Below are positions 1 through 64,000 of a DNA stretch of 64,000 bases, piece after piece (positions within the stretch are counted from its first letter, which is position 1; every line of letters begins with the position of its first letter). The stretch is from Aureimonas ureilytica. Its GTDB lineage: Bacteria; Pseudomonadota; Alphaproteobacteria; Rhizobiales; Rhizobiaceae. The translations under genes and the position numbers were made by a program. The DNA lies in the NCBI RefSeq assembly GCF_001475935.1, contig NZ_LDQA01000016.1, positions 1 through 64,000 on the forward strand, in the 5' to 3' direction. The notes beneath the pieces are model-generated. The model saw nothing but the letters and a program-made list of their open reading frames with translations, had not been told where the DNA came from and did no database searches.

Positions 1-357
1 GCGGCCGAGCGCATTCTGGAGGTCGAACCGTTGTCGGCGGACGCGCTGGCGACCAATGGCGGCAAGCGGGCCGAGCCGCGGGTACCCTTTGCGACGCTGC
101 TCGACATGGGCCTCGTCCAGCCCGGCACGATGCTGAGCTGCGCGCGGGGGCGTCACCGGGCCTATGTGCAGGCGGACGGGACGATCCGGGTCGAGGGCGG
201 GGAGCCGGCTTCGATCCACAAGATCGGAGCGCGGGTGCAGGGGCTGGATGCCTGCAACGGCTGGACCTTCTGGCATGTGGTGGACGGGGCCAGCCTCAAG
301 CCGATCGACGCGCTGCGCCAGATCGTGCGCGATGCCATCGCCAAGGCCGGGCTCTAG
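1..357 (+). CDS. ccrM: CcrM-type adenine DNA methyltransferase, C-terminal part (5' truncated by window edge)
   Basis: The frame is open from base 1 and ends in TAG at 355-357, so only the last 118 residues are present and the catalytic SAM-binding domain lies outside. What remains matches the C-terminal RAMA extension of alphaproteobacterial CcrM enzymes: a proline-rich linker, then a module with GLVQPGTML, SIHKIGARVQGLDACNG and WTFWH. CcrM methylates adenine in GANTC and is linked to the cell cycle in this class. That function comes from family knowledge, because the catalytic motifs are not in the window. The gene converges on mutY, and the two stop codons overlap by three bases. Its position next to mutY, dciA and dsbA matches the rhizobial chromosome order. 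Confidence 0.88.
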   Translation, partial: AAERILEVEPLSADALATNGGKRAEPRVPFATLLDMGLVQPGTMLSCARGRHRAYVQADGTIRVEGGEPASIHKIGARVQGLDACNGWTFWHVVDGASLKPIDALRQIVRDAIAKAGL

Positions 358-1427
358 CGAGACGGCGCGGCGGCCAGGGCCGCCTCGACGGCCTTGCGCA
401 TCAGCGTCGGCAATCCGGCGGCATTCAAATCGCCGACCGGTGCCCACCAGCCTGCGTCGGTCGGCTCGGCTTGGATCGTCGCCAGCCAGACTTCCAGCGT
501 CAAGTCGAAATGGGTGAAGCCATGGGTGACTTCGCCCGCGCGCCGCCAGTCGGCGGCGAAGGGCGCGGCGTCAAGTCCCGTCGCTCCGTCAGTTTTCGAA
601 CTCCAATCCGTGGTGAAGGGTTCGGCCATGCCGCCGAGCATTCCCGAGGCCGGTCGGCGACGGAGCAGGATCGCGCCGTCGCGCGCCCGCCGGGCGACGA
701 AAGCCGCGCCGCGCCGGGACGGTTTCGCCTTCTTGGCGAGTTTCTTCGGAAACTCCTCCTGCCGCCCCTCCTGCCGCGCCACGCAGCCTTCGCTGACGGG
801 GCAAAGGATGCAGGTCGGCGATCGAGGCGTGCAGATGGTAGCACCCAGATCCATCATGGCCTGCGCGAAGTCGCCGGCGCGGCTCTTTGGCGTCATCTCC
901 GCGACGCGCACGCGAATTGCCTTGCGCGCGGCGGGCAGGGGCGTTTCGATCGCATAAAGGCGCGTCGTCACCCGCTCGATATTGCCGTCCACAACCGGCG
1001 CAGGCTCGTCGAAGGCGATGGAGGCGATGGCCGCTGAGGTGTAGTCGCCGATCCCCGGAAGATCGCGCAAGGCATCGGCGGTTTCGGGAAAGCGGCCGTT
1101 GCGATGGCGCGTCACTTCGCGGGCGCAGGCCAGGAGGTTGCGGGCGCGGGCGTAATAGCCAAGCCCTGCCCAGGCCCCCATGACATCCTCGTCGGCGGCG
1201 TTCGCCAGCGCCTGGACGTCCGGCCAGCGCTGCGTGAAAACGGCAAAATAGCTTTTGACGGCGGCAACCGTCGTTTGTTGCAGCATGACCTCCGACAGCC
1301 AGACCCGGTAGGGATCGGGCCGCACGCCCTGCGCGCGGTCGCCGGGTGAAACGCGCCAAGGCAGACTGCGGGCATGGCGATCATACCAGCCCAGCAATCG
1401 ATCCGAAAAAGGAGGCAATCCGGTCAT
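354..1427 (-). CDS. mutY: Adenine DNA glycosylase MutY
   Basis: This 357-residue base-excision-repair enzyme removes adenine mispaired with 8-oxoguanine. Visible in order are the N-terminal glycosylase domain with SEVMLQQT (catalytic Glu), the helix-hairpin-helix DLPGIGDYTSAAIASIAF followed by VVDGNIERV (catalytic Asp), and the iron-sulfur cluster CTPRSPTCILCPVSEGC with C-x6-C-x2-C-x5-C spacing. A C-terminal Nudix-like 8-oxoG recognition domain follows. The start is ATG at 1427. The frame runs open well upstream, but that part is antisense to the GT25 gene and has no family match. Usual family length is about 350. The stop overlaps the end of ccrM. Confidence 0.95.
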   Translation of the reverse strand: MTGLPPFSDRLLGWYDRHARSLPWRVSPGDRAQGVRPDPYRVWLSEVMLQQTTVAAVKSYFAVFTQRWPDVQALANAADEDVMGAWAGLGYYARARNLLACAREVTRHRNGRFPETADALRDLPGIGDYTSAAIASIAFDEPAPVVDGNIERVTTRLYAIETPLPAARKAIRVRVAEMTPKSRAGDFAQAMMDLGATICTPRSPTCILCPVSEGCVARQEGRQEEFPKKLAKKAKPSRRGAAFVARRARDGAILLRRRPASGMLGGMAEPFTTDWSSKTDGATGLDAAPFAADWRRAGEVTHGFTHFDLTLEVWLATIQAEPTDAGWWAPVGDLNAAGLPTLMRKAVEAALAAAPSR

Positions 1428-1514
1428 GCCGACCTCGCGGCTTGACTTCGAGCCTGTGCCCGTCCATCCGACGCGCTGATCGCCGGCAGCCGTGATGCCG
1501 CCGTCCAGCGGGAT

Positions 1515-2273
1515 ATGTTCTTGAAGATCGAATTCTTCGTCATCAACCTCGACCGCTCGCCCGAACGCCTCGCCGCCATCCGCGCGGAAGCCGCCGCCTC
1601 GGGCATCGACCTGATACGGGTCGCTGCCGTGGATGGAAAGAGCGTGCCGGAGGCTGAGCGCGTGCTTCTCGATCGGTCCGGCTTTCTGCGCGACCACGGA
1701 AAGCGGCCGATGGACGGGGAATATGGCTGCTATGCCAGCCATCTTGCGGCCTTGCGCCGCATCGCCGCCGGCGAGGCGGAGGCGGGCGTGATCTTCGAGG
1801 ACGACATCAAGCCGCTGCCCGATCTCGTGCCCGTTCTGGAAGCCCTGGCGGATCGGGACGATTGGGACGTGGTGCGCTTTGCCCATCATCGCCGCGCGGC
1901 GCGCAAGGTGGTGCGCGACCTCCCACGCGGCCGCCAACTCTGCGCGACCTATTTCGGGCCGACCGGGAGCGCCGCCGCCTATATCGTTCGCCGCGAGGCG
2001 GCCGGGCGGCTGGCCGACGCGCTTACCCCGATGCGTCTTCCTTATGATGTCGCGTTGGAGCGCGGCTGGGCGACGGGCCTGCGCACCTATGACATCTGGC
2101 CCGATCTGGTCGGCTTCGGATCGCTGTCGAAGACCAGCCTGACGCGGGAAACCAGCCAGTACGCCGCGATGAAACTTCCCGCATGGCGGCGTCTGCCGAC
2201 GCTGGCCTTTCGCACGCAGGATCTGGCGCGGCGCATCTGGCGCACCGCGACCATGGGACGACACACGGCATGA
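1515..2273 (+). CDS. Glycosyltransferase family 25 (LPS/LOS-type)
   Basis: This 252-residue cytoplasmic glycosyltransferase has the GT25 opening INLDRSPERL, a GCYASHL segment and the metal-binding EDDI motif at about residues 96-99. GT25 enzymes add sugars, often galactose, to lipooligosaccharide or other surface glycans. Donor and acceptor cannot be told from sequence. Its last four bases overlap the start of the next gene (ATGA at 2270-2273), so it is translationally coupled to the O-antigen-ligase-like gene and the two probably act in the same surface-glycan step. It is divergent from mutY with an 87-base gap. Confidence 0.85.
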   Translation: MFLKIEFFVINLDRSPERLAAIRAEAAASGIDLIRVAAVDGKSVPEAERVLLDRSGFLRDHGKRPMDGEYGCYASHLAALRRIAAGEAEAGVIFEDDIKPLPDLVPVLEALADRDDWDVVRFAHHRRAARKVVRDLPRGRQLCATYFGPTGSAAAYIVRREAAGRLADALTPMRLPYDVALERGWATGLRTYDIWPDLVGFGSLSKTSLTRETSQYAAMKLPAWRRLPTLAFRTQDLARRIWRTATMGRHTA

Positions 2274-3499
2274 CCATGATGGGCCGGACGCTTCTTCTGC
2301 GCCGCAGGATCGACCCTCTCATCCTGGGCGGCGGGGTGTTTCTACTCGGCCTCATGCTGGGTGCGGGCAAGGTCGCCTTTCTCTTCTTTGCGCTCTGCGG
2401 CCTCTACCTCGCTCTGATCCGTCACCGTGCTTGTCGAAGCGCGCCGGTGGTTTTCTCCGGCCTGCTTCTCGCTTGGTCCCTTTGGCAGATCGGCCTCAGC
2501 CTCCTGCGCGGAGAGCCGGTCTCAGGAAACCGGGTTCTTTCCTATGCCGCGATCGAGCTGGCCATCGTGTTCTTTCCGATCGGGCTCTGTCTCGTGAGAC
2601 GACCGGCGGACGCGCTGGCGACGGGCGCACGTCTCGCCCTTCTGGCTTTGCTGGTGGCAACGCCGATCAACTATCTCATGGTCGGCGATCGCGTCGGGCT
2701 CGGCGCGAACGAAGCGCTGTTCGCCTTCGTAGCGGGCGTCGTCGGGCTGGCCGCCCGGCTGCCGGCGGTTCGCCCCTGGCGCTGGCTGCCCAATGGCGCG
2801 GGATGGACCTATCTTTCGATCGTTCCGATTCTTCTGTCGGGAACGCGCGCGGCTCTCGTAGTCGTGGTCTTCGCGGCACTTGCGGATGTCCTGCGCATGG
2901 CTGGCGGCGGGCGGTTCCGCGTCTCGTGGAAACTCGCCATTGCCGCAGGCCTTGGCTTGATTCTTTTGGCCTACCCCGCCAGTCGGATGCTGAGCGAGCG
3001 TTTCGAGAGCGGCGTCAGCGAAGTGCAGAATTTCGAGGCGACCGGAGACGTCACGGGTTCGGTGGATGTGCGGCTCGTCATGTGGAAATCGGCCTTGCTC
3101 GTCATCGGCGAGCATCCGCTGATCGGGGTTGGCGGAACGCACAAGATGGAAGCCGCCGGTGAGAAGGCCGGTCGCAACGCCTATATGGTCACCTACTACC
3201 AGCACCTGCACAATTTCATTCTGGATGAGGCAATTTCGAGCGGGATGATCGGTCTGGGTCTGATGCTCTCGGTCTTCGCGAGCTTTCTGGTCACGGTCTT
3301 TCGTCGGACTACGTCGCGCGGCCTGCGCGAAGTCTCCTGTCTCCTCGTCGCCTTTCTCGTGTCCTTCGGCTCGTTTCACGGCGTCCTTCTGAACGAATGG
3401 ACGTTGATCGTGTTGTTCGGCACGATGGGAACCGTTCTGGCGACGATCGCACGGCAGCGACATTTTCGCCCTGAGCCAGACCTTAAGGGAACACGATGA
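2270..3499 (+). CDS. O-antigen ligase / Wzy-C family membrane protein
   Basis: This is a 409-residue polytopic membrane protein with about ten hydrophobic segments. The region around GVGGTHKMEA and HLHNFILDEAISSGMIGLG carries the periplasmic loop and the HN-containing segment typical of the Wzy_C/WaaL superfamily, which ligates O-antigen to lipid A-core or polymerises sugar repeats. The start is the ATG of the ATGA overlap with the GT25 gene. An upstream in-frame extension would overlap that gene deeply and is not used. Its own stop overlaps dciA by another ATGA (3496-3499), so the three genes form a coupled string. Ligase versus polymerase cannot be separated here. Confidence 0.82.
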   Translation: MTMMGRTLLLRRRIDPLILGGGVFLLGLMLGAGKVAFLFFALCGLYLALIRHRACRSAPVVFSGLLLAWSLWQIGLSLLRGEPVSGNRVLSYAAIELAIVFFPIGLCLVRRPADALATGARLALLALLVATPINYLMVGDRVGLGANEALFAFVAGVVGLAARLPAVRPWRWLPNGAGWTYLSIVPILLSGTRAALVVVVFAALADVLRMAGGGRFRVSWKLAIAAGLGLILLAYPASRMLSERFESGVSEVQNFEATGDVTGSVDVRLVMWKSALLVIGEHPLIGVGGTHKMEAAGEKAGRNAYMVTYYQHLHNFILDEAISSGMIGLGLMLSVFASFLVTVFRRTTSRGLREVSCLLVAFLVSFGSFHGVLLNEWTLIVLFGTMGTVLATIARQRHFRPEPDLKGTR

Positions 3500-4038
3500 A
3501 GGACGGAGGAGACAAGAGCACACGACCGTCGAAGCCGCGCGGGCCGCGCCCGCTCGCCGATCTCGTGTCCGATCTGGTGGACCCGATCGTGTCCAAACGG
3601 GCGGGAATGACGGCTGGGCTTCTCTCGGCTTGGCCGGAGATCGCCGGCCTCCGGCTCGAACAGGGGTGCCGCCCGGAGAAGCTCCTATGGCCGCCGAGGC
3701 GTAGCGACGACGATCCGTTCGAGCCGGCCACCCTAGTGGTCGCCTGCGAGGGGGCCTATGTCCTCCGGCTCCAGCACGAAGCGCAGGACCTGCTGACGCG
3801 GGTCAACGGCTATTTCGGCTATCCCGCCGTTTCGCGCCTTCGCATCGTTCAGAAGCCCGTGCAGATTCACCGTGTCAGCCGCAAGGTGCCGTCCAAGCCG
3901 ATCGGCCCCGGCGATCGCCAGATGATCGCGGAGGCAACCTCGCGAATCGAGAACCCGCGCCTTCGCTCCGCGCTGGAGCGCTTCGGCGAAACTGTGCTCG
4001 GGCGCAACGCGGCCGAGCGCGATCGCGGCGGGCGATAG
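3496..4038 (+). CDS. dciA: DciA-like DUF721 protein (replicative helicase loader family)
   Basis: This 180-residue protein has the DUF721 core at about residues 20-130. PLADLVSDLVDPIVSKRAG and the WPEIAG motif are typical of the family, and a basic C-terminal tail follows. DUF721 proteins include DciA, which takes the place of DnaC/DnaI in loading DnaB in most bacteria. Direct function here is inferred from family and from the conserved location near mutY and dsbA. It begins at ATG 3496 inside the ATGA overlap with the ligase-like gene, an unusual coupling of a replication gene to glycan genes. Confidence 0.8.
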   Translation: MKDGGDKSTRPSKPRGPRPLADLVSDLVDPIVSKRAGMTAGLLSAWPEIAGLRLEQGCRPEKLLWPPRRSDDDPFEPATLVVACEGAYVLRLQHEAQDLLTRVNGYFGYPAVSRLRIVQKPVQIHRVSRKVPSKPIGPGDRQMIAEATSRIENPRLRSALERFGETVLGRNAAERDRGGR

Positions 4039-4160
4039 TCGTTTTCGACGGGTTTTGCCAGCGGACAGGCGCGCTTACGTTGGATTTGCCACATTTCCTG
4101 CGCTAGGTCGGGCATGGCGAAGCCGATGGGGCTTCTTTCGCGAAAGGCCGAGTCGAGATC

Positions 4161-4925
4161 ATGACCCTCCCGAACGAGACGACCCGCATCACATCCGGCG
4201 TGGCTTCGAAGCGCAGACGTACGGTCCTCGTCGCGGGCGCGGCCATGCTGGCGATGACGCTGGGTGCGGCGGGAACGGCCTGGAGCCAAAGCGCGACGCC
4301 GGCGCAGACCCCCGCCGCCAGCCAGCCGGAGGCCCGCGCCACCAACCCGTCCGCCGCCAAGCCGCCCGCTTCCGAAGGCAAGGTGGACGTGGCCAAGCTC
4401 ATGGCGCCACAGGCCTTGCCGGATGTGGTGATCGGCAAGGCCGACGCGCCTGTGACGATCGTCGAATATGCCTCGATGACCTGCTCGCACTGCCGCGACT
4501 TCCATTCCGAGAGCTACCCGGCGATCAAGAAGGACTATCTCGACACGGGCAAGGCAAAGCTCATCCTTCGCGAGTTCCCCTTCGACCCGCGCGCCGTTGC
4601 CGCCTTCATGCTGGCGCGTTGCGCCGGTGACGAGCGTCGCACCGCGATGGTCGATGTCCTGTTCGACCAGCAGCGGGACTGGGCGGCCGCCGAGAATGCC
4701 TCCGTCGCGCTCCTGAAGATCGCGCAGCTCGCCGGCATGTCGCAGGATCAGTTCAAGGCCTGCCTCCAGAACACCGAGCTGCAGGGCAAGGTCGTGGCGG
4801 TGCAGGAAGCCGGGCAGAAGGAGTTCGGCGTGTCCGCGACACCCACCTTCTTCATCAATGGCGACAAATATGCCGGTGCCATGTCGGCCGATGAGATGGC
4901 GGCGATCATCGACAAGCATCTGTGA
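4161..4925 (+). CDS. DsbA-family thiol:disulfide oxidoreductase
   Basis: This 254-residue exported protein starts with a basic segment and hydrophobic signal or anchor (about residues 18-43), then an Ala/Pro-rich linker, then a thioredoxin fold. The active site is Cys108-Ser-His-Cys111, within ASMTCSHCRDFH, and the cis-proline loop is SATPTFFING near the C terminus. It probably oxidises periplasmic thiols or keeps particular substrates in shape. The gene sits 122 bases after dciA. In many rhizobia the neighbour downstream is smc, but here the next gene is ppdK. Confidence 0.9.
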   Translation: MTLPNETTRITSGVASKRRRTVLVAGAAMLAMTLGAAGTAWSQSATPAQTPAASQPEARATNPSAAKPPASEGKVDVAKLMAPQALPDVVIGKADAPVTIVEYASMTCSHCRDFHSESYPAIKKDYLDTGKAKLILREFPFDPRAVAAFMLARCAGDERRTAMVDVLFDQQRDWAAAENASVALLKIAQLAGMSQDQFKACLQNTELQGKVVAVQEAGQKEFGVSATPTFFINGDKYAGAMSADEMAAIIDKHL

Positions 4926-4931
4926 GATGAT

Positions 4932-4957
4932 CGAAAGATCGAATCATTCGATCTTCG
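4932..4957 (+). terminator. Hairpin after dsbA-like gene
   Basis: Arms CGAAAGATCGAAT and ATTCGATCTTCG pair with one bulged A and a very short loop seven bases after the dsbA-like stop. No U-tract follows, so it may act as a 3' stabiliser or weak terminator instead of a classical intrinsic terminator. Confidence 0.45.
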
Positions 4958-5072
4958 AGATGAAATCGCTCGGGTGCCGCGCCGCAGCATTGGCGCGGCG
5001 CGCGCATTTGCGTAAAGATCGCAGGCTGAAGTGATCGCGGTTTCGAAGCCGCCGGGATAGTCAGATATTTCG

Positions 5073-7751
<2,679 letters not shown>

Positions 7752-7762
7752 AACATTTCCAG

Positions 7763-7785
7763 CGAAAGCCGAGGTGGCTTTCGCG
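7763..7785 (+). terminator. Perfect 9-bp hairpin after ppdK
   Basis: GCGAAAGCC and GGCTTTCGC form a 9-bp stem around a 5-base loop 11 bases past the ppdK stop. There is no T run after it. It is probably a 3' end or processing structure. Confidence 0.5.
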
Positions 7786-7924
7786 CCCGGACAATGCGTC
7801 TAACCAACCCCTCACAGCCTCGTCATTCCGCCTTGGACTCGGCGGCTGGACAAGCCGCGTGATCTTCGGAACACTCGACCGCTCAGACGCCGGGCAGCGG
7901 CGCGATGGGCGGGAGGAAAGTGTG

Positions 7925-9562
7925 ATGTTGGGCTTGATACAGGACTGGCCGCTTCTATGCACGAAGGTGATCGATCACGCGGCGCTCAACCATGGCGCGC
8001 GCGAGATCGTGTCCCGCTCGGTGGAAGGGCCGATCCATCGCACGACCTACGCTGACGTCCGCGTCCGCGCGCTCCGCTTGGCCAAGCGCCTTCAGGCGGA
8101 CGGCATCCAGTCTGGTTCTCGGGTCGCCACCATGGCCTGGAACACCTGGCGTCACCTGGAATGCTGGTACGGCATCGTCGGGGCGGGGGCGGTCTATCAC
8201 ACGCTGAACCCGCGTTTGTTCCCCGATCAGATCGCCTGGATCATGAACGATGCGGAGGATGAAATTCTCTTCGCCGATCTGACCTTCCTGCCCATCCTCG
8301 AAGCGGTGGCGCCGCGCGTGCCGAGCCTGCGCCGCATCGTGATCCTGACCGACGAAGCGCATCTGCCGGAGAGCACGCTCGACATCGTGCCCTACGAGAC
8401 ATGGCTGGCCGAGGCGGACGAGGATTTCCAATGGGTCAAGCTCGATGAGCGGGACGCCGCCGGCATGTGCTATACTTCAGGCACGACGGGGATGCCGAAA
8501 GGCGTTGTCTATTCGCATCGCTCGAACGTTCTCCATTCCATGATCGCGATCCAGCCGGACGCGATGAACCTGTCCTGCCGCGACCGGATTATGCCCGTCG
8601 TCCCGCTGTTCCACGCCAATGGCTGGGGCATTGCCTTCTCCTGTCCGATGGTGGGCGCGGCGATGGTTTTGCCGGGGCCGAAAATGGATGGCGCATCGAT
8701 CCATGAGCTGCTGACGAGCGAGCGCGTGACCTTCAGCGCGGCGGTGCCGACGGTCTGGATGATGCTGCTTCAGCATCTTCAGGCGAGTGGCGGTCTCCTG
8801 CCTGATCTCAAGCGCGTGGTGATCGGCGGTGCGGCTTGTCCGCGCGCCATTCTCGAGGCGTTCGAGAAGCGATACGGCGTGGAGGTCGTCCATGCCTGGG
8901 GCATGACCGAAACGAGCCCTCTCGGCACGCTGAACGCGCCGACGCCGGAATGGGACGGTTTGGACGACGAGACGCTTTACGCGCTCAAATCCAAACAAGG
9001 CCGCGCCCCGTTTGGCGTCGAGATCAAGGTGACGGATGATGAGGACCGCGAATTGCCGCGGGACGGCCGACGTTTCGGTCGCCTGAAGGTTCGCGGCATC
9101 GCCATTTCGTCGGCCTATCACAAGGGAGCGGGCTCGGAGGCTTTCGGGGCGGACGATTGGTTCGACACGGGCGATGTCGCCCATATCGACGCCAACGGGA
9201 CCATGCAGATCACCGACCGCGCCAAGGATGTCATCAAGTCCGGCGGCGAATGGATTTCGACGATCGAGCTGGAAAACCTGGCGGTCGGCCATCCGGACGT
9301 GGCGGAGGCTGCGGTGATCGGCGTCGCGCATCCCAAATGGGACGAGCGGCCGCTGCTGGTCGTCGTGCCGCGTGAGGGCGCCCGGCTGACCCGTCAGGAC
9401 ATGATCGATCATTTGAACGGCCGGGTCGCGCGCTGGTGGATGCCCGATGACGTGGTGTTCGTGGATGCAATCCCGCACACGGCCACCGGCAAGATCCAGA
9501 AGATGGAGTTGCGCAAGCAGTTCGCCTCCTATCGTCTGCCGACGAACGAAAGCGCGGCTTGA
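7925..9562 (+). CDS. Fatty-acyl-CoA synthetase (AMP-binding, medium/long-chain or DmdB-like)
   Basis: This 545-residue member of the acyl-adenylate-forming family activates a carboxylic acid to its CoA thioester. It has the P-loop [11 protein letters not shown], an adenine-binding WGMTET, the hinge region [15 protein letters not shown], and the C-terminal lysine in [11 protein letters not shown]. The overall pattern ([10 protein letters not shown] start, ASYRLP end) resembles medium-chain acyl-CoA and 3-methylmercaptopropionyl-CoA ligases. Substrate cannot be fixed. ATG 7925 is preferred over the far-upstream frame opening because GGGAGGAAA lies just before it. Confidence 0.88.
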
Positions 9563-9620
9563 ACTGTCGCGCCTCGCCGGCATCTGATACATCGCTGAGG
9601 ACGAATAGCGGGGCGGCGAC

Positions 9621-10475
9621 GTGGCGGGACATTATCTGACAGGGCGCAGCCGGAGCGCGGACTGGGCGTGGAACCTCGCCCTGTTCGCCCTCGCGCTGCT
9701 TCCCGTCTCGGTCCTGTTCTTTCGCCTGCATCTCCTCGATCAATCGGTCCTGTCGCTCTCGCTCGCCCTGGCGGGCGGGCTGGCAGCGCTGGGGCTGCTC
9801 CTGGCGGTCTTTGCCATTCTCCTGATCTGGCGCAACGGCGCGCGTGGGGGTGGGCGAGCCATCGGGGCGCTGTTGGTCGGCGGGCTGGCCGCCACGCCCT
9901 TTCTGGGGGCGGCCTATCTCTTCTCGAAATATCCCGAAGGCCACGCGGCCGAGACGACGGGGATGAGTGCCATGGCTCTTCCGGCCCAGCCCATCCCGAC
10001 GCAGGACGGCGTTCTGGTCGGGCGCGATTTCCAGGCGACGGCTTCGACCGTGTTTCAGGCGGCGCGAACCGCTATGGAAAAGCGCGGCATGGTGCTGGTC
10101 GATGTGCGCACGCCCGATATGGCGCGTCCGGAAGGGCCTGATCTTGGTGTGTCCGGCACGGTGCTCGTGCCCATCCCGACGCTGCGCGATTCGCTTCGTT
10201 TGGACGAAGAGGAAGACGAGGAGGGCGATGAGTTTTCCGATCTCGATTCCGACGATTATACGATCCTTGCCACCGGATATGCGCCGCTCTTTGCATTCCC
10301 GAGCGACATGACGATCCGTATCGTCGAGAATGACGGGACAACCTATGTCGATGTCCGCTCGGTGTCGCGCACGCTGGAGCGCGATCTCGGCGAGAACCGC
10401 CGGCTGATTCAGGGGTTTCTGGATCGGCTGGACGAGGCGATGAAGGTGCTGGAAGGCGTCGCGCCCGAAAGCTGA
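9621..10475 (+). CDS. DUF1499 membrane protein
   Basis: This 284-residue protein has two or three hydrophobic segments in the first 110 residues, then a soluble DUF1499 domain. That domain ends in MTIRIVENDGTTYVDVRSVSR and DLGENRRLIQGFLDRL, the typical tail of the family. It also contains a strongly acidic stretch (EEEDEEGDEFSDLDSDD, about residues 195-211). DUF1499 has no settled function. The gene starts 58 bases after the acyl-CoA ligase and converges on the MBL gene with a 12-base gap. Confidence 0.78.
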   Translation: MAGHYLTGRSRSADWAWNLALFALALLPVSVLFFRLHLLDQSVLSLSLALAGGLAALGLLLAVFAILLIWRNGARGGGRAIGALLVGGLAATPFLGAAYLFSKYPEGHAAETTGMSAMALPAQPIPTQDGVLVGRDFQATASTVFQAARTAMEKRGMVLVDVRTPDMARPEGPDLGVSGTVLVPIPTLRDSLRLDEEEDEEGDEFSDLDSDDYTILATGYAPLFAFPSDMTIRIVENDGTTYVDVRSVSRTLERDLGENRRLIQGFLDRLDEAMKVLEGVAPES

Positions 10476-10487
10476 GCTGTCGACGGC

Positions 10488-11393
10488 TCAGCAGGGCTCG
10501 AAACGTCCGCTGAGATCGCAGTCGCCTTCCGTCGCCACCAGCCCGCGCTCGCATAGATTTTCAAGATGCGCGAAGACCGAGAGTGCCGCCGCGCCGTGCA
10601 GCGCCACCGGCGTGCTGCGATAGATAGCCTTCACGATCTCAGGAATCGTTCGATCGCCGGCGCGGACACGCTCCAGAATGGCCTGTTCGCGCATGCGCCG
10701 GTGTGTGCGCAGCGCCCGCACGAAGGCGAGGGGCTTGGCGATCGGCCCGCCATGTCCGGGCAGATAAAGCGTATCCGAGCGAAGCAGGAGCTTGTCGAGC
10801 GAGGCCATATAGTCCGCCATTCCGCCATCCGGCGGGGCGACGATCGATGTCGACCAGGACATCACATGATCGCCCGAGAAGAGGATGCCGGATTCCTCCA
10901 GCGCGAAAGCCATGTGATTGGCGGTATGGCCAGGGGTCGCGGTGCCGGTGATCCGCCCGGCGGTGGTCGTCATAGTCTCTCCGTCTCGCAACGTCCTGTC
11001 GGGCCGAAACGCGTGATCGGCGGCGGCGTCCAGACGGTTGATCTCGTTGGCAGCGAGAGGACGGGCGGTTCGATGCGGGCCTTCCGCTACGACAGGGGCG
11101 CTGGTTCGTGCCTTCAAGGCGTCGCACAGGCCGCTGTGGTCGAGATGGGTATGCGTCACCAGTATCGACTCGACGGGCCGACCGTCGATGACACGCAGCA
11201 ACGCTTCGAGATGACGCTCGTCGCTCGGGCCGGGGTCGATCACGACCAATCTGTCCCGGCCCAAAAGGTAGGTGTTCGTGCCGGTGAAGGTCATCGGGCT
11301 GGCATTGGGCGCCGTCAGGCGCACGATCTCTGGCGCGACTTCGACGGGGCGACCATGCTCGGGCTGAAAATTCGTATCGAGATCGAGGCTCAT
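10488..11393 (-). CDS. MBL-fold metallo-hydrolase (LACTB2-like)
   Basis: This 301-residue protein has the metallo-beta-lactamase signature HTHLDHSG, further metal-ligand regions at GTATPGHTANHMAF and FSGDHVMSW, and a C-terminal winged-helix-like region (about residues 235-295), which is the LACTB2/BLACT_WH arrangement. Such proteins are hydrolases or nucleases. The substrate here is unknown. The gene is divergent from trhO across 78 bases and convergent with the DUF1499 gene. Confidence 0.85.
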   Translation of the reverse strand: MSLDLDTNFQPEHGRPVEVAPEIVRLTAPNASPMTFTGTNTYLLGRDRLVVIDPGPSDERHLEALLRVIDGRPVESILVTHTHLDHSGLCDALKARTSAPVVAEGPHRTARPLAANEINRLDAAADHAFRPDRTLRDGETMTTTAGRITGTATPGHTANHMAFALEESGILFSGDHVMSWSTSIVAPPDGGMADYMASLDKLLLRSDTLYLPGHGGPIAKPLAFVRALRTHRRMREQAILERVRAGDRTIPEIVKAIYRSTPVALHGAAALSVFAHLENLCERGLVATEGDCDLSGRFEPC

Positions 11394-11471
11394 CGGCGCA
11401 TGAGGTCGTCAGATGGGGCGGTGGAGTCAAGGGGTGTTTGATACCCGGCCGGGCACGGAGTATAGGGCCTG

Positions 11472-12356
11472 ATGACTTGGACCATCGTCGCTCTCTACCG
11501 TTTCGTTTCCATTCCGGATTTGCCGTCGCTGCGTGCCGAGCTCTTCGAGTTCGCGCAGGCGCGTGGCATCTTCGGCACGTTGCTGCTCGCCTCCGAAGGC
11601 GTCAACGGAACCGTTGCCGGCAGCGCCGAGGCCATTGGCGAGCTGGTGGACGAACTCGACCGGCGACTGGGCGTCCGCCAGGGCGAGGTGAAATATTCAA
11701 AGGCCGACGATCGCCCCTTCGCGCGGTTGAAAGTGCGCATTCGCCCCGAGATCATCACCATGCGCGCGCCCGAGGCCGATCCGACTCGGCAGGTCGGAAC
11801 CTATGTCGCCCCGGCCGACTGGAACGCTCTTTTGACCGACCCTGACGTTCTCGTGATCGACACGCGAAATCGATATGAGACCAAGGTCGGAACCTTCGAG
11901 AATGCCGTCGATCCCGAGATCGACAGCTTCACCGAGTTCAAGGATTTCGTTCGCGAAAAGCTCGATCCCGCGCGCCAACCCAAGATCGCCATGTTCTGCA
12001 CCGGCGGCATCCGATGCGAGAAAGCGTCCTCCTTCATGCTGGCGCACGGGTTCTCGGAAGTCTTCCACCTCAAAGGCGGTATTCTGCAATATCTGGAAGA
12101 TGTTCCCGCCAGCGAAAGCCGGTGGCAGGGCGAGTGCTACGTCTTCGACGGACGGACGGCGGTGGGCCATGAGCTGAGCCAGACGGAGTCCTGGCTGCGA
12201 TGTTTCGGCTGCGGCTCGCCGATCACGCGGGAGGACGAGACCGATTCGCGCTTCGAACCGGGCGTGTCCTGCCCGCATTGCTTCGATCGGCTGACACCCG
12301 AGCGCGCCAGCGCGCTCCGGATGCGCCAATCCCAGATGGCAAAAGGTCAACGCTGA
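11472..12356 (+). CDS. trhO: tRNA uridine(34) hydroxylase TrhO (YceA, rhodanese domain)
   Basis: This 294-residue protein has an N-terminal acylphosphatase-like domain (ASEGVNGTVAGS), then a rhodanese domain with the active-site loop MFCTGGIRCEKA, then a C-terminal cysteine cluster CFGCGSPIT ... CPHCF that is probably zinc binding. TrhO proteins use oxygen to hydroxylate uridine-34 in tRNAs on the way to 5-methoxy- or carboxymethoxy-uridine. Length and domain order are usual for the family. Confidence 0.92.
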   Translation: MTWTIVALYRFVSIPDLPSLRAELFEFAQARGIFGTLLLASEGVNGTVAGSAEAIGELVDELDRRLGVRQGEVKYSKADDRPFARLKVRIRPEIITMRAPEADPTRQVGTYVAPADWNALLTDPDVLVIDTRNRYETKVGTFENAVDPEIDSFTEFKDFVREKLDPARQPKIAMFCTGGIRCEKASSFMLAHGFSEVFHLKGGILQYLEDVPASESRWQGECYVFDGRTAVGHELSQTESWLRCFGCGSPITREDETDSRFEPGVSCPHCFDRLTPERASALRMRQSQMAKGQR

Positions 12357-12470
12357 CAGGAAGTCGTGGAAATCCCGAGTGTTTGGGTGCGACGCAATTC
12401 TTTCGTCACGGCATTGCAACAAAAATTGGGGTAGAAACCTTCGATCCTCAACCGGTGATCGGAGGCGTCC

Positions 12471-12869
12471 ATGCTAACGTTTCGTGACCGTAGAATGCAT
12501 ATAGCTGGCCTCGCCGGTCTTGGAATCACCGGTGCGCTTCTGCTGAGCGACAGGGTCGATTTCGTATCCTTCGCTCGCGGGGCGACCGATGTTCGAAATG
12601 ACATCTCCACGCTCCAGTCCACTCTTCCAGCTCAGCAAGGGGATGGCAGCATTCTGGAGGAGGTGACGTTCGACGGTCGTCTCGTCACGCTTCAATTCGT
12701 TGCGGACGAGCGGATCGAGCTGAACGTCTGGCGGCGCGGCGACGAGAAGGCCCGCTGCGGCATGTGGAAGAAGGCCCTGCGCTCGCGGCAGGTGGCCTCC
12801 GTCGAATATCGATACCGCGTCGGCGGTAGCATCTCGTCCGTCTTCATCGACCGCGCAGTCTGTAGCTGA
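12471..12869 (+). CDS. Small anchored or secreted protein of unknown function
   Basis: I do not recognise this 132-residue protein. GGAGG sits at a good distance before ATG 12471. A single hydrophobic segment (about residues 10-26) suggests a membrane anchor or uncleaved signal. The mature part has two cysteines, Cys96 and Cys131, that could form a disulfide. The C-terminal pattern (Cys, about 15 residues, Tyr-rich strand, Val-Phe-Ile, Cys) resembles small periplasmic proteins of similar unknown role. It stands alone, with a terminator-like hairpin after it. Confidence 0.6.
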   Translation: MLTFRDRRMHIAGLAGLGITGALLLSDRVDFVSFARGATDVRNDISTLQSTLPAQQGDGSILEEVTFDGRLVTLQFVADERIELNVWRRGDEKARCGMWKKALRSRQVASVEYRYRVGGSISSVFIDRAVCS

Positions 12870-12928
12870 AGCCTATCCATCGAAAGCGGCGTTCAGCTTT
12901 CAGGCGATGGGACGGAACCGAGCGGATA

Positions 12929-12949
12929 GGGGCCCGGCGAGCGGGCCCC
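12929..12949. terminator. GC-rich hairpin between convergent genes
   Basis: GGGGCCCG and CGGGCCCC pair around a 5-base loop, between the end of the small unknown gene and the end of the zinc-type binding-protein gene. It could serve both strands. There is no T run on either side. Confidence 0.55.
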
Positions 12950-12960
12950 CCGAATAGGCG

Positions 12961-13923
12961 TTAGCTGGTCTTGAGCGCCTTGACGATCTGGTCCGCATTG
13001 TTGCGGAACATGTCGAGATAGGTCGGGGCCGGACCGTTGCTCGGCGACAGTGCGTCCGAAAAAAGCGAACCGCCGACCTTGGCCTTCGTCTCTCGGCTGA
13101 TCTGTTCGATCAAACGCGGGTTGGAGATGTTCTCGACGAAGACGGCGCGGATATGCTGCGCGCGAATCTGGTCGATGATCTTGGCCACGTCCTGCGCGGA
13201 CGCTTCCGCTTCTGTGGAGACGCCCTGCGGCGCGATGAACTTCACATGATAGGCCTGGCCGAAATAGCCGAAGGCATCATGCGAGGTCACGATCAGGCGC
13301 TGGTTCTCGGGCACCTGATTAATCTCCGCGCGGACCTTCTCGTCCAGCACCTTCATCTCTGCGATATAGGCGTCGCCGCGCTTGAGATAGTCCTTGGCGT
13401 GTTCGGGATCGGCCTTGGCGAGGCCTGCAGCGATGTTCTTGGCGTAGATCTCGCCGTTCTTCAGATCTTGCCAAGCGTGCGGATCGACGTGGTCGTGATC
13501 ATGATCGGCCTCCGCATGGGCTTCGCCGCCATGGTCATGTGCCTCCTCGGCGGCTTCCAGAGCCTGTTCCTCAGGCGTCAGTTCGCGCGGCTTCACGCCT
13601 GTGGAGGCGATCACCGTTTCGCCGGAGAAGCCCGACGTCTTGACGAGGCGGGGCAGCCAGCCTTCCATGTTCAGGCCGTTCTCGACCAGCACTTTGGCTT
13701 CCCCGAGCGCCTTCGCATCCTGCGGGGTGGGCTCGTAGACATGCGCGTCGCCGTTGGGACCGACCAGCGTGGTGACGGCGACATCCTTGCCGCCGATCTC
13801 CTTGACCATGTCGCCAAGGATCGAGAAGGAGGCCACGACCTTCAGCGGCTCGGCGAAGGCGGGGGAGAAGGCAAGCGTCGAGGCGCCAAGCGCCAGCGCG
13901 AGGGAAATCGAGCGAAAGACCAT
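12961..13923 (-). CDS. Zinc-type (Zn/Mn) ABC transporter substrate-binding protein, ZnuA/AztC-like
   Basis: This 320-residue periplasmic protein has a signal peptide ending near AFSPAFA|EP. It belongs to the cluster A-I metal-binding proteins: VVASFSILGDMV start, PNGDAHVYEPTP (metal His), a His/Asp-rich loop at about residues 133-149 (HDHGGEAHAEADHDHDH), HAWQDLKN, VTSHDAFGYF, and a final ISRETKAKVGGSLFSDAL. The His-rich loop and the upstream Zur-like palindrome favour zinc over manganese. It is the last gene of the operon, 27 bases after the permease. No AztD-type chaperone gene follows. Confidence 0.88.
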   Translation of the reverse strand: MVFRSISLALALGASTLAFSPAFAEPLKVVASFSILGDMVKEIGGKDVAVTTLVGPNGDAHVYEPTPQDAKALGEAKVLVENGLNMEGWLPRLVKTSGFSGETVIASTGVKPRELTPEEQALEAAEEAHDHGGEAHAEADHDHDHVDPHAWQDLKNGEIYAKNIAAGLAKADPEHAKDYLKRGDAYIAEMKVLDEKVRAEINQVPENQRLIVTSHDAFGYFGQAYHVKFIAPQGVSTEAEASAQDVAKIIDQIRAQHIRAVFVENISNPRLIEQISRETKAKVGGSLFSDALSPSNGPAPTYLDMFRNNADQIVKALKTS

Positions 13924-13950
13924 CGAAATGTCCTCGAAGGACGGCCGGGT

Positions 13951-14820
13951 TCAGGGATGATGGCGGAGCTGAATGCTGCGCACGAAAACGCTGTCGATTC
14001 GGCCGACAAGGACCGACAGCGCATAGATGACGCTGGCCGAAAGAATGATGGCCGGCGAAGCGGGGAGGTTCTGATGAAAGGACAACAGAAGCCCGACATA
14101 GGAGGAAATCAGCCCGATGAGGCAGGAGATGATCATCTGCCCCGTCACGGTGGACGACCAGAAGCGGCTGGCGGTTGCCGGCAGCATCATGATGCCCACC
14201 ACCATCAGCGTTCCCAGCGCCTGGAATCCGCCCACGAGATTGAGGACGACGAGCGCCACGAAGGCCATATGGACCACACCGCCGCCGCCGCCGACCGCGC
14301 GCAGGAACTGCGGGTCGAAACATTCCGCGACCAGGGGGCGGTAGAGAAGCGCGAGCAGCAGCATCGTCACGGTCGCGATGGAGGCGATGAGCAGGATCGC
14401 AGGATCGTCCAGCGCCAGAACGGTGCCGAACAGCACATGGAGAAGATCGACATTCGACCCGTGAACGGAGACGAGAAGAACGCCGATCCCGAGCGAGGCG
14501 AGATAGAAGGCGGCGAAGCTCGCGTCTTCGCGCAGCGGCGTGTAGCGCGATACGATGCCGGCGAGGCCCGCCACCAGAAGCCCGGTGACGATGCCGCCGA
14601 TCGTCATGGCGAACAGCGAGAAGCCCGCGATCAGGAAGCCGACCGCCGCGCCCGGCAGGATGGCATGGGACATGGCATCGCCGACAAGGCTCATGCGCCG
14701 GAGCACCAGAAGCACGCCGAGCGGGCAGGCGCCGAAGGAGAGGGCGACGCAGCCGACCATCGCGCGGCCCATGAAGCCATAGTCGAGAAACGGGCCGAGC
14801 AAAAACTCACCCGGCGTCAT
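13951..14820 (-). CDS. Metal ABC transporter permease (ZnuB/AztB-like)
   Basis: This 289-residue inner-membrane protein of the ABC-3 family has about eight hydrophobic segments. Family landmarks include RRMSLVGDAMSHAILPG (cytoplasmic coupling loop), GTVLALDD and GTLMVVGIMMLPATASR. ATG 14820 lies within an ATGA overlap with the ATPase stop. The longer open frame reaching 15264 runs inside the ATPase gene in another frame and is rejected. It forms the channel for zinc passed on by the binding protein. Confidence 0.92.
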   Translation of the reverse strand: MTPGEFLLGPFLDYGFMGRAMVGCVALSFGACPLGVLLVLRRMSLVGDAMSHAILPGAAVGFLIAGFSLFAMTIGGIVTGLLVAGLAGIVSRYTPLREDASFAAFYLASLGIGVLLVSVHGSNVDLLHVLFGTVLALDDPAILLIASIATVTMLLLALLYRPLVAECFDPQFLRAVGGGGGVVHMAFVALVVLNLVGGFQALGTLMVVGIMMLPATASRFWSSTVTGQMIISCLIGLISSYVGLLLSFHQNLPASPAIILSASVIYALSVLVGRIDSVFVRSIQLRHHP

Positions 14821-15551
14821 GCCGCGACGCTCTCGAACGGATCCACCCAGTTCTCGGAGAGGTTCCTGGCCTCGCGCAGCCGCTCCCTCGTGAGGACGTC
14901 CGATGTGTGTCCCCAGCCCACCAGATCGCGGGCGATGAGAAGCGTCTGAGGGAAATGCTCGCGAACGAGTTCGATGTCGTGAAGAACGGCGATGATCGTC
15001 CGCCCTTCGGCGTTCCAATTGCGCACGATTCGCAGGAGATCGGCTGTGGTGCGTGCGTCGATGGCGGTGAAGGGCTCGTCGAGCAGCAGGAGCCGCGCAT
15101 CCTGCACCAGCATTCGCGCGAAGAGCGCCCGTTGCAATTGCCCACCCGACAGAGAGCCGATCACGCGCTTTTCGAAACCCTCCAGCCCGACGGCGCGGAT
15201 CGCGTCCGCCACGCGGGCGAGATGCGCGCCGGTGATGCGCCCGAAGAAGCCAGCCTTCCGCCAAGCGCCCAGCGACACGAGATCCAGAACGTCGATCGGG
15301 AAGCTTCGGTCGATTTCGGCGCTTTGGGGAAGATAGGCGATGTCGTGACGGGAAATATCGTCCAGCCGAATTTGGCCATCGGACACGGGAACGAGGCCCA
15401 TCAGACCTTTCAGGAGTGTGGACTTGCCCGCGCCGTTGGGGCCGACGATAGCCGTCAGGGAGCCTGCCGCGAAACGGCCGGAAATGCGGCGGACAGCCGG
15501 CTGGCGGTGATAGGCCAGCGTGAGATCGTCGAGGGAAACGGAAGCGCTCAT
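14817..15551 (-). CDS. Metal ABC transporter ATP-binding protein (ZnuC/AztA-like)
   Basis: This 244-residue ATPase has Walker A GPNGAGKST, Q-loop region AYLPQ, signature LSGGQ and Walker B LLLLDEPFTAID with H-loop VLHD. It powers the zinc-type importer. The order ATPase, permease, binding protein in one operon is like AztABC. In the classical znu arrangement znuA is divergent from znuCB. It starts four bases after the stop of a 44-residue peptide gene, so the operon probably begins with that peptide. Confidence 0.92.
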   Translation of the reverse strand: MSASVSLDDLTLAYHRQPAVRRISGRFAAGSLTAIVGPNGAGKSTLLKGLMGLVPVSDGQIRLDDISRHDIAYLPQSAEIDRSFPIDVLDLVSLGAWRKAGFFGRITGAHLARVADAIRAVGLEGFEKRVIGSLSGGQLQRALFARMLVQDARLLLLDEPFTAIDARTTADLLRIVRNWNAEGRTIIAVLHDIELVREHFPQTLLIARDLVGWGHTSDVLTRERLREARNLSENWVDPFESVAA

Positions 15552-15555
15552 GCTT

Positions 15556-15690
15556 TCAGTGTCCCAGAACCCATGCGACGAGGAGCCAGAGCGCCACGAT
15601 CGGAATGCTGACGAAGCCCACCCGCTCCAATGCGGATCGACGCAGGGCAGAGGGTCGGACAGTGGTTCGCGGTGGCTGCAACATGCTCAT
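15556..15690 (-). CDS. 44-residue single-span membrane peptide leading the zinc-type operon
   Basis: A short frame starts at ATG 15690 and stops at 15556, four bases before the ATPase start. It has a basic N-terminal half (PPRTTVRPSALRRSALER) and one membrane span (about residues 25-42, FVSIPIVALWLLVAWVL). The ribosome site is weak. Support comes from operon position, tight spacing and a protein-like charge pattern. It could be a small transporter subunit or a translated leader that sets ATPase translation. I know of no named family for it. Confidence 0.55.
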   Translation of the reverse strand: MSMLQPPRTTVRPSALRRSALERVGFVSIPIVALWLLVAWVLGH

Positions 15691-15711
15691 CGGCTCGAAA
15701 GACTTGCCGAC

Positions 15712-15726
15712 TGTTATAACGTAACA
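15712..15726. promoter_or_regulatory. Zur-like operator palindrome
   Basis: TGTTATAACGTAACA has arms TGTTA and TAACA around a 5-base centre. Fur-family Zur boxes in proteobacteria have the form TGTTATANTATAACA, so 13 of 15 positions fit. It lies 22 bases before the ATG of the small peptide that leads the importer operon, where zinc-bound Zur would block transcription. Confidence 0.65.
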
Positions 15727-15805
15727 CGCCGAATGGCCAGTGCCCTTTCCGAAAATTCCTGGAATCGCGGGGCATCGTTGGGCTGGCTCTCGGACCGTCG
15801 GCCCA

Positions 15806-15835
15806 GAAAAAAGGCGGGCTCCGAGAAGCCCGCCT
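15806..15835 (-). terminator. Intrinsic terminator of the DEAD-box helicase gene
   Basis: Read on the minus strand, AGGCGGGCT and AGCCCGCCT form a 9-bp stem with a 6-base loop, followed directly by a run of six T (AAAAAA at 15807-15812 on the plus strand). It lies 28 bases past the helicase stop. Confidence 0.85.
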
Positions 15836-15863
15836 GGCAGTCGATCAGAAGCTCTTGCCGAGC

Positions 15864-17672
15864 TCAGTCCCGGTTGGCGCGAGGCTTGCGCGGACGACCC
15901 TCGGGCTTGCCCTCGGAGCGGTTGCCTGCGGGGCGGCGATCCGGCTTGCCCGGGCCGCCGGGCTTCTTGTTGAAGCGCGGCCGCTCGGTCGAACGCTCTG
16001 CAGGGCGTTCGCCTCGTGGCGCGGAACGCTCGCCCTTCGGCGGCGCGTCGGCTGAGGCGATCGTGATATCGTCGTCCAGTCCTTCAGCACTGGCGGCAAA
16101 GCGCTTGGCGGCCGCGTCCACGATCTCAAATCGGGTTTCCCGATCGAAAATACGGATCGCGCCGATGTCTTCGCGGGTGATCTTGCCCCGGCGGCAGAGG
16201 AGCGGCAGCAGCCATTTCGGATCGGCATTGTTGCGGCGGCCAATATCCATGACGAACCACGAGGTCGGCCCGACGTCGCGCGAACGCGGCGCGCGCTCGG
16301 CTCGATCGCTGCGCTCGGGGCGGCCGTCGTCCTCACGGCGCGGCTTCACGCTGCGCGGCTCGCCGGGATCGTAGACATCCTCCGGCGCGGGCAGGCGCTG
16401 GCGGTACAGGCGCGCGAAGGCGCCGGCGATTTCCTCGGGCGTGCGCTTGGCGATGAGATCGCGCACGACGTCCTGATCTTCCTCGCCGATCTCCTCGGAG
16501 AGAATCGGATCGCTCAGGAGCCGTTCGCGATCCAGCGCGCGAATCTCGTCGGCGGACGGTGCCGCCATCCAGTTCGGCTTGATGCGCGCATCCGACAGGA
16601 GGCGCTCGGCCTTGCGGCGGCGCGACAGAGATACGAGCAGAACCGATACGCCCTTGCGCCCGGCACGGCCCGTGCGGCCGCTGCGATGCTGGAGCGTTTC
16701 CGCGTCGTTGGGGAGTTCGGCATGGATGACGAGGCCAAGGCTCGGCAGATCGATGCCGCGCGCGGCGACGTCGGTCGCCACGCAGACGCGCGCGCGGCCA
16801 TCGCGCAGGGCCTGCATGGCCTGATTGCGCTCGGCCTGACCGAGTTCCCCGGACAGGGCGACGGCGGCGAAGCCGCGATCGACGAGCCCGGTGTGGAGGT
16901 GGCGGACCTGCTCGCGCGTGTTGCAGAACACGATGGCCGACTGCGAGTCGACCTGACGCAGGATGTTGACGACAGCGAGTTCGGACTCGGTCGGCGCGAT
17001 GCGCACAGCGCGATATTCGATGTCGGCATGGCCGCTATCGCGCGACGTGGCCTCGATTCGCATCGCATTGCGCTGGTAGCGCTTGGTCAGGCTGACGATG
17101 GGCTTGGGCAGGGTCGCCGAGAACAGCAGCGTCCGACGCTCGTCGGGCGTGGCTTCCAGAATGAATTCGAGATCTTCGCGGAAGCCGAGATTGAGCATCT
17201 CGTCGGCTTCGTCCAGCACGACGACGCGCAGACGGCCGATCAGGAGACGACCGCGCTCCAGATGGTCGCGAAGGCGGCCCGGCGTGCCGACGACGATATG
17301 CGCGCCGCGCGCCAGCGCGCGCTGCTCGGCGCGCGGGTCCATGCCGCCGACGCAGGTGATGATGCGCGCATCCACCTTCGAATAGAGCCATTCCAGCTCG
17401 CGCTGAACCTGAAGCGCCAGTTCGCGCGTCGGCGCGACCACCAGCGCCAGCGGCTCGCCGGCTTCCGGCAGGGCGTCCGATTCGCCGAGCAGCGTGCTGG
17501 CGAAGGCGAGGCCGAAAGCCACTGTCTTGCCGGAGCCGGTCTGGGCCGAGACGAGGAGATCGCGCTCGCCGACACTGGGGTCGAGCACGGCGTCCTGAAC
17601 GGGCGTCGGGTCTTGGTATCCACGCTCCTCGAGCGCGGCGGCGAGGGCGGGGTGAGTCGGGCGGAAGGGCAC
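15864..17672 (-). CDS. DEAD-box ATP-dependent RNA helicase with DbpA/CsdA-like C terminus
   Basis: This protein of about 602 residues shows Q motif (FRPTHPALAAALEERGYQDPTPVQ in part), motif I AQTGSGKT, motif II VLDEADEML, motif III FSATLPK, motif V TDVAARGID and motif VI HRSGRTGRAGRKG. After the core comes a DbpA-type RNA-binding domain (DVGPTSWFVMDIGRRNNADPKW in part) and a basic Arg/Gly/Pro-rich tail. It probably remodels RNA in ribosome assembly or cold response. GTG 17672 is chosen because AAGGAAAA precedes it. The 43 codons upstream have no family match. Confidence 0.9.
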   Translation of the reverse strand: MPFRPTHPALAAALEERGYQDPTPVQDAVLDPSVGERDLLVSAQTGSGKTVAFGLAFASTLLGESDALPEAGEPLALVVAPTRELALQVQRELEWLYSKVDARIITCVGGMDPRAEQRALARGAHIVVGTPGRLRDHLERGRLLIGRLRVVVLDEADEMLNLGFREDLEFILEATPDERRTLLFSATLPKPIVSLTKRYQRNAMRIEATSRDSGHADIEYRAVRIAPTESELAVVNILRQVDSQSAIVFCNTREQVRHLHTGLVDRGFAAVALSGELGQAERNQAMQALRDGRARVCVATDVAARGIDLPSLGLVIHAELPNDAETLQHRSGRTGRAGRKGVSVLLVSLSRRRKAERLLSDARIKPNWMAAPSADEIRALDRERLLSDPILSEEIGEEDQDVVRDLIAKRTPEEIAGAFARLYRQRLPAPEDVYDPGEPRSVKPRREDDGRPERSDRAERAPRSRDVGPTSWFVMDIGRRNNADPKWLLPLLCRRGKITREDIGAIRIFDRETRFEIVDAAAKRFAASAEGLDDDITIASADAPPKGERSAPRGERPAERSTERPRFNKKPGGPGKPDRRPAGNRSEGKPEGRPRKPRANRD

Positions 17673-17924
17673 CGGATTTTCCTTGAAGACTGTGCCGTTC
17701 CATCGAACGACGGCTGATGGCCGTCGCTTCCCGTCATGGCTCCATTGATCACGCGGGATCGCAATCCCTATCGCGCAATGGGCCAGCCTTCCGGCACCCA
17801 TAGAAAGCCGGCTCGCCGATCCAAACGCGAGAATGACGCGTCTATACGCGCAAACACGGAAGATGGCGACCCCTTGTCGAACAGGGCGCGCATAGGCTCA
17901 CGAATGGGACCGGGAGCCCTCTGA

Positions 17925-18032
17925 TCAGATCGCCAGTGCGATGTTCAAAGCCGCCAGCCAGAACACCGAAGACAGGAGAGCCCCGATCGTCAGGCCTCGC
18001 CCCATGGCGAGGGGATCAAAAGAATGATGCAT
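17925..18032 (-). CDS. 35-residue membrane peptide with strong ribosome-binding site
   Basis: ATG 18032 is preceded at seven bases by GGGAGGAC, one of the best Shine-Dalgarno sites in the window. The 35-residue product is MHHSFDPLAMGRGL followed by one hydrophobic span (about residues 14-34) ending AALNIALAI. It lies upstream of the helicase start on the same strand, separated by about 250 bases, and is divergent from sbp. I do not recognise a family. Confidence 0.6.
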   Translation of the reverse strand: MHHSFDPLAMGRGLTIGALLSSVFWLAALNIALAI

Positions 18033-18111
18033 CGAAGTCCTCCCGTTGAAGGCAGCGTTGGAGGTTTTCCTCGTTTCTAAGCGTCTGCCCTCGATCGTTA
18101 AAATTGCACCC

Positions 18112-18181
18112 TTTTTTCCTTACGACAAAGGATTTTTGCGCACGATTCCTTTTGCGAAGCTGCTGCCGCCGGAAAAAGGAA
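18112..18181 (+). promoter_or_regulatory. Four mutually complementary leader segments (possible attenuator)
   Basis: Segment 1 TTTTTTCCTT (18112-18121), segment 2 AAAGGA plus five T (18127-18137), segment 3 ATTCCTTTT (18145-18153) and segment 4 AAAAAGGAA (18173-18181) can pair as 1-2, 2-3 or 3-4. Pairing 1-2 is followed by a T run like a weak terminator, while 3-4 gives 8 base pairs. This could be a switch in the sbp leader or merely low-complexity sequence. Confidence 0.3.
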
Positions 18182-18187
18182 GATGGT

Positions 18188-18201
18188 CAACTCCTGAGTT
18201 G
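18188..18201. promoter_or_regulatory. 14-base palindrome upstream of sbp
   Basis: CAACTC and GAGTTG are perfect inverted repeats with a two-base centre. The size suits a dimeric regulator. It lies 182 bases before the sbp start. The regulator is unknown. Confidence 0.35.
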
Positions 18202-18382
18202 CGTACCTCGAAGCCTCAATGGATCAGCCGTTCCCGGCTGAGGGTAGAAATTTCCCGTCAAGCTGCCTGCTGCGATCGTTCTTTTCTCTCTTGCGGCCTC
18301 GACCGCCCGCTTCGCCGCCTTGTTTGGAATCGTTTCGAAAGCGAGGATCAGTCCATTCTATCGATGGAGTTTGATGTAACCC

Positions 18383-19399
18383 ATGAAACGACTTTCCTTC
18401 GGACTTCTCGCCATGGGTCTCGTGATGGCGGCGGTACTTCCGGCCGGCGCGCAGACGACGCTGCTCAACGTGTCCTACGATCCGACGCGCGAACTCTATC
18501 GTGACTACAATTCGGAATTCTCGAAGTTCTGGCAGGGGCAGGGCCATGACGCGGTCACCGTTCGCCAGTCGCATGGCGGATCGGGCGCGCAGGCGCGGAC
18601 GGTCATCGACGGGCTGGACGCCGATGTCGTGACGTTGGCGCTGGAGGCCGACATCGACGCCATCGCCAAGGCGACGAAGAAGATCCCCGCAGACTGGCGC
18701 ACCCGCCTGCCGCACAATTCCGCACCTTATACCTCGACCATCGTTTTCCTTGTGCGCAAGGGCAATCCCAAGGCGATCCATGACTGGAACGACCTGGTGA
18801 AGGATGGCGTGCAGGTGATCACACCCAACCCAAAGACATCGGGGGGTGCGCGCTGGAACTATCTGGCCGCTTGGGCCTATGCCAACAAAGCGTTCGGCAA
18901 CGATCCGGAAAAGACCAAGCAGTTCGTCGGCGACATCTATCGCCACGTTCCCGTTCTCGACACGGGCGCTCGCGGCTCCACCACGACCTTCGTGCAGCGC
19001 GGCATCGGCGACGTTCTCCTTGCTTGGGAGAACGAGGCGTTCCTGGCGCTGGAAGAACTCGGCCCCGATCAGTTCGAGATCGTTGTTCCCTCCATCTCGA
19101 TCTTGGCCGAGCCGCCGGTCGCGCTGGTGGATGGGAATATCGATGCCAAGGGCACGCGCGAGGTCGCCACGGCCTATCTCCAGCATCTCTACAGCGATGC
19201 CGGCCAGACGATCGCGGCCAAGCATTACTATCGCCCCTCCGAGCCAGAGAAGGTGACCGATAAGGCGCTTCTGGAGCGCTTTCCGAAGCTGAAACTCGTG
19301 TCGATCGACGATCCGCAGTTCGGCGGCTGGGCGAAGGCGCAGCCTGAGCATTTCGGAGACGGCGGCATCTTCGATCAGATCTACAAGCCGGGCAAGTAA
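18383..19399 (+). CDS. sbp: Sulfate ABC transporter substrate-binding protein
   Basis: This 338-residue periplasmic protein has a signal peptide ending near LPAGA|QT. It belongs to the Sbp/CysP family: [13 protein letters not shown] opening, [51 protein letters not shown] and [28 protein letters not shown]. It delivers sulfate (or thiosulfate) to CysTWA, encoded next. A very stable hairpin separates it from cysT, which suggests that binding protein and permease are made in different amounts. Confidence 0.95.
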
Positions 19400-19444
19400 G
19401 CGACCCGTTCCCCAAGCGTTCCTCCCACGACTTGGGGACTTCAC

Positions 19445-19474
19445 CCCGGCGGGACTTGTCCCGCCGGGTTCTTT
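19445..19474 (+). terminator. Strong hairpin between sbp and cysT
   Basis: Arms CCCGGCGGGA (from 19445) and TCCCGCCGGG (to 19468) form a 10-bp stem around CTTG, followed by TTCTTT. It sits 45 bases after the sbp stop and 111 bases before cysT. It can act as a partial terminator or as a 3' shield that raises sbp mRNA over permease mRNA. Confidence 0.8.
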
Positions 19475-19585
19475 GCACGGATAATGCCGGGTCACGGCAG
19501 GAATGAAGGGGTTCACATGCTCGACCGGACGGCTTTCCGGCGGCGGCTTTTTTCGCGCTCAATGCTCCCTCGCGTGGCTTGAGCG

Positions 19586-20437
19586 ATGGCGTCGTCCGTT
19601 CTGCCGCGCTTTCGCGCTCCCAGCGTCATACCGGGTTTCGGTCTCGCGCTCGGCTTCACGCTGACCTATTTGACGCTCCTCGTTCTCGTTCCGCTTTCGG
19701 CCTTGGTTCTGCGCAGTTCCAGCCTTGGTTGGGAGGAGTTCGTGCGGCTGGCCCTCGATCCGCGCGTTCTGGCGGCGCTGCGCCTGTCCTTTGGCGCGTC
19801 CTTCTTCGCGGCGCTCATCAATGCCGTGTTCGGCCTGCTGATCGCCTGGGTGCTCGTGCGCTATGATTTTCCCGGCCGGCGCTTCGTGGATGCCGTAATC
19901 GATCTGCCTTTCGCGCTGCCGACCGCCGTTGCCGGCATCGCGCTGACGGCGCTCTACGCGCCCAATGGATGGGTCGGGCAATTTCTGGCGCCGCTGGGCA
20001 TCAAGGTCGCCTACACCCCGCTCGGCATCGTGGTGGCGCTAGTCTTCGTGTCGCTGCCCTTCGTCGTGCGCACCGTGCAGCCCGTGCTGGAAGAGATCGA
20101 CGCGGAGGTGGAGCAGGCTGCCGCGACGCTCGGCGCGAACAGGTTTCAGACGGTGACCCGCGTCGTGCTGCCCAGCGTCATGCCGGCTTTGCTGACCGGC
20201 TTTGCTTTGGCGCTCGCCCGCTCGGTTGGCGAATATGGCTCGGTCATCTTCATCGCCGGCAACATTCCCTACGTCTCGGAAATCGCGCCGCTGCTGATCG
20301 TGATCCGATTGGAAGAGTTCAACTACGGCGGGGCGACGGCGGTCGCGGCCATGATGCTCGCGATCTCCTTCCTGATGCTTCTCGCCATCAACCTCATTCA
20401 GGCCTGGAGCCGGCGGAGATACGGTCATGGTGCTTGA
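19586..20437 (+). CDS. cysT: Sulfate ABC transporter permease CysT
   Basis: This 283-residue inner-membrane protein has six hydrophobic spans and the binding-protein-dependent permease loop ([20 protein letters not shown], about residues 166-185). The stretches [20 protein letters not shown] and [14 protein letters not shown] are CysT/CysU hallmarks. It pairs with CysW to form the sulfate channel. Its end overlaps cysW by 11 bases. Confidence 0.94.
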
Positions 20438-21317
20438 CGCCTCCTTGGGCGCGACGCCCGATGCACCCACGCGCCGCCGACCGGTGACGAGCGAAGCGCC
20501 GGCGGTCAAATGGGCTCTGATCGCCGTCGCGCTGGTCTTTCTTGCCTTCTTTCTGTTTCTGCCTCTGGTCGCCGTCTTCGTGGAGGCCTTCCGCAACGGG
20601 CTGTCGCTCTATTGGCAGGCGATCATCGAGCCCGACGCGCTGGCCGCGATCCGCCTGACGCTTCTGGTGGCGGCGATCTCGGTGCCGCTCAATGTCGTGT
20701 TCGGCTTGGCAGCGGCCTGGGCGATCGCGAAATTCGAGTTCAAGGGAAAGGCGCTGCTGATCACGCTGATCGACCTGCCATTCTCGGTCTCGCCGGTGAT
20801 CGCGGGTCTCGTCTACATCCTCCTGTTCGGAGCGCAGGGCTATTTCGCGCCGCTGCTTCAGGGCACGGGAATCCAGATCGTCTTCGCGTTGCCCGGCATC
20901 GTGCTCGCCACCGTCTTCGTCACGCTGCCCTTTGTCGCGCGCGAGCTGATCCCGCTCATGCAGGAGCAGGGGACGGGAGACGAGGAAGCGGCGATCTCGC
21001 TGGGCGCGAGCGGCTGGAAGACCTTCTTCCGGGTCACGCTGCCCAATGTGAAATGGGCACTGCTCTACGGCGTGCTTCTGTGCAACGCCCGCGCCATGGG
21101 TGAGTTCGGCGCGGTCTCGGTCGTTTCGGGCCGCATTCGCGGCCAGACGAGCACGATGCCCCTGCATGTCGAAATTCTCTACAATGAATACAGCTTCTCC
21201 GCCGCCTTCGCCGTCGCGTCCATTCTGGCCTTCCTGGCGTTGATCACGCTCGGCCTGAAGGCGCTTCTGGAATGGCGCTATGCCGGCGACATCGCCTCTT
21301 CGCGCGGCGGACACTGA
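20427..21317 (+). CDS. cysW: Sulfate ABC transporter permease CysW
   Basis: This 296-residue permease starts with a soluble tail of about 35 residues, then six membrane spans. CysW hallmarks are [22 protein letters not shown] in part, GEEAAISLG-type coupling loop ([16 protein letters not shown]) and [21 protein letters not shown] in part. It overlaps cysT and is followed 17 bases later by cysA, so all three are cotranscribed. Confidence 0.94.
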
Positions 21318-21334
21318 GTTTGGGAAACAGCTTC

Positions 21335-22378
21335 ATGGACATCAAAGTTCGCAATATCCGCAAGGAGTTCGATCGCTATCCCGCGCTGCACGACGTTTCG
21401 CTGGATATCCGCTCGGGCGAGCTGATCGCGCTTCTGGGACCTTCCGGCTCAGGCAAGACGACTCTGCTTCGGCTGATCGCGGGACTGGAATTCCCGACCG
21501 CCGGCCAGATTTTTTTCGGTGCGGAAGACGCGTCCGAGAAGAGCGTTCAAGAGCGTAATGTCGGCTTCATGTTCCAGCACTATGCGCTGTTCAAGCATAT
21601 GACCGTCGCCGAGAATATCGGCTTCGGTCTCAGCGTTCGCGACCGGGCGACCCGGCCCGGCAAGGCGGAGATCCGCCGCCGTGCCAGCGAACTGCTCGAC
21701 CTCGTGCAGCTGTCAGGTCTTGAGAAGCGCTATCCCAACCAGTTGTCGGGCGGTCAGCGGCAGCGCGTGGCCTTGGCTCGCGCGCTCGCCATCGAGCCGC
21801 GAGTCCTGCTTCTGGACGAACCCTTCGGTGCGCTGGACGCCAAGGTCCGCAAGGATCTGCGCCGCTGGTTGCGCGAGTTGCACGACAAGATCGGCCTCAC
21901 CACCATCTTCGTGACTCACGATCAGGAGGAGGCGCTGGAACTGGCGGACAGGGTCGTGGTCATGAGCCAGGGCCGGATCGAGCAGGTCGGCTCGGCCGAC
22001 GACATCTACGACCGTCCCAGCACGCCTTTCGTCTTTTCCTTCATCGGTCAGTCGAACCGGCTTCCCGTCGACGTGCGCGGCGGCGAAATCCGCCATGGCG
22101 ACATCGTTCTCGGCCGAACCGCCGAGGCCGACGGGCGCTGGAACCTCTATATGCGCCCGCACGATCTCGATCTCGTGGATGCCGGGGCGCCTGGGCTGAC
22201 AGGCACCGTGTCGCTGTCGCGCCGCGCCGGCGGCTCTCGCATCTCGGAATTCGAGTTCGGCCCGGAGCGGCACCGGATCGAGGTCGAGCTGCCCGCCGAT
22301 CGGGGCGGCGAGCCCGGCACCGAACTGCGCGTTCGCCCCCGCCGCTGGCAGCTTTACCGCGAGGGCGCGGCGGCCTGA
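21335..22378 (+). CDS. cysA: Sulfate ABC transporter ATP-binding protein CysA
   Basis: This 347-residue ATPase has Walker [10 protein letters not shown], signature [15 protein letters not shown], Walker [12 protein letters not shown] and H-loop [11 protein letters not shown], plus a C-terminal TOBE-like domain (about residues 240-345) with [14 protein letters not shown] 21335 starts [12 protein letters not shown], which matches the family start. An earlier in-frame codon overlaps cysW deeply and is not used. It energises sulfate import. It converges on the response regulator gene with 11 bases between stops. Confidence 0.95.
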
Positions 22379-22389
22379 GGGGCAGCCTG

Positions 22390-23322
22390 TCAGCGCTCGC
22401 TCAGCGTCTTCATCACCAGAAAACTCGCCGTCGCCCGGTTCTCGACGCCGAGCTTGGTGAAGACGACCTCCAGATGCTTGTTCACCGTCCTCGGACTGAG
22501 ATCGAGGATGGTGGCGATGTCGCGGTTGGATTTGCCGCGTGTCAGCCAAAGAAGCACGTCCGCCTCGCGGGCGGTGAGATTGAAATGCCGGCGCAGCAGG
22601 GCTTCCTCGCCAGCCGTATCGTCCACCGTCAGGCGGAAGAGATGCTCGTTCTCGCCCACCTTTCCGAGCGGGCTGAGTTGAAGGCGCACTCCGTCCTCCG
22701 ACATCAGTTCGCCGCCTGGCGGCGGAGGCGGTTGGGAACCGGCACGAAGCCAGTCGCACAGCGCGGTGGGCAGGGCAGGCCGCCCATCCTTATCAGCGAG
22801 GACTCCGGCCAGAAGCCGCGTCGCCTGCGGTGTCGACCAGAGAATGAGACCGTTGCCGTCGACAGCCAGAAGAAACCGGCCGGCCGTGTCGAGCGCGGCG
22901 CGGGCGTTCTGGGCCGCGCGCGCATTGGCAAGATGCACGCGCATCCGCGCCAGAAGCTCGTCCGGCACGATGGGCTTGGTGACGTAGTCCACACCGCCCG
23001 CTTCCAGCCCACGCACGACATGTTCCGTTTCCGCGAGCCCCGTCATGAAAATCACCGGCACATGGCGCAGCGCGGCGTCGGCCTTGAGGCGGCGCGTCGT
23101 CTCGAACCCGTCCATGCCCGGCATGACGGCGTCCATCAGAACGATGTCGGGCGTGATGGCCTCCGCGATCCCGAGCGCCTGCGCGCCGTCGAGCGCGACG
23201 AGAACGGTTGCCCCGCCAAGCTCGATCGCGTCCGTCAGCATGCGCAGCGTATCGGGCGAATCGTCCACGACGAGAACGATGTCGCGCTCCCGCTCCAGCG
23301 TGGACGTTGCCTTGCTAGTCAT
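22390..23322 (-). CDS. LuxR-type response regulator with REC, PAS-like middle and HTH
   Basis: This 310-residue regulator has a receiver domain at about 14-130 (acidic pair Asp20-Asp21, phospho-Asp64 in LMDAVMPGMDG, Lys116 in VTKP), a PAS-like segment at about 148-235 and a LuxR/FixJ HTH at about 247-305 (LTAREADVLLWLTRGKSNRD, SPRTVNKHLE). Its start overlaps the end of the NCS1-kinase gene by eight bases, so the two form one two-component unit. The extra PAS-like middle is unusual for NarL/FixJ regulators. The likely target is the urt promoter beyond the kinase gene. Confidence 0.9.
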   Translation of the reverse strand: MTSKATSTLERERDIVLVVDDSPDTLRMLTDAIELGGATVLVALDGAQALGIAEAITPDIVLMDAVMPGMDGFETTRRLKADAALRHVPVIFMTGLAETEHVVRGLEAGGVDYVTKPIVPDELLARMRVHLANARAAQNARAALDTAGRFLLAVDGNGLILWSTPQATRLLAGVLADKDGRPALPTALCDWLRAGSQPPPPPGGELMSEDGVRLQLSPLGKVGENEHLFRLTVDDTAGEEALLRRHFNLTAREADVLLWLTRGKSNRDIATILDLSPRTVNKHLEVVFTKLGVENRATASFLVMKTLSER

Positions 23323-26300
23323 CCCGCGCGGTCTCCAGCGCCTCTGCCAGCCGCTTGAGATCGAATCCGCTGAGGTGAACCTTCATCGCCTGTGTGAAGG
23401 GTCGATATTGCGGATCGTCGTCCAGAGCGGCCAGCTTCTGTTCGATCCCCCTTGCATAGCCGATCCGGCAGAAGCGGAGAAGTTCGGCGATGTCGGCGGG
23501 CGGAGGAAAGCGGAGCGGTTGGGTCACCGGCTCGGCGGCTGGCTTGGCGGTCGCGCCCGTCCATTCCAGTCCGAGCACATCGCGCACCGTCGCCAAGAGT
23601 TGGCGCAGGTCGAAGGGTTTGGGCAATTGGGCCGCCGCGTCCGACCCGCTCTCGCCCGCGCGGGGCGCTTCGGCGAAGGTGGCTGAGAGCATGACCGTGC
23701 GTCCCGTCTGGCCGCTGGCCCGCAGCGCTTTCGTCAGTTCCCATCCGTTCATACCGGGCATCTGGACATCCAGAAGGAAGAGATCAGGCCGCATCTCGGC
23801 GGTCACAGCCAGGGCAGCAGGCCCGTCGGGCGCTGTCAGAACGATGAAGCCGAGCGGGCGCAGAACCTCGACCATCAGATCGCGATGTGTTTCGTCGTCG
23901 TCCACCACGAGGACCGTGCGGCGCGAGCCGGCATAGCCCTCAATCGCAAGCGGCGCGCCGGGGTCGGTGGAAACAGGGACGATCGCCTCACGCGTGGCGG
24001 CGACGGCCGAGAGCATCACCCGCACTTCGAACCGGCTTCCCTTGCCGGGTGTGGAGGAAACCTTGATGTCACCGCCCATGAGATTGGCCAGAAGCCGCGT
24101 GATGGTGAGCCCCAGGCCGAGGCCCGGCGCCTTGCCCTGCGCGGCGCTGCCCCGCTCGAACGGCTCGAAGATACGCTCCAACTCAAGCGGTGGAATGCCA
24201 GGGCCCGTGTCGGACACGGTGATGATGGCAACCTGGCTGCGATAGGCGACATCGAAGCCGACGCTGCCGGCTTCCGTGTATTTCACGGCATTGGAGAGGA
24301 GATTGATGAGAATTTGGCGCAGTCGCTTCTCGTCGGTCCGCACCACTTCGGGGAGCGTCTCCGGCCGTGTGAAGCGAAACTCCAGCCCCTTGGCGCTGGC
24401 CTGGAGGCGGAACATGTCAACAAGCTGAGCCAGAAAATCGCCGAGGCGCACCTCGCCGCGCTGGAGCTGAAGCCGCCCCGTTTCGATCTTGGAGATATCC
24501 AGAAGCCCGTCGATCAGGCCCGACAGATGCTCGGCCGAGCGGCGAATCGTCTTGATGCCGCCCAGCTTGGCCTGCGGAATGGCGATATCCTGTTCCAGAA
24601 GCTGGGCATAGCCGAGGACGGCGTTGAGCGGCGTGCGCAATTCATGGCTCATGCCGACGACATACCGGCTCTTGGCCAGACTCGCCGCTTCGGCCATTTC
24701 CTTGGCTTTTTGGAGGGCTGCGTCGGTGCGCCGATGCGCCTCGATTTCCTTCAGGAGCAGCTGTGTTTGGCGGGCCGATTCCTCCTGCGCCACCCGCCGC
24801 GATTCCTGCGCCAGCACGAAGAACCATGTGGAAACACCAGCCACGATCATCAGCACGAAGAAGGCCGCCCAAAGTGCCTTCGCGATGACGTCCGTATCGT
24901 CGGGGCTGGCCAAGATTGCCTGATAGTAGATCAGCGACAGAACGACCGAAATGACGCCCGCCAGAAGGGCGAGGCCGCCGATATAATGGCCGACCTTGGC
25001 GTCGATCCTGCGGCGCAACCGCTCCGGCAGGGCGGCCTTGCCCGCCGAGGCCATCTGCGCGGAAAAACGCGCCTTGGGTTTGCAGAGATCGTGGCAACGC
25101 GCATCCAGCGAGCAGCAGAGCGAGCAGATCGGCGCGGCATAGGCCGGGCAATAGGCCATGTCCTCGGGCTCGAACGGGTGTTCGCAGATAGAGCAGGTGA
25201 TCTCCGTTCGCCTCTGCCACTCGGCGCGCGGCTTGCGGGCGAGATAGAACCGTCCGCCCGTGGCAAATGCGATGATGGGCGCGGTGATGAGGGCGACACC
25301 CAGCGCCACGAAGGCCGACAACGCCTGCGCCGTCTCCCCGAACACGCCGCCGAAGGCCAGAAGCGCCACCAGCGTCGCCAGACCCATCGAACCCAAGCCC
25401 ACCGGGTTCAGGTCGTAGAGATGCGCGCGCTTGAACTCGATGCCCTCAGGCGAAAGGCCGAGCGGCTTGTTGATGGCGAGATCGGCGGTGATCGCGCCGA
25501 GCCAGGCAACGGCGACATTGGCGAAGAGGCCGAACGTCACCTCCAGCGCCTCATAGATGCCGAGTTCCATCAGGAGGAGCGCGATGGCGACGTTGAAGAC
25601 GAGCCAGACGACGCGGCCGGGATGGCTATGGGTGAGGCGCGAGAAGAAGTTCGACCATGCGAGCGACCCCGCATAGGCGTTCATCACGTTGATCTTCAGC
25701 TGCGAGACCACGACGAAGGCCGCCGTGAGGAACGCCGCTGCCACCGGACTCGGCAGCACGTAGCCGAAGGCGACGTCGTACATATGCGCAGGCTCGGCTG
25801 CGTGTTCGGCCGGCACGCCGGCCCGCAGCGCGAGAACAGCGAGGAAGGAGCCGAACAGGAGCTTGGGCGCACCGAGCACGATCCAGCCCGGCCCGGCCGA
25901 CAAAAGCGCCAGCCACCAGGATCGCGTCGCCGGGTCGCGCCAGGATGTCGTCTTGGGCTTGGGGAGAAAGCGGAGGATGTCCACCTGCTCGCCGATCTGC
26001 GGCATGAGCGCCAGAATGACCGAGGCCGCCGCGCCGAACTTCACCAGCGACAGGCCATCCATCTCCCCGGCGTTCAGACCGGGGAAATGCAGCCACGCTT
26101 CGACCGAGCCCCAATCGTGCCAAAGGATGAAGCCGACCGGCAGAATGTTGAGACCGATCCACAGCGGTTGCGTGGCCAACTGGAACCGGCTGATCCAGGT
26201 GACGCCGTGGGTCACGAGGGGCACGACCGCGACGGCCGAGATGATATAGCCGAGCCAGAGCGGCAGGCCGAAGGCGAGTTCCAGCGCCGCCGTCATGATC

Positions 26301-26704
26301 GACGCTTCCACCGCGAACAGGATGAAGGTGAAGGTCGCGTAGATTAGCGATGTGACGGTCGAGCCGATATAGCCGAAGCCCGCGCCGCGCGTTAGAAGGT
26401 CGATGTCCACCCCATAGCGCGCGGCATAGAGGCTGATGGGCAGGCCGGTCACCAGCAGAAGGAGGCCGACGACGAGAATAGCCAGCGCCGCGTTCGAGAA
26501 GCCGAAGGAGAGGGTGATCGCGCCGCCCACGGCCTCCAGCGCCAGAAAGGAGATCGCGCCGATCGCCGTCTGCGACACTTGCGGCGCGCTCCAGCGCCGG
26601 GCGCGCTTGGCGGTGAAGCGCAGCGCATAGTCTTCAAGCGTCTGGTTGGCGACCCAGCGATTATAGTCGCGGCGCACCGGAAGGATCCGCTGGCGTCCCG
26701 TCAT
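23315..26704 (-). CDS. NCS1-transporter/hybrid histidine kinase fusion sensor
   Basis: This 1129-residue membrane sensor shows in order: a full-length NCS1 (nucleobase/hydantoin:cation symporter-1) module at residues 12-490, with DYNRWVANQTLEDYALRFT opening and the family segment NAYAGSLAWSNFF; a Cys cluster at 504-541 (C504xxC507, C519, C527xxC530C531, C537, C541); two more spans at about 573-598 and 609-632; a coiled coil; HisKA with His687 in GMSHELRTPLN; HATPase with N801/N805 and DTGPGI (832-837); a receiver with phospho-Asp979; and a 90-residue tail. ATG 26704 has AGGA before it and gives the usual NCS1 start. It is divergent from urtA and overlaps the LuxR regulator. It is the NCS1 analogue of the CbrA design, in which an SLC5 transporter is fused to a kinase. 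Confidence 0.93.
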   Translation of the reverse strand: MTGRQRILPVRRDYNRWVANQTLEDYALRFTAKRARRWSAPQVSQTAIGAISFLALEAVGGAITLSFGFSNAALAILVVGLLLLVTGLPISLYAARYGVDIDLLTRGAGFGYIGSTVTSLIYATFTFILFAVEASIMTAALELAFGLPLWLGYIISAVAVVPLVTHGVTWISRFQLATQPLWIGLNILPVGFILWHDWGSVEAWLHFPGLNAGEMDGLSLVKFGAAASVILALMPQIGEQVDILRFLPKPKTTSWRDPATRSWWLALLSAGPGWIVLGAPKLLFGSFLAVLALRAGVPAEHAAEPAHMYDVAFGYVLPSPVAAAFLTAAFVVVSQLKINVMNAYAGSLAWSNFFSRLTHSHPGRVVWLVFNVAIALLLMELGIYEALEVTFGLFANVAVAWLGAITADLAINKPLGLSPEGIEFKRAHLYDLNPVGLGSMGLATLVALLAFGGVFGETAQALSAFVALGVALITAPIIAFATGGRFYLARKPRAEWQRRTEITCSICEHPFEPEDMAYCPAYAAPICSLCCSLDARCHDLCKPKARFSAQMASAGKAALPERLRRRIDAKVGHYIGGLALLAGVISVVLSLIYYQAILASPDDTDVIAKALWAAFFVLMIVAGVSTWFFVLAQESRRVAQEESARQTQLLLKEIEAHRRTDAALQKAKEMAEAASLAKSRYVVGMSHELRTPLNAVLGYAQLLEQDIAIPQAKLGGIKTIRRSAEHLSGLIDGLLDISKIETGRLQLQRGEVRLGDFLAQLVDMFRLQASAKGLEFRFTRPETLPEVVRTDEKRLRQILINLLSNAVKYTEAGSVGFDVAYRSQVAIITVSDTGPGIPPLELERIFEPFERGSAAQGKAPGLGLGLTITRLLANLMGGDIKVSSTPGKGSRFEVRVMLSAVAATREAIVPVSTDPGAPLAIEGYAGSRRTVLVVDDDETHRDLMVEVLRPLGFIVLTAPDGPAALAVTAEMRPDLFLLDVQMPGMNGWELTKALRASGQTGRTVMLSATFAEAPRAGESGSDAAAQLPKPFDLRQLLATVRDVLGLEWTGATAKPAAEPVTQPLRFPPPADIAELLRFCRIGYARGIEQKLAALDDDPQYRPFTQAMKVHLSGFDLKRLAEALETARDD

Positions 26705-26770
26705 GTCGAACGTCCTGATCAGCGCCAGGAGGGCGCGGCTTCTCCATAGCCGGATCGCACGGCGAGGGGG

Positions 26771-26786
26771 TACGTCATTTGACGTA
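26771..26786. promoter_or_regulatory. Perfect inverted repeat between NCS1-kinase and urtA
   Basis: TACGTCA and TGACGTA form a 7-bp perfect inverted repeat with a two-base TT centre. It sits 67 bases before the kinase start and 77 bases before urtA, where a dimeric LuxR-type regulator could control both. It is flanked by GGGG on the left and TACCC on the right, which partly extend the symmetry. No sigma-54 promoter match is seen in this 158-base gap. Confidence 0.6.
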
Positions 26787-26862
26787 TACCCGCTCTTCAC
26801 CATTCCGCCGATGGTCCCCCACGGCGGCAATGAGAGCCGCGACGAATTTGAGGGGACCTTCC

Positions 26863-28167
26863 ATGCGACTTTCCCGAAAGGCCGGCTGGCTCTTGGGCGC
26901 TTACGCCGCCACCATGCTCTCGGGCCTCAGCGCCCGTGCCGCCGAGGATACGATCAAGGTCGGCATTCTCCACTCCCTGTCCGGCACGATGGCAATTTCA
27001 GAAACGACGCTGAAAGACGCCATGCTCATGCTCATCGACGAGCAGAACAAGAAGGGCGGTCTTCTCGGCAAGAAGCTCGAAGCCGTTGTGGTGGACCCCG
27101 CGTCCGACTGGCCGCTTTTTGCCGAGAAGGCTCGGCAGCTGATCGCGCAGGACAAGGTCGCCGCGACCTTCGGCTGCTGGACCTCCGTGTCGCGCAAGTC
27201 GGTTCTGCCGGTCTTCAAGGAACTGAACTCGATCCTCTTCTACCCCGTGCAGTACGAAGGCGAAGAGTCCGAGCGTAACGTCTTCTATACCGGCGCTGCT
27301 CCCAACCAGCAGGCGATCCCCGCCGTCGACTACCTGATGAAGGAAGGCGTGCAGCGCTGGGTTCTGGAGGGCACGGACTATGTCTATCCACGCACCACGA
27401 ACAAGATCCTCGAAGCCTATCTGAAGTCCAAGGGCGTCGCGGCCGAGGACATCAAGGTGAACTACACGCCCTTCGGCTTCTCCGATTGGCAGACCGAAGT
27501 CTCCGCCATCAAGGACTTCAGCGGCTCCGGCAAGAAGACCGCCGTGGTCTCGACCGTGAACGGCGACGCCAACGTGCCCTTCTACAAGGAACTGGCGAAC
27601 CAGGGTGTCTCGGCCGAGACGACGCCGGTCATGGCCTTCTCGGTGGGCGAAGAGGAACTCGCCGGCATCGACACCGCGCCGCTCGTCGGCCATCTCGCGG
27701 CTTGGAACTACTTCGAATCGGTCGATACGCCCGCGAACGAAGAGTTCATCGCGAAGTGGAAGGAGTTCACCAAGGACCCCAAGCGCGTGACGAACGACCC
27801 GATGGAAGCCAGCTATATCGGCTTCAACATGTGGGTGAAGGCCGTCGAGGCCGCCGGCACGACCGATCCAGACAAGGTAATCGACGCGATGGTCGGCGTC
27901 GCGGTGCCCAATCTGTCGGGCGGCTATTCCTCGATGGGCGCGAACCACCACATCACCAAGCCCGTCCTGATCGGCGAAATCCAGGCCGATGGCCAGTTCG
28001 AGATCGTCGATCAGACGCCCGGCCTCGTGCTTGGCGATGCATGGTCGGATTACCTGCCGGAATCGGCGCCGCTGATCGCCGACTGGCGCAAGCCCATGAG
28101 CTGCGGCAACTTCAATACGAAGACCGGCAAGTGCGGCGGCGCCGACGCCAAGGCCGCCTCGAACTAA
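26863..28167 (+). CDS. urtA: Urea ABC transporter substrate-binding protein UrtA
   Basis: This 434-residue periplasmic protein has a signal peptide (MRLSRKAGW ... ARA|AED). It belongs to the UrtA/FmdD branch of the branched-chain amino-acid-type binding proteins: IKVGILHSLSGTMAISE, FGCWTSVSRKSVLPV, LFYPVQYEGEE and GAAPNQQAIPAVDY. It binds urea or short amides. ATG 26863 follows AGGGGACC at a good distance. Earlier in-frame codons lack this and would spoil the signal peptide. The next gene is 118 bases on, beyond a strong hairpin. Confidence 0.95.
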   Translation: MRLSRKAGWLLGAYAATMLSGLSARAAEDTIKVGILHSLSGTMAISETTLKDAMLMLIDEQNKKGGLLGKKLEAVVVDPASDWPLFAEKARQLIAQDKVAATFGCWTSVSRKSVLPVFKELNSILFYPVQYEGEESERNVFYTGAAPNQQAIPAVDYLMKEGVQRWVLEGTDYVYPRTTNKILEAYLKSKGVAAEDIKVNYTPFGFSDWQTEVSAIKDFSGSGKKTAVVSTVNGDANVPFYKELANQGVSAETTPVMAFSVGEEELAGIDTAPLVGHLAAWNYFESVDTPANEEFIAKWKEFTKDPKRVTNDPMEASYIGFNMWVKAVEAAGTTDPDKVIDAMVGVAVPNLSGGYSSMGANHHITKPVLIGEIQADGQFEIVDQTPGLVLGDAWSDYLPESAPLIADWRKPMSCGNFNTKTGKCGGADAKAASN

Positions 28168-28206
28168 GCCCCACGCGTCCGCCGATATCAGGCGGATGAC
28201 CTTGGC

Positions 28207-28238
28207 AAAACGGCCCCCCGCTGCGGGCGGGCCGTTTT
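28207..28238 (+). terminator. Strong hairpin between urtA and urtB
   Basis: Outer arms AAAACGGCCC (28207-28216) and GGGCCGTTTT (28229-28238) pair perfectly and enclose an inner CCCG/CGGG stem. The TTTT then CTCG at the 3' side suits a partial intrinsic terminator. It lies 40 bases after the urtA stop and 48 bases before urtB. Confidence 0.8.
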
Positions 28239-28285
28239 CTCGTCTGATCGGCCGGTGTCTCGGCCCTCCCCAAACAGGCTTTTCC

Positions 28286-29941
28286 ATGTTGAAGACGCTT
28301 CGCGCCCGATGGGCGGGTACTTGGGAGGCGCTGGCTTTCGGCCTTGCGTTCCTTCTGGGCCTCGCTCTTGCAACAGCCGGCCCCTCGCTTGCGCAAGGGG
28401 CGGACCCCGCTTCCATCATCGCCGGCTTTGCGGGCAAGAAGAGCTTCGAGGAGACCGAAGCCAATGTGCGCGCGCTGGCCGCGACGGGTGATCCCCGCGT
28501 GTCGACCACGCTGGACGCGCTAGCCTCCGGCGATCTCTACTACTCCAAGACCGACAACCGCGTCGTGATCGCGAGCGGCAAGGGAACCTCCTTTGCCACC
28601 TCCGACCCGCTGACCGGCGCGTCGCTGGGCGATGCGCCGAAGGCGAGCCTGGAAAAGGTTCGCGTCAAGAATTCCATTCGCGCGCTCGTGGCGGAGTTGA
28701 AGGGCGGGCTGACGCTCGGCTCCAGCGACCCGGCCGAGCGCATGGCCGCCGCCGTCAGCCTGTTCGATAAGGCCTCGCCCGATCAGCTGGCCGTGCTGGA
28801 CTCTGCCATCGCCAAGGAAACCGATCCGGCGATACGCGCGCGCTTTGCCGAGGCGAGGGCGGTGGCCGTGCTGCGCTCCGACCGCCCTTCCGAGGAGCGG
28901 CGCGAGGCCGCGCAACTCGTCGCTGCGCGCGGGGATCGCGCCGCGCAGAACGTCCTGTCGGGGTTTGTCGCCGATCCTGATCCGGCTGTCGCCAAGGCGG
29001 CCAGTGCGGGCGCCGCCTCGATCGCGCAGACGATCGCGCTTTGGGGGCAGGCGCAAAACATCTGGTACGGGCTTTCGCTCGGCTCGGTTCTGCTTCTGGC
29101 GGCGATCGGCCTCGCCATTACCTTCGGGGTCATGGGCGTCATCAACATGGCGCATGGCGAGATGGTGATGATCGGCGCCTACACGACCTTCGTCGTGCAG
29201 CAGACACTCCGCCTCCATGCGCCGCAATGGCTGGACTGGAGCCTCGCGCTCGCCCTGCCGCTCGCCTTTCTCGTCGCCGGTTTCGTCGGCTTCGTCATGG
29301 AGCGCGGCATCATCCGCTTCCTCTATGGGCGTCCGCTCGAAACCCTGCTCGCAACCTTCGGCGTGTCGCTGATCCTCCAGCAGGCGGTTCGTACGATCTT
29401 CGGCCCGACCAATCGCGAGGTGTCCAATCCCTCTTGGATGTCCGGCTCCTTCGATGTCGGTCTCATGGCCGTTACCTGGAACCGGCTCTGGATCATCGTC
29501 TTCGCGCTCGCCGTCTTCGCCGCGCTGCTCTTCGCGCTGAACCGCACCTCGGCCGGCCTCAAGATGCGCGCCGTCACACAGAACCGGCGCATGGCCGCCG
29601 CCATGGGCATCCGCACGCCGATGGTGGACGCCATGACCTTCGCGCTCGGCTCCGGCATCGCCGGCATGGCCGGCGTCGCGCTCAGCCAGATCGACAATGT
29701 GTCGCCCGACTTGGGCCAAGGCTACATCATCGACAGTTTCATGGTCGTGGTCTTCGGCGGCGTCGGCAATCTCTGGGGCACGCTGGTCGGCGCCATGAGT
29801 CTGGGCATCGTCAACAAGTTCCTTGAGCCCTATGCCGGCGCGGTGCTCGGCAAGATCGTCGTGCTCGTCCTCATCATCCTCTTCATTCAGAAGCGCCCGC
29901 GCGGCCTCTTCGCCCTCAAGGGAAGGTTCGTCGACGCATGA
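28286..29941 (+). CDS. urtB: Urea ABC transporter permease UrtB
   Basis: This 551-residue protein has a signal-like N terminus and about 240 residues of mostly helical periplasmic sequence before the membrane part, which is usual for UrtB. The LivH-type permease domain follows, with ITFGVMGVINMAHGEMVMIG, FGVSLILQQAVRTIFGPTNRE in part, and MAAAMGIRTPMVDAMTFALG in part. ATG 28286 gives MLKTLRARW. Its last four bases overlap urtC (ATGA). Confidence 0.94.
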   Translation: MLKTLRARWAGTWEALAFGLAFLLGLALATAGPSLAQGADPASIIAGFAGKKSFEETEANVRALAATGDPRVSTTLDALASGDLYYSKTDNRVVIASGKGTSFATSDPLTGASLGDAPKASLEKVRVKNSIRALVAELKGGLTLGSSDPAERMAAAVSLFDKASPDQLAVLDSAIAKETDPAIRARFAEARAVAVLRSDRPSEERREAAQLVAARGDRAAQNVLSGFVADPDPAVAKAASAGAASIAQTIALWGQAQNIWYGLSLGSVLLLAAIGLAITFGVMGVINMAHGEMVMIGAYTTFVVQQTLRLHAPQWLDWSLALALPLAFLVAGFVGFVMERGIIRFLYGRPLETLLATFGVSLILQQAVRTIFGPTNREVSNPSWMSGSFDVGLMAVTWNRLWIIVFALAVFAALLFALNRTSAGLKMRAVTQNRRMAAAMGIRTPMVDAMTFALGSGIAGMAGVALSQIDNVSPDLGQGYIIDSFMVVVFGGVGNLWGTLVGAMSLGIVNKFLEPYAGAVLGKIVVLVLIILFIQKRPRGLFALKGRFVDA

Positions 29942-31095
29942 TCACCGCTCGCTTTCTGGGGCCTCGTGCCCTCTGGCTCGCCGGACTTCTCGTTCTCGTC
30001 GCCGTGCTCGTGCCCCTCTCGAACCTCGCGCTCGAAATCGGCCATCCCTTGCGCGTACCGGACCATCTCGTACCCCTTCTCGGCAAGTATCTGTCCTACG
30101 CCATCCTGGCGCTCAGCCTCGATCTCGTCTGGGGCTATGTCGGCATTCTCTCGCTCGGCCATGGCGCGTTCTTCGCGCTCGGCGGCTATGCGATGGGCAT
30201 GTATCTGATGCGCCAGATCGGTAGCCGGGGCGTTTACGCCAATCCGGTGCTTCCCGATTTCATGGTCTTCCTGAACTACAAGGAACTGCCCTGGTTCTGG
30301 CAGGGGTTCGATCAGTTCTGGTTCGCCGCGCTCATGGTGCTGCTCGTGCCGGGGCTCCTAGCCTTCCTGTTCGGCTTTTTTGCCTTCCGCTCGCGCGTCA
30401 CCGGCGTCTATCTCTCGATCATCACGCAGGCCCTGACCTATGCGCTGCTGCTCGCCTTCTTTCGGAACGATATGGGCTTTGGCGGCAATAACGGCCTGAC
30501 CGATTTCAAGGATATTCTCGGCTTCTCCATCCAGGCCGGCTCGACCCGCGCCGCGCTCTTCGCCGCGACGGCAATCGTGCTCGCGCTCTTCGTCCTGATG
30601 GTTTCGGCCGTGACGCGCTCCAAGCTCGGGCTTCTGATGGTGGCGGTGCGCGACGCGGAAAGCCGCACGCGGTTCCTGGGCTGGCGGGCCGAGCATGTGA
30701 AGCTCTTCGCCTTCACGCTGTCGGCCGTCATGGCGGGTGTGGCCGGAGCGCTTTACGTGCCGCAGGTCGGCATCATCAACCCTGGCGAGTTCGCGCCGCT
30801 CAACTCGATCGAGGTCGTGGTCTGGACGGCGGTCGGCGGGCGCGGCACGATCCTCGGGCCGGTGCTCGGCGCGCTGCTGGTCAATGGCGGCAAGAGCTAT
30901 TTCACCGCCGCCGCGCCCGAAAGCTGGCTTTTCGTCCTCGGCTCGCTCTTCGTGGTCGTCACGCTCTTCCTGCCGCGCGGCATCGTCGGCACTATCGACC
31001 ACGGCTGGCGCGCCCTGTCCGAGCGCCGCCGCGCGGCCCGTGCCGAGAAGGGCGTCTCTTCGGACGCTGCCACCAATCCTAGCCCGGCGGAGTGA
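29938..31095 (+). CDS. urtC: Urea ABC transporter permease UrtC
   Basis: This 385-residue LivM-type permease has about ten hydrophobic segments. Landmarks are DLVWGYVGILSLGHGAFFAL, NNGLTDFKDILGF, VRDAESRTRFLGW and VVWTAVGGRGTILGPVLGA. It forms the urea channel with UrtB. It overlaps urtB at its start and is followed by urtD after five bases or with a four-base overlap, depending on the start taken there. Confidence 0.94.
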   Translation: MITARFLGPRALWLAGLLVLVAVLVPLSNLALEIGHPLRVPDHLVPLLGKYLSYAILALSLDLVWGYVGILSLGHGAFFALGGYAMGMYLMRQIGSRGVYANPVLPDFMVFLNYKELPWFWQGFDQFWFAALMVLLVPGLLAFLFGFFAFRSRVTGVYLSIITQALTYALLLAFFRNDMGFGGNNGLTDFKDILGFSIQAGSTRAALFAATAIVLALFVLMVSAVTRSKLGLLMVAVRDAESRTRFLGWRAEHVKLFAFTLSAVMAGVAGALYVPQVGIINPGEFAPLNSIEVVVWTAVGGRGTILGPVLGALLVNGGKSYFTAAAPESWLFVLGSLFVVVTLFLPRGIVGTIDHGWRALSERRRAARAEKGVSSDAATNPSPAE

Positions 31096-31100
31096 CCCTC

Positions 31101-31940
31101 ATGAGCATGACGAACGCGACCCCGGCGCGCATTTCCCCCCATCCTTACGCGACGCTTCTGGCCGAGGCCCGCGAGAAAGAGGCTGCCGGCCGCCCGCCAC
31201 GCGGCGAAACGCTTCTCTATCTCAACGGCGTGACCAAGAGTTTCGACGGCTTCAAGGCGATCAACGATCTCTCGCTGGTGGTCGCGCGCGGCGAAATGCG
31301 GGCGATCATCGGCCCGAACGGTGCCGGCAAGACGACCATGATGGACATAATCACTGGCAAGACCCGGCCGGACGCGGGGGAGGTCTACTTCGCCGGAAAC
31401 ACCGACCTGACGCGCCATGACGAGGCGGAAATCGCCTCCATGGGCATTGGCCGCAAGTTTCAGAAGCCCACCGTTTTCGAAAGTCATACGGTGGAGGACA
31501 ATCTGGTTCTCGCACTCTCAGGTCAGCGCGGCATCTTCTCGACGCTGTTTCACAAACGGTCAGAAAGCGATTCCAAGCGGATCGATACAATCCTCGAAAC
31601 CGTTCGCCTGACGGCCAAGCGGCACCTGCCGGCGGCCGATCTCAGCCATGGGCAGAAGCAATGGTTGGAAATCGGGATGCTGCTGGCGCAGGATCCCGAA
31701 CTTCTTCTGGTGGACGAGCCGGTGGCGGGCATGACCGACGCCGAAACCGAGGAAACGGCCAAGCTGCTGCGCGAGATCGCCGAGACGCGCTCCGTCGTCG
31801 TGGTCGAGCACGACATGCACTTCGTTCGCGCATTGGGCGTGAAGGTGACCTGCCTGCACGAAGGCCATGTTCTCGCCGAAGGCCCGCTGGATCAGGTCTC
31901 GGCCGATCCGCGTGTCATCGAAGTCTATCTGGGGCGCTGA
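31101..31940 (+). CDS. urtD: Urea ABC transporter ATP-binding protein UrtD
   Basis: This 279-residue ATPase has Walker A GPNGAGKTT, the UrtD-type signature LSHGQKQWLEIG (His in place of the first Gly of LSGGQ), Walker B LLLVDEPVAGMT and H-loop VVVEHDMHFV. ATG 31101 is chosen because GGAG lies eight bases before it. A GTG at 31092 overlapping the urtC stop is possible. An N-terminal stretch of about 35 residues precedes the ABC domain. Confidence 0.94.
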   Translation: MSMTNATPARISPHPYATLLAEAREKEAAGRPPRGETLLYLNGVTKSFDGFKAINDLSLVVARGEMRAIIGPNGAGKTTMMDIITGKTRPDAGEVYFAGNTDLTRHDEAEIASMGIGRKFQKPTVFESHTVEDNLVLALSGQRGIFSTLFHKRSESDSKRIDTILETVRLTAKRHLPAADLSHGQKQWLEIGMLLAQDPELLLVDEPVAGMTDAETEETAKLLREIAETRSVVVVEHDMHFVRALGVKVTCLHEGHVLAEGPLDQVSADPRVIEVYLGR

Positions 31941-31942
31941 CC

Positions 31943-32635
31943 ATGCTGAGTGTTTCGAACGTCGATCTCTACTACGGCGCGGCGCAGGCTCTGCGGGGCG
32001 TTTCCCTCGAGGCCAAGAAAGGCGAGATCACCTGCGTCCTCGGCCGCAACGGCGTCGGCAAGACCTCGCTCATGCGGGCCATCGTCGGGCAGCAGGCGAT
32101 CCGCTCCGGACAGATCGCGCTGGATGGCTCCGATCTGAAAGGCGAAGCGCCCTACACGCGGGCGCGTCGCGGCATCGGCTTCGTGCCGCAGGGACGAGAG
32201 GTCTTTCCGCTGCTTTCCGTCAAGGAAAACCTCCAAACTGGCTTCGCACCGGTGAAGCGCGGTGAGCGCACCATCCCCGATCATGTGTTCGAGCTCTTCC
32301 CGGTCCTGAAATCCATGCTCTCACGGCGCGGCGGTGATCTGTCGGGCGGCCAGCAGCAGCAACTCGCCATCGGCCGGGCCTTGGTGACGCGCCCCAACCT
32401 TCTCGTGCTGGACGAGCCGACCGAGGGCATCCAGCCCTCGATCATCAAGGATATCGGCCGAGCCATCCGCTACCTGAAGGAGGCGGGCATGGCCGTTCTC
32501 TTGGTCGAGCAATATCTCGAATTCTGCCGGGAACTGGCCGATAAGGTCTATATCATGGACCGCGGGCAGATCGTGTTCGAGGGCGTCGGGGCCGATCTGG
32601 ACGACCCCGACGTGCGCAAGCATCTGACCGTCTGA
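31943..32635 (+). CDS. urtE: Urea ABC transporter ATP-binding protein UrtE
   Basis: This 230-residue LivF-type ATPase has Walker A GRNGVGKTS, IGFVPQGREVFPLLSVKENL, signature LSGGQQQQLAIGRAL and Walker B LLVLDEPTEGIQPS. It completes the UrtABCDE importer and starts two bases after urtD ends. No urease or urea amidolyase genes are in the window, so urea breakdown must be encoded elsewhere. It converges on the acetoacetyl-CoA synthetase gene with only three bases between stops. Confidence 0.95.
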   Translation: MLSVSNVDLYYGAAQALRGVSLEAKKGEITCVLGRNGVGKTSLMRAIVGQQAIRSGQIALDGSDLKGEAPYTRARRGIGFVPQGREVFPLLSVKENLQTGFAPVKRGERTIPDHVFELFPVLKSMLSRRGGDLSGGQQQQLAIGRALVTRPNLLVLDEPTEGIQPSIIKDIGRAIRYLKEAGMAVLLVEQYLEFCRELADKVYIMDRGQIVFEGVGADLDDPDVRKHLTV

Positions 32636-32638
32636 CGC

Positions 32639-34609
32639 TCAGGCGCGGATTTCGGGCAGGTCGCGATAGAGGTCCAGAGCCTCGGGGTTCGCCAGAGCCT
32701 CCTTGTTTTTGACCTCGCGGCCATGCACCGTATCGCGGACGGCCAGTTCCACGATCTTGCCGCTTTTGGTGCGCGGGATGTCGGAGACCTCCACGATCAC
32801 GGCCGGAACATGGCGGGGCGACGCGCCCGCGCGGATCGTCCGACGGATCGTGTCTCGCAACGCGTCATCCAGCTGTGCGCCGTTGCGCAGCGTGACGAAG
32901 AGCACGACGCGCACATCCCCTTCATGCTCCTGCCCGATGCAGATGGCCTCGTTGATCTCGGGGATTGTTTCCACCTGCGCATAGATTTCGGCCGTGCCGA
33001 TCCGCACGCCGCCGGGGTTGAGCGTCGCATCCGAGCGGCCGTGGATCACGAGCCCACCATGCTCGGTGCGCTCGGCGAAGTCGCCATGGCACCAGACGCC
33101 GGGAAAGCGCTCGAAATAGGCGGCGCGATATTTCGCGCCGCTGTCATCGGCGAAGAAGCCGAGCGGCATCACCGGGAAGGGTTGGGTGCAGACGAGTTCG
33201 CCCTTTTCACCCACCGCAGCCGGCTTGCCCTCGTCCGTCCAGACCTCGACCGCCATGCCAAGCCCCGGCTCCTGGATCTCGCCGGGCCAGACCGGTCGCG
33301 TCGGATCGCCGAGCACGAAGCAGGAGACGATATCCGTTCCGCCCGAAATCGAGGCGAGATGCAGGTCGGTCTTGATGCCCTCGTAAACGAAGCGGAAGCC
33401 TTCGATGCTGAGCGGCGAGCCCGTGGACATCATGGCCCGAAGCTTCGTCAGGTCATGGCTCTCGGCAGGGCGCACGCCGGATTTGCGCAGGGCGTCGATA
33501 TATTTGGCCGATGTGCCGAAATGGGTCATGCCCTCCCGCGCGGCATAGTCGAACAGCACGGAGGGGGAAGGATGGAAGGGCGAGCCGTCGAAGAGCAGCA
33601 GCGCCGCCCCGCGCGCCAGACCCGACACGAGCCAGTTCCACATCATCCACCCGAGCGTCGTGAAGTAGAAGAGCCTGTCTCCCGGCTTCACGTCCGTATG
33701 CAGCCCGTGCTCCTTCAGATGCTGAAGCAGAACGCCGCCGGCGCGGTGGATGATGCATTTGGGAGCGCCCGTCGTGCCCGACGAAAAGAGAATGAACAGC
33801 GGATGGTCGAACGGCAGACGCTCGAAGCGCAGCTCGTCCGGCGCGAAGTTATCGATATAGGCATTCCAGCCGATCGCCTTCGGCAGCGCGGATAGATCGA
33901 GACCGTTCTCTGTCAGTGGAATGACGACGACGCCTTCCAGCGAGGGAAGCTGCGGCAGCACTTCGGCCAGCTTGTCGCGCAGGTCGATGCGCTTTCCTGC
34001 ATACCAATAGCCATCGACGGTCAGCAGCAGCTTGGGCTCGATCTGGCCGAACCGATCCAGAACACCGCGCGGCCCGAAATCCGGGGAGGCGGAGCACCAG
34101 ACGGCGCCGAGCGAGGTGGCCGCCAGCATCGCCGCGATGGATTCGGGAATGTTCGGCAAAAGACCGGCCACGCGGTCTCCCGCCGCAATGCCGGCAGCGG
34201 CCATGGCCTGTTGCAGGCGGGAGACTTCGGCCCTCAACCGGTTCCAGGACCAGCGGCGCTCGCTTTTGTCTTCGCATAGGGAAATGAGGGCGTCGGCCTC
34301 GCCATCGATTCCATCCAACTTGCGCAGGAGGTTTTCGGCGAAGTTGAGCCTGGCTTCCGGCAGGAAGCGCGCGCCGGGCATGGCGCTTTCGTTCTCGATC
34401 GGCACCGAGCCCTTCTCGCCGACGACGCCGAAGAAATCCCAGACGGCATCCCAGAACGCGGTTGGTTGTCCCAGCGACCAGTCATGCAGCGCCGGCGTGT
34501 CGGCAAAGCTCGACCCCGACCGCTTTTCGCAGAACGCGCGAAACGCCGCCATGCCGGACGCGGCTGCGCGGTCGGCTGACGGGCTCCAGAGCGGAAGGGA
34601 AGTGACCAT
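32639..34609 (-). CDS. Acetoacetyl-CoA synthetase
   Basis: This 656-residue acyl-adenylate enzyme has the acetoacetate-CoA ligase N-terminal region (LNFAENLL, about residue 87), P-loop [34 protein letters not shown] in part, [21 protein letters not shown] in part, and C-terminal Lys region [15 protein letters not shown]. It activates acetoacetate to acetoacetyl-CoA, which links ketone-body or PHB breakdown to central metabolism. No PHB genes are adjacent. It converges tightly with urtE and is divergent from the glycosyltransferase fusion. Confidence 0.94.
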
Positions 34610-34768
34610 GGATCGGGCCTCGCTGAAACGGGATGAAACGATGGGAGTATGACGCGGGCTCAGGCGTCAAGAAGTCACTGTAAACCAAGTCCACAGATGA
34701 TCTTGGGAATGAAACATCCTGTTAAAGGCCGTCCTCATACCTTGGCTCCGATACGGAAGGGCCACCGG

Positions 34769-36814
34769 ATGATATCGACGATCGATTACCTCGGGATGCG
34801 ATTTCTCGACGCGAATCTGACCGGCGTTCGCTCGGCCTTCCGTGAGGCGCTGCGGGGGCGATTCGGCTATGTCGTCACGCCCAATGTGGACCATGTCGTT
34901 TCCTATCATCGTGGCGACGCCGCCTTGCGCGAAGTGTATGATGGTGCGCTCTTTCAGATTTGCGACAGCCGCGTCCTATCGCGACTGGCTGGCCTGTCGG
35001 GTCTTCACCTGACGCCTTGTCCCGGCTCCGACCTGACGCGGGACCTGCTCGAACGCCCGCTCTTTCCGGCGATGCGGATTGCCGTGATCGGGCCCGATAC
35101 GGACGCCTTCCGCGATCTCCAGCAGCGCTTTCCCTCGGTGTCTCTGACGCTGATCCCATCGGCGCAAAGGCTCTCCATCGGCTCGCCGGAATGGAAGGAA
35201 ACGGTGGCGCGCACGGCAGGCACGCGGTGGGACCTGCTGCTCGTCTGCTTGTCCTTTCCCAAGCAGGAGTTCTTCGCGCGCGATCTCGGCCGGGCGGGGC
35301 GGGTGCATGGGTTGGCGCTTTGCGTCGGGGCGAGCATCGATTTCCTCACCGGGCGGCAGAAGCGCGCGCCCGAAATCTTTCGCAAGGCCGGGCTCGAATG
35401 GCTGCACCGTTTGGCGCAAGACCCTCGGCGAATGGCCTCGCGCTATCTTCAGCGGGGGCCTGCCGTCTTCGCCTTGGCCGGCCGGGAATGGGCGCGACTG
35501 CGTCAGGAGGGACCCATGGTGGCGGATCGGCCAGGGTCGCCCAAACGCGTTCTTTTTCTCACGACCGTCATGCCGCACGAGCGGATGACGGGCGGTGAAA
35601 TCGCCTCCATGAACTTCATCGACGGACTCAAAGCCTCGGGCTGCGACGTTGAGGTCATCGCTTATCGGCGGGAGGGACAGGCGGACGACCTGCCGGTCGG
35701 TTTCCTGTCGCCCGTGGACTGGCCGATCGAGAGTGCGGGTCGTCCCGTGCGCAGCGGGGCCTGGATGGCGTCGGCCTTTCTGGCGAGGCGTCCTTATTCC
35801 GTGCAGAAATACGTTTCCCGCGCCATGCGCCGCTTCGTGCGCCTGCGCTTGCGCAGCGTGCCCGCGGATCTGGCTGTGGTCGATCATGCCCAGGCCAGTT
35901 GGCTTCTTCCGCTTCTGCCTGCCGATCTGCCGACCGTTCTGATCGCCCACAATGTCGAGCATCAGCTCTACGAGGGGCATGGCGACGCCCTGTCCGATGT
36001 GGCGAAGCCCCGTCTTCGCGATCGTCTGAAAGCGCGGATCTATCGACGCGAAGGCGAACGGCTCCTGGCGGTCGAGCGACAGGCGATGGCGGGCGTGCGC
36101 GAAGTCTGGACCCTGGCGGAAGACGATGCGGCGGCTTTGGCCCGCCTGTCGCCGCAGACGCCGGCTCGCAGTTTCGGCTTGCCCGGCCAACCCTTCCTCT
36201 CGTCGGCCGAGGCCCTGCCGGAGCCGACGATCGATGTCGGTCTATTGGGAAGCTGGGTCTGGGACGTCAATCGGGCAGGCCTTGACTGGTTTCTCACGGT
36301 CGTCGCACCCCGCTTGCCGGCTCATGTGAAGGTCGTCGTCGGCGGCAAATCGCTCCATCCGCCAGGTACCGTGACAGGTTCCGTTCGCTTCGCCGGATTT
36401 GTGCCGGATGCCGGGGCGTTCTTGCGGTCGTGCTCCGTGGTGGTCATTCCCAGCACCACGGGATCGGGCGTGCAGATCAAGACGATCGAGACCCTCGGGC
36501 TTGGTGTGCCCACCGTCGCGACGACGGTTGCCCTGCGCGGCATCGACGATCCGCCGCTGGATCTGCGCCTCGCCAATAGCGCGACCGATATGGTCAACGC
36601 CATTCTGGAAACGCTGCAAGCACCGCGCCCGGACGGGCGCGATGGCGCGGCCTGGCGTCTGGCGCGCGAGCGGGCCTTCGAAACCGATATTCGAAACGCT
36701 TTGTCCGGGCTGTTGTCGCCGCAGACGAGCGATAGGACCTCGAAGGACGCGGCGGATCGTATTCGGTCGACGCGGCAAGCGCCGCCGGCGCGGATCACGG
36801 AAGACGCTGCATAG
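34769..36814 (+). CDS. Bifunctional glycosyltransferase: WecG/TagA/CpsF (GT26) fused to GT4-like domain
   Basis: In this 681-residue protein residues 1-245 are a WecG/TagA/CpsF domain (VVTPNVDHV, IAVIGPDTDAF, LLVCLSFPKQEFFARDL, VGASIDFLTGRQKRAPE and RLAQDPRRMASRYL). Residues 258-650 are a GT-B glycosyltransferase with FLTTVMPHERMTGGEIAS, IAHNVEHQLYEGH and VVIPSTTGSGVQIKTIETLG, which is GT4-like. The usual Asp-Gly of TagA proteins appears as Asp-Ser (ICDSRVLSRL). ATG 34769 has GGAAGG before it. It stands alone with a terminator after it and probably makes two successive sugar transfers in an exopolysaccharide. Confidence 0.88.
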   Translation: MISTIDYLGMRFLDANLTGVRSAFREALRGRFGYVVTPNVDHVVSYHRGDAALREVYDGALFQICDSRVLSRLAGLSGLHLTPCPGSDLTRDLLERPLFPAMRIAVIGPDTDAFRDLQQRFPSVSLTLIPSAQRLSIGSPEWKETVARTAGTRWDLLLVCLSFPKQEFFARDLGRAGRVHGLALCVGASIDFLTGRQKRAPEIFRKAGLEWLHRLAQDPRRMASRYLQRGPAVFALAGREWARLRQEGPMVADRPGSPKRVLFLTTVMPHERMTGGEIASMNFIDGLKASGCDVEVIAYRREGQADDLPVGFLSPVDWPIESAGRPVRSGAWMASAFLARRPYSVQKYVSRAMRRFVRLRLRSVPADLAVVDHAQASWLLPLLPADLPTVLIAHNVEHQLYEGHGDALSDVAKPRLRDRLKARIYRREGERLLAVERQAMAGVREVWTLAEDDAAALARLSPQTPARSFGLPGQPFLSSAEALPEPTIDVGLLGSWVWDVNRAGLDWFLTVVAPRLPAHVKVVVGGKSLHPPGTVTGSVRFAGFVPDAGAFLRSCSVVVIPSTTGSGVQIKTIETLGLGVPTVATTVALRGIDDPPLDLRLANSATDMVNAILETLQAPRPDGRDGAAWRLARERAFETDIRNALSGLLSPQTSDRTSKDAADRIRSTRQAPPARITEDAA

Positions 36815-36903
36815 GAGCTATGTGCAGGCAGCGCTTCTCCTGCACGAGCAAAGCTGGTTTATTGAACAGGCAACACTTCCTCCCAGATCGTTGCACGTTT
36901 CGA

Positions 36904-36935
36904 GCCCGCTCCGTCCTCCCCGGAGCGGGCTTTTT
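36904..36935 (+). terminator. Intrinsic terminator after the GT26-GT4 gene
   Basis: GCCCGCTCC and GGAGCGGGC form a 9-bp stem around a 9-base loop, followed by five T. It ends two bases before the phospholipase D gene stop on the other strand. Confidence 0.85.
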
Positions 36936-36937
36936 CT

Positions 36938-38458
36938 TTAGGCCTTCCGCCGCCATTTCCCGCCGGGGCGCAGCCGGCGAAACAGCCCGCGCTTGCTGAA
37001 CGGTTCGAACATCTCGTCCGGTCCTTCGGGATCGAGCACCTCGTTGTCGGCCAGCCATTCTTCGATCGACGTCAGTTCTGGCGGCTCGTAGGGGCGCAGA
37101 GACTTGCCGGAATCACGTAACGCTTCGATGGCGGCGATCAGCGAACCGGTTCGCTCGATCTCGGCCGTGACTTCGCTCTGCGATCTGTTCAGATGCTCGC
37201 TCAGAAGATCGTCCCGCAGCGCCCGGATCGTTGAGGCCTTATCGAAATTGCCCGGAAGCGCGGTATCAACCGTCACGTCGCATTCCGTGTCGAGGCGCAT
37301 GGAGCGATTGTTGAGGTTGGACGAACCGACGCGCAGGATGCGGTCATCCACGATCAGGATTTTGGCGTGCACATAGATCGGGTCGCCGCCCTCGGTGAAA
37401 GGGTGGTAGATGCGAAACCGTCCATGCCGGTCATGCCGGCGTAGCACTTCGTGCAATCGCGCGCGCGCCGTATCCATCGCCAGCGGTTCCAGCCAGCCTT
37501 GCGCGGACAGTGGATTGATCAGGACGATCTCGGGGCCGTCCTCCTCATCCAGGCGTTTGGCAATGGCCTCCGCGATCCGTCGCGAGGCGAAATACTGGCT
37601 CTCGGCATAGATCACCCGCCGCGCGGCGGCGATCTGTTCGAGATAGAGGTTCTCGATTTCGAGGATCGGCCCGTGCGACGGATTGGGCGGGCTCGACCGC
37701 GATACGGCCATTCTCACATTCTCGAAATGAGGAACCAAGCGCTCCGGCCAGGGATCGTAGACCCGGCCCAGCGGCTCCATCGGTCGCCCGCCGGCATCGT
37801 GCCACCGATCGCGCGCGACCTGCGCGAGGGCGAGAGCCATCGGCCCGTCCACGGCCGTCGTCGCATCGTGCCATGGCTTGTGCGGTTTGCCGCTGACCAG
37901 CAGACGGCGGGGGTCGTGGTGGATATGGGCGCGCGTGTCCCAGCGTTCCTCGGTCATGTCGATGCCGCCGCAGAAGGCGAGGCTTTCGTCGATGACGACG
38001 ATCTTCTGATGATGGGAGGCGCCGGGCGGGTGCACGCTGTCGAGCTTGGTGTGAATGCGGTGATGGGCCATCCACTTGAAGACGGTCAGCATGGTCGAGC
38101 CGCGCGTCAGCGTCTTCAGAGCTCCCAGGTCCCAGCGCAGAAGGAAGACTTCCAACGCCGGGTTCTGCTCGACCAGCCAATAGATGAAGTCGCCGATCTT
38201 TTCAGGTGCGCGATCCCCGGCGGATCGGCCGAGGCGAATGCGGGCGTCGAAGTCCCAGCCGATCAGCACGATGCGCCGCTTGGCCCGCAACATGGCCGCG
38301 CGCGCATGGGCGAAATAATCATCCGCATCGATGATCAGCGCGGCGCGATGGGCTTCGGCGACACAGAGGCAGTTTTCGAGGGGTCGAAAGGGCGAAACCT
38401 CGGCCTCTCTTGAAAGGGCCGGGGGCGAGGCAGGCGTTTCCGGGGCTCGACCGTGCAT
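36938..38458 (-). CDS. Phospholipase D family protein (two HKD motifs)
   Basis: This 506-residue protein has two HxKxxxxD motifs, HHQKIVVID at about residue 169 and HAKILIVDD at about residue 362. They are followed by GSSNLNNRSMRLDTECDV, which places it with PLD-type transphosphatidylases or hydrolases. It has no clear membrane span, so it is unlike standard cardiolipin synthases and closer to soluble plant-type or effector-like PLD. It may act on phosphatidylcholine or other phospholipids. The long start MHGRAPETP lacks homology for about 25 residues and could be shorter. Confidence 0.87.
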   Translation of the reverse strand: MHGRAPETPASPPALSREAEVSPFRPLENCLCVAEAHRAALIIDADDYFAHARAAMLRAKRRIVLIGWDFDARIRLGRSAGDRAPEKIGDFIYWLVEQNPALEVFLLRWDLGALKTLTRGSTMLTVFKWMAHHRIHTKLDSVHPPGASHHQKIVVIDESLAFCGGIDMTEERWDTRAHIHHDPRRLLVSGKPHKPWHDATTAVDGPMALALAQVARDRWHDAGGRPMEPLGRVYDPWPERLVPHFENVRMAVSRSSPPNPSHGPILEIENLYLEQIAAARRVIYAESQYFASRRIAEAIAKRLDEEDGPEIVLINPLSAQGWLEPLAMDTARARLHEVLRRHDRHGRFRIYHPFTEGGDPIYVHAKILIVDDRILRVGSSNLNNRSMRLDTECDVTVDTALPGNFDKASTIRALRDDLLSEHLNRSQSEVTAEIERTGSLIAAIEALRDSGKSLRPYEPPELTSIEEWLADNEVLDPEGPDEMFEPFSKRGLFRRLRPGGKWRRKA

Positions 38459-38837
38459 GGCGTCCTTCGATGCTTCCAGGCTTTGGGGATCATAGGCTCC
38501 CCGATGTGCAGTCCTATGACGCTCAGGCGCCTAACGGGTTCGTGAGAACATGCGTCACGTTGTCGTTCGGGCAAGCGGTGAGGGCGTCGACCGACGGGGT
38601 TTGAAGAAATCACGCCTGCGTGAACTCATATAATTTCGATTCAGGGGCTGACGATCGGGAAAAGCTCACCATTCTTTTGCTGCATGGCAGCATCAAAGGC
38701 GGTTGACCCCGCATCTCGACGGGCTTGAGTTCCGCCCGGCTTTGACAAACCGACAGCGCTCGACCCGGACGCTTTGATGATCGCTGAGTGGCAGCGATTT
38801 CGCGTTGCGGTCCGGAGCGAAACCGAACGAGGCCTCC
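38459..38837 (+). other. Intergenic region between PLD and MscS genes, nothing assigned
   Basis: This gap of about 380 bases separates two divergent genes. Short frames occur on both strands, but none has a ribosome site with protein-like sequence. It must hold both promoters. I cannot point to a specific one. Confidence 0.5.
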
Positions 38838-41138
38838 TTGCAGAAGCTCTTCGCCGCGATCGCAACGCTTTGCCTGTTTCTTGCGACACTCGGCTTCCCA
38901 TCGACGGCATGGGCCCAAATCCCCGCCATCCCCGGACTCACGACGGCCGCAGCGTCCAAATCGGAAACCGCCGCCAGCGCGGAGACGAATCTTCAGGCCG
39001 ATCGTGACGCCCTCCAGAGGGTGATCGGCCTCTTGTCCGACGATACGAGGCGGGCCGCACTTCTGAACGAATTGCGCTCGGTGGAGAGCGCGTTGGATAC
39101 CAACTCTTCTGGCACGGCCGACGCTGGCAAGGCGACCGGCGCGCCCGCCGAGGCGCCGGCGAAGGACGAGGCCGCGCCGATCATCGGCGACAAGGGCTTG
39201 ATCGGCGCAATCTCCTCCAGCCTCGCGGAAAGCGGGCAGGGCATGGAAGCCACCAGCCTCGGCGCTCCCGTGGAAGAAAAGCTCGGTCGCGCAGTGGATG
39301 AGCTTCAGGCGCGCATCGACAGCTCGCTTGGTGGGCAGGCCACGATCGACTTCCTTCAATGGGCTCTGCCGGGCGCCGCTGTGGTCATCGGCCTTGTTCT
39401 TATCCTGTTTCGCAACAACTGGCTGCGACGCCATCGCGAGTTGCAACAACGGCCGGGGGGCACGGCCTTCCAGATTGCGCGCGCCATCGCGAAATGCGTT
39501 CCGTTCGGCCTCATTCCGCTGTTTCTAGTGGTGGCTGCGGCCTCTGGCTGGGCGGCTGCCTTCGCGCCCTCCTGGCAAGACGGGCGTTTGTTCCTGGCGC
39601 TTTTCTCGCCGCTCTTCGCCGCGCTCGCGACGCGCCAGATTCTCTACTATCTCCTGATGGCGCTGGGGCCTTCTCGGGGTTGGCGTCTCGTCGGATATGC
39701 GCAGCGGCGGCTTTTGGGTTGGGTCGGCCTTCTCGCGGCCTTGGCGGCGACGGCGGGCGTGCTGCGCGAGTTCTCGCTGCGGGTGGTCGTGGGCTTCGAC
39801 GTGGCAGACGTCGCCTCGCTGCTGATCGACCTCGGCCTCGCCGTGCTGACGGCGGCCTTCATCATGCGCCATCGCCTGACAGTGCGTAGCCTTCTGATCC
39901 GAGGCCACCGCGACCGGGAGGGGCAGGACCATTCGTCCGGCATCTTCTCGTCGGCCTTCCATGCTCTCGCGGCATCCTGGCATCTGGTCGCACTGGCCTT
40001 CGTCGTCGCCAATGTCGTCGCGCGCATCACCGGCACGGGCAACGGCCAATTCATTCTCGAAAGCTCGGGCGCGCTACTCTACATCTTCGGCGGCCTTGCC
40101 CTGCTGGCGGTCGCCAATGCCGGCTTCAAGCGCATGGCGGACAGCATAGGCCGTGGGCGTGTGACGTTGCGCAGCGCCATCATGCTGCGCTATCTCGATA
40201 TTTTCCACCTCCTCTTCCAGATCGCCGTGGCGGCCTTCGTTCTGGTGCAGGCGGTCGATGTCTGGGGGTTCGATCTCGCCGGCTGGCTCGGCTCGGAGCG
40301 GGGGCAGCGTTTCCTGCGCCCTGCCTTGTCGCTGGTCCTCGTGCCGGCCGTGATCTATGCGATCTGGACGACGATCGACACGGCCGTCACGCATTCGCTT
40401 CAGCCGACCGACAGCCGAGGCCGAACGCGGAACCGCTCGGGCCGCATTCGCACGCTTCTGCCTCTCCTGCGCAATCTCGTCTTCGTCGTCCTGTCGGTCG
40501 TCACGGTGATTGCCATGCTCGCCAATATCGGTGTGGACGTCACGCCGCTTCTGGCCGGCGCGGGCGTCATCGGCCTGGCCTTCTCTTTCGGCGCGCAGCA
40601 GCTCGTGCAGGATGTCATCACCGGCTTCTTCATCATCTTCGAGGACACGATCGCGGTGGGCGATGTCATCTCGACGGGAGATCGGACGGGCACGGTCGAG
40701 GGCCTGACGATTCGCACCGTGCGCATCCGCGACGGAAACGGGGCGCTTCATTCCGTGCCCTTCAGCCAGATCAAGGCCTTGCAGAACAATTCGCGCGGCT
40801 TCGGCATCTTTCCGCTCAACGTTTCCATCGCCTTCGGCGCAGACGTGGACCGGACCATGGAGATCATGCAGGAGGTCGGCCGCGATCTCCTGACGGACGC
40901 GACCTATGGGGACATGATGCTGGCGCCGATCGAGATGTGGGGCGTGGACGGATTCACGCGGGAGGGCGTGGTGATCAAGGGCGCGATCCGCTGCAAGCCG
41001 CTCCAGCAATGGGGGGTCGGACGCGAGTTCAATCGACGGCTGAAGCGCCGACTGGATGACGAGCATATCCGCTTCTTCGCGGCGGAGCAGCGCATCGCCG
41101 TCCACGACGATCAATCGCTGCGCGTCGTCGCCAACTGA
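38838..41138 (+). CDS. MscS-family mechanosensitive channel (large form)
   Basis: This 766-residue membrane protein has a signal peptide (QKLFAAIATLCLFLATLGF ... AWA|QI), a periplasmic helical region of about 150 residues, roughly ten further hydrophobic segments and a C-terminal MscS domain (LLAGAGVIGLAFSFGAQQLV, FFIIFEDTIAVGDVI, VEGLTIRTVRIRDGNG, VPFSQIKALQNNSRG). It releases solutes on osmotic downshock. There is no usable ATG. TTG 38838 is chosen because GAGG lies five bases before it and the signal peptide starts there. An earlier TTG at 38805 is less likely. Confidence 0.88.
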   Translation: MQKLFAAIATLCLFLATLGFPSTAWAQIPAIPGLTTAAASKSETAASAETNLQADRDALQRVIGLLSDDTRRAALLNELRSVESALDTNSSGTADAGKATGAPAEAPAKDEAAPIIGDKGLIGAISSSLAESGQGMEATSLGAPVEEKLGRAVDELQARIDSSLGGQATIDFLQWALPGAAVVIGLVLILFRNNWLRRHRELQQRPGGTAFQIARAIAKCVPFGLIPLFLVVAAASGWAAAFAPSWQDGRLFLALFSPLFAALATRQILYYLLMALGPSRGWRLVGYAQRRLLGWVGLLAALAATAGVLREFSLRVVVGFDVADVASLLIDLGLAVLTAAFIMRHRLTVRSLLIRGHRDREGQDHSSGIFSSAFHALAASWHLVALAFVVANVVARITGTGNGQFILESSGALLYIFGGLALLAVANAGFKRMADSIGRGRVTLRSAIMLRYLDIFHLLFQIAVAAFVLVQAVDVWGFDLAGWLGSERGQRFLRPALSLVLVPAVIYAIWTTIDTAVTHSLQPTDSRGRTRNRSGRIRTLLPLLRNLVFVVLSVVTVIAMLANIGVDVTPLLAGAGVIGLAFSFGAQQLVQDVITGFFIIFEDTIAVGDVISTGDRTGTVEGLTIRTVRIRDGNGALHSVPFSQIKALQNNSRGFGIFPLNVSIAFGADVDRTMEIMQEVGRDLLTDATYGDMMLAPIEMWGVDGFTREGVVIKGAIRCKPLQQWGVGREFNRRLKRRLDDEHIRFFAAEQRIAVHDDQSLRVVAN

Positions 41139-41150
41139 CCGAGAGCGCCG

Positions 41151-42194
41151 TCAGGCGGATTCGCGAAGCACCATCTGCGAGGGGAGGAGCACGTGCTCCT
41201 CTTCCGCGGCGTCCAGGTCGGGATCGCCTTCCCGCTCGGCGGCGATCTTGCGCAGGAGGATAGCCATGGCTCGCCCGCCGATCTCGCTATAGTTCTGCGC
41301 CACCGTGGTCAGCGGCGGACTGGCGAAGCGCGAGAGCGGATGATCGTCATGCCCGGCGATCCGCAACGCGCTGTCGCCCTCGTGCCCGACCTTCACTCCG
41401 GCCTTCCAAGCGGCGGACAGCGCTCCGAAGGCGACGCGATCATTGGCGCAGAGGAGGGTCGAAGTCGGAAACCCGTCCTCGCGCAGGATGCGCGACACCT
41501 CGTCAAAGCCGAAGCTTTCGAAATCCCAAGTCAGCTCGACGCTGATCGGCACGACATGAGGCTGGAGCCCCAACCGATCCATGGCTTCGATATAGGCGAG
41601 GCGGCGGTTGGAGGCGTTGCTGTTGACCTCTGGCATACCGAGAAAGCAGGGCGGCGTGCCGGAGCGGCAGAGATAATCCACCATGATCTGAAACGAGCGA
41701 CGATTGTCGGTCCCGACGAAGGCCGTACCCTCATCCAGCGGCAAGTCCACATAGACGAGCGGGATCGAGGCGGAGAAGCGCTCCAGCGCCGCAGCGCGGG
41801 AATGAAGCCCCAGCGGCGCGACCACGGCCCCCGCGACGTTCATCGACGTCAGCGTTTCCAGAGCGCGCTCTTCCAGTTCCGGGTCGCCATCCGACGAGAG
41901 GACGAAGGTGAGGTAGCCTTCCTCCCGCGCGATCGCTTCCACGCGCCGGGTCAGGGCGTTGTAGAACGGGTCGGCAGATGTCGGAATGAGCATTCCGATG
42001 ATATTGGAGCGGCGACGATTCAGGTTGACCGCGAACATATTCGGCCGAAATCCGGATTCGCGGATGGCCGCTTCAATCATCTCGCGCGTCTTGCGGCGAA
42101 CCGAATTGGGGTCATTGAAATATTTGGAGACGGTCGGACGTGACAGGCCGACGAATACGGAAAAATCCTCCATCGTCCTGACCGGCCTGTCCAT
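41151..42194 (-). CDS. LacI-family transcriptional regulator of the polyol cluster
   Basis: This 347-residue repressor has an N-terminal HTH (VRTMEDFSVFVGLSRPTVSK, NDPNSVRRKTREMIEAA) and a periplasmic-binding-like effector domain (IIGMLIPTSADPFYNAL, VAGAVVAPLGL, STLLCANDRVAFGA). ATG 42194 has AAAGGAC and AGAGGA before it. The 30 upstream codons in frame have no family match. It is the last gene on the minus strand after smoEFGK, smoS and the alcohol dehydrogenase, and probably binds the smoE/kinase divergent promoter with a polyol as inducer. Confidence 0.88.
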   Translation of the reverse strand: MDRPVRTMEDFSVFVGLSRPTVSKYFNDPNSVRRKTREMIEAAIRESGFRPNMFAVNLNRRRSNIIGMLIPTSADPFYNALTRRVEAIAREEGYLTFVLSSDGDPELEERALETLTSMNVAGAVVAPLGLHSRAAALERFSASIPLVYVDLPLDEGTAFVGTDNRRSFQIMVDYLCRSGTPPCFLGMPEVNSNASNRRLAYIEAMDRLGLQPHVVPISVELTWDFESFGFDEVSRILREDGFPTSTLLCANDRVAFGALSAAWKAGVKVGHEGDSALRIAGHDDHPLSRFASPPLTTVAQNYSEIGGRAMAILLRKIAAEREGDPDLDAAEEEHVLLPSQMVLRESA

Positions 42195-42295
42195 TCCTCT
42201 GTCCTTTCCGACCGGTGCTCTCGGCTCCGGTCCATGCCCATAGGCCCCCCGTCTCGATCCACACAGACGCGCCGTCTCCGTCAAGACGCGATCGA

Positions 42296-43306
42296 TCAGC
42301 CTGCCGCGAACTGAACCTTCATGGTGGCTGCGGATGCGCCGCCTTTCTCGAAAAAGGGCAGCATCTCAGCCATGGGCAAGCGGTGCGAAACGAGCCGCGC
42401 CATGGTTCCGTCATCGGCTTGGAGAAGCGTCAAGGCGTCTTGGATCTGGCCATTCAGCGAATGCGAGCCGCAGAGGCGGAGTTGCCGTCGGAATATTTCG
42501 AAGGGCGAGATGGCGATGCGCGCCTCCGGCGCACAGACGCCGAAGAACAGGACGGTCCCGCCATCGCTCGCATAATCGATCAGGCTCTCGGCAACGCCCG
42601 CGACGCCGGTCGCATCCGCCACGAAATCGAAGCCCTGCCGTTGTCCTTTCAGCTGATCCGAGCCGGAAGGCAGGGCGGCGAGGCCGAGACTGTCGGCGAA
42701 GGCGAGACGGGATTCGTTGAGATCGGCCACCGACACCGTTTCGACGCCGCGTGCCTTCAGCGCAAGCGCGAGCAGAAGGCCGATCGGGCCGGCACCGACG
42801 ACGAGGGCCTTCTCCGGGCGTCGCGGATCGCTTTCGAATCCTGATGCGCCCAGTCCGTTGAGGACACAGGCGAGCGGCTCGGCGAGCGCCGCCCGATCGA
42901 ACGGAAGCGAGCCGATCGGATGCAGATGCTTGGCTCTTACGACGCTGAATTCGGCAAAGCCACCGTCATGCGTGACGCCATAGGCCTTCAGATCGGTGCA
43001 GAGATTGGTGAGACCCCGCCGGCAAGCCCGGCAGGTGCCGCAAGGAATGTTCGGATCGACAGCTACCCGGTCGCCTACCGACACGCCGGTCACGTCGTCG
43101 GCTACCGCTTCCACGATCCCGGCATATTCATGCCCCGGCACGACAGGAAAGGCGCTCGAACCGTAACGACCATGGAGCACGTCGATGTCGGTATGGCAGA
43201 GGCCGGATGCCATGACGCGGATCAGCGCATGGCCGGGCTGGAGTTCGGGCTCGGCCAAGTCGGCGAAGCGCGCCTCGCCTTTGCCGACGAAATGAATGGC
43301 CTTCAT
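42296..43306 (-). CDS. Zinc-dependent medium-chain (polyol) dehydrogenase
   Basis: This 336-residue MDR protein has catalytic-zinc residues in SGLCHTDIDVLHGRYG and GHEYAGIVE, the structural-zinc cysteines in CGTCRACRRGLTNLC and the Rossmann motif VVGAGPIGLLLALAL. It groups broadly with sorbitol, xylitol, arabinitol and threonine dehydrogenases. In this operon it probably oxidises a second polyol, or a different hydroxyl, next to SmoS. Start ATG 43306 gives MKAIHFVG. The longer frame start upstream is not supported. Confidence 0.88.
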   Translation of the reverse strand: MKAIHFVGKGEARFADLAEPELQPGHALIRVMASGLCHTDIDVLHGRYGSSAFPVVPGHEYAGIVEAVADDVTGVSVGDRVAVDPNIPCGTCRACRRGLTNLCTDLKAYGVTHDGGFAEFSVVRAKHLHPIGSLPFDRAALAEPLACVLNGLGASGFESDPRRPEKALVVGAGPIGLLLALALKARGVETVSVADLNESRLAFADSLGLAALPSGSDQLKGQRQGFDFVADATGVAGVAESLIDYASDGGTVLFFGVCAPEARIAISPFEIFRRQLRLCGSHSLNGQIQDALTLLQADDGTMARLVSHRLPMAEMLPFFEKGGASAATMKVQFAAG

Positions 43307-43373
43307 GGGATCGACCTTGGGAACGCTTTGAGAGGAGGCGTGCCGACGCGCGTGCGCCGGCACACCGCGAGCT

Positions 43374-44144
43374 TCAGCTCATCCAGTTGCCGCCGTCGAC
43401 ATTGTAGGTCTGGGCGAGAATGTAGTCGCTGTCGGCCGAAGCCAGGAACACGGCAAGGCCCTTGATATCGTCGGGCGTTGCGAAGCGGCCGATGGGCACC
43501 GACTTGGCGACCTGCGCCTTTTTCTCGCCGGGCGCGAGCCCTTCCCACTTGGCGAACTCCGCATCCACCACTTCCCAATGCTCGCCATCCACCACGCCGG
43601 GCGCGATCGCGTTCACATTGATGCCGTGCTTCACGAGAGCCAGCGCTGCGGATTGCGTGGCGGAGATGACCGCGGCCTTGGAGGCGCAGTAGAGCGTCAC
43701 CAGCGCTTCGCCGCGCCGTCCCGCCTGGCTCGCCATATTGATGATCTTGCCGCCGCGACCCCGCTGGATCATGACGTTGGAGACCGCCTTCATCATGAAG
43801 AGCGGCCCCTTCAGGTTGATGTCGAAGACGCGCTCGTAGCTCTCTTCGGTGATGGCGTTGATCGGCGCCATGTCGAAGATCGCGGCATTGTTGACGAGAA
43901 TGTCGATGCCGCCGAACTCGGCATCGACTTCGGCAACGAGTTTTTCGATCTCCTCGACCTTGGTGACATCCAGCGCCTTGGCCGTTGCGGCCGGGCCGAT
44001 TCCGGCAGCCGCCGTGCGAGCGCGCTCGATATTGATATCGGCGATAACGACCTTGGCGCCTTCCTTGACGAAGGCTTCGGCGAAGCCGAGGCCGATGCCA
44101 CGCGCGCCGCCGGTGATGAGGGCGATCTTGTTCTGAAGTCTCAT
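43374..44144 (-). CDS. smoS: Sorbitol/galactitol dehydrogenase SmoS-like (SDR)
   Basis: This 256-residue short-chain dehydrogenase has the NAD motif TGGARGIG (about residues 11-18), NNAA, catalytic Ser in INMASQAGRRGEALV and the YCASK motif. It ends YNVDGGNWMS, which closely matches SmoS of Rhodobacter and the galactitol/sorbitol dehydrogenases of rhizobia. These oxidise D-sorbitol to D-fructose and galactitol to tagatose. It lies 34 bases after the ATPase gene in the smo operon. Confidence 0.92.
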   Translation of the reverse strand: MRLQNKIALITGGARGIGLGFAEAFVKEGAKVVIADINIERARTAAAGIGPAATAKALDVTKVEEIEKLVAEVDAEFGGIDILVNNAAIFDMAPINAITEESYERVFDINLKGPLFMMKAVSNVMIQRGRGGKIINMASQAGRRGEALVTLYCASKAAVISATQSAALALVKHGINVNAIAPGVVDGEHWEVVDAEFAKWEGLAPGEKKAQVAKSVPIGRFATPDDIKGLAVFLASADSDYILAQTYNVDGGNWMS

Positions 44145-44178
44145 GGAATATTCCCTGGGAGAAGGGCTTGGGGAGGAG

Positions 44179-45303
44179 TCAGCGGACGGCTTTGGGGATC
44201 GATCCGGCTAGCGCATGGCGATGGAGCCGGGGCAGGGCGTGGCCATTGCCGTCGAAGAGATGAGCCGCGTTGGGGTCGAAGCTGAGCTGCACGGTCTCGT
44301 GCAGACGCGCCGTGCTGTCGCCGCCCGCCTCCGCGATGATCAGGTCGCCATTGCCGGCCTGGATGTAAAGATAGGTCTGGCCGCCGAGCCGTTCGATCAC
44401 GACGATCTCGCCGGGCAGCATGGCTTGCCCGCCGGGAGAGAGATGCTCCGGCCGGATGCCGAGCTGGAGCTTCTCGCCGGGCCTAGCCCCTTCGCCAAAG
44501 ACGGGCACCTGCAGCGTCGCGCCCGAAAGAAGGCGCACCGTGACGCCCTCCGGTCCGGTGCTCACGACCTCGCAGTCGAGGAAATTCATCTTCGGGGAGC
44601 CGATGAAGCCCGCGACGAAACGGTTGACCGGGTGATGATAGAGTTCCAGCGGGGTGCCCACCTGCTCGATCCGCCCGTCGCGCAAGACGACGATCTTGTC
44701 GGCCAAGGTCATGGCCTCGACCTGATCGTGCGTGACATAGATCATGGTCGCATTGAGCCGCTCGTGCAGGCGCGAGAGCTCGATGCGCATCTGGACGCGC
44801 AGCGCTGCGTCGAGGTTGGAGAGCGGCTCGTCGAACAGAAAGACCTTGGGCTCTCGCACCATGGCGCGGCCGATGGCGACGCGCTGGCGCTGGCCGCCGG
44901 ACAGCGCCTTGGGCTTGCGGTCGAGATAGGGCTCCAGCTGAAGAAGGCGGGCGACGTCCTGAACCTTGCGATCCTGCTCGGCCTTGGGAACCTTGGCGAG
45001 CTTCAGCGCGAAGGCCATGTTCTCGCGAACGCTCATATGCGGATACAGCGCGTAGGTCTGGAACACCATCGCTAGGCCGCGCTCGTCGGGCGGGATGTCG
45101 TTCGCACGCTTGCCGTCGATGTCGAGATCGCCTTCGGTGATCTCTTCCAGCCCCGCGATCATGCGCAAAAGCGTGGACTTTCCGCAGCCGGACGGCCCGA
45201 CGAAGACGACGAATTCGCGGTCTGCGATGTCGAGATTCACGCCCTTGATGACGTCCACCGCCGCGAAGGACTTCTTGACGTTCCGAAGGTGCAAAGTGGC
45301 CAT
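44179..45303 (-). CDS. smoK: Polyol ABC transporter ATP-binding protein (SmoK/UgpC type)
   Basis: This 374-residue MalK-type ATPase has Walker [10 protein letters not shown], signature [15 protein letters not shown], Walker [13 protein letters not shown]-loop [12 protein letters not shown], and a C-terminal TOBE/OB regulatory domain from about residue 240. ATG 45303 starts [13 protein letters not shown], the standard family opening. The open frame continues upstream to 45816 but only as antiparallel shadow of the permease. It powers SmoEFG. Confidence 0.93.
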
Positions 45304-45314
45304 GGGGAACTTCC

Positions 45315-46142
45315 TTACTTGACGGCGCCGAAGGTGAGGCCGCGCACGAGCTGGCGCTGCGTCATCCAGCCGAAGACGAGAATGGGGGCGACGGCGAGGG
45401 CGGAGGCCGCCGAAAGCTTGGCCCAGAAGAGGCCCTCGGGCGAGGAGAAGGAGGCGATGAAGGCCGTCAGCGGAGCCGCGTTCGAGGCCGTCAGGTTGAG
45501 GCTCCAGAAGGCTTCGTTCCAGCAGAGAATCGTGGAGAGAAGCGCTGTGGACGCGATGCCCGGCAGGGTCAGCGGCAGGAGGAGATGGCGCATCTGATCC
45601 TTGAACTTGGCGCCATCCATGCGCCCCGCCTCCAGGATCTCGTGCGGTACTTCCTTGAAGAAGGAATAGAGCATCCAGACCACGATCGGCAGGTTCGACA
45701 GGGTGAAGACGATGATGAGGCCGAGCCGCGAGTCGAGAAGCCCCGTGTCGCGGAACAGGAGATAGATCGGCACGAGGACGCCGACCGCCGGGAGCATCTT
45801 GGTCGAGAGCATCCACAGAAGCAGATTCTTGGTTTTCGGGCCGGGATAGAAGGCGGCCGCATAGGCGGCGGGAACGGCGATGGCGAGCGAGACGACCGTC
45901 GCGCCGATGCTTTCGATCACGCTGTTCATGGCATAGCGCATGTAGTCGGCGCGCTGGTTCACGGCGGCGAAATTCTCCAGCGTCGGCTCGAAGAAGAATT
46001 TCGGCGGCGTCGCCACGGCATCGATCTCGGTCTTGAAGGCGGCGAGCGCCATCCAGAAGATCGGGAAGAACATCAGCAGCGCCGCTGCCCAGCCGACCAC
46101 ACCGGCCCAGAATGTCGCGCGGCTCGCACGTCGTTTGGCCAT
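45315..46142 (-). CDS. smoG: Polyol ABC transporter permease (SmoG/MalG type)
   Basis: This 275-residue inner-membrane protein has six spans and the coupling loop [20 protein letters not shown]. It begins [12 protein letters not shown] at ATG 46142. With SmoF it forms the channel. The gene is 11 bases from both its neighbours, which points to one transcript. Confidence 0.92.
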
Positions 46143-46153
46143 GGATCGCGCTC

Positions 46154-47044
46154 CTAGTTTTCGAGGTTGCGGGCGACGGTGCGGATCAGCACCGCGGCGA
46201 CGACATTGGCGAGAAGGATGGCGACCACGCCCCCAGCGGAGGCTCCGCCGATGTCCCACTGAAGAAGGGCCTTCAGGTAGATGAAATAGGTGAGGGTGGT
46301 GGTCGCGGAGCCCGGGCCGCCCGATGTCGTGACCTGAATTTCGGCGAAGACCGACAGAAGGAAGATCGTCTCGATCATCACCACGACGGAGATCGGCCGC
46401 AGGAGATGAGGCAGGATGATGTGGCGGAACATCACCAGCCCGCGCGCGCCGTCGAGCCTCGCCGCCTCCATCTGCTCGCGGTCGAGCGACTGCATCGCCG
46501 TCATCAGAATGAGCGTGGCGAAGGGGACCCATTGCCATGCCACGATCATGATCAGCGACAGCATCGGATATTGGACAAACCAGTCGATGGGCGTCAGCCC
46601 GACGCTGCGAAAGATCGCGGCGAAGAAGCCGTTCACCGGGTGCATCAGGAGGTTCTTCCAGATCAGCGCGGCGACGGTCGGCATGACGAAGAAGGGCGCG
46701 ATGACCAGCAGGCGCGCGATGCCGCGTCCCTTGAAGTCCTGATCGAAGACGACGGCCAGCAGCGTCCCGAAGACGACGGTCAGCGCCAGAACCGAGCCGG
46801 TCATGATCAGCGTATTGGCGATCGCGTTCCAGAGCCCGGCGCTCTTCAGGAGAAAGCGATAGTTCGAAATACCCGCAAAGCCCGTCAGGAATGGGTTCAG
46901 AAGATTATAATGCTGGAACGAGAACCACAGCGTCATCGCCAGTGGGACGATCATCCAGGCGAGAAGAAGGACGACCGACGGCGCGAGAAGCGGCCCGGTT
47001 CGAACGGCGCGTCTGGATCGACCAGCGGCAGCGACGGCGCTCAT
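46154..47044 (-). CDS. smoF: Polyol ABC transporter permease (SmoF/MalF type)
   Basis: This 296-residue permease has six hydrophobic spans, MalF-type loop [19 protein letters not shown] and the segment [19 protein letters not shown]. It follows the binding-protein gene after a 187-base gap that contains a 10-bp hairpin. Confidence 0.92.
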
Positions 47045-47200
47045 GATCGGTTCTCCCTCGAAACGAAAGGCTTGGCCATCCGATCACCAACCCATGCGGG
47101 GTTCGCGGTCGACACGGCAGTCGCCGAACGCAGCTCGGACATCCGGGGCGAGCCCGGAGTTCAACGAACAGCCTCGACACAGGCGGATAAGGGTGATGGA

Positions 47201-47224
47201 GGGCCGGCCTCGAAAGGCCGGCCC
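47201..47224 (-). terminator. Perfect 10-bp hairpin between smoE and smoF
   Basis: GGGCCGGCCT and AGGCCGGCCC form a 10-bp stem with a 4-base loop (TTCG on the transcribed minus strand), seven bases after the smoE stop. No T run follows. It is better read as a stabilising or processing hairpin that favours smoE mRNA. Confidence 0.75.
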
Positions 47225-47231
47225 GATCCGC

Positions 47232-48551
47232 TTATTTCGGGTAGCCGGCCTGTTCCATCATGGCTTCGACCTGACCTTGAGCGCCATCGAGTGCGGCGTC
47301 CACCGACTGCTGCCCTGCGACCGCCGAAGAGACGGCCTGACCGACGAGCGTGCCGATGGCCTGAAACTCGGGGATCGCGACGAACTGGATGCCCGTATAC
47401 GGAACCGGGTTCAGCGTCGGCTTGGTCGGATCGGCGGATTCGATCGCCTTGATCACGGTCGCGGCGAAGGGGGCGGCCTTCTGATAGTTCGGGTTGTCAT
47501 AGGTCGACTGGCGCGTGCCGGGCGGCAGGGCCACCCAGCCCTCTTTCTCGCCAACGAGCTTGATGTAGTCTTTCGACGTCGCCCATTTCACGAAGGATTT
47601 TGCCGTGTCGGCCTTCTTGGTCGATTTCGGAACGGCCAGATTCCAGGACCACGCCCATGATGACCCGTTCGGGGTCACCTTCACAGGTGCCTTGGTGAAA
47701 GCGATCTTGTCCGCCACCTGGCTCTGCTTGGGGTCGTAGAGGCGGCCCGCGGCCGAGGTCGCATCGATCCACATGGCGCAATGGCCGGTGGCGAAGAGCG
47801 CCTGATTTTCGTTGAAGCCGTTGGACGTGATGCCGGGAGGGCCATAATCGGCCATGGCCTTCACATACCAGCCGATCGCATCCTTCCAGGGCTGGGAGGA
47901 AATCTGCGGCTTCCACTCCATGTTGAACCACTCGCCACCATAGGTGTTCACGAGTGTGCCGAGATAGGCCATGTTCTCGCCCCAGCCCGGCTTTCCGCGC
48001 AGGCAGAGACCATAGACGCCCTTCGACTTGTCGGTGACCTTGGCCGCGTATTCCGCGATCTGATCGTAGGTCGGCGCCTCCGGCATCTTGATCCCGGCCG
48101 CTTCGAAGATATCCTTGCGGTACATGGTGAAGGAGCTTTCGGCGTAGAACGGCACGGCGAAAAGCTTGCCGTCCACGGTCAGACCCGCCTTCACCGGGGC
48201 GATCAGATCGGCATAGTCATAGTCGCTGCCGAGATCGTCCAGAGCCGTCAGCCAGCCGGCCTTGCCCCAGATCGGGGTCTCGTAGCCGCCGATCGTCATG
48301 ATGTCGAACTGCCCGCTGCCGGTCGCGATGTCGGTGGTAACGCGCTGGCGCAGGACGTTTTCTTCGAGCACGACCCAGTTGATCTTGTTGCCCGTCGCCT
48401 TCTCCCATTCGGGCGAGAGCTTCTGCATGACGATCATATCGGCGTTGTTGACCGTGGCGATCGTGATGTCTTCCGCCGAAGCAAGGCTCGCCGAAAAGCC
48501 GAGCGCCGCCATCGAACACGCCGTCAACCACGCAGTCCGCTTGATCCGCAT
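47232..48551 (-). CDS. smoE: Polyol ABC transporter substrate-binding protein (SmoE-like)
   Basis: This 439-residue periplasmic protein has a signal peptide (MRIKRTAWL ... ASLASA|ED). It belongs to the family 1 sugar/polyol binding proteins: SGQFDIMTIGGYETPIWGKAG in part, VDGKLFAVPFYAESS, MYRKDIFEAAGIKMPEAP and GENMAYLGTLVNTYGG. It probably binds sorbitol, mannitol, galactitol or a relative. It is first in the minus-strand operon and divergent from the kinase gene. Confidence 0.92.
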   Translation of the reverse strand: MRIKRTAWLTACSMAALGFSASLASAEDITIATVNNADMIVMQKLSPEWEKATGNKINWVVLEENVLRQRVTTDIATGSGQFDIMTIGGYETPIWGKAGWLTALDDLGSDYDYADLIAPVKAGLTVDGKLFAVPFYAESSFTMYRKDIFEAAGIKMPEAPTYDQIAEYAAKVTDKSKGVYGLCLRGKPGWGENMAYLGTLVNTYGGEWFNMEWKPQISSQPWKDAIGWYVKAMADYGPPGITSNGFNENQALFATGHCAMWIDATSAAGRLYDPKQSQVADKIAFTKAPVKVTPNGSSWAWSWNLAVPKSTKKADTAKSFVKWATSKDYIKLVGEKEGWVALPPGTRQSTYDNPNYQKAAPFAATVIKAIESADPTKPTLNPVPYTGIQFVAIPEFQAIGTLVGQAVSSAVAGQQSVDAALDGAQGQVEAMMEQAGYPK

Positions 48552-48655
48552 AGTGTTCCTCCTCCTACGATGCGTTGCGCGAAACTATGCACGCGTAAAA
48601 GAATGTGTCAAATCCGTAACCCATATCGTTTGTGCGAAAACCAATAATTCCTCGC

Positions 48656-48686
48656 CGCACTGCAAACTGAGCTCCGCTGCAGTGCG
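48656..48686. repeat. 9-bp perfect inverted repeat in the divergent polyol promoter
   Basis: CGCACTGCA (48656-48664) and TGCAGTGCG (48678-48686) are exact reverse complements with a 13-base spacer. It may be a regulator site with spaced half-sites or a hairpin. Confidence 0.6.
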
Positions 48687-48734
48687 TTAGCTGCGATGGT
48701 GTCTGAAAGCCACGAGACCAATCAGCCGACAGGC

Positions 48735-48748
48735 TTTTCGCGCGTAAA
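48735..48748. promoter_or_regulatory. LacI-type operator candidate
   Basis: TTTTCGCGCGTAAA is symmetric at 12 of 14 positions. The half-site CGCGTAAA recurs at 48592-48599 and a close form, CGCGAAA, at 48578-48584. Repeated half-sites in a divergent promoter suit DNA looping by the cluster's LacI protein. Confidence 0.35.
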
Positions 48749-48865
48749 CTTTGATTGACAGTTGAACAGGGCTTCGACAGTCTGTGAGAAGCCCCGAACG
48801 AGCATGACTGGGACTGAGACGCGAACATGTTCCAGGAGTGCGCGGGGGGCCGAGAGGGAGATGAC

Positions 48866-49852
48866 ATGACGATTCGCACGGCGCGGGGTCTCGCCCCCGA
48901 AGCCCTCGGGCCGACGGTGACGATCGGGGAAATCCTGGTGGAGATCATGGCGGAAACGCCCGGCGTCGGCTTTCTGGAGCCGCAGCCTTTGACGGGCCCT
49001 TACCCCAGCGGCGCGCCGGCCATCTTTATCGATCAGGTGGCGCGCCTCGGCGGTGCGGCCGGCATTGTCGGCTGCGTGGGTCATGACGATTTCGGACGGT
49101 TGAACATTGAGCGCTTGCAGCGCGACGGTGCGGATGTTTCCGCCATCTCGATTCACCCCGAGCTTCCCACGGGCAGCGCCTTCGTGCGCTATCGCCCGGA
49201 CGGTGCGCGCGATTTCGTCTTCAATCTGACGCGCTCGGCTGCGGGACAGATCAGTTTGGACGATGCCGCGAAGGCGCTTCTGGATCGGGCAGGGCATCTT
49301 CACGTCATGGGCTCGGCCCTGTCGATTCCCGGCGCCTGGGACTTGATCCGCTACGGACTGGATCGGATCGCGGAGTGCGGCGGCTCGGTGTCGCTCGATC
49401 CCAATGCCCGCAAGGAGTTGCTTTCCAGCCATGAGGCGGCTGGGCAATTCGCAGCAATCGTGGCCGAAGCCGATCTCCTGCTCCCCTCCGGGGACGAACT
49501 CTTTGCGGCGGCTGGCTGCGAGGGCGAGGAGGCGGCTCTCGCAGCTCTCTTTGATCAAGGCGTGTCGGAGATCGCGCTGAAGAGAGGGGACAAGGGTGCG
49601 ACGGTTTTCCGGCATTCGGGCGAGCGTACGGATGGCGCGGCTTTCCAAGTCGAAGAGATCGACCCGACGGGTGCGGGGGATTGTTTCGGCGCGGCCTATC
49701 TCACATGCCGGCGCATGGGCTTTCCGCCGGACCGCGCTCTCCTCTACGCCAATGCCGCTGGCGCGCGGAACGTAACCCGAAAAGGCCCGATGGAAGGCGC
49801 GGGCAGCTTCGATGAACTCGACGCCTTCATCGCCAACACATCGAGGGCCTGA
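48866..49852 (+). CDS. PfkB-family sugar kinase, probable tagatose kinase
   Basis: This 328-residue ribokinase/PfkB-fold protein has N-terminal [13 protein letters not shown], substrate region [17 protein letters not shown] and the C-terminal signature [13 protein letters not shown] with the catalytic Asp. It phosphorylates a ketohexose. The partner KbaZ-like gene starts two bases after its stop, the arrangement seen for tagatose kinase and D-tagatose-6-phosphate 4-epimerase in Agrobacterium, so tagatose is the best guess and fructose the alternative. ATG 48866 follows GAGGGAG. Confidence 0.82.
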
Positions 49853-49853
49853 C

Positions 49854-51122
49854 ATGTCGTCTTTTCTCACTGGTCTCGCGGGCGACCTGCGCGCCGGCCA
49901 TCCGCGCGGCGTCACGTCCGTTTGCTCGTCGCATCCGATCGTCATCCGCGCCGCCTTGCGCCGCGCGGTGCTGGATGAGAGCGATGTGCTGATCGAGGCG
50001 ACCTGCAATCAGGTAAACCAGTTTGGCGGCTATACCGGGATGCAACCGGCCGACTTCGTGCGCTTCGTTCTGCAGATCGCTGACGAGGAAGGGTTGGCGC
50101 CGGCGCGGATCGTGTTTGGCGGCGATCATCTCGGACCCAATCCCTGGAAGGGTGATGCGCCAGAGGCCGCGATGGAAAAGGCGGAGGCGATGGTCGAAGC
50201 CTATGTCGCCGCCGGCTTCCGAAAAATTCATCTGGACGCGTCCATGGGGTGCCTCGGCGAGCCGGTGGCGTTGGACGACGAGACGACGGCGGGCCGCGCT
50301 GCGCGTCTGGCCAGCCGGGCGGACGCCGTGGCCCGAGAAAAGGGCCTGCCGCTTCCGCTCTATATCATCGGGACAGAAGTGCCGGTGCCCGGCGGAGCCG
50401 ACCACGCTCTCAGCGATCTTCAGCCCACCGCGCCAGAAGCGGCGCGGCATACGATCGAGGTTCATCGGCGAATTTTTGCAGAGCGCGGGTTGGACGGCGT
50501 TTTCGAGCGAGTCCTGGGCGTCGTGGTTCAGCCGGGTGTGGAGTTCGGCAGCGAGAACGTCATTCCCTATCACCCCGAAAATGCCTCCTTGTTGAATGCT
50601 GTCCTGGAAGAGGAGCCCAAGCTCGTCTTCGAAGCGCACTCCACCGACTATCAGTCGCAGGCCGCACTGACGGCTCTGGTGCGGGACGGCTATGCGATCT
50701 TGAAGGTCGGGCCGGGTCTCACCTTCGCTCTGCGCGAGGCCTTGTACGGGCTGGATCTCGTGGCGAGCGAGTTGGAGCCGACCTACGGCGACCGGCCGCT
50801 GCGCGCCGCCATGGAGCATCTCATGCTGCGCGAGCCCAAGGATTGGAAGGGGCACTATCACGGCACGGATGCCGAGCAGGCGCTGCAGCGCCATTACAGC
50901 TATAGCGACCGCATTCGCTATTACTGGAATCGCCCGGAGGCGGAAGCTGCCGTCGCTCGCTTGCGTGATGCGCTGGACGGGCGCGTGATCCCCGAAACTC
51001 TGATGCGCCAGTTCCTGCCTTTCTTGGATGTTGGGCTCGGGCAGACCGGAAGCGTGGACGACATCCTCATTGCGTCCGTCGATCGCGAGCTCGCCACATA
51101 CGCCGCAGCCTGCCGGGCGTAA
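49854..51122 (+). CDS. GatZ/KbaZ-like protein, probable D-tagatose 6-phosphate 4-epimerase
   Basis: This 422-residue member of the GatZ/KbaZ family shows GVTSVCSSHPIVIRAAL, EATCNQVNQFGGYTGM, FGGDHLGPNPWK, FRKIHLDASMGCLGEP, FEAHSTDYQ and KVGPGLTFALREALYGL. In enterobacteria these are the non-catalytic partners of tagatose-1,6-bisphosphate aldolase. In Agrobacterium a homologue is reported as D-tagatose 6-phosphate 4-epimerase giving fructose-6-phosphate. No GatY/KbaY aldolase gene is near, which favours the epimerase role. It is coupled to the kinase gene. Confidence 0.85.
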   Translation: MSSFLTGLAGDLRAGHPRGVTSVCSSHPIVIRAALRRAVLDESDVLIEATCNQVNQFGGYTGMQPADFVRFVLQIADEEGLAPARIVFGGDHLGPNPWKGDAPEAAMEKAEAMVEAYVAAGFRKIHLDASMGCLGEPVALDDETTAGRAARLASRADAVAREKGLPLPLYIIGTEVPVPGGADHALSDLQPTAPEAARHTIEVHRRIFAERGLDGVFERVLGVVVQPGVEFGSENVIPYHPENASLLNAVLEEEPKLVFEAHSTDYQSQAALTALVRDGYAILKVGPGLTFALREALYGLDLVASELEPTYGDRPLRAAMEHLMLREPKDWKGHYHGTDAEQALQRHYSYSDRIRYYWNRPEAEAAVARLRDALDGRVIPETLMRQFLPFLDVGLGQTGSVDDILIASVDRELATYAAACRA

Positions 51123-51243
51123 GCGCCGAAAAGGCTCGGAAACGAGGGGCGACACGGTTTGCCCTTCGCTTTCGACACTCGCGGCGAGTCATAGTCCGAT
51201 AAACGACTTCCCTTATGGAGCCGCTTGCTACCGATGGCGGGCG

Positions 51244-51339
51244 TCAGTTCATAATCGGAGGGAGGATCGCCGCCGCAATCAAACGCATCGCCTGCGGGAT
51301 CATCGTGTCGCCGTAGGGCTCGGTGAAGCCTGTCAGCAA
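51244..51339 (-). pseudogene. Short protein-like frame downstream of tRNA-Val, possibly a gene remnant
   Basis: A TTG-started frame encodes 31 residues, LLTGFTEPYGDTMIPQAM followed by RLIAAAILPPIMN. The ending resembles the start of YqaE/Pmp3-type small membrane proteins (MRLIAAIxLPP) but stops there. There is no good ribosome site. The rest of the 250-base gap between the KbaZ-like gene and the tRNA holds nothing I can assign. Confidence 0.25.
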
Positions 51340-51371
51340 TTCTTACAGCTTAGCTTATACGGTGATTTGAA

Positions 51372-51446
51372 TGGTGGGCGCGACAGGGATCGAACCTGTG
51401 ACCCCCTCGGTGTGAACGAGGTGCTCTCCCGCTGAGCTACGCGCCC
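51372..51446 (-). tRNA. tRNA-Val(CAC)
   Basis: A complete cloverleaf reads on the minus strand: acceptor GGGCGCG pairing with CGCGCCC, D-arm TAGCTCAGCGGGAGAGC, anticodon stem CCTCG/CGAGG around loop TTCACAC (anticodon CAC, codon GTG), T-arm ACAGG TTCGATC CCTGT, discriminator A and encoded CCA. Confidence 0.96.
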
Positions 51447-51556
51447 GCTCTTGCCGTTTATTGTCGGCCAGCGGTGAGTGGTCGTATAGAAGCGAACGGC
51501 GCGGGCGTCAATCGGATCAATGCGTTTTTCAGCCTGCGTGCGCCAAGTCTCTGTTT

Positions 51557-52327
51557 TTACACCGCTTGAACGCGCAAGGCGCGAGGTTCGAAAAGCGAAT
51601 CGATCAAATGCGGGGTCAGATCGGAGAAGCGCTCGATGGAGCAGGTCGCGCCCGAACGGGCCTCCGAGCCCGGATCGTAACCGAACAGCACGAGTATGGA
51701 TGGCACGCCCGCCGCCCGCGCAGCGAGAATGTCCGTGTTGGTATCGCCAACCATGAGAGCGTTTGACGCCGAGCCACCCGCTTGTTCGATCGTGCCGAAC
51801 AGATGAATCGGATCGGGCTTGCGCGCCGAGAACGTGTCGGCCCCACAGATCGCCGGGAAGCGCGACGCGAGTTCCATTTCTTCCAATAACCGCCGCGCCA
51901 GACGCTCGGTCTTGTTGGTGCAGATCGCAAGCGTCAGCCCGGCTTCGCTCAACCGATCCAGCGCGGCGATGCCACCGGGAAACAGCGCGGATTCCACTGC
52001 GATATGGGCTTCGTAATGTTGCAGAAAGCACGCTGTCTGCTCGGCAAGTTCCTCCGCCCCAAGCGGGCGCTCCGCCAGCCGGTAGGCCTCACGCAGCATG
52101 GCCTGCGCACCGTGACCGGCATGGGGACGCACGATCTCCAAAGGAAGCGGGGGGAGGCCGATACGGGACAGGCAATGATTGAGACTGCCCGCGAGGTCGG
52201 GCGCGGTGTCCACCAACGTTCCGTCGAGATCGAAGACGATGGTCCGCTGCGATGGTCCTCCGGTTGCCGCTTCGAAAAAGTGGGCTTCGTGGACCGAGGA
52301 ACGATGGATCGGGAGGGCTGCGCTCAT
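51557..52327 (-). CDS. gph: HAD-family phosphoglycolate phosphatase
   Basis: This 256-residue HAD hydrolase has motif I FDLDGTLVDTAPDL, motif II TNK, motif III KPDP and motif IV GDTNTDI. The cap-domain type and length fit Gph, which removes 2-phosphoglycolate made by repair of oxidised DNA ends or by photorespiratory-type carbon loss. An N-terminal stretch of about 27 residues precedes motif I, so translation may start later. It is divergent from rpiA, an arrangement found in other Hyphomicrobiales. Confidence 0.88.
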   Translation of the reverse strand: MSAALPIHRSSVHEAHFFEAATGGPSQRTIVFDLDGTLVDTAPDLAGSLNHCLSRIGLPPLPLEIVRPHAGHGAQAMLREAYRLAERPLGAEELAEQTACFLQHYEAHIAVESALFPGGIAALDRLSEAGLTLAICTNKTERLARRLLEEMELASRFPAICGADTFSARKPDPIHLFGTIEQAGGSASNALMVGDTNTDILAARAAGVPSILVLFGYDPGSEARSGATCSIERFSDLTPHLIDSLFEPRALRVQAV

Positions 52328-52576
52328 GATCGGACTTTGGCCTCAAAGCAGGGAGGGTCAAGCGGACAAGGCCCGCACGGGGCTCAATGAAGGATCGGGA
52401 CGCCGTTCGGGCCTTCGCTTGACGCAGGCGAGCCACAGTCTGGCGGTCAGGCCATCAACAAACCGTTAGGGCTGATCGGCGGTGAGCGGATGAAGGATTC
52501 GTCCTGAGCGTTTGGCGGCAGCGGCTCGATGGCGTAAAGCCACTTCCGAGAACGTGCGTCATGGAGGGATCGAGCA

Positions 52577-53272
52577 ATGGATGCGGCAGCGATGAAAGAC
52601 GAGGTCGCGCGCGCGGCGCTCGCTCATGTCGAGTCCGGAATGCGGCTTGGCATCGGCACCGGATCGACCGCCGAGGCCTTTATCCGCGCTCTGGCCGGCC
52701 GCGTGTCCGAAGGATTGCGGATCGTCGGTGTGCCGACCTCTGAGCGCAGCGCCAAACTGTGCGGCGAACTCGGCATTCCCTTGGCGACGCTGGAAGACCT
52801 GCCGGAACTCGACCTGACGATCGACGGGGCCGACGAGGTGGACGCGAGGCTTCGTCTGATCAAGGGCGGCGGCGGCGCGCTTCTGCGCGAGAAGATCGTG
52901 GCGGCCGCCTCGGCGCGGATGCTGGTGATCGCCGATGCGTCCAAGAAGGTCGAGCATCTCGGCGCCTTCCCGCTGCCGATCGAGGTGAACGGCTTCGGCG
53001 TCTTGGCCACGACGCTGGCGATCGAGAAGGCCAGCGCGATGCTCGGGCTTTCGGGCTCCATCCGGCTTCGCATGGTAGGCGACAAGCCCTTCATCACCGA
53101 TGGCGGACATCTCATCATCGACGCATCATTTGGCCTCATTCCCGATCCAGAAGCCCTGTCTGCTGCTTTGCACGCCATTCCGGGCGTGGTCGAGCATGGT
53201 CTCTTTCTCGGATTGGCGTCCTCCGTGCTCCTCGCCGGGCCGGAAGGGGTCGAGCGGCTCGGCGCCGCGTGA
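52577..53272 (+). CDS. rpiA: Ribose-5-phosphate isomerase A
   Basis: This 231-residue enzyme of the pentose phosphate pathway interconverts ribose-5-P and ribulose-5-P. Active-site landmarks are [30 protein letters not shown] and the final [16 protein letters not shown] 52577 follows GGAGG. Another ATG at 52561 is in a different frame. Confidence 0.95.
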
Positions 53273-53366
53273 GGCGCGCCGGTCGCATCGGGATTTCGGG
53301 GCTTGCGGCTCGAACCGGAGTTTGGCACGGGTGCGCCGATCAGGAATTGATGGAGTAGGAAGTCCG

Positions 53367-53897
53367 ATGGTTTTCAGCCAAACGCTGCGTGGCGGTCTCT
53401 TCGCTGCAGTGACCCTCGTGGGTCTCGCGGTCTCGCCCGCTCTGGCGCAGGAGATTAGCCCGTCGCATCTCGCCGCCGCGCGTGAGGCTGTGGACGCGAT
53501 CGACACGAGCGAACAGTTCGATCAGATCCTTCTCAACGCCGCGACGCAGATCAAGGCGGAGCTGATCGTCAACAACCCGGATCTTCAGTCGAAGATTTCC
53601 GAGATGGTCGATGACAGCGCGATCGCCCTTGCGCCGCGCCGCGCCGATCTGGAAAACGAGATCGCCCGCGTTTACGCCAAGATGTTCACCGAACAGGAGC
53701 TGCGCGAGATCTCGCAGTTCTACAATTCGGAAGCCGGCCGCAAGTTGATCAAGCAGGGTCCGCAGGCGACGCGCGAGATGATGGCGGCCGCCGATGTCTG
53801 GACCAACGGTATTGTTCGCGACCTGCGCGACAGTGCCATGAAGGGGATGCAGAAGCTCGCGCCCGCGACGGCGGCGGCTCCCGCAAAGTCGAAGTGA
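53367..53897 (+). CDS. DUF2059 exported protein
   Basis: This 176-residue protein has a signal peptide (MVFSQTLRGGLFAAVTLVG ... ALA|QE) and a helical DUF2059 domain (KMFTEQELREISQFYNSEAG, family hallmark). Function is unknown. Its place between rpiA and gor is common in this order. ATG 53367 is preferred to frame openings inside rpiA. Confidence 0.88.
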   Translation: MVFSQTLRGGLFAAVTLVGLAVSPALAQEISPSHLAAAREAVDAIDTSEQFDQILLNAATQIKAELIVNNPDLQSKISEMVDDSAIALAPRRADLENEIARVYAKMFTEQELREISQFYNSEAGRKLIKQGPQATREMMAAADVWTNGIVRDLRDSAMKGMQKLAPATAAAPAKSK

Positions 53898-53929
53898 CGA
53901 TCGCGAATCGTCCGCTATAAGGATTCATA

Positions 53930-53955
53930 AGGGCGGCCACTCGGTCGCCCTTTTT
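53930..53955 (+). terminator. Intrinsic terminator between DUF2059 and gor
   Basis: AGGGCGGCC and GGTCGCCCT pair with one mismatch around ACTC, followed by TTTTC. It lies 32 bases after the DUF2059 stop and 24 bases before gor. Confidence 0.82.
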
Positions 53956-53978
53956 CGTGACGGAAGAGGCGTCTTGGC

Positions 53979-55373
53979 ATGTCGGCATTCGACTACGACC
54001 TGTTTGTGATCGGCGGCGGTTCAGGTGGCGTGCGCGCGGCGCGGCGAACGGCGGCCCTGGGGCATAAGGTTGGCATCGCCGAGGAATATCGCTACGGCGG
54101 AACCTGCGTCATCCGCGGCTGCGTTCCCAAGAAGCTGCTCGTCTACGCCTCGCAATATTCCGAAGCCTTCGAGGACGCGGCTGGCTATGGCTGGTCCGTC
54201 GGGGAAACGGAGTTCGACTGGCCGAGCCTGATCGCCGCCAAGGATCGCGAAATCGATCGGCTGGAGCAGATCTATCGCCGCAATCTCGAGAAGGCCGGCG
54301 CCGAGATTCTCAAGAGCCGCGCCGTGCTGGAGGGACCGAACCAGATTCGCCTCCTTGCGACCGACAAGATCGTCACTGCCGAGCGCATCCTGATCGCGGC
54401 CGGCGGACGCGCCAATCCGTTCGCCGACATGCCGGGCGCGGAGCACTGCATCACCTCGAACGAGGCTTTCCACCTCCAGCGCCTGCCGGAGTCGATCGTG
54501 ATCCTCGGCGGTGGTTATATCGCGGTCGAGTTCGCCAATATCTTTCTCGGGCTCGGCACCGCGGTAACGCTGGTCTATCGAGGCAAGGAGATCCTTCAGG
54601 GCTTCGATGACGATCTGCGCCATGAACTGCATCAGGCCATGCTGCGCAAGGGCTGCCGGATCGTCTGCGAGGACACGCTCGTTCGGGTCGATCAGAAGGC
54701 GGACGGCCGTTTTCAGGCGCACCTGAGGGGCGGAGAATGCCTCGACGCGGACGAGGTGATGCTCGCTGTCGGACGCCAGCCCAACACGATCGACCTCGGC
54801 TGCGAGAAGGCCGGCGTCGAGCTGGATTCCAAGGGCGCGATCAAGGTCGACGACTATTCCCGCACCAGCGCCGAGAATATCTGGTCGATCGGCGACATCA
54901 CGGGCCGCATCCAGTTGACGCCGGTCGCCATCCATGAGGCCATGTGCTTCGTCGATACCGTGTTCCTGAACAAGCCGACCAAGCCGGATTTCGACCTGAT
55001 CCCGACCGCGGTGTTCTCGCAGCCCGAGCTGGGAACGGTCGGCCTGACGGAAGCCCAGGCGGCGAAGGATCTCGGCGATCTCGACATTTTCCGCGCCCGC
55101 TTCAAGCCGATGCGCCACACGCTGACGGGCCGCGAGGAGTTCATGTTGATGAAGCTCGTCGTGGACGCCAAGACGAATGTCGTGGTTGGCGCCCATATTC
55201 TGGGACCCGATGCCGGCGAGATGGGGCAGCTTCTTGGCATCTGCGTGAAGGCGAAGTTGCGCAAAGAAGATTTCGATCGCACCATGGCGCTTCACCCTTC
55301 GGCGGCAGAGGAGCTGGTCACCATGTACGAGCCGACCTATCGCATTCGCGGCGGAGCGCGCGTGGATGGCTGA
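53979..55373 (+). CDS. gor: Glutathione-disulfide reductase
   Basis: This 464-residue flavoprotein has FAD motif GGGSGGVRAAR, redox disulfide GGTCVIRGCVPKKLLVY, NADPH-binding ILGGGYIAVEFANIF and the C-terminal catalytic His-Glu pair in LHPSAAEELV. It reduces oxidised glutathione. Its last eight bases overlap a gamma-glutamylcyclotransferase-like gene, which ties glutathione recycling to glutathione breakdown. Confidence 0.95.
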   Translation: MSAFDYDLFVIGGGSGGVRAARRTAALGHKVGIAEEYRYGGTCVIRGCVPKKLLVYASQYSEAFEDAAGYGWSVGETEFDWPSLIAAKDREIDRLEQIYRRNLEKAGAEILKSRAVLEGPNQIRLLATDKIVTAERILIAAGGRANPFADMPGAEHCITSNEAFHLQRLPESIVILGGGYIAVEFANIFLGLGTAVTLVYRGKEILQGFDDDLRHELHQAMLRKGCRIVCEDTLVRVDQKADGRFQAHLRGGECLDADEVMLAVGRQPNTIDLGCEKAGVELDSKGAIKVDDYSRTSAENIWSIGDITGRIQLTPVAIHEAMCFVDTVFLNKPTKPDFDLIPTAVFSQPELGTVGLTEAQAAKDLGDLDIFRARFKPMRHTLTGREEFMLMKLVVDAKTNVVVGAHILGPDAGEMGQLLGICVKAKLRKEDFDRTMALHPSAAEELVTMYEPTYRIRGGARVDG

Positions 55374-56013
55374 TGTCGAGCCGCCTATTCATCAGGACGA
55401 TCCGCAGCTGGAGCGGCTCGCCCGTGAGGGGCGGGTCATCGCCTATTTCGGCTATGGCTCGCTCGTGAACAAGCGGACGCTGCGCACCAAGTTCTTGGGC
55501 ATTCGCCGTGCCGAGGTCCTGGGATGGCGGCGGGCCTGGCTGCCGCGCAAGGGGCAGTCCATGGCGCTTCTGTCGGTGCGGCCGGACGAAGCGGCGCTGA
55601 CGCAAGGCGTCGTCGTCTACGATCTGGCCGACCATCTGCCATCGGTGGACGAGCGCGAGGCGGCCTATCACCGCCGCGTCGTCATGCCAGGCCATATCAC
55701 CATTCGAGGCCACGCCCTCCCGGATGTGCCGCTCTTCATCTACGAGGGCAAGCCGGAGGAGCCGGATGCCTCGCAGACCGGGGCGGCGATCCTGCAATCC
55801 TATCTCGACGCGGTGATGCAGGGCTTCTACTCGCTTTACGAAGAGGCCGGGCTGCGGCGTTTCATGGCGGAAACCGAGGGGTTCGAGACCTCCATCCTGA
55901 AGGATCGCGCCGCGCCGCTCTACCCCCGCCCGGTGACGCTGGCCGACGGCGAGGCGGAGCTGTTCGACCGCCTCGTCACCCAGCGCGGCGCGCGCTTCAT
56001 CGAGTGCTCGTGA
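55366..56013 (+). CDS. Gamma-glutamylcyclotransferase (AIG2/ChaC-like fold)
   Basis: This 215-residue protein has the GGCT substrate-binding loop [13 protein letters not shown] near residue 28 and a YEGKPEEPD region that may carry the acidic catalytic residue. Such enzymes cleave gamma-glutamyl dipeptides or glutathione to 5-oxoproline. It overlaps gor by eight bases in another frame, so the two are translated from one mRNA. Exact substrate is unknown. Confidence 0.8.
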
Positions 56014-56170
56014 GAAGCACGTAAAGCCATTCGTGACAAATGCTGCGGTTCGTGCCACTACGCCACGACCGAGCGTTGATGGCCTCTTGATTGGCCTGCC
56101 CGCGAAGCCGTCCCGAAAAGACAGAACCCGAAGGGAGACGGCCGGACAAGGCTCGGGAAAGGAGAGGTTC

Positions 56171-57553
56171 ATGGCCAAGGATTGGAACCCCGCGAGCTGG
56201 CGCAGCAAGGCGATCGAGCAGGTCCCGCTCTATCCCGACCCGAATGCCCTGGCGGAAACCGAGAAGCGCCTTGCCACCTTTCCCCCGCTTGTCTTTGCAG
56301 GCGAAGCGCGAAAGCTGAAGCGGGCCTTGGGCGAGGTGGCCGAAGGCCGCGCTTTCCTGCTTCAAGGCGGCGACTGCGCGGAAAGCTTCGCCGAGCATGG
56401 CGCGGACAATATCCGCGATTTCTTCCGTGCCTTCCTCCAGATGGCGGTCGTCCTGACCTTCGCGGCCTCGTCGCCGGTGGTGAAGGTCGGCCGCATCGCC
56501 GGCCAGTTCGCCAAGCCGCGTTCGTCGGGTTCGGAAACCAAGAACGGCGTGACGCTGCCGTCCTACCGGGGTGACATCATCAATGGCATCGAGTTCGAGG
56601 AAGCCTCGCGCATTCCGAACCCGGAACGCCAGGAGATGGCCTACCGGCAGTCGGCGGCGACGCTGAACCTGCTGCGCGCCTTCGCGCAGGGCGGGTACGC
56701 TAATCTCGACAATGTGCATCAGTGGATGCTCGGCTTCGTGTCCGGCTCGCCGCAGGCGGAGCGATACGGCGAGCTCGCGGATCGCATTTCCGAGACCATG
56801 GCCTTCATGCGCGCCATCGGCATCGATTCCGAGACGCATCCCTCGCTGCGTGAGACCGACTTCTTCACCAGCCACGAGGCGCTGCTGCTGGGCTACGAGC
56901 AGGCGCTGACGCGCGTCGATTCGACCAGCGGCGAGTGGTACGCGACATCGGGCCACATGATCTGGATCGGCGACCGCACGCGCCAGATCGACAACGCGCA
57001 TGTCGAATATTGCCGTGGTATCCGCAATCCGCTCGGCCTGAAGTGCGGCCCGTCGCTGGCGCCGGACGATCTCCTGCGCCTGATCGACATTCTGAACCCG
57101 CAGAACGAGGCCGGCCGCCTCACGCTGATCGGGCGTTTCGGCCACGAGAAGGTCGGCGATCATCTGCCGGCGTTGATCCGCGCCGTGGAGCGGGAAGGGC
57201 GCAAGGTCGTTTGGTCCTGCGACCCGATGCACGGCAACACGATCACCGTGAACGACTACAAGACGCGCCCCTTCGACCGCATCCTGAAGGAGGTCGAGAC
57301 CTTCTTCGAGGTTCATCGTGCGGAAGGCACCCATGCCGGCGGCATCCATGTCGAGATGACCGGCAAGGATGTCACGGAATGCACCGGCGGCGGCGCGCGT
57401 CCGGTTCTGGCCGAAGATCTGTCGGATCGCTACCACACGCATTGCGACCCGCGTCTCAACGCCGATCAGGCGCTCGAGCTGTCCTTCCTCGTGGCGGAGC
57501 GGATCAAGAAAGAGCACGAGACCCGCGCACCGAAGTCCGTCGTCAATTTCTGA
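56171..57553 (+). CDS. 3-deoxy-7-phosphoheptulonate synthase, class II
   Basis: This 460-residue DAHP synthase of the plant/class II type makes the first shikimate-pathway intermediate from PEP and erythrose-4-phosphate. Landmarks are [64 protein letters not shown] and HLEMTG-type segment [18 protein letters not shown] 56171 follows GGAGAGG. A bidirectional terminator closes the gene. Confidence 0.95.
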
Positions 57554-57580
57554 CCGGCTCGTCTCTCGAGTGGTTGAACG

Positions 57581-57611
57581 AAAAGGCCGGGTCGATCGAC
57601 CCGGCCTTTTT
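57581..57611. terminator. Bidirectional intrinsic terminator between DAHP synthase and DedA
   Basis: AAAAGGCCGGGTC and GACCCGGCCTTTT form a 13-bp stem around GATC with T runs on both strands. It serves both convergent genes. Confidence 0.9.
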
Positions 57612-57640
57612 CATGTCGGCTACAAGGGAATTAAAGGCCG

Positions 57641-58324
57641 TCAGCGGCGTGGGGCATCGCGATCGGACGAAACGGGGCGGGAGCCGACCTGCGCTTCCAC
57701 GGGCTCCGTTCCTGCAGTTTCGTCGCGGTCCTTGCGAAGGCGCGAGAAGAGGCGATCCCGGATCACCGAGCCGCCCTGCTGCCATGCGAAGAACAGCATC
57801 AGCGCGAGGGCGAGGACGGCGAGGAAGATCATCATGCCGTGTTCCATCATTTCCAGATGCTGGAACACGGAGGTGATCGAATAGCCGAAGACATAGCCGA
57901 TCGTCGTGAACAGGCCGGCCCAGATCGCCGCGCCGACGAAGTTCAGGATCATGAAGCGGGGAACGCTGATCGAGGATAGGCCGAGCGCGATCAGCCCCGG
58001 CATTCGCAGCCCGTAAATATAGCGGTTCACGATGACGAAATAGGCCTGATAGCGATCCACGAGGCGCAGCGCCTTGGTGAATTTCGGCTTGCGCTTCCAG
58101 CGCTTGACCCATTCGCTGTTGGAGAAATATCGCGAAAACAGGAACACCGCCAGATCGCCGCAGAAGGAGCCGATGAAGGCGAGGCTGCTCATGAGCCAGA
58201 GCGGATGCGTTCCGCGATAAGCGAGGAAGCCGCCGATAATGGCAAAGACTTCGCCTTCGAAGAACGTGCCGACGAACACGATGCCAAGACCGAAACGGTC
58301 GATCAGTGCAAGGATTTCGTACAC
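57641..58324 (-). CDS. DedA-family membrane protein
   Basis: This protein of about 227 residues has five or six hydrophobic segments. DedA/SNARE-associated landmarks are FEGEVFAIIGGFLAYRG, GDLAVFLFSRYF, FVIVNRYIYGLRMPG in part and NFVGAAIWAG. DedA proteins are lipid scramblases or transport proteins for undecaprenyl phosphate or phospholipids. GTG 58324 has GGAG before it. ATG 58360 would add 12 residues. Confidence 0.85.
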   Translation of the reverse strand: MYEILALIDRFGLGIVFVGTFFEGEVFAIIGGFLAYRGTHPLWLMSSLAFIGSFCGDLAVFLFSRYFSNSEWVKRWKRKPKFTKALRLVDRYQAYFVIVNRYIYGLRMPGLIALGLSSISVPRFMILNFVGAAIWAGLFTTIGYVFGYSITSVFQHLEMMEHGMMIFLAVLALALMLFFAWQQGGSVIRDRLFSRLRKDRDETAGTEPVEAQVGSRPVSSDRDAPRR

Positions 58325-58501
58325 GCGTGCTCCGGTGACTCGGCGACCCCGTGAGGTCATCCCACCCTATGTCGGGCGCGAGGGAGAATTTGCAAAGGCT
58401 AAGTTTGCCTCGGCCCTTTCCGTTCCCCATTCGGGGTTCGTCTGTTGCCCTAGAGTTTCGACCTGTCGATAAGCTGGATCAGGGAAAAGCTCTTCGCGGC
58501 G

Positions 58502-58879
58502 ATGCCTATCTTTTGTGCCATGCGAACGTGCCATCTTCATGACTTCCATTCGAGAGACCGCGACGTGCCGATCGAATTTCCTCCACTGTCCGACATCGCA
58601 ACCGCTTTTGTTTCTGTCGGTGCGCTGTTTTTCCTGCGCTTCATTCTGGCCGTACGTCGTCTGCGCGGCGAAAGCCGTCAGGCGGAGCCCTTCCTGGCCG
58701 CGATGGCGCATGTCCGGATCATGGGCAGTTTCGGCGCTGAGTATGAGCCGGAGCGCCGCCATGCCTTACGCCAGATCTACACCGGGGTCGTTTTTTGGGT
58801 CGTTGGGTTCGCGCTGCTCTTTTGGATCCTTATGGCACATCTCTTCGAGTTCACTCCGCCGATCGGCACAGGCGCCTGA
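58502..58879 (+). CDS. Small two-span membrane protein, unknown function
   Basis: This protein of 125 residues (or 104 from GTG 58565) has a hydrophobic segment near residues 34-50 and another at 95-115, with a basic soluble loop between that includes MAHVRIMGSFGAEYEPERRHALRQ in part. I do not recognise a family. It is followed 51 bases later by gltX and may share its transcript. The first 20 residues are not hydrophobic and look less coding-like, which favours the later GTG. Confidence 0.55.
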   Translation: MPIFCAMRTCHLHDFHSRDRDVPIEFPPLSDIATAFVSVGALFFLRFILAVRRLRGESRQAEPFLAAMAHVRIMGSFGAEYEPERRHALRQIYTGVVFWVVGFALLFWILMAHLFEFTPPIGTGA

Positions 58880-58930
58880 CAACCGCCCTTTTCATTGCGG
58901 GACAAGCGGCCATGCGCTATCGCCCGCCGC

Positions 58931-60304
58931 ATGACCCACTCCGTCCGCTTCGCGCCCTCTCCAACGGGCTATCTCCATATCGGCAATCTGCGCCCCGCGC
59001 TGTTCAACTGGCTGTTTGCGCAGCGCGAGGGCGGGCGCTTTGTCTTGCGCTACGACGACACGGACACCGAACGCTCCAAGCGCGAATATGCCGACGCGAT
59101 CCTGGAGGACATCCGTTGGATCGGCATTCAGCCCGACGAGATCGCTCGGCAGTCCGATCGCATCGCGCTCTATGATGCGGCGGCCGAGCGTCTGCGCGCC
59201 AAGGGCCTGCTCTATCCCTGCTTCGAGACGGCGGACGAGCTGGAGCGTCGGCGCAAGCGGCGCATGGCGCGGGGGCTGCCGCCGATCTACGGGCGCGAGG
59301 CCCTCGCCCTGACGGAGGTCGAGCGACAGGCGTTCGAAGCCGAAGGACGTCGGCCGCACTGGCGGTTCCGCCTTCCCAATTTCCGCGACGACCCGATGCA
59401 GCCGGAGCGCACGGAGGTTCATTGGGACGACGTGGTGCGCGGGCGGCAGACGGTGGATCTGGCCTCCTTGTCCGACCCGGTCCTGATCCGCGAGGACGGA
59501 ACCTATCTCTACACGCTACCCTCCGTGGTGGACGACGGTGAAATGGGCATCACGCATGTGTTGCGCGGTGACGACCATGTGACCAACACGGGCGTTCAGA
59601 TCGCGTTGTTCGAGGCGCTGGATTATAGGACGCCGGCTTTCGGCCATTTCAATCTCCTGACGACGATCGACGGCGAGGGCCTGTCCAAGCGCACCGGCGC
59701 TTTGTCGCTCAGCAGCCTGCGGGCGGACGGCTTCGAGCCCATGGCGGTGGCGTCGCTGGCGGTGCTGACAGGCTTGTCAGGCTCGATCGAGGCCCTGCCT
59801 TCGCTGGAAGCCCTCGGCGAGCGCTTGGACTTCGACGGCGTTTCGGCGTCGAGTTCGAAGTTCGATCCGGCGGAGCTGACGCGTCTCAACGCCGATCTCG
59901 TTCACGCCATGCCGGTGGAGGTCGTCGCCGAGCGGCTTCTGGAATGGGGCGTTCCCGACAGCGATCTCGCTCCGTTCTGGAGTGCCGTCAAGGGTAATCT
60001 TTCCAAGGTGCCGGATGCCCAGGAATGGGCTGCGATCGTCTATGGCGACGCGCGAGCGGACCAGGCTTTCAATGAAGAGGACACCGCCTTCCTGCGAACG
60101 GCGTTCGATCTTCTCCCCGCCGCGCCTTTCGACCGTTCGACGTGGAAGGCGTGGACCGACGCCATCAAGGCCGCGACAGATCGCAAAGGCAAAGGGCTGT
60201 TCATGCCGCTGCGCCTCGCGCTGACCGGCCTCGATCACGGACCGGAACTGGCGGAACTGCTACCGCTCATCGGCCGCGAGCGCGCCTTGCAGCGCCGGCC
60301 CTGA
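58931..60304 (+). CDS. gltX: Glutamate--tRNA ligase (short form)
   Basis: This class I aminoacyl-tRNA synthetase of 457 residues has the HIGH-type motif [20 protein letters not shown] and the KMSKS-type motif GLSKRTG. It charges tRNA-Glu and, in alphaproteobacteria, often also tRNA-Gln before amidation. Hyphomicrobiales usually carry two gltX copies. This shorter one matches that second type, so another copy is expected elsewhere. ATG 58931 gives [13 protein letters not shown]. Confidence 0.92.
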
Positions 60305-60337
60305 GGGCCGGCGCCAAATGCCTCGTGATGCCAGCCG

Positions 60338-62653
60338 CTAGCGGCTGGCGTCTCCCTGCTGCACGGCCTGGGCGACCGCGATCGCCGCCATGTTCACGAT
60401 GCCGCGCGAGGTCACGGACGGCGTCAGGATGTGCGCCGGCGTCGCCGCACCGAGCAGGATCGGGCCGACGTGAAGCGCGTCGGTCATGACCTTCACGACA
60501 TTCATCGAGATATTGGCCGCGTCGAGCGACGGGAAGAGCAGGAGGTTCGCGTCTCCCGTCAGCGTCGAGTTCGGCATCACGCGCTGACGCAGCGCCTGCG
60601 ACAATGCGGCGTCGCCATGCATCTCGCCGTCGATCTCCAGATCGGGTGCGCGCTGATGAACCAGCGATAGCGCCTCGCGGAGCTTGATCGCGTCCGGGTA
60701 GTCGCTTGTGCCGAAATTGGAATGCGAGAGGAACGCGGCGCGCGGCGTGATGCCGAACCGCTTGACCTCCTTGGCCGCGAGACAGGCGATCTCGGCCAGT
60801 TCCTCGGCGTTCGGGTTTTCCTGCACATAGGTGTCGGCAAAGAACACCGTGCCATACTGAGACAGAAGAAGGCTGAGACCCGACAGACGCTTCACGCCCG
60901 GCGCGATGCCGATGACCTGCTTGATATCCCGGATATGTCGCGAGAAGCGCCCGCCGAGGCCGCAGAGCATGATGTCGGCGTCGCCGCGCGACACCGAGAC
61001 CGCCGCGATTACCGTCGTGTTGGTGCGCACCAGCGCGCGCGCCGTGTCCGGGTTGACGCCGCGCCGGCCGACCTTCGAGAAATAATGATCGACATAGTCG
61101 CGGTAGCGCGGATCGTCCTCGGGGTTCACCACCTCGAAATCTTGCCCCTGACGGATGCGCAGGGCGAACCGCTCCAACCGGGTCTGAATCACGCTCGGAC
61201 GGCCGACCAGAATCGGCTGGCAGATTTTCTCTTCCAGCATGACCTGGGCCGCGCGCAGCACGCGCTCGTCCTCGCCATCGGCGAAAATCACGCGCTTGCC
61301 GGAGTTGCGCGCGATCTGGAAGATCGGCTTCATGACGAGGCCGGAGCGGAACACGAAGCGGTTCAGCCGGTCGATATAGGCGTCCCAATCGGCGATCGGG
61401 CGCGAGGCGACGCCGGAGGCCTCGGCGGCCTTCGCGACGGCGGGGGCGATCTTGAGGATCAGGCGCGGGTCGAAGGGCGAGGGGATCAGATATTCCGCGC
61501 CGAAGACCGGCGTTTCCGAGCCATAGGCCTTGGCCGCAACTTCGGAAACTTCCTCGCGCGCCAGCGCCGCGATCGCGTCCACGGCCGCGATCTTCATCTC
61601 CTCGTTGATCGTGGTCGCGCCGCAATCCAGCGCGCCGCGGAAGATGAAGGGGAAGCAGAGGACGTTGTTGACCTGATTGGGGAAGTCCGACCGCCCCGTA
61701 CAGATGATCGCGTCCGGGCGCACGGCGCGCGCGAGATCGGGCATGATCTCCGGCGTCGGATTGGCGAGCGCCATGATCAGCGGCCGGTCGGCCATCTTCT
61801 CCAGAAGCTCGGGCTTCAGAACGCCCGCCGCCGACAGGCCGAGGAAGATGTCCGCGCCCTCGATCACCTCGGCCAGGGTCTTGGCCGCTGTCTCCTTGGC
61901 ATAGACCGCCATCCAGCGATCGATCCGGCCCTCGCGGCCGGTGGAGACGACACCGTCCTTGTCGGTGCAGATGATGTTCTCGACCTTGGCGCCGAGCGAA
62001 ACCAGAAGGTTGAGGCAGGCGATGGCCGCCGCGCCCGCGCCCGAGGTGACGATCTTCACGTCCTCAATGCGCTTGTTGCCCAGAAGCAGCGCGTTGCGCA
62101 CCGCTGCCGCTACGATAATGGCCGTGCCATGCTGATCGTCATGGAAAACGGGGATGCTCATGCGCGCACGCAGGCGCTCCTCGACCTCGAAGCACTCGGG
62201 CGCCTTGATGTCTTCCAGATTGATACCGCCGAAGGTCGGCTCCAGCGCCGCCACGACATCAACGATCCGGTCGATCTCCTGCGCGTCGATCTCGATATCG
62301 AACACGTCGATATCGGCGAATTTCTTGAAAAGGACGGCCTTGCCTTCCATCACCGGCTTGGAGGCGAGGGGGCCGATATTGCCGAGGCCCAGAACCGCCG
62401 TGCCGTTGGATACGACCGCGACCAGATTGGCGCGGCTCGTGTAATCGGCGGCGAGATTGGGGTCGTCCGCGATCGCGAGGCACGGCGCGGCAACGCCCGG
62501 CGAATAGGCGAGCGCCAGATCGCGCTGGTTGCCGACGGGTTTGGTGGCCTGGATCGCCAGTTTACCGGGCTTGGGATGGCGGTGGTAGAAGAGCGCCTGC
62601 TCGTTCAGGTCTGCGGCGGCTGCCTGCCGTTTGGTTTCGTCGGCGCTCGACAT
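60338..62653 (-). CDS. maeB: NADP-dependent malic enzyme with phosphotransacetylase-like C terminus
   Basis: In this 771-residue MaeB-type enzyme the malic-enzyme half spans about residues 1-430 ([80 protein letters not shown] in part). A PTA-like regulatory half spans about 445-760. It decarboxylates malate to pyruvate with NADPH. The C-terminal half is usually a regulatory acetyl-CoA-binding module without PTA activity. ATG 62653 gives [10 protein letters not shown]. Confidence 0.95.
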
Positions 62654-62856
62654 GCTCTCTCCATCGCTGCAATTCAGGGCGAACGCGATGATTTGGGAGC
62701 ACGCGCGTCCACGTCCTTTAGCCTCTAAGCCAGATGCGCCCCGAAGGGCAATCGGCAAGACACGGGCCGACGCGCCGGCGCGGCGTCATACGCCTGCAAC
62801 AGGCTTAGGGCAGTTTAACGATCGCGAGGCCGAAGAGCGAACGGGCGGGCAGGCAG

Positions 62857-63690
62857 ATGGAACAATGGAATGCGACCCGCCATGTGCGAACCTTGTTCCT
62901 GTCGGACATTCATCTGGGGTCGAGGGCAGCGCAAGCCGATCTTCTGATCGATTTCCTGCGCTGCGTCGATGCCGAGAAAATCTATCTCGTCGGCGACATC
63001 GTGGATGGATGGCGCCTGAAGCGCACGTGGCACTGGCCCCAGTCGCATAATGACGTGGTGCAGAAGCTCCTGCGCAAGGCGCGCAAGGGCACCGAGATCA
63101 TCTATATTCCCGGCAATCACGACGATTTCCTGCGCGATTTCGTGGGAACACATTTCGGCGGCATCGAAGTCCGGCTGAATGACGTCCACACGACGGCCAA
63201 TGGTCAGCGCCTTCTTGTGATGCATGGCGACGAGTTCGACGTGGTGGTGCGCCATGCCAAGCTCATCGCCCATCTCGGCGACTGGGCCTATGATATGGCG
63301 ATCGCCATCAATGTCGCGCTGAACTGGACGCGCCGACGCCTTGGCTTCGGCTACTGGTCCTTCTCGTCCTGGGCCAAGGGCCGCGTGAAGCGCGCCGTGA
63401 ACTTCATCGGCGCGTTCGAGGAGGCGCTGTCGGGCGAAGCCAAGCGGCAGGATTGCGAAGGCGTGATCTGCGGCCATATTCACCATCCCAAGATCGAAAC
63501 CCTCGGCGACATGCTCTATGTCAACACAGGCGACTGGGTGGAAAGCTGCTCGGCCATCGTGGAGCGCCATGATGGAACGCTGGAACTGGTGCATTGGACA
63601 GCCTTCGAGCGCGTGGATGAGACGAGCGATCCTCGGCTCGGCCTGCGCTTCCTGAAGCCGCGCGAGCGTTTGCCGGAAGCGGCCGAATAA
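62857..63690 (+). CDS. LpxH-like metallophosphoesterase (UDP-2,3-diacylglucosamine diphosphatase family)
   Basis: This 277-residue calcineurin-like phosphoesterase has the motif set DIHLGS, GDIVDGW, GNHDD, MHGDEFD and GHIHHPK. It is related to LpxH, but alphaproteobacteria usually use LpxI for that lipid A step, so the substrate here is unclear. It may act on another phosphorylated lipid or nucleotide sugar. It stands alone, divergent from maeB. Confidence 0.85.
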   Translation: MEQWNATRHVRTLFLSDIHLGSRAAQADLLIDFLRCVDAEKIYLVGDIVDGWRLKRTWHWPQSHNDVVQKLLRKARKGTEIIYIPGNHDDFLRDFVGTHFGGIEVRLNDVHTTANGQRLLVMHGDEFDVVVRHAKLIAHLGDWAYDMAIAINVALNWTRRRLGFGYWSFSSWAKGRVKRAVNFIGAFEEALSGEAKRQDCEGVICGHIHHPKIETLGDMLYVNTGDWVESCSAIVERHDGTLELVHWTAFERVDETSDPRLGLRFLKPRERLPEAAE

Positions 63691-63778
63691 GGACGCTGGC
63701 CGCATCTCCAGGATGAAGGGTTTGTCGGGCCGGGCTCGGTTTGATAGGCGGATGGTCCAACCGCCGCGAGCCTCGTTC

Positions 63779-64000
63779 ATGACATCTGATCTTTCGGTGC
63801 CGGCCGCAACGCGGCGCATGTTCGACCGGCGGATGTCCTTCGTCTTTGCCGGCAATTTCGTAACGCTCGGTATCTTCTTCCCCTTTTTCCCAGTCTGGCT
63901 TGGGCACAAGGGGTTGGATGGCGACGAGATCGGTTTGATTCTCGCGCTTCAGATCGGGCTGCGCGTTCTCGTCTGCCCGCCTGTTCTGCGTCAGGCCGAT
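63779..64000 (+). CDS. MFS transporter, N-terminal part (3' truncated by window edge)
   Basis: From ATG 63779, 74 residues are visible: a short basic cytosolic start, then a hydrophobic span (FVFAGNFVTLGIFFPFFPVW) and the loop LGHKGLDGDEIGLILALQIG. This pattern is typical of the MFS_1-like/HcaT-type group. The substrate cannot be told. The gene runs off the window. Confidence 0.7.
   Translation, partial: MTSDLSVPAATRRMFDRRMSFVFAGNFVTLGIFFPFFPVWLGHKGLDGDEIGLILALQIGLRVLVCPPVLRQAD

Follow-up and report, generated by a model that had tools for sequence, protein, structure and literature searches.

The NCS1-type hybrid histidine kinase of Aureimonas ureilytica is probably, at about two chances in three, a urea/amide receptor derived from an NCS1 module that activates its importer genes via its own LuxR-type regulator, as judged from sequence comparison. 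The gene pair adjoins urtABCDE in the window, i.e., the whole 64,000-nucleotide stretch analyzed (Table 1). In the proposed mechanism, urea would enter the cavity at the center of the NCS1 module, and its presence there would shift the LeuT-type fold. This shift would reach HisKA through the Cys-rich linker and the two further helices, and the kinase would phosphorylate the LuxR-type regulator, as the overlapping gene pair suggests, with its own receiver either taking part in the relay or acting as a brake. A dimer of the phosphorylated regulator would then bind TACGTCATTTGACGTA, which comparison centers at about −43 in the urtA promoter, and would activate urtABCDE, with which the site co-occurs. 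Sister kinases would act likewise for short-chain amides.

As originally predicted, the hybrid kinase gene overlaps a LuxR-type regulator gene, by 8 bp, and the pair faces urtABCDE across 158 bp, from the kinase start at 26704 to the divergent urtA start at 26863. At its full extent, the kinase ORF spans 23315–26830 on the minus strand; the ATG at 26704 is the start kept among relatives. HisKA, HATPase_c, and receiver domains lie on one chain according to Pfam and define a hybrid histidine kinase, while the regulator combines a receiver carrying the phosphoacceptor Asp with a GerE HTH and thereby belongs to the NarL/LuxR type. This residue, Asp64, is present in 141 of 145 aligned homologues, the other four having gaps. 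All five subunits of UrtABCDE (26863–32635) score above their NCBIfam cut-offs. The comparison comprises 152 loci, or 149 distinct kinases once the copies L053, L097, and L101 are dropped (the 113-locus tallies of site, hexamer, and formamidase still include these three); in 145 of the 149 distinct loci, the gene immediately downstream of the kinase encodes a homologue of the regulator.

Table 1. Features of the kinase–urt locus, in window coordinates.
Feature	Position	Strand	Basis or remark
Response regulator, receiver + LuxR-type HTH	22390..23322	-	PF00072 E 7e-27, PF00196 E 4.4e-17
Hybrid histidine kinase gene, NCS1-type, whole	23315..26704	-	1,129 aa; start chosen by conservation
Receiver domain of hybrid kinase	23585..23914	-	PF00072, E 3.6e-21
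HATPase_c catalytic domain	24014..24337	-	PF02518, E 5.3e-28
HisKA dimerization/phosphoacceptor domain	24476..24673	-	PF00512, E 2e-14
Two further long helices, linker to kinase	24755..24997	-	DSSP on model
Cys-rich linker, 8 Cys (504, 507, 519, 527, 530, 531, 537, 541; Met = 1)	25082..25195	-	Homologue alignment
NCS1-fold membrane module, ~residues 1–490 (Met = 1)	25235..26704	-	AlphaFold2 model, Foldseek, hhalign
Palindrome TACGTCATTTGACGTA, 16 bp, predicted operator of response regulator	26771..26786		Comparison of urtA upstream regions
−10-like hexamer GATGGT (consensus GATAGT)	26810..26815	+	23 nt after palindrome
urtA, urea ABC importer binding protein	26863..28167	+	TIGR03407 554 bits, cut-off 493
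urtB permease	28196..29941	+	TIGR03409 434 bits, cut-off 250
urtC permease	29938..31095	+	TIGR03408 436 bits, cut-off 296
urtD ATPase	31092..31940	+	TIGR03411 382 bits, cut-off 304
urtE ATPase	31940..32635	+	TIGR03410 339 bits, cut-off 286

The claim of a whole NCS1 module holds for fold and ancestry but not for direct family matches. The kinase N-terminus has no NCS1 match in Pfam, PF02133 included, or in NCBIfam, even at E ≤ 10, and its profiles find no NCS1 structure among PDB sequences. As these sequence searches failed, NCS1 identity is settled by fold comparison and a bridging relative. The AlphaFold2 model of the kinase (pLDDT 77.9, pTM 0.78) has its best Foldseek matches in the PDB with Mhp1 (2jln, E 5.7e-10, TMt 0.68) and CodB (7qoa, E 6.2e-10, TMt 0.73). 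This NCS1 version of the LeuT fold ranks above SLC5 and other LeuT folds; the first SLC5-type match is 5nva (E 3.3e-6, TMt 0.60), and Pfam lists no SLC5 family in the kinase. Moreover, hhalign aligns the module with five bona fide NCS1 proteins (93.8%, E 1.8e-7, 382 columns). The stand-alone 497-aa relative L348 aligns to the kinase modules with 99.8% (E 8.2e-30) and itself passes PF02133 with 36.4 bits (cut-off 23.5). Model and profile comparison thus indicate that the N-terminal module is NCS1 in fold and ancestry. The PF02133 gene of the host genome itself is located on another contig, separate from the kinase.

Mhp1 Trp117 and Trp220, which we take to be the tryptophans caging the hydantoin, correspond to Leu/Phe and Leu in the kinase, and Ser312/Thr313, presumably the Na2 sodium site, to Lys and Ile, in a profile alignment at 18% identity; these residues of the Mhp1-type ligand cage and Na2 site are not obligatory for every NCS1 protein. 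Leu/Phe and Leu at the cage positions point against a flat ring ligand. Invariant positions of the kinases include ones mapped to the cavity, and Glu57 and Glu239 (Met = 1) are invariant kinase-wide. At the sodium-site Lys and TM3 Glu positions, L348 has Arg and Glu, so that these residues are not receptor-specific and give no sign of transport loss; the sodium-site Lys was consequently rejected as a mark of it. In alphaproteobacteria, urt-type and amide-type kinases can be told apart by residues 129 and 341 (Met = 1). However, among the 11 urea-type kinases of a wider set (see below), 10 carry the amide-type Phe at 129, and position 341 is Thr in eight, Ala in three, and the urt-type Met in none. 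These positions are therefore not general specificity residues, and their role in deciding between urea and amides was rejected.

Between module and kinase, every one of the 149 distinct homologues keeps seven of the linker cysteines, and 148 keep the eighth. The linker matches no Pfam family at cut-off and is possibly metal-binding. Pfam reports no STAC domain in the kinase, and the Cys-rich linker occupies that place. The extra helices comprise residues 571–600 and 602–651 in A1 numbering, one residue higher than Met = 1. Neither this linker nor the palindrome at 26771–26786 appeared in the original prediction.

That prediction had staked itself on linkage to urt genes in homologues, and these are linked: in 101 related genomes, the window itself counted, 30 of the 33 kinase loci have a UrtA-like gene nearby, as do 77 of the 80 named loci, three genomes being common to both sets. 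For the wider Pseudomonadota sample, 57 loci were found at E < 1e-200, of which 39 were fetched, four (G000, G040, G049, G094) were already in the earlier set, and 14 were left out; urea or short-chain-amide genes lie near all 39 fetched loci. Formamidase occurs in 23/27 amide-type loci of the first set versus 0/80 urt-type loci. L032 and L084 are labeled amide, having formamidase and amidase next door, and L022/L097 are labeled urt, with urtA and its site ~12 kb away; L033 and L111 are unlabeled, their kinase lying at or near a contig end. Four wider-set genomes carry one kinase by fmdA and another by ureC (L275/L276, L278/L279, L283/L284, L288/L287). The importer linked to amide types appears from its sequence to be a second Urt-type importer, ~40% identical; at the one locus scanned (L132), the A, B, and C subunits pass the NCBIfam Urt cut-offs, and the designation “FmdDEF-like, not Urt” was rejected.

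The palindrome pattern has one match in the window (0.01 expected) and no exact copy elsewhere in the genome; a reversed control pattern likewise occurs genome-wide once per strand. Being no rarer genome-wide than this control, it derives its meaning from position and conservation. Upstream of urtA, it is present in 25/25 related genomes with an urt-type kinase versus 0/44 with urtA and without such a kinase (Fisher p 2.4e-19, a value that ignores kinship), kinase absence referring to the matches listed, with seven candidates scored per genome. One urtA per genome was counted; the second copy in G045 also has no site. On the UrtA tree, kinase and site each change eight times, and all five independent comparisons that well-supported branches allow are concordant (sign test 0.0625, the lowest value attainable with five pairs). 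The predicted regulatory link to urt thus gains comparative support. The strict site is found in 46/48 close urt-type loci and a looser pattern in all 48, while a variant is the usual form in amide-type loci of the first set (23/27 loose, 1/27 strict). In the wider set, 15/39 loci show no recognizable site within the 600 bp searched, including 9 of the 11 urea-type loci. In urt-type loci, a −10-like hexamer lies 23 nt after the site in 57/80 and 24 nt after it in 3/80, with none found in 20/80; the spacing in these 60 loci centers the site near −43.

The literature searched, which is open-licence, yielded no description of an NCS1–kinase system, in agreement with the original prediction, and SLC5–kinase fusions such as CbrA are indeed known (PMC13022988). 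CrbS/CrbR (MxtR/ErdR) pairs an SLC5–STAC hybrid kinase for acetate with a LuxR-family regulator whose regulon includes actP and whose operator in the acs promoter is an inverted repeat at −52 to −36 (PMC5715377). The system described here shares with it the fusion of a LeuT-fold transporter module with a hybrid kinase, the LuxR-family regulator, and a similar (predicted) site position, but has an NCS1 module, a Cys-rich linker, a different operator, and a link to urea/amides. In Sinorhizobium fredii, the transporter-fused kinase of RpuS/RpuR activates the genes of the pyruvate symporter MctP from a promoter with a −10 but no recognized −35 box and a direct-repeat operator at −80 to −43 (PMC9100948). 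Transporter-fused kinase, importer operon (as the predicted target, likewise in a rhizobium), and promoter type recur here, whereas RpuS is of SLC5/STAC type and serves pyruvate, against an NCS1 module, a predicted palindromic operator, and a link to urea/amides here. CbrA of Pseudomonas, termed a transceptor in PMC13022988, is likewise a transporter–kinase fusion, but of SLC5–STAC type, with histidine as ligand and CbrB as partner in place of NCS1 and a LuxR-type regulator. PMC5764959 presents Ks-Amt5 as a nitrogen transporter turned kinase sensor for ammonium, with an altered binding site, as here, and transport lost; it has the Amt fold and no urt link, in contrast to the urt-linked NCS1 fold. 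Mhp1 and CodB share the fold and a distant sequence relation, whereas here a kinase is fused, and the Mhp1 cage tryptophans and sodium-site serine are not retained. For reference, ActP is an acetate permease and CbrB is of the NtrC type.

Kinase, urt genes, and site may have been inherited as one block, so that co-occurrence alone could be linkage, and a palindrome of another regulator that merely travels with this block would give the same pattern upon block transfer. This origin is decidedly unlikely: where kinase and urtA are separated, the site lies by urtA in 32/32 loci and by the kinase in 0/32, which weakens the linkage objection without removing it. In G034, with the urtA start ~12 kb from the kinase start, the site is still present at urtA and also at the kinase; given the 0/32, the idea that the kinase gene generally carries a site for its own regulation was rejected. 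Further, the site covaries with residues of the regulator's HTH, for which lineage is a possible cause. Position alone would also suit a regulator that represses urt until urea relieves the repression. Yet the site near −43 matches the position of CrbR activation, and no clear −35 box is seen at the urtA promoter, as at the mctP promoter of RpuR, making repression quite unlikely.

Regarding the module itself, a working transporter that signals during urea/amide uptake, i.e., a true transceptor, is somewhat unlikely. CbrA is described with both transport and kinase roles (PMC13022988), and L348, presumably a transporter, has the same Arg/Lys and Glu substitutions. On the other side, the kinase-invariant Glu57 and Glu239 are both Phe in L348, and the fused sensor Ks-Amt5 lost transport (PMC5764959); both facts are nevertheless compatible with transport here. 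It is unlikely that the module lacks urea binding of its own and responds instead to the condition of the Urt importer, to ligand-loaded UrtA, or to a nitrogen signal inside the cell. BceS reads the state of the BceAB transporter in such a manner, and the close association of most kinase loci with an ABC importer agrees with it. Against this stand L084, where an aliphatic amidase adjoins the kinase with no UrtA–E match in the fetched DNA, and L284, L287, and L293, where urease is seen with no Urt match in the fetched 20 kb. Moreover, cavity-mapped positions are among the invariant ones, and L348 resides in an amidase-type cluster with a carbon–nitrogen (amide/nitrile) hydrolase, a UrtA/AmiC-like binding protein, and an AmiR-type protein. 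Hydantoins, allantoin, and nucleobases are known substrates of ordinary NCS1 transporters and hence candidate ligands, but very improbable ones: both cage tryptophans are absent, and no hydantoinase, allantoinase, or other such catabolic gene was recognized among recurring neighbors (clusters in at least 6 of 49 loci, judged by eye, partly annotated, few scanned). Of the originally predicted ligands, urea fits the sequence evidence, while allantoin, hydantoin, and cytosine are not favored; short-chain amides would fit the sister groups linked to formamidase.

Beyond the activating urea receptor proposed for A. ureilytica, we tentatively suggest, with slightly less than even confidence, a Pseudomonadota-wide family of urea/short-chain-amide receptors. 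It would stem from an amide-linked NCS1 branch without the Mhp1 aromatic cage and have its own LuxR-type regulator and mostly a TACGT-N6-ACGTA-like operator; amide sensing would have come first, and urea sensing would have arisen from it repeatedly, with new wiring to urt or urease genes on every occasion. The kinase tree covers 84 of the 149 kinases. Amide types, urea types, and the stand-alone relative would form a natural series from transporter to receptor and through a change of ligand. The putative operator would allow part of the regulon to be predicted from sequence. Known ligands are few among transporter–kinase fusions, in the literature searched acetate, pyruvate, and histidine for SLC5 types and ammonium for the Amt type. 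If true, such a broadly distributed NCS1 class for urea and amides would be a new receptor fold and would point to a switch in rhizobia devoted to sensing urea.

At its N-terminus the kinase of the window has a membrane module, followed by a Cys-rich stretch and a further pair of helices; then come the HisKA and HATPase_c domains and, last, a receiver. Eight linker cysteines are kept, seven in 149/149 and one in 148/149 kinases. As anticipated in the original prediction, its gene overlaps that of a LuxR-type regulator and faces urtABCDE across a short gap.

Features of the kinase–urt region and its neighborhood
Feature	Position	Strand	Remarks
NCS1-type hybrid kinase gene	23315-26704	minus	start codon (ATG) set from conservation
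LuxR-type response regulator gene	22390-23322		shares 8 bp with kinase gene
urtABCDE	26863-32635		all subunits above NCBIfam cut-offs; 158 bp from kinase gene
Palindrome TACGTCATTTGACGTA	26771-26786		kinase-urtA intergenic region; candidate operator
UrtB	28196-29941		long N-terminal extension with HEAT-repeat match
Sulfate-type ABC importer cluster	18383-22378		convergent with response regulator gene; ATPase by Pfam; by our reading binding protein, two permeases, CysA-like ATPase
721-aa ORF	34649-36814		by eye WecG/TagA-type glycosyltransferase joined to second glycosyltransferase

The sensor module is NCS1 by structure, profile, and bridging relative L348. On these lines the prediction of a whole NCS1 module fused to the kinase stands, but direct family models do not recover it, as neither Pfam nor NCBIfam gave the kinase an NCS1 match at E ≤ 10. 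The top PDB matches of an AlphaFold2 model of the module (23-sequence alignment, pLDDT 77.9, pTM 0.78) are the NCS1 transporters Mhp1 and CodB (E about 6e-10; target-normalised TM-scores of 0.68 and 0.73, respectively), while SLC5 and other LeuT folds rank below. In hhalign, 13 kinase modules match five bona fide NCS1 proteins at 93.8% (E 1.8e-7). L348, a 497-aa protein without kinase from genome G392, was a weaker match of the Pseudomonadota N-terminal profile search; it exceeds the Pfam PF02133 cut-off (36.4 vs 23.5 bits) and its hhalign match to the kinase modules reaches 99.8% (E 8.2e-30, 29% identity).

Mhp1 numbering was carried to the kinases through the profile alignment at 18% identity, where single positions are risky. 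At the positions of Trp117 and Trp220, which form the aromatic cage of Mhp1, the kinases have Leu or Phe and, in 149/149, Leu, respectively. The sodium-site residue Ser312 corresponds to Lys in 149/149, Gln121 to Glu in all 148 sequences extending that far, and Asn318 is unchanged in 149/149. Since L348 retains the TM3 Glu and carries Arg at the sodium-site Lys position, these two features mark the NCS1 branch rather than the receptor. Glu57 and Glu239 (Met=1) are invariant among kinases reaching them and are Phe in L348. A small ligand lacking a ring would be in keeping with the apparent loss of the cage tryptophans.

Linkage to urt genes, which the original prediction expected, recurs beyond the window. 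The 101 related genomes hold 33 kinase loci in 32 genomes among the matches listed, and an UrtA-like gene lies near 30/33 (the window and 29 of the other 32), as well as near 77/80 named loci (best 80 of 584). No UrtA-like gene was found in the fetched DNA of L022, L032, and L033, nor at the named loci L084, L097, and L111. Two kinds of UrtA occur in these sets, one at least 73% identical to that of the window and one a ~40% paralogue. Formamidase is found in 0/80 and ureC in 17/80 loci of the first kind (n=80), and FmdA-family formamidase in 23/27 and aliphatic amidase in 9 of the second (n=27). At the one locus tested, the amide-linked importer has A, B, and C subunits that likewise score above the Urt cut-offs, so the Urt name alone cannot separate urea from amide. 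Excerpts of a recent paper suggest that an urt cluster adjoining formamidase may import formamide (PMC13209695).

In the window the pattern of TACGTCATTTGACGTA matches once, where 0.01 matches are expected, and this is the sole exact match in the whole genome. This rarity proves nothing by itself, since each strand also holds one match to a reversed control. Within 500 bp upstream of urtA, TACGTN6RCGTA is present in 46/48 urt-type loci with close kinase-urtA pairs, and the looser TACGN8CGTA in 48/48. Where kinase and urtA are 0.9–7.8 kb apart, the site lies upstream of urtA in 32/32 urt-type loci and upstream of the kinase in 0/32. In far-type loci such as L059, L071, and L086, about two to five kb separate urtA from the kinase. 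Among the 101 genomes, the site precedes urtA in 25/25 having an urt-type kinase and urtA, against 0/44 with urtA but without urt-type kinase (39 without any NCS1 kinase among the matches listed, 5 amide-type only; Fisher p 2.4e-19, kinship ignored). On the UrtA tree, kinase and site each change 8 times; supported branches provide five independent pairs, and in 5/5 the two traits are concordant (sign test 0.0625).

Some results weigh against the site. The looser pattern has at least one match somewhere in 77/101 genomes, and most genomes hold fewer matches to it than to its reversed control. Further palindromes, TACGTCATCTGACGTA and TACGTCAACTGACGTA, lie away from any urt-type kinase locus (G007:C1:3115667, G096:C141:343406). 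Also on the negative side, most amide-type loci carry a variant site, e.g. TACGCN6GCGTA. In the 600 bp preceding kinase, UrtA, or FmdA, the loose pattern finds a site in only 24/39 loci of the wider Pseudomonadota set and only 2/11 urea-type ones (L279, L291). In these two, variants of the palindrome lie upstream of urtA, TACGCCACCTTGCGTA at 100 bp and TACGCCACCTGGCGTA at 126 bp; at L100, by eye, direct repeats of TTGCGGTGCA flank a variant palindrome upstream of the UrtA-like gene. Weighed together, the site evidence for and against gives good support to a putative kinase–site–urt system as in the window, for alphaproteobacterial urt-type loci only.

A GATAGT-like hexamer starts 23 nt past the palindrome in 57/80 urt-type loci and 24 nt in 3/80; none was found in 20/80. 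If this hexamer is the -10 box, the palindrome would span about -51 to -36. For CrbR, the LuxR-family regulator paired with SLC5 kinase CrbS, excerpts report a required acs promoter inverted repeat at -52 to -36 (PMC5715377); RpuR's promoter is described with a -10 box and without a recognised -35 box (PMC9100948).

The N-terminal profile matches in 56/398 Pseudomonadota genomes, some matches being fragmentary. An UrtA-like, FmdA, amidase, or UreC gene is present in the fetched DNA of all 39 loci retrieved for this wider set, some of which share an order. Two kinases each, one by formamidase and one by urease, occur in G358, G423, G443, and G571; G031 has one urt-type and one amide-type kinase, and both kinases of G294 are near formamidase. 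At L284, L287, and L293 the kinase adjoins urease genes, with no Urt importer match in the fetched DNA. Shorter NCS1 kinases near formamidase, without receiver and without LuxR-type partner (L032, L299, L306), appear to form a second, differently wired branch. An 84-kinase tree requires 4 changes between urt and amide kinds, and supported branches make 3 of these unavoidable; being unrooted, it does not distinguish gains from losses.

Comparison establishes the architecture, the fold, the gene pairing, the site, and its tie to urtA and kinase. Urea would bind in the cavity of the NCS1 module, from which the signal would pass onward, with phosphorelay and activation as the presumed further steps. 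Among the papers listed by full-text searches of open-licence literature, we recognised none describing an NCS1-kinase or an urt two-component system. The module may still transport or may have lost this role, and as far as excerpts go there is precedent for both: the ammonium sensor kinase Ks-Amt5 is a former transporter that has lost transport and is now a sensor (PMC5764959), and transceptors, CbrA among them, stand for the reverse case (PMC13022988).

The ligand is likely of the carboxamide type, because an amide or urea theme runs through every clade examined and the stand-alone relative. The gene run at L348 (7949-12984), with carbon-nitrogen hydrolase, UrtA/AmiC-like binding protein, and AmiR_N-ANTAR protein beside the NCS1 relative, resembles a cluster of amidase or nitrilase type. 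That relative is possibly an amide or nitrile transporter and a near ancestor of the sensor; together with the wider spread of amide-type entries, L348 suggests, though only suggests, that the amide type came first.
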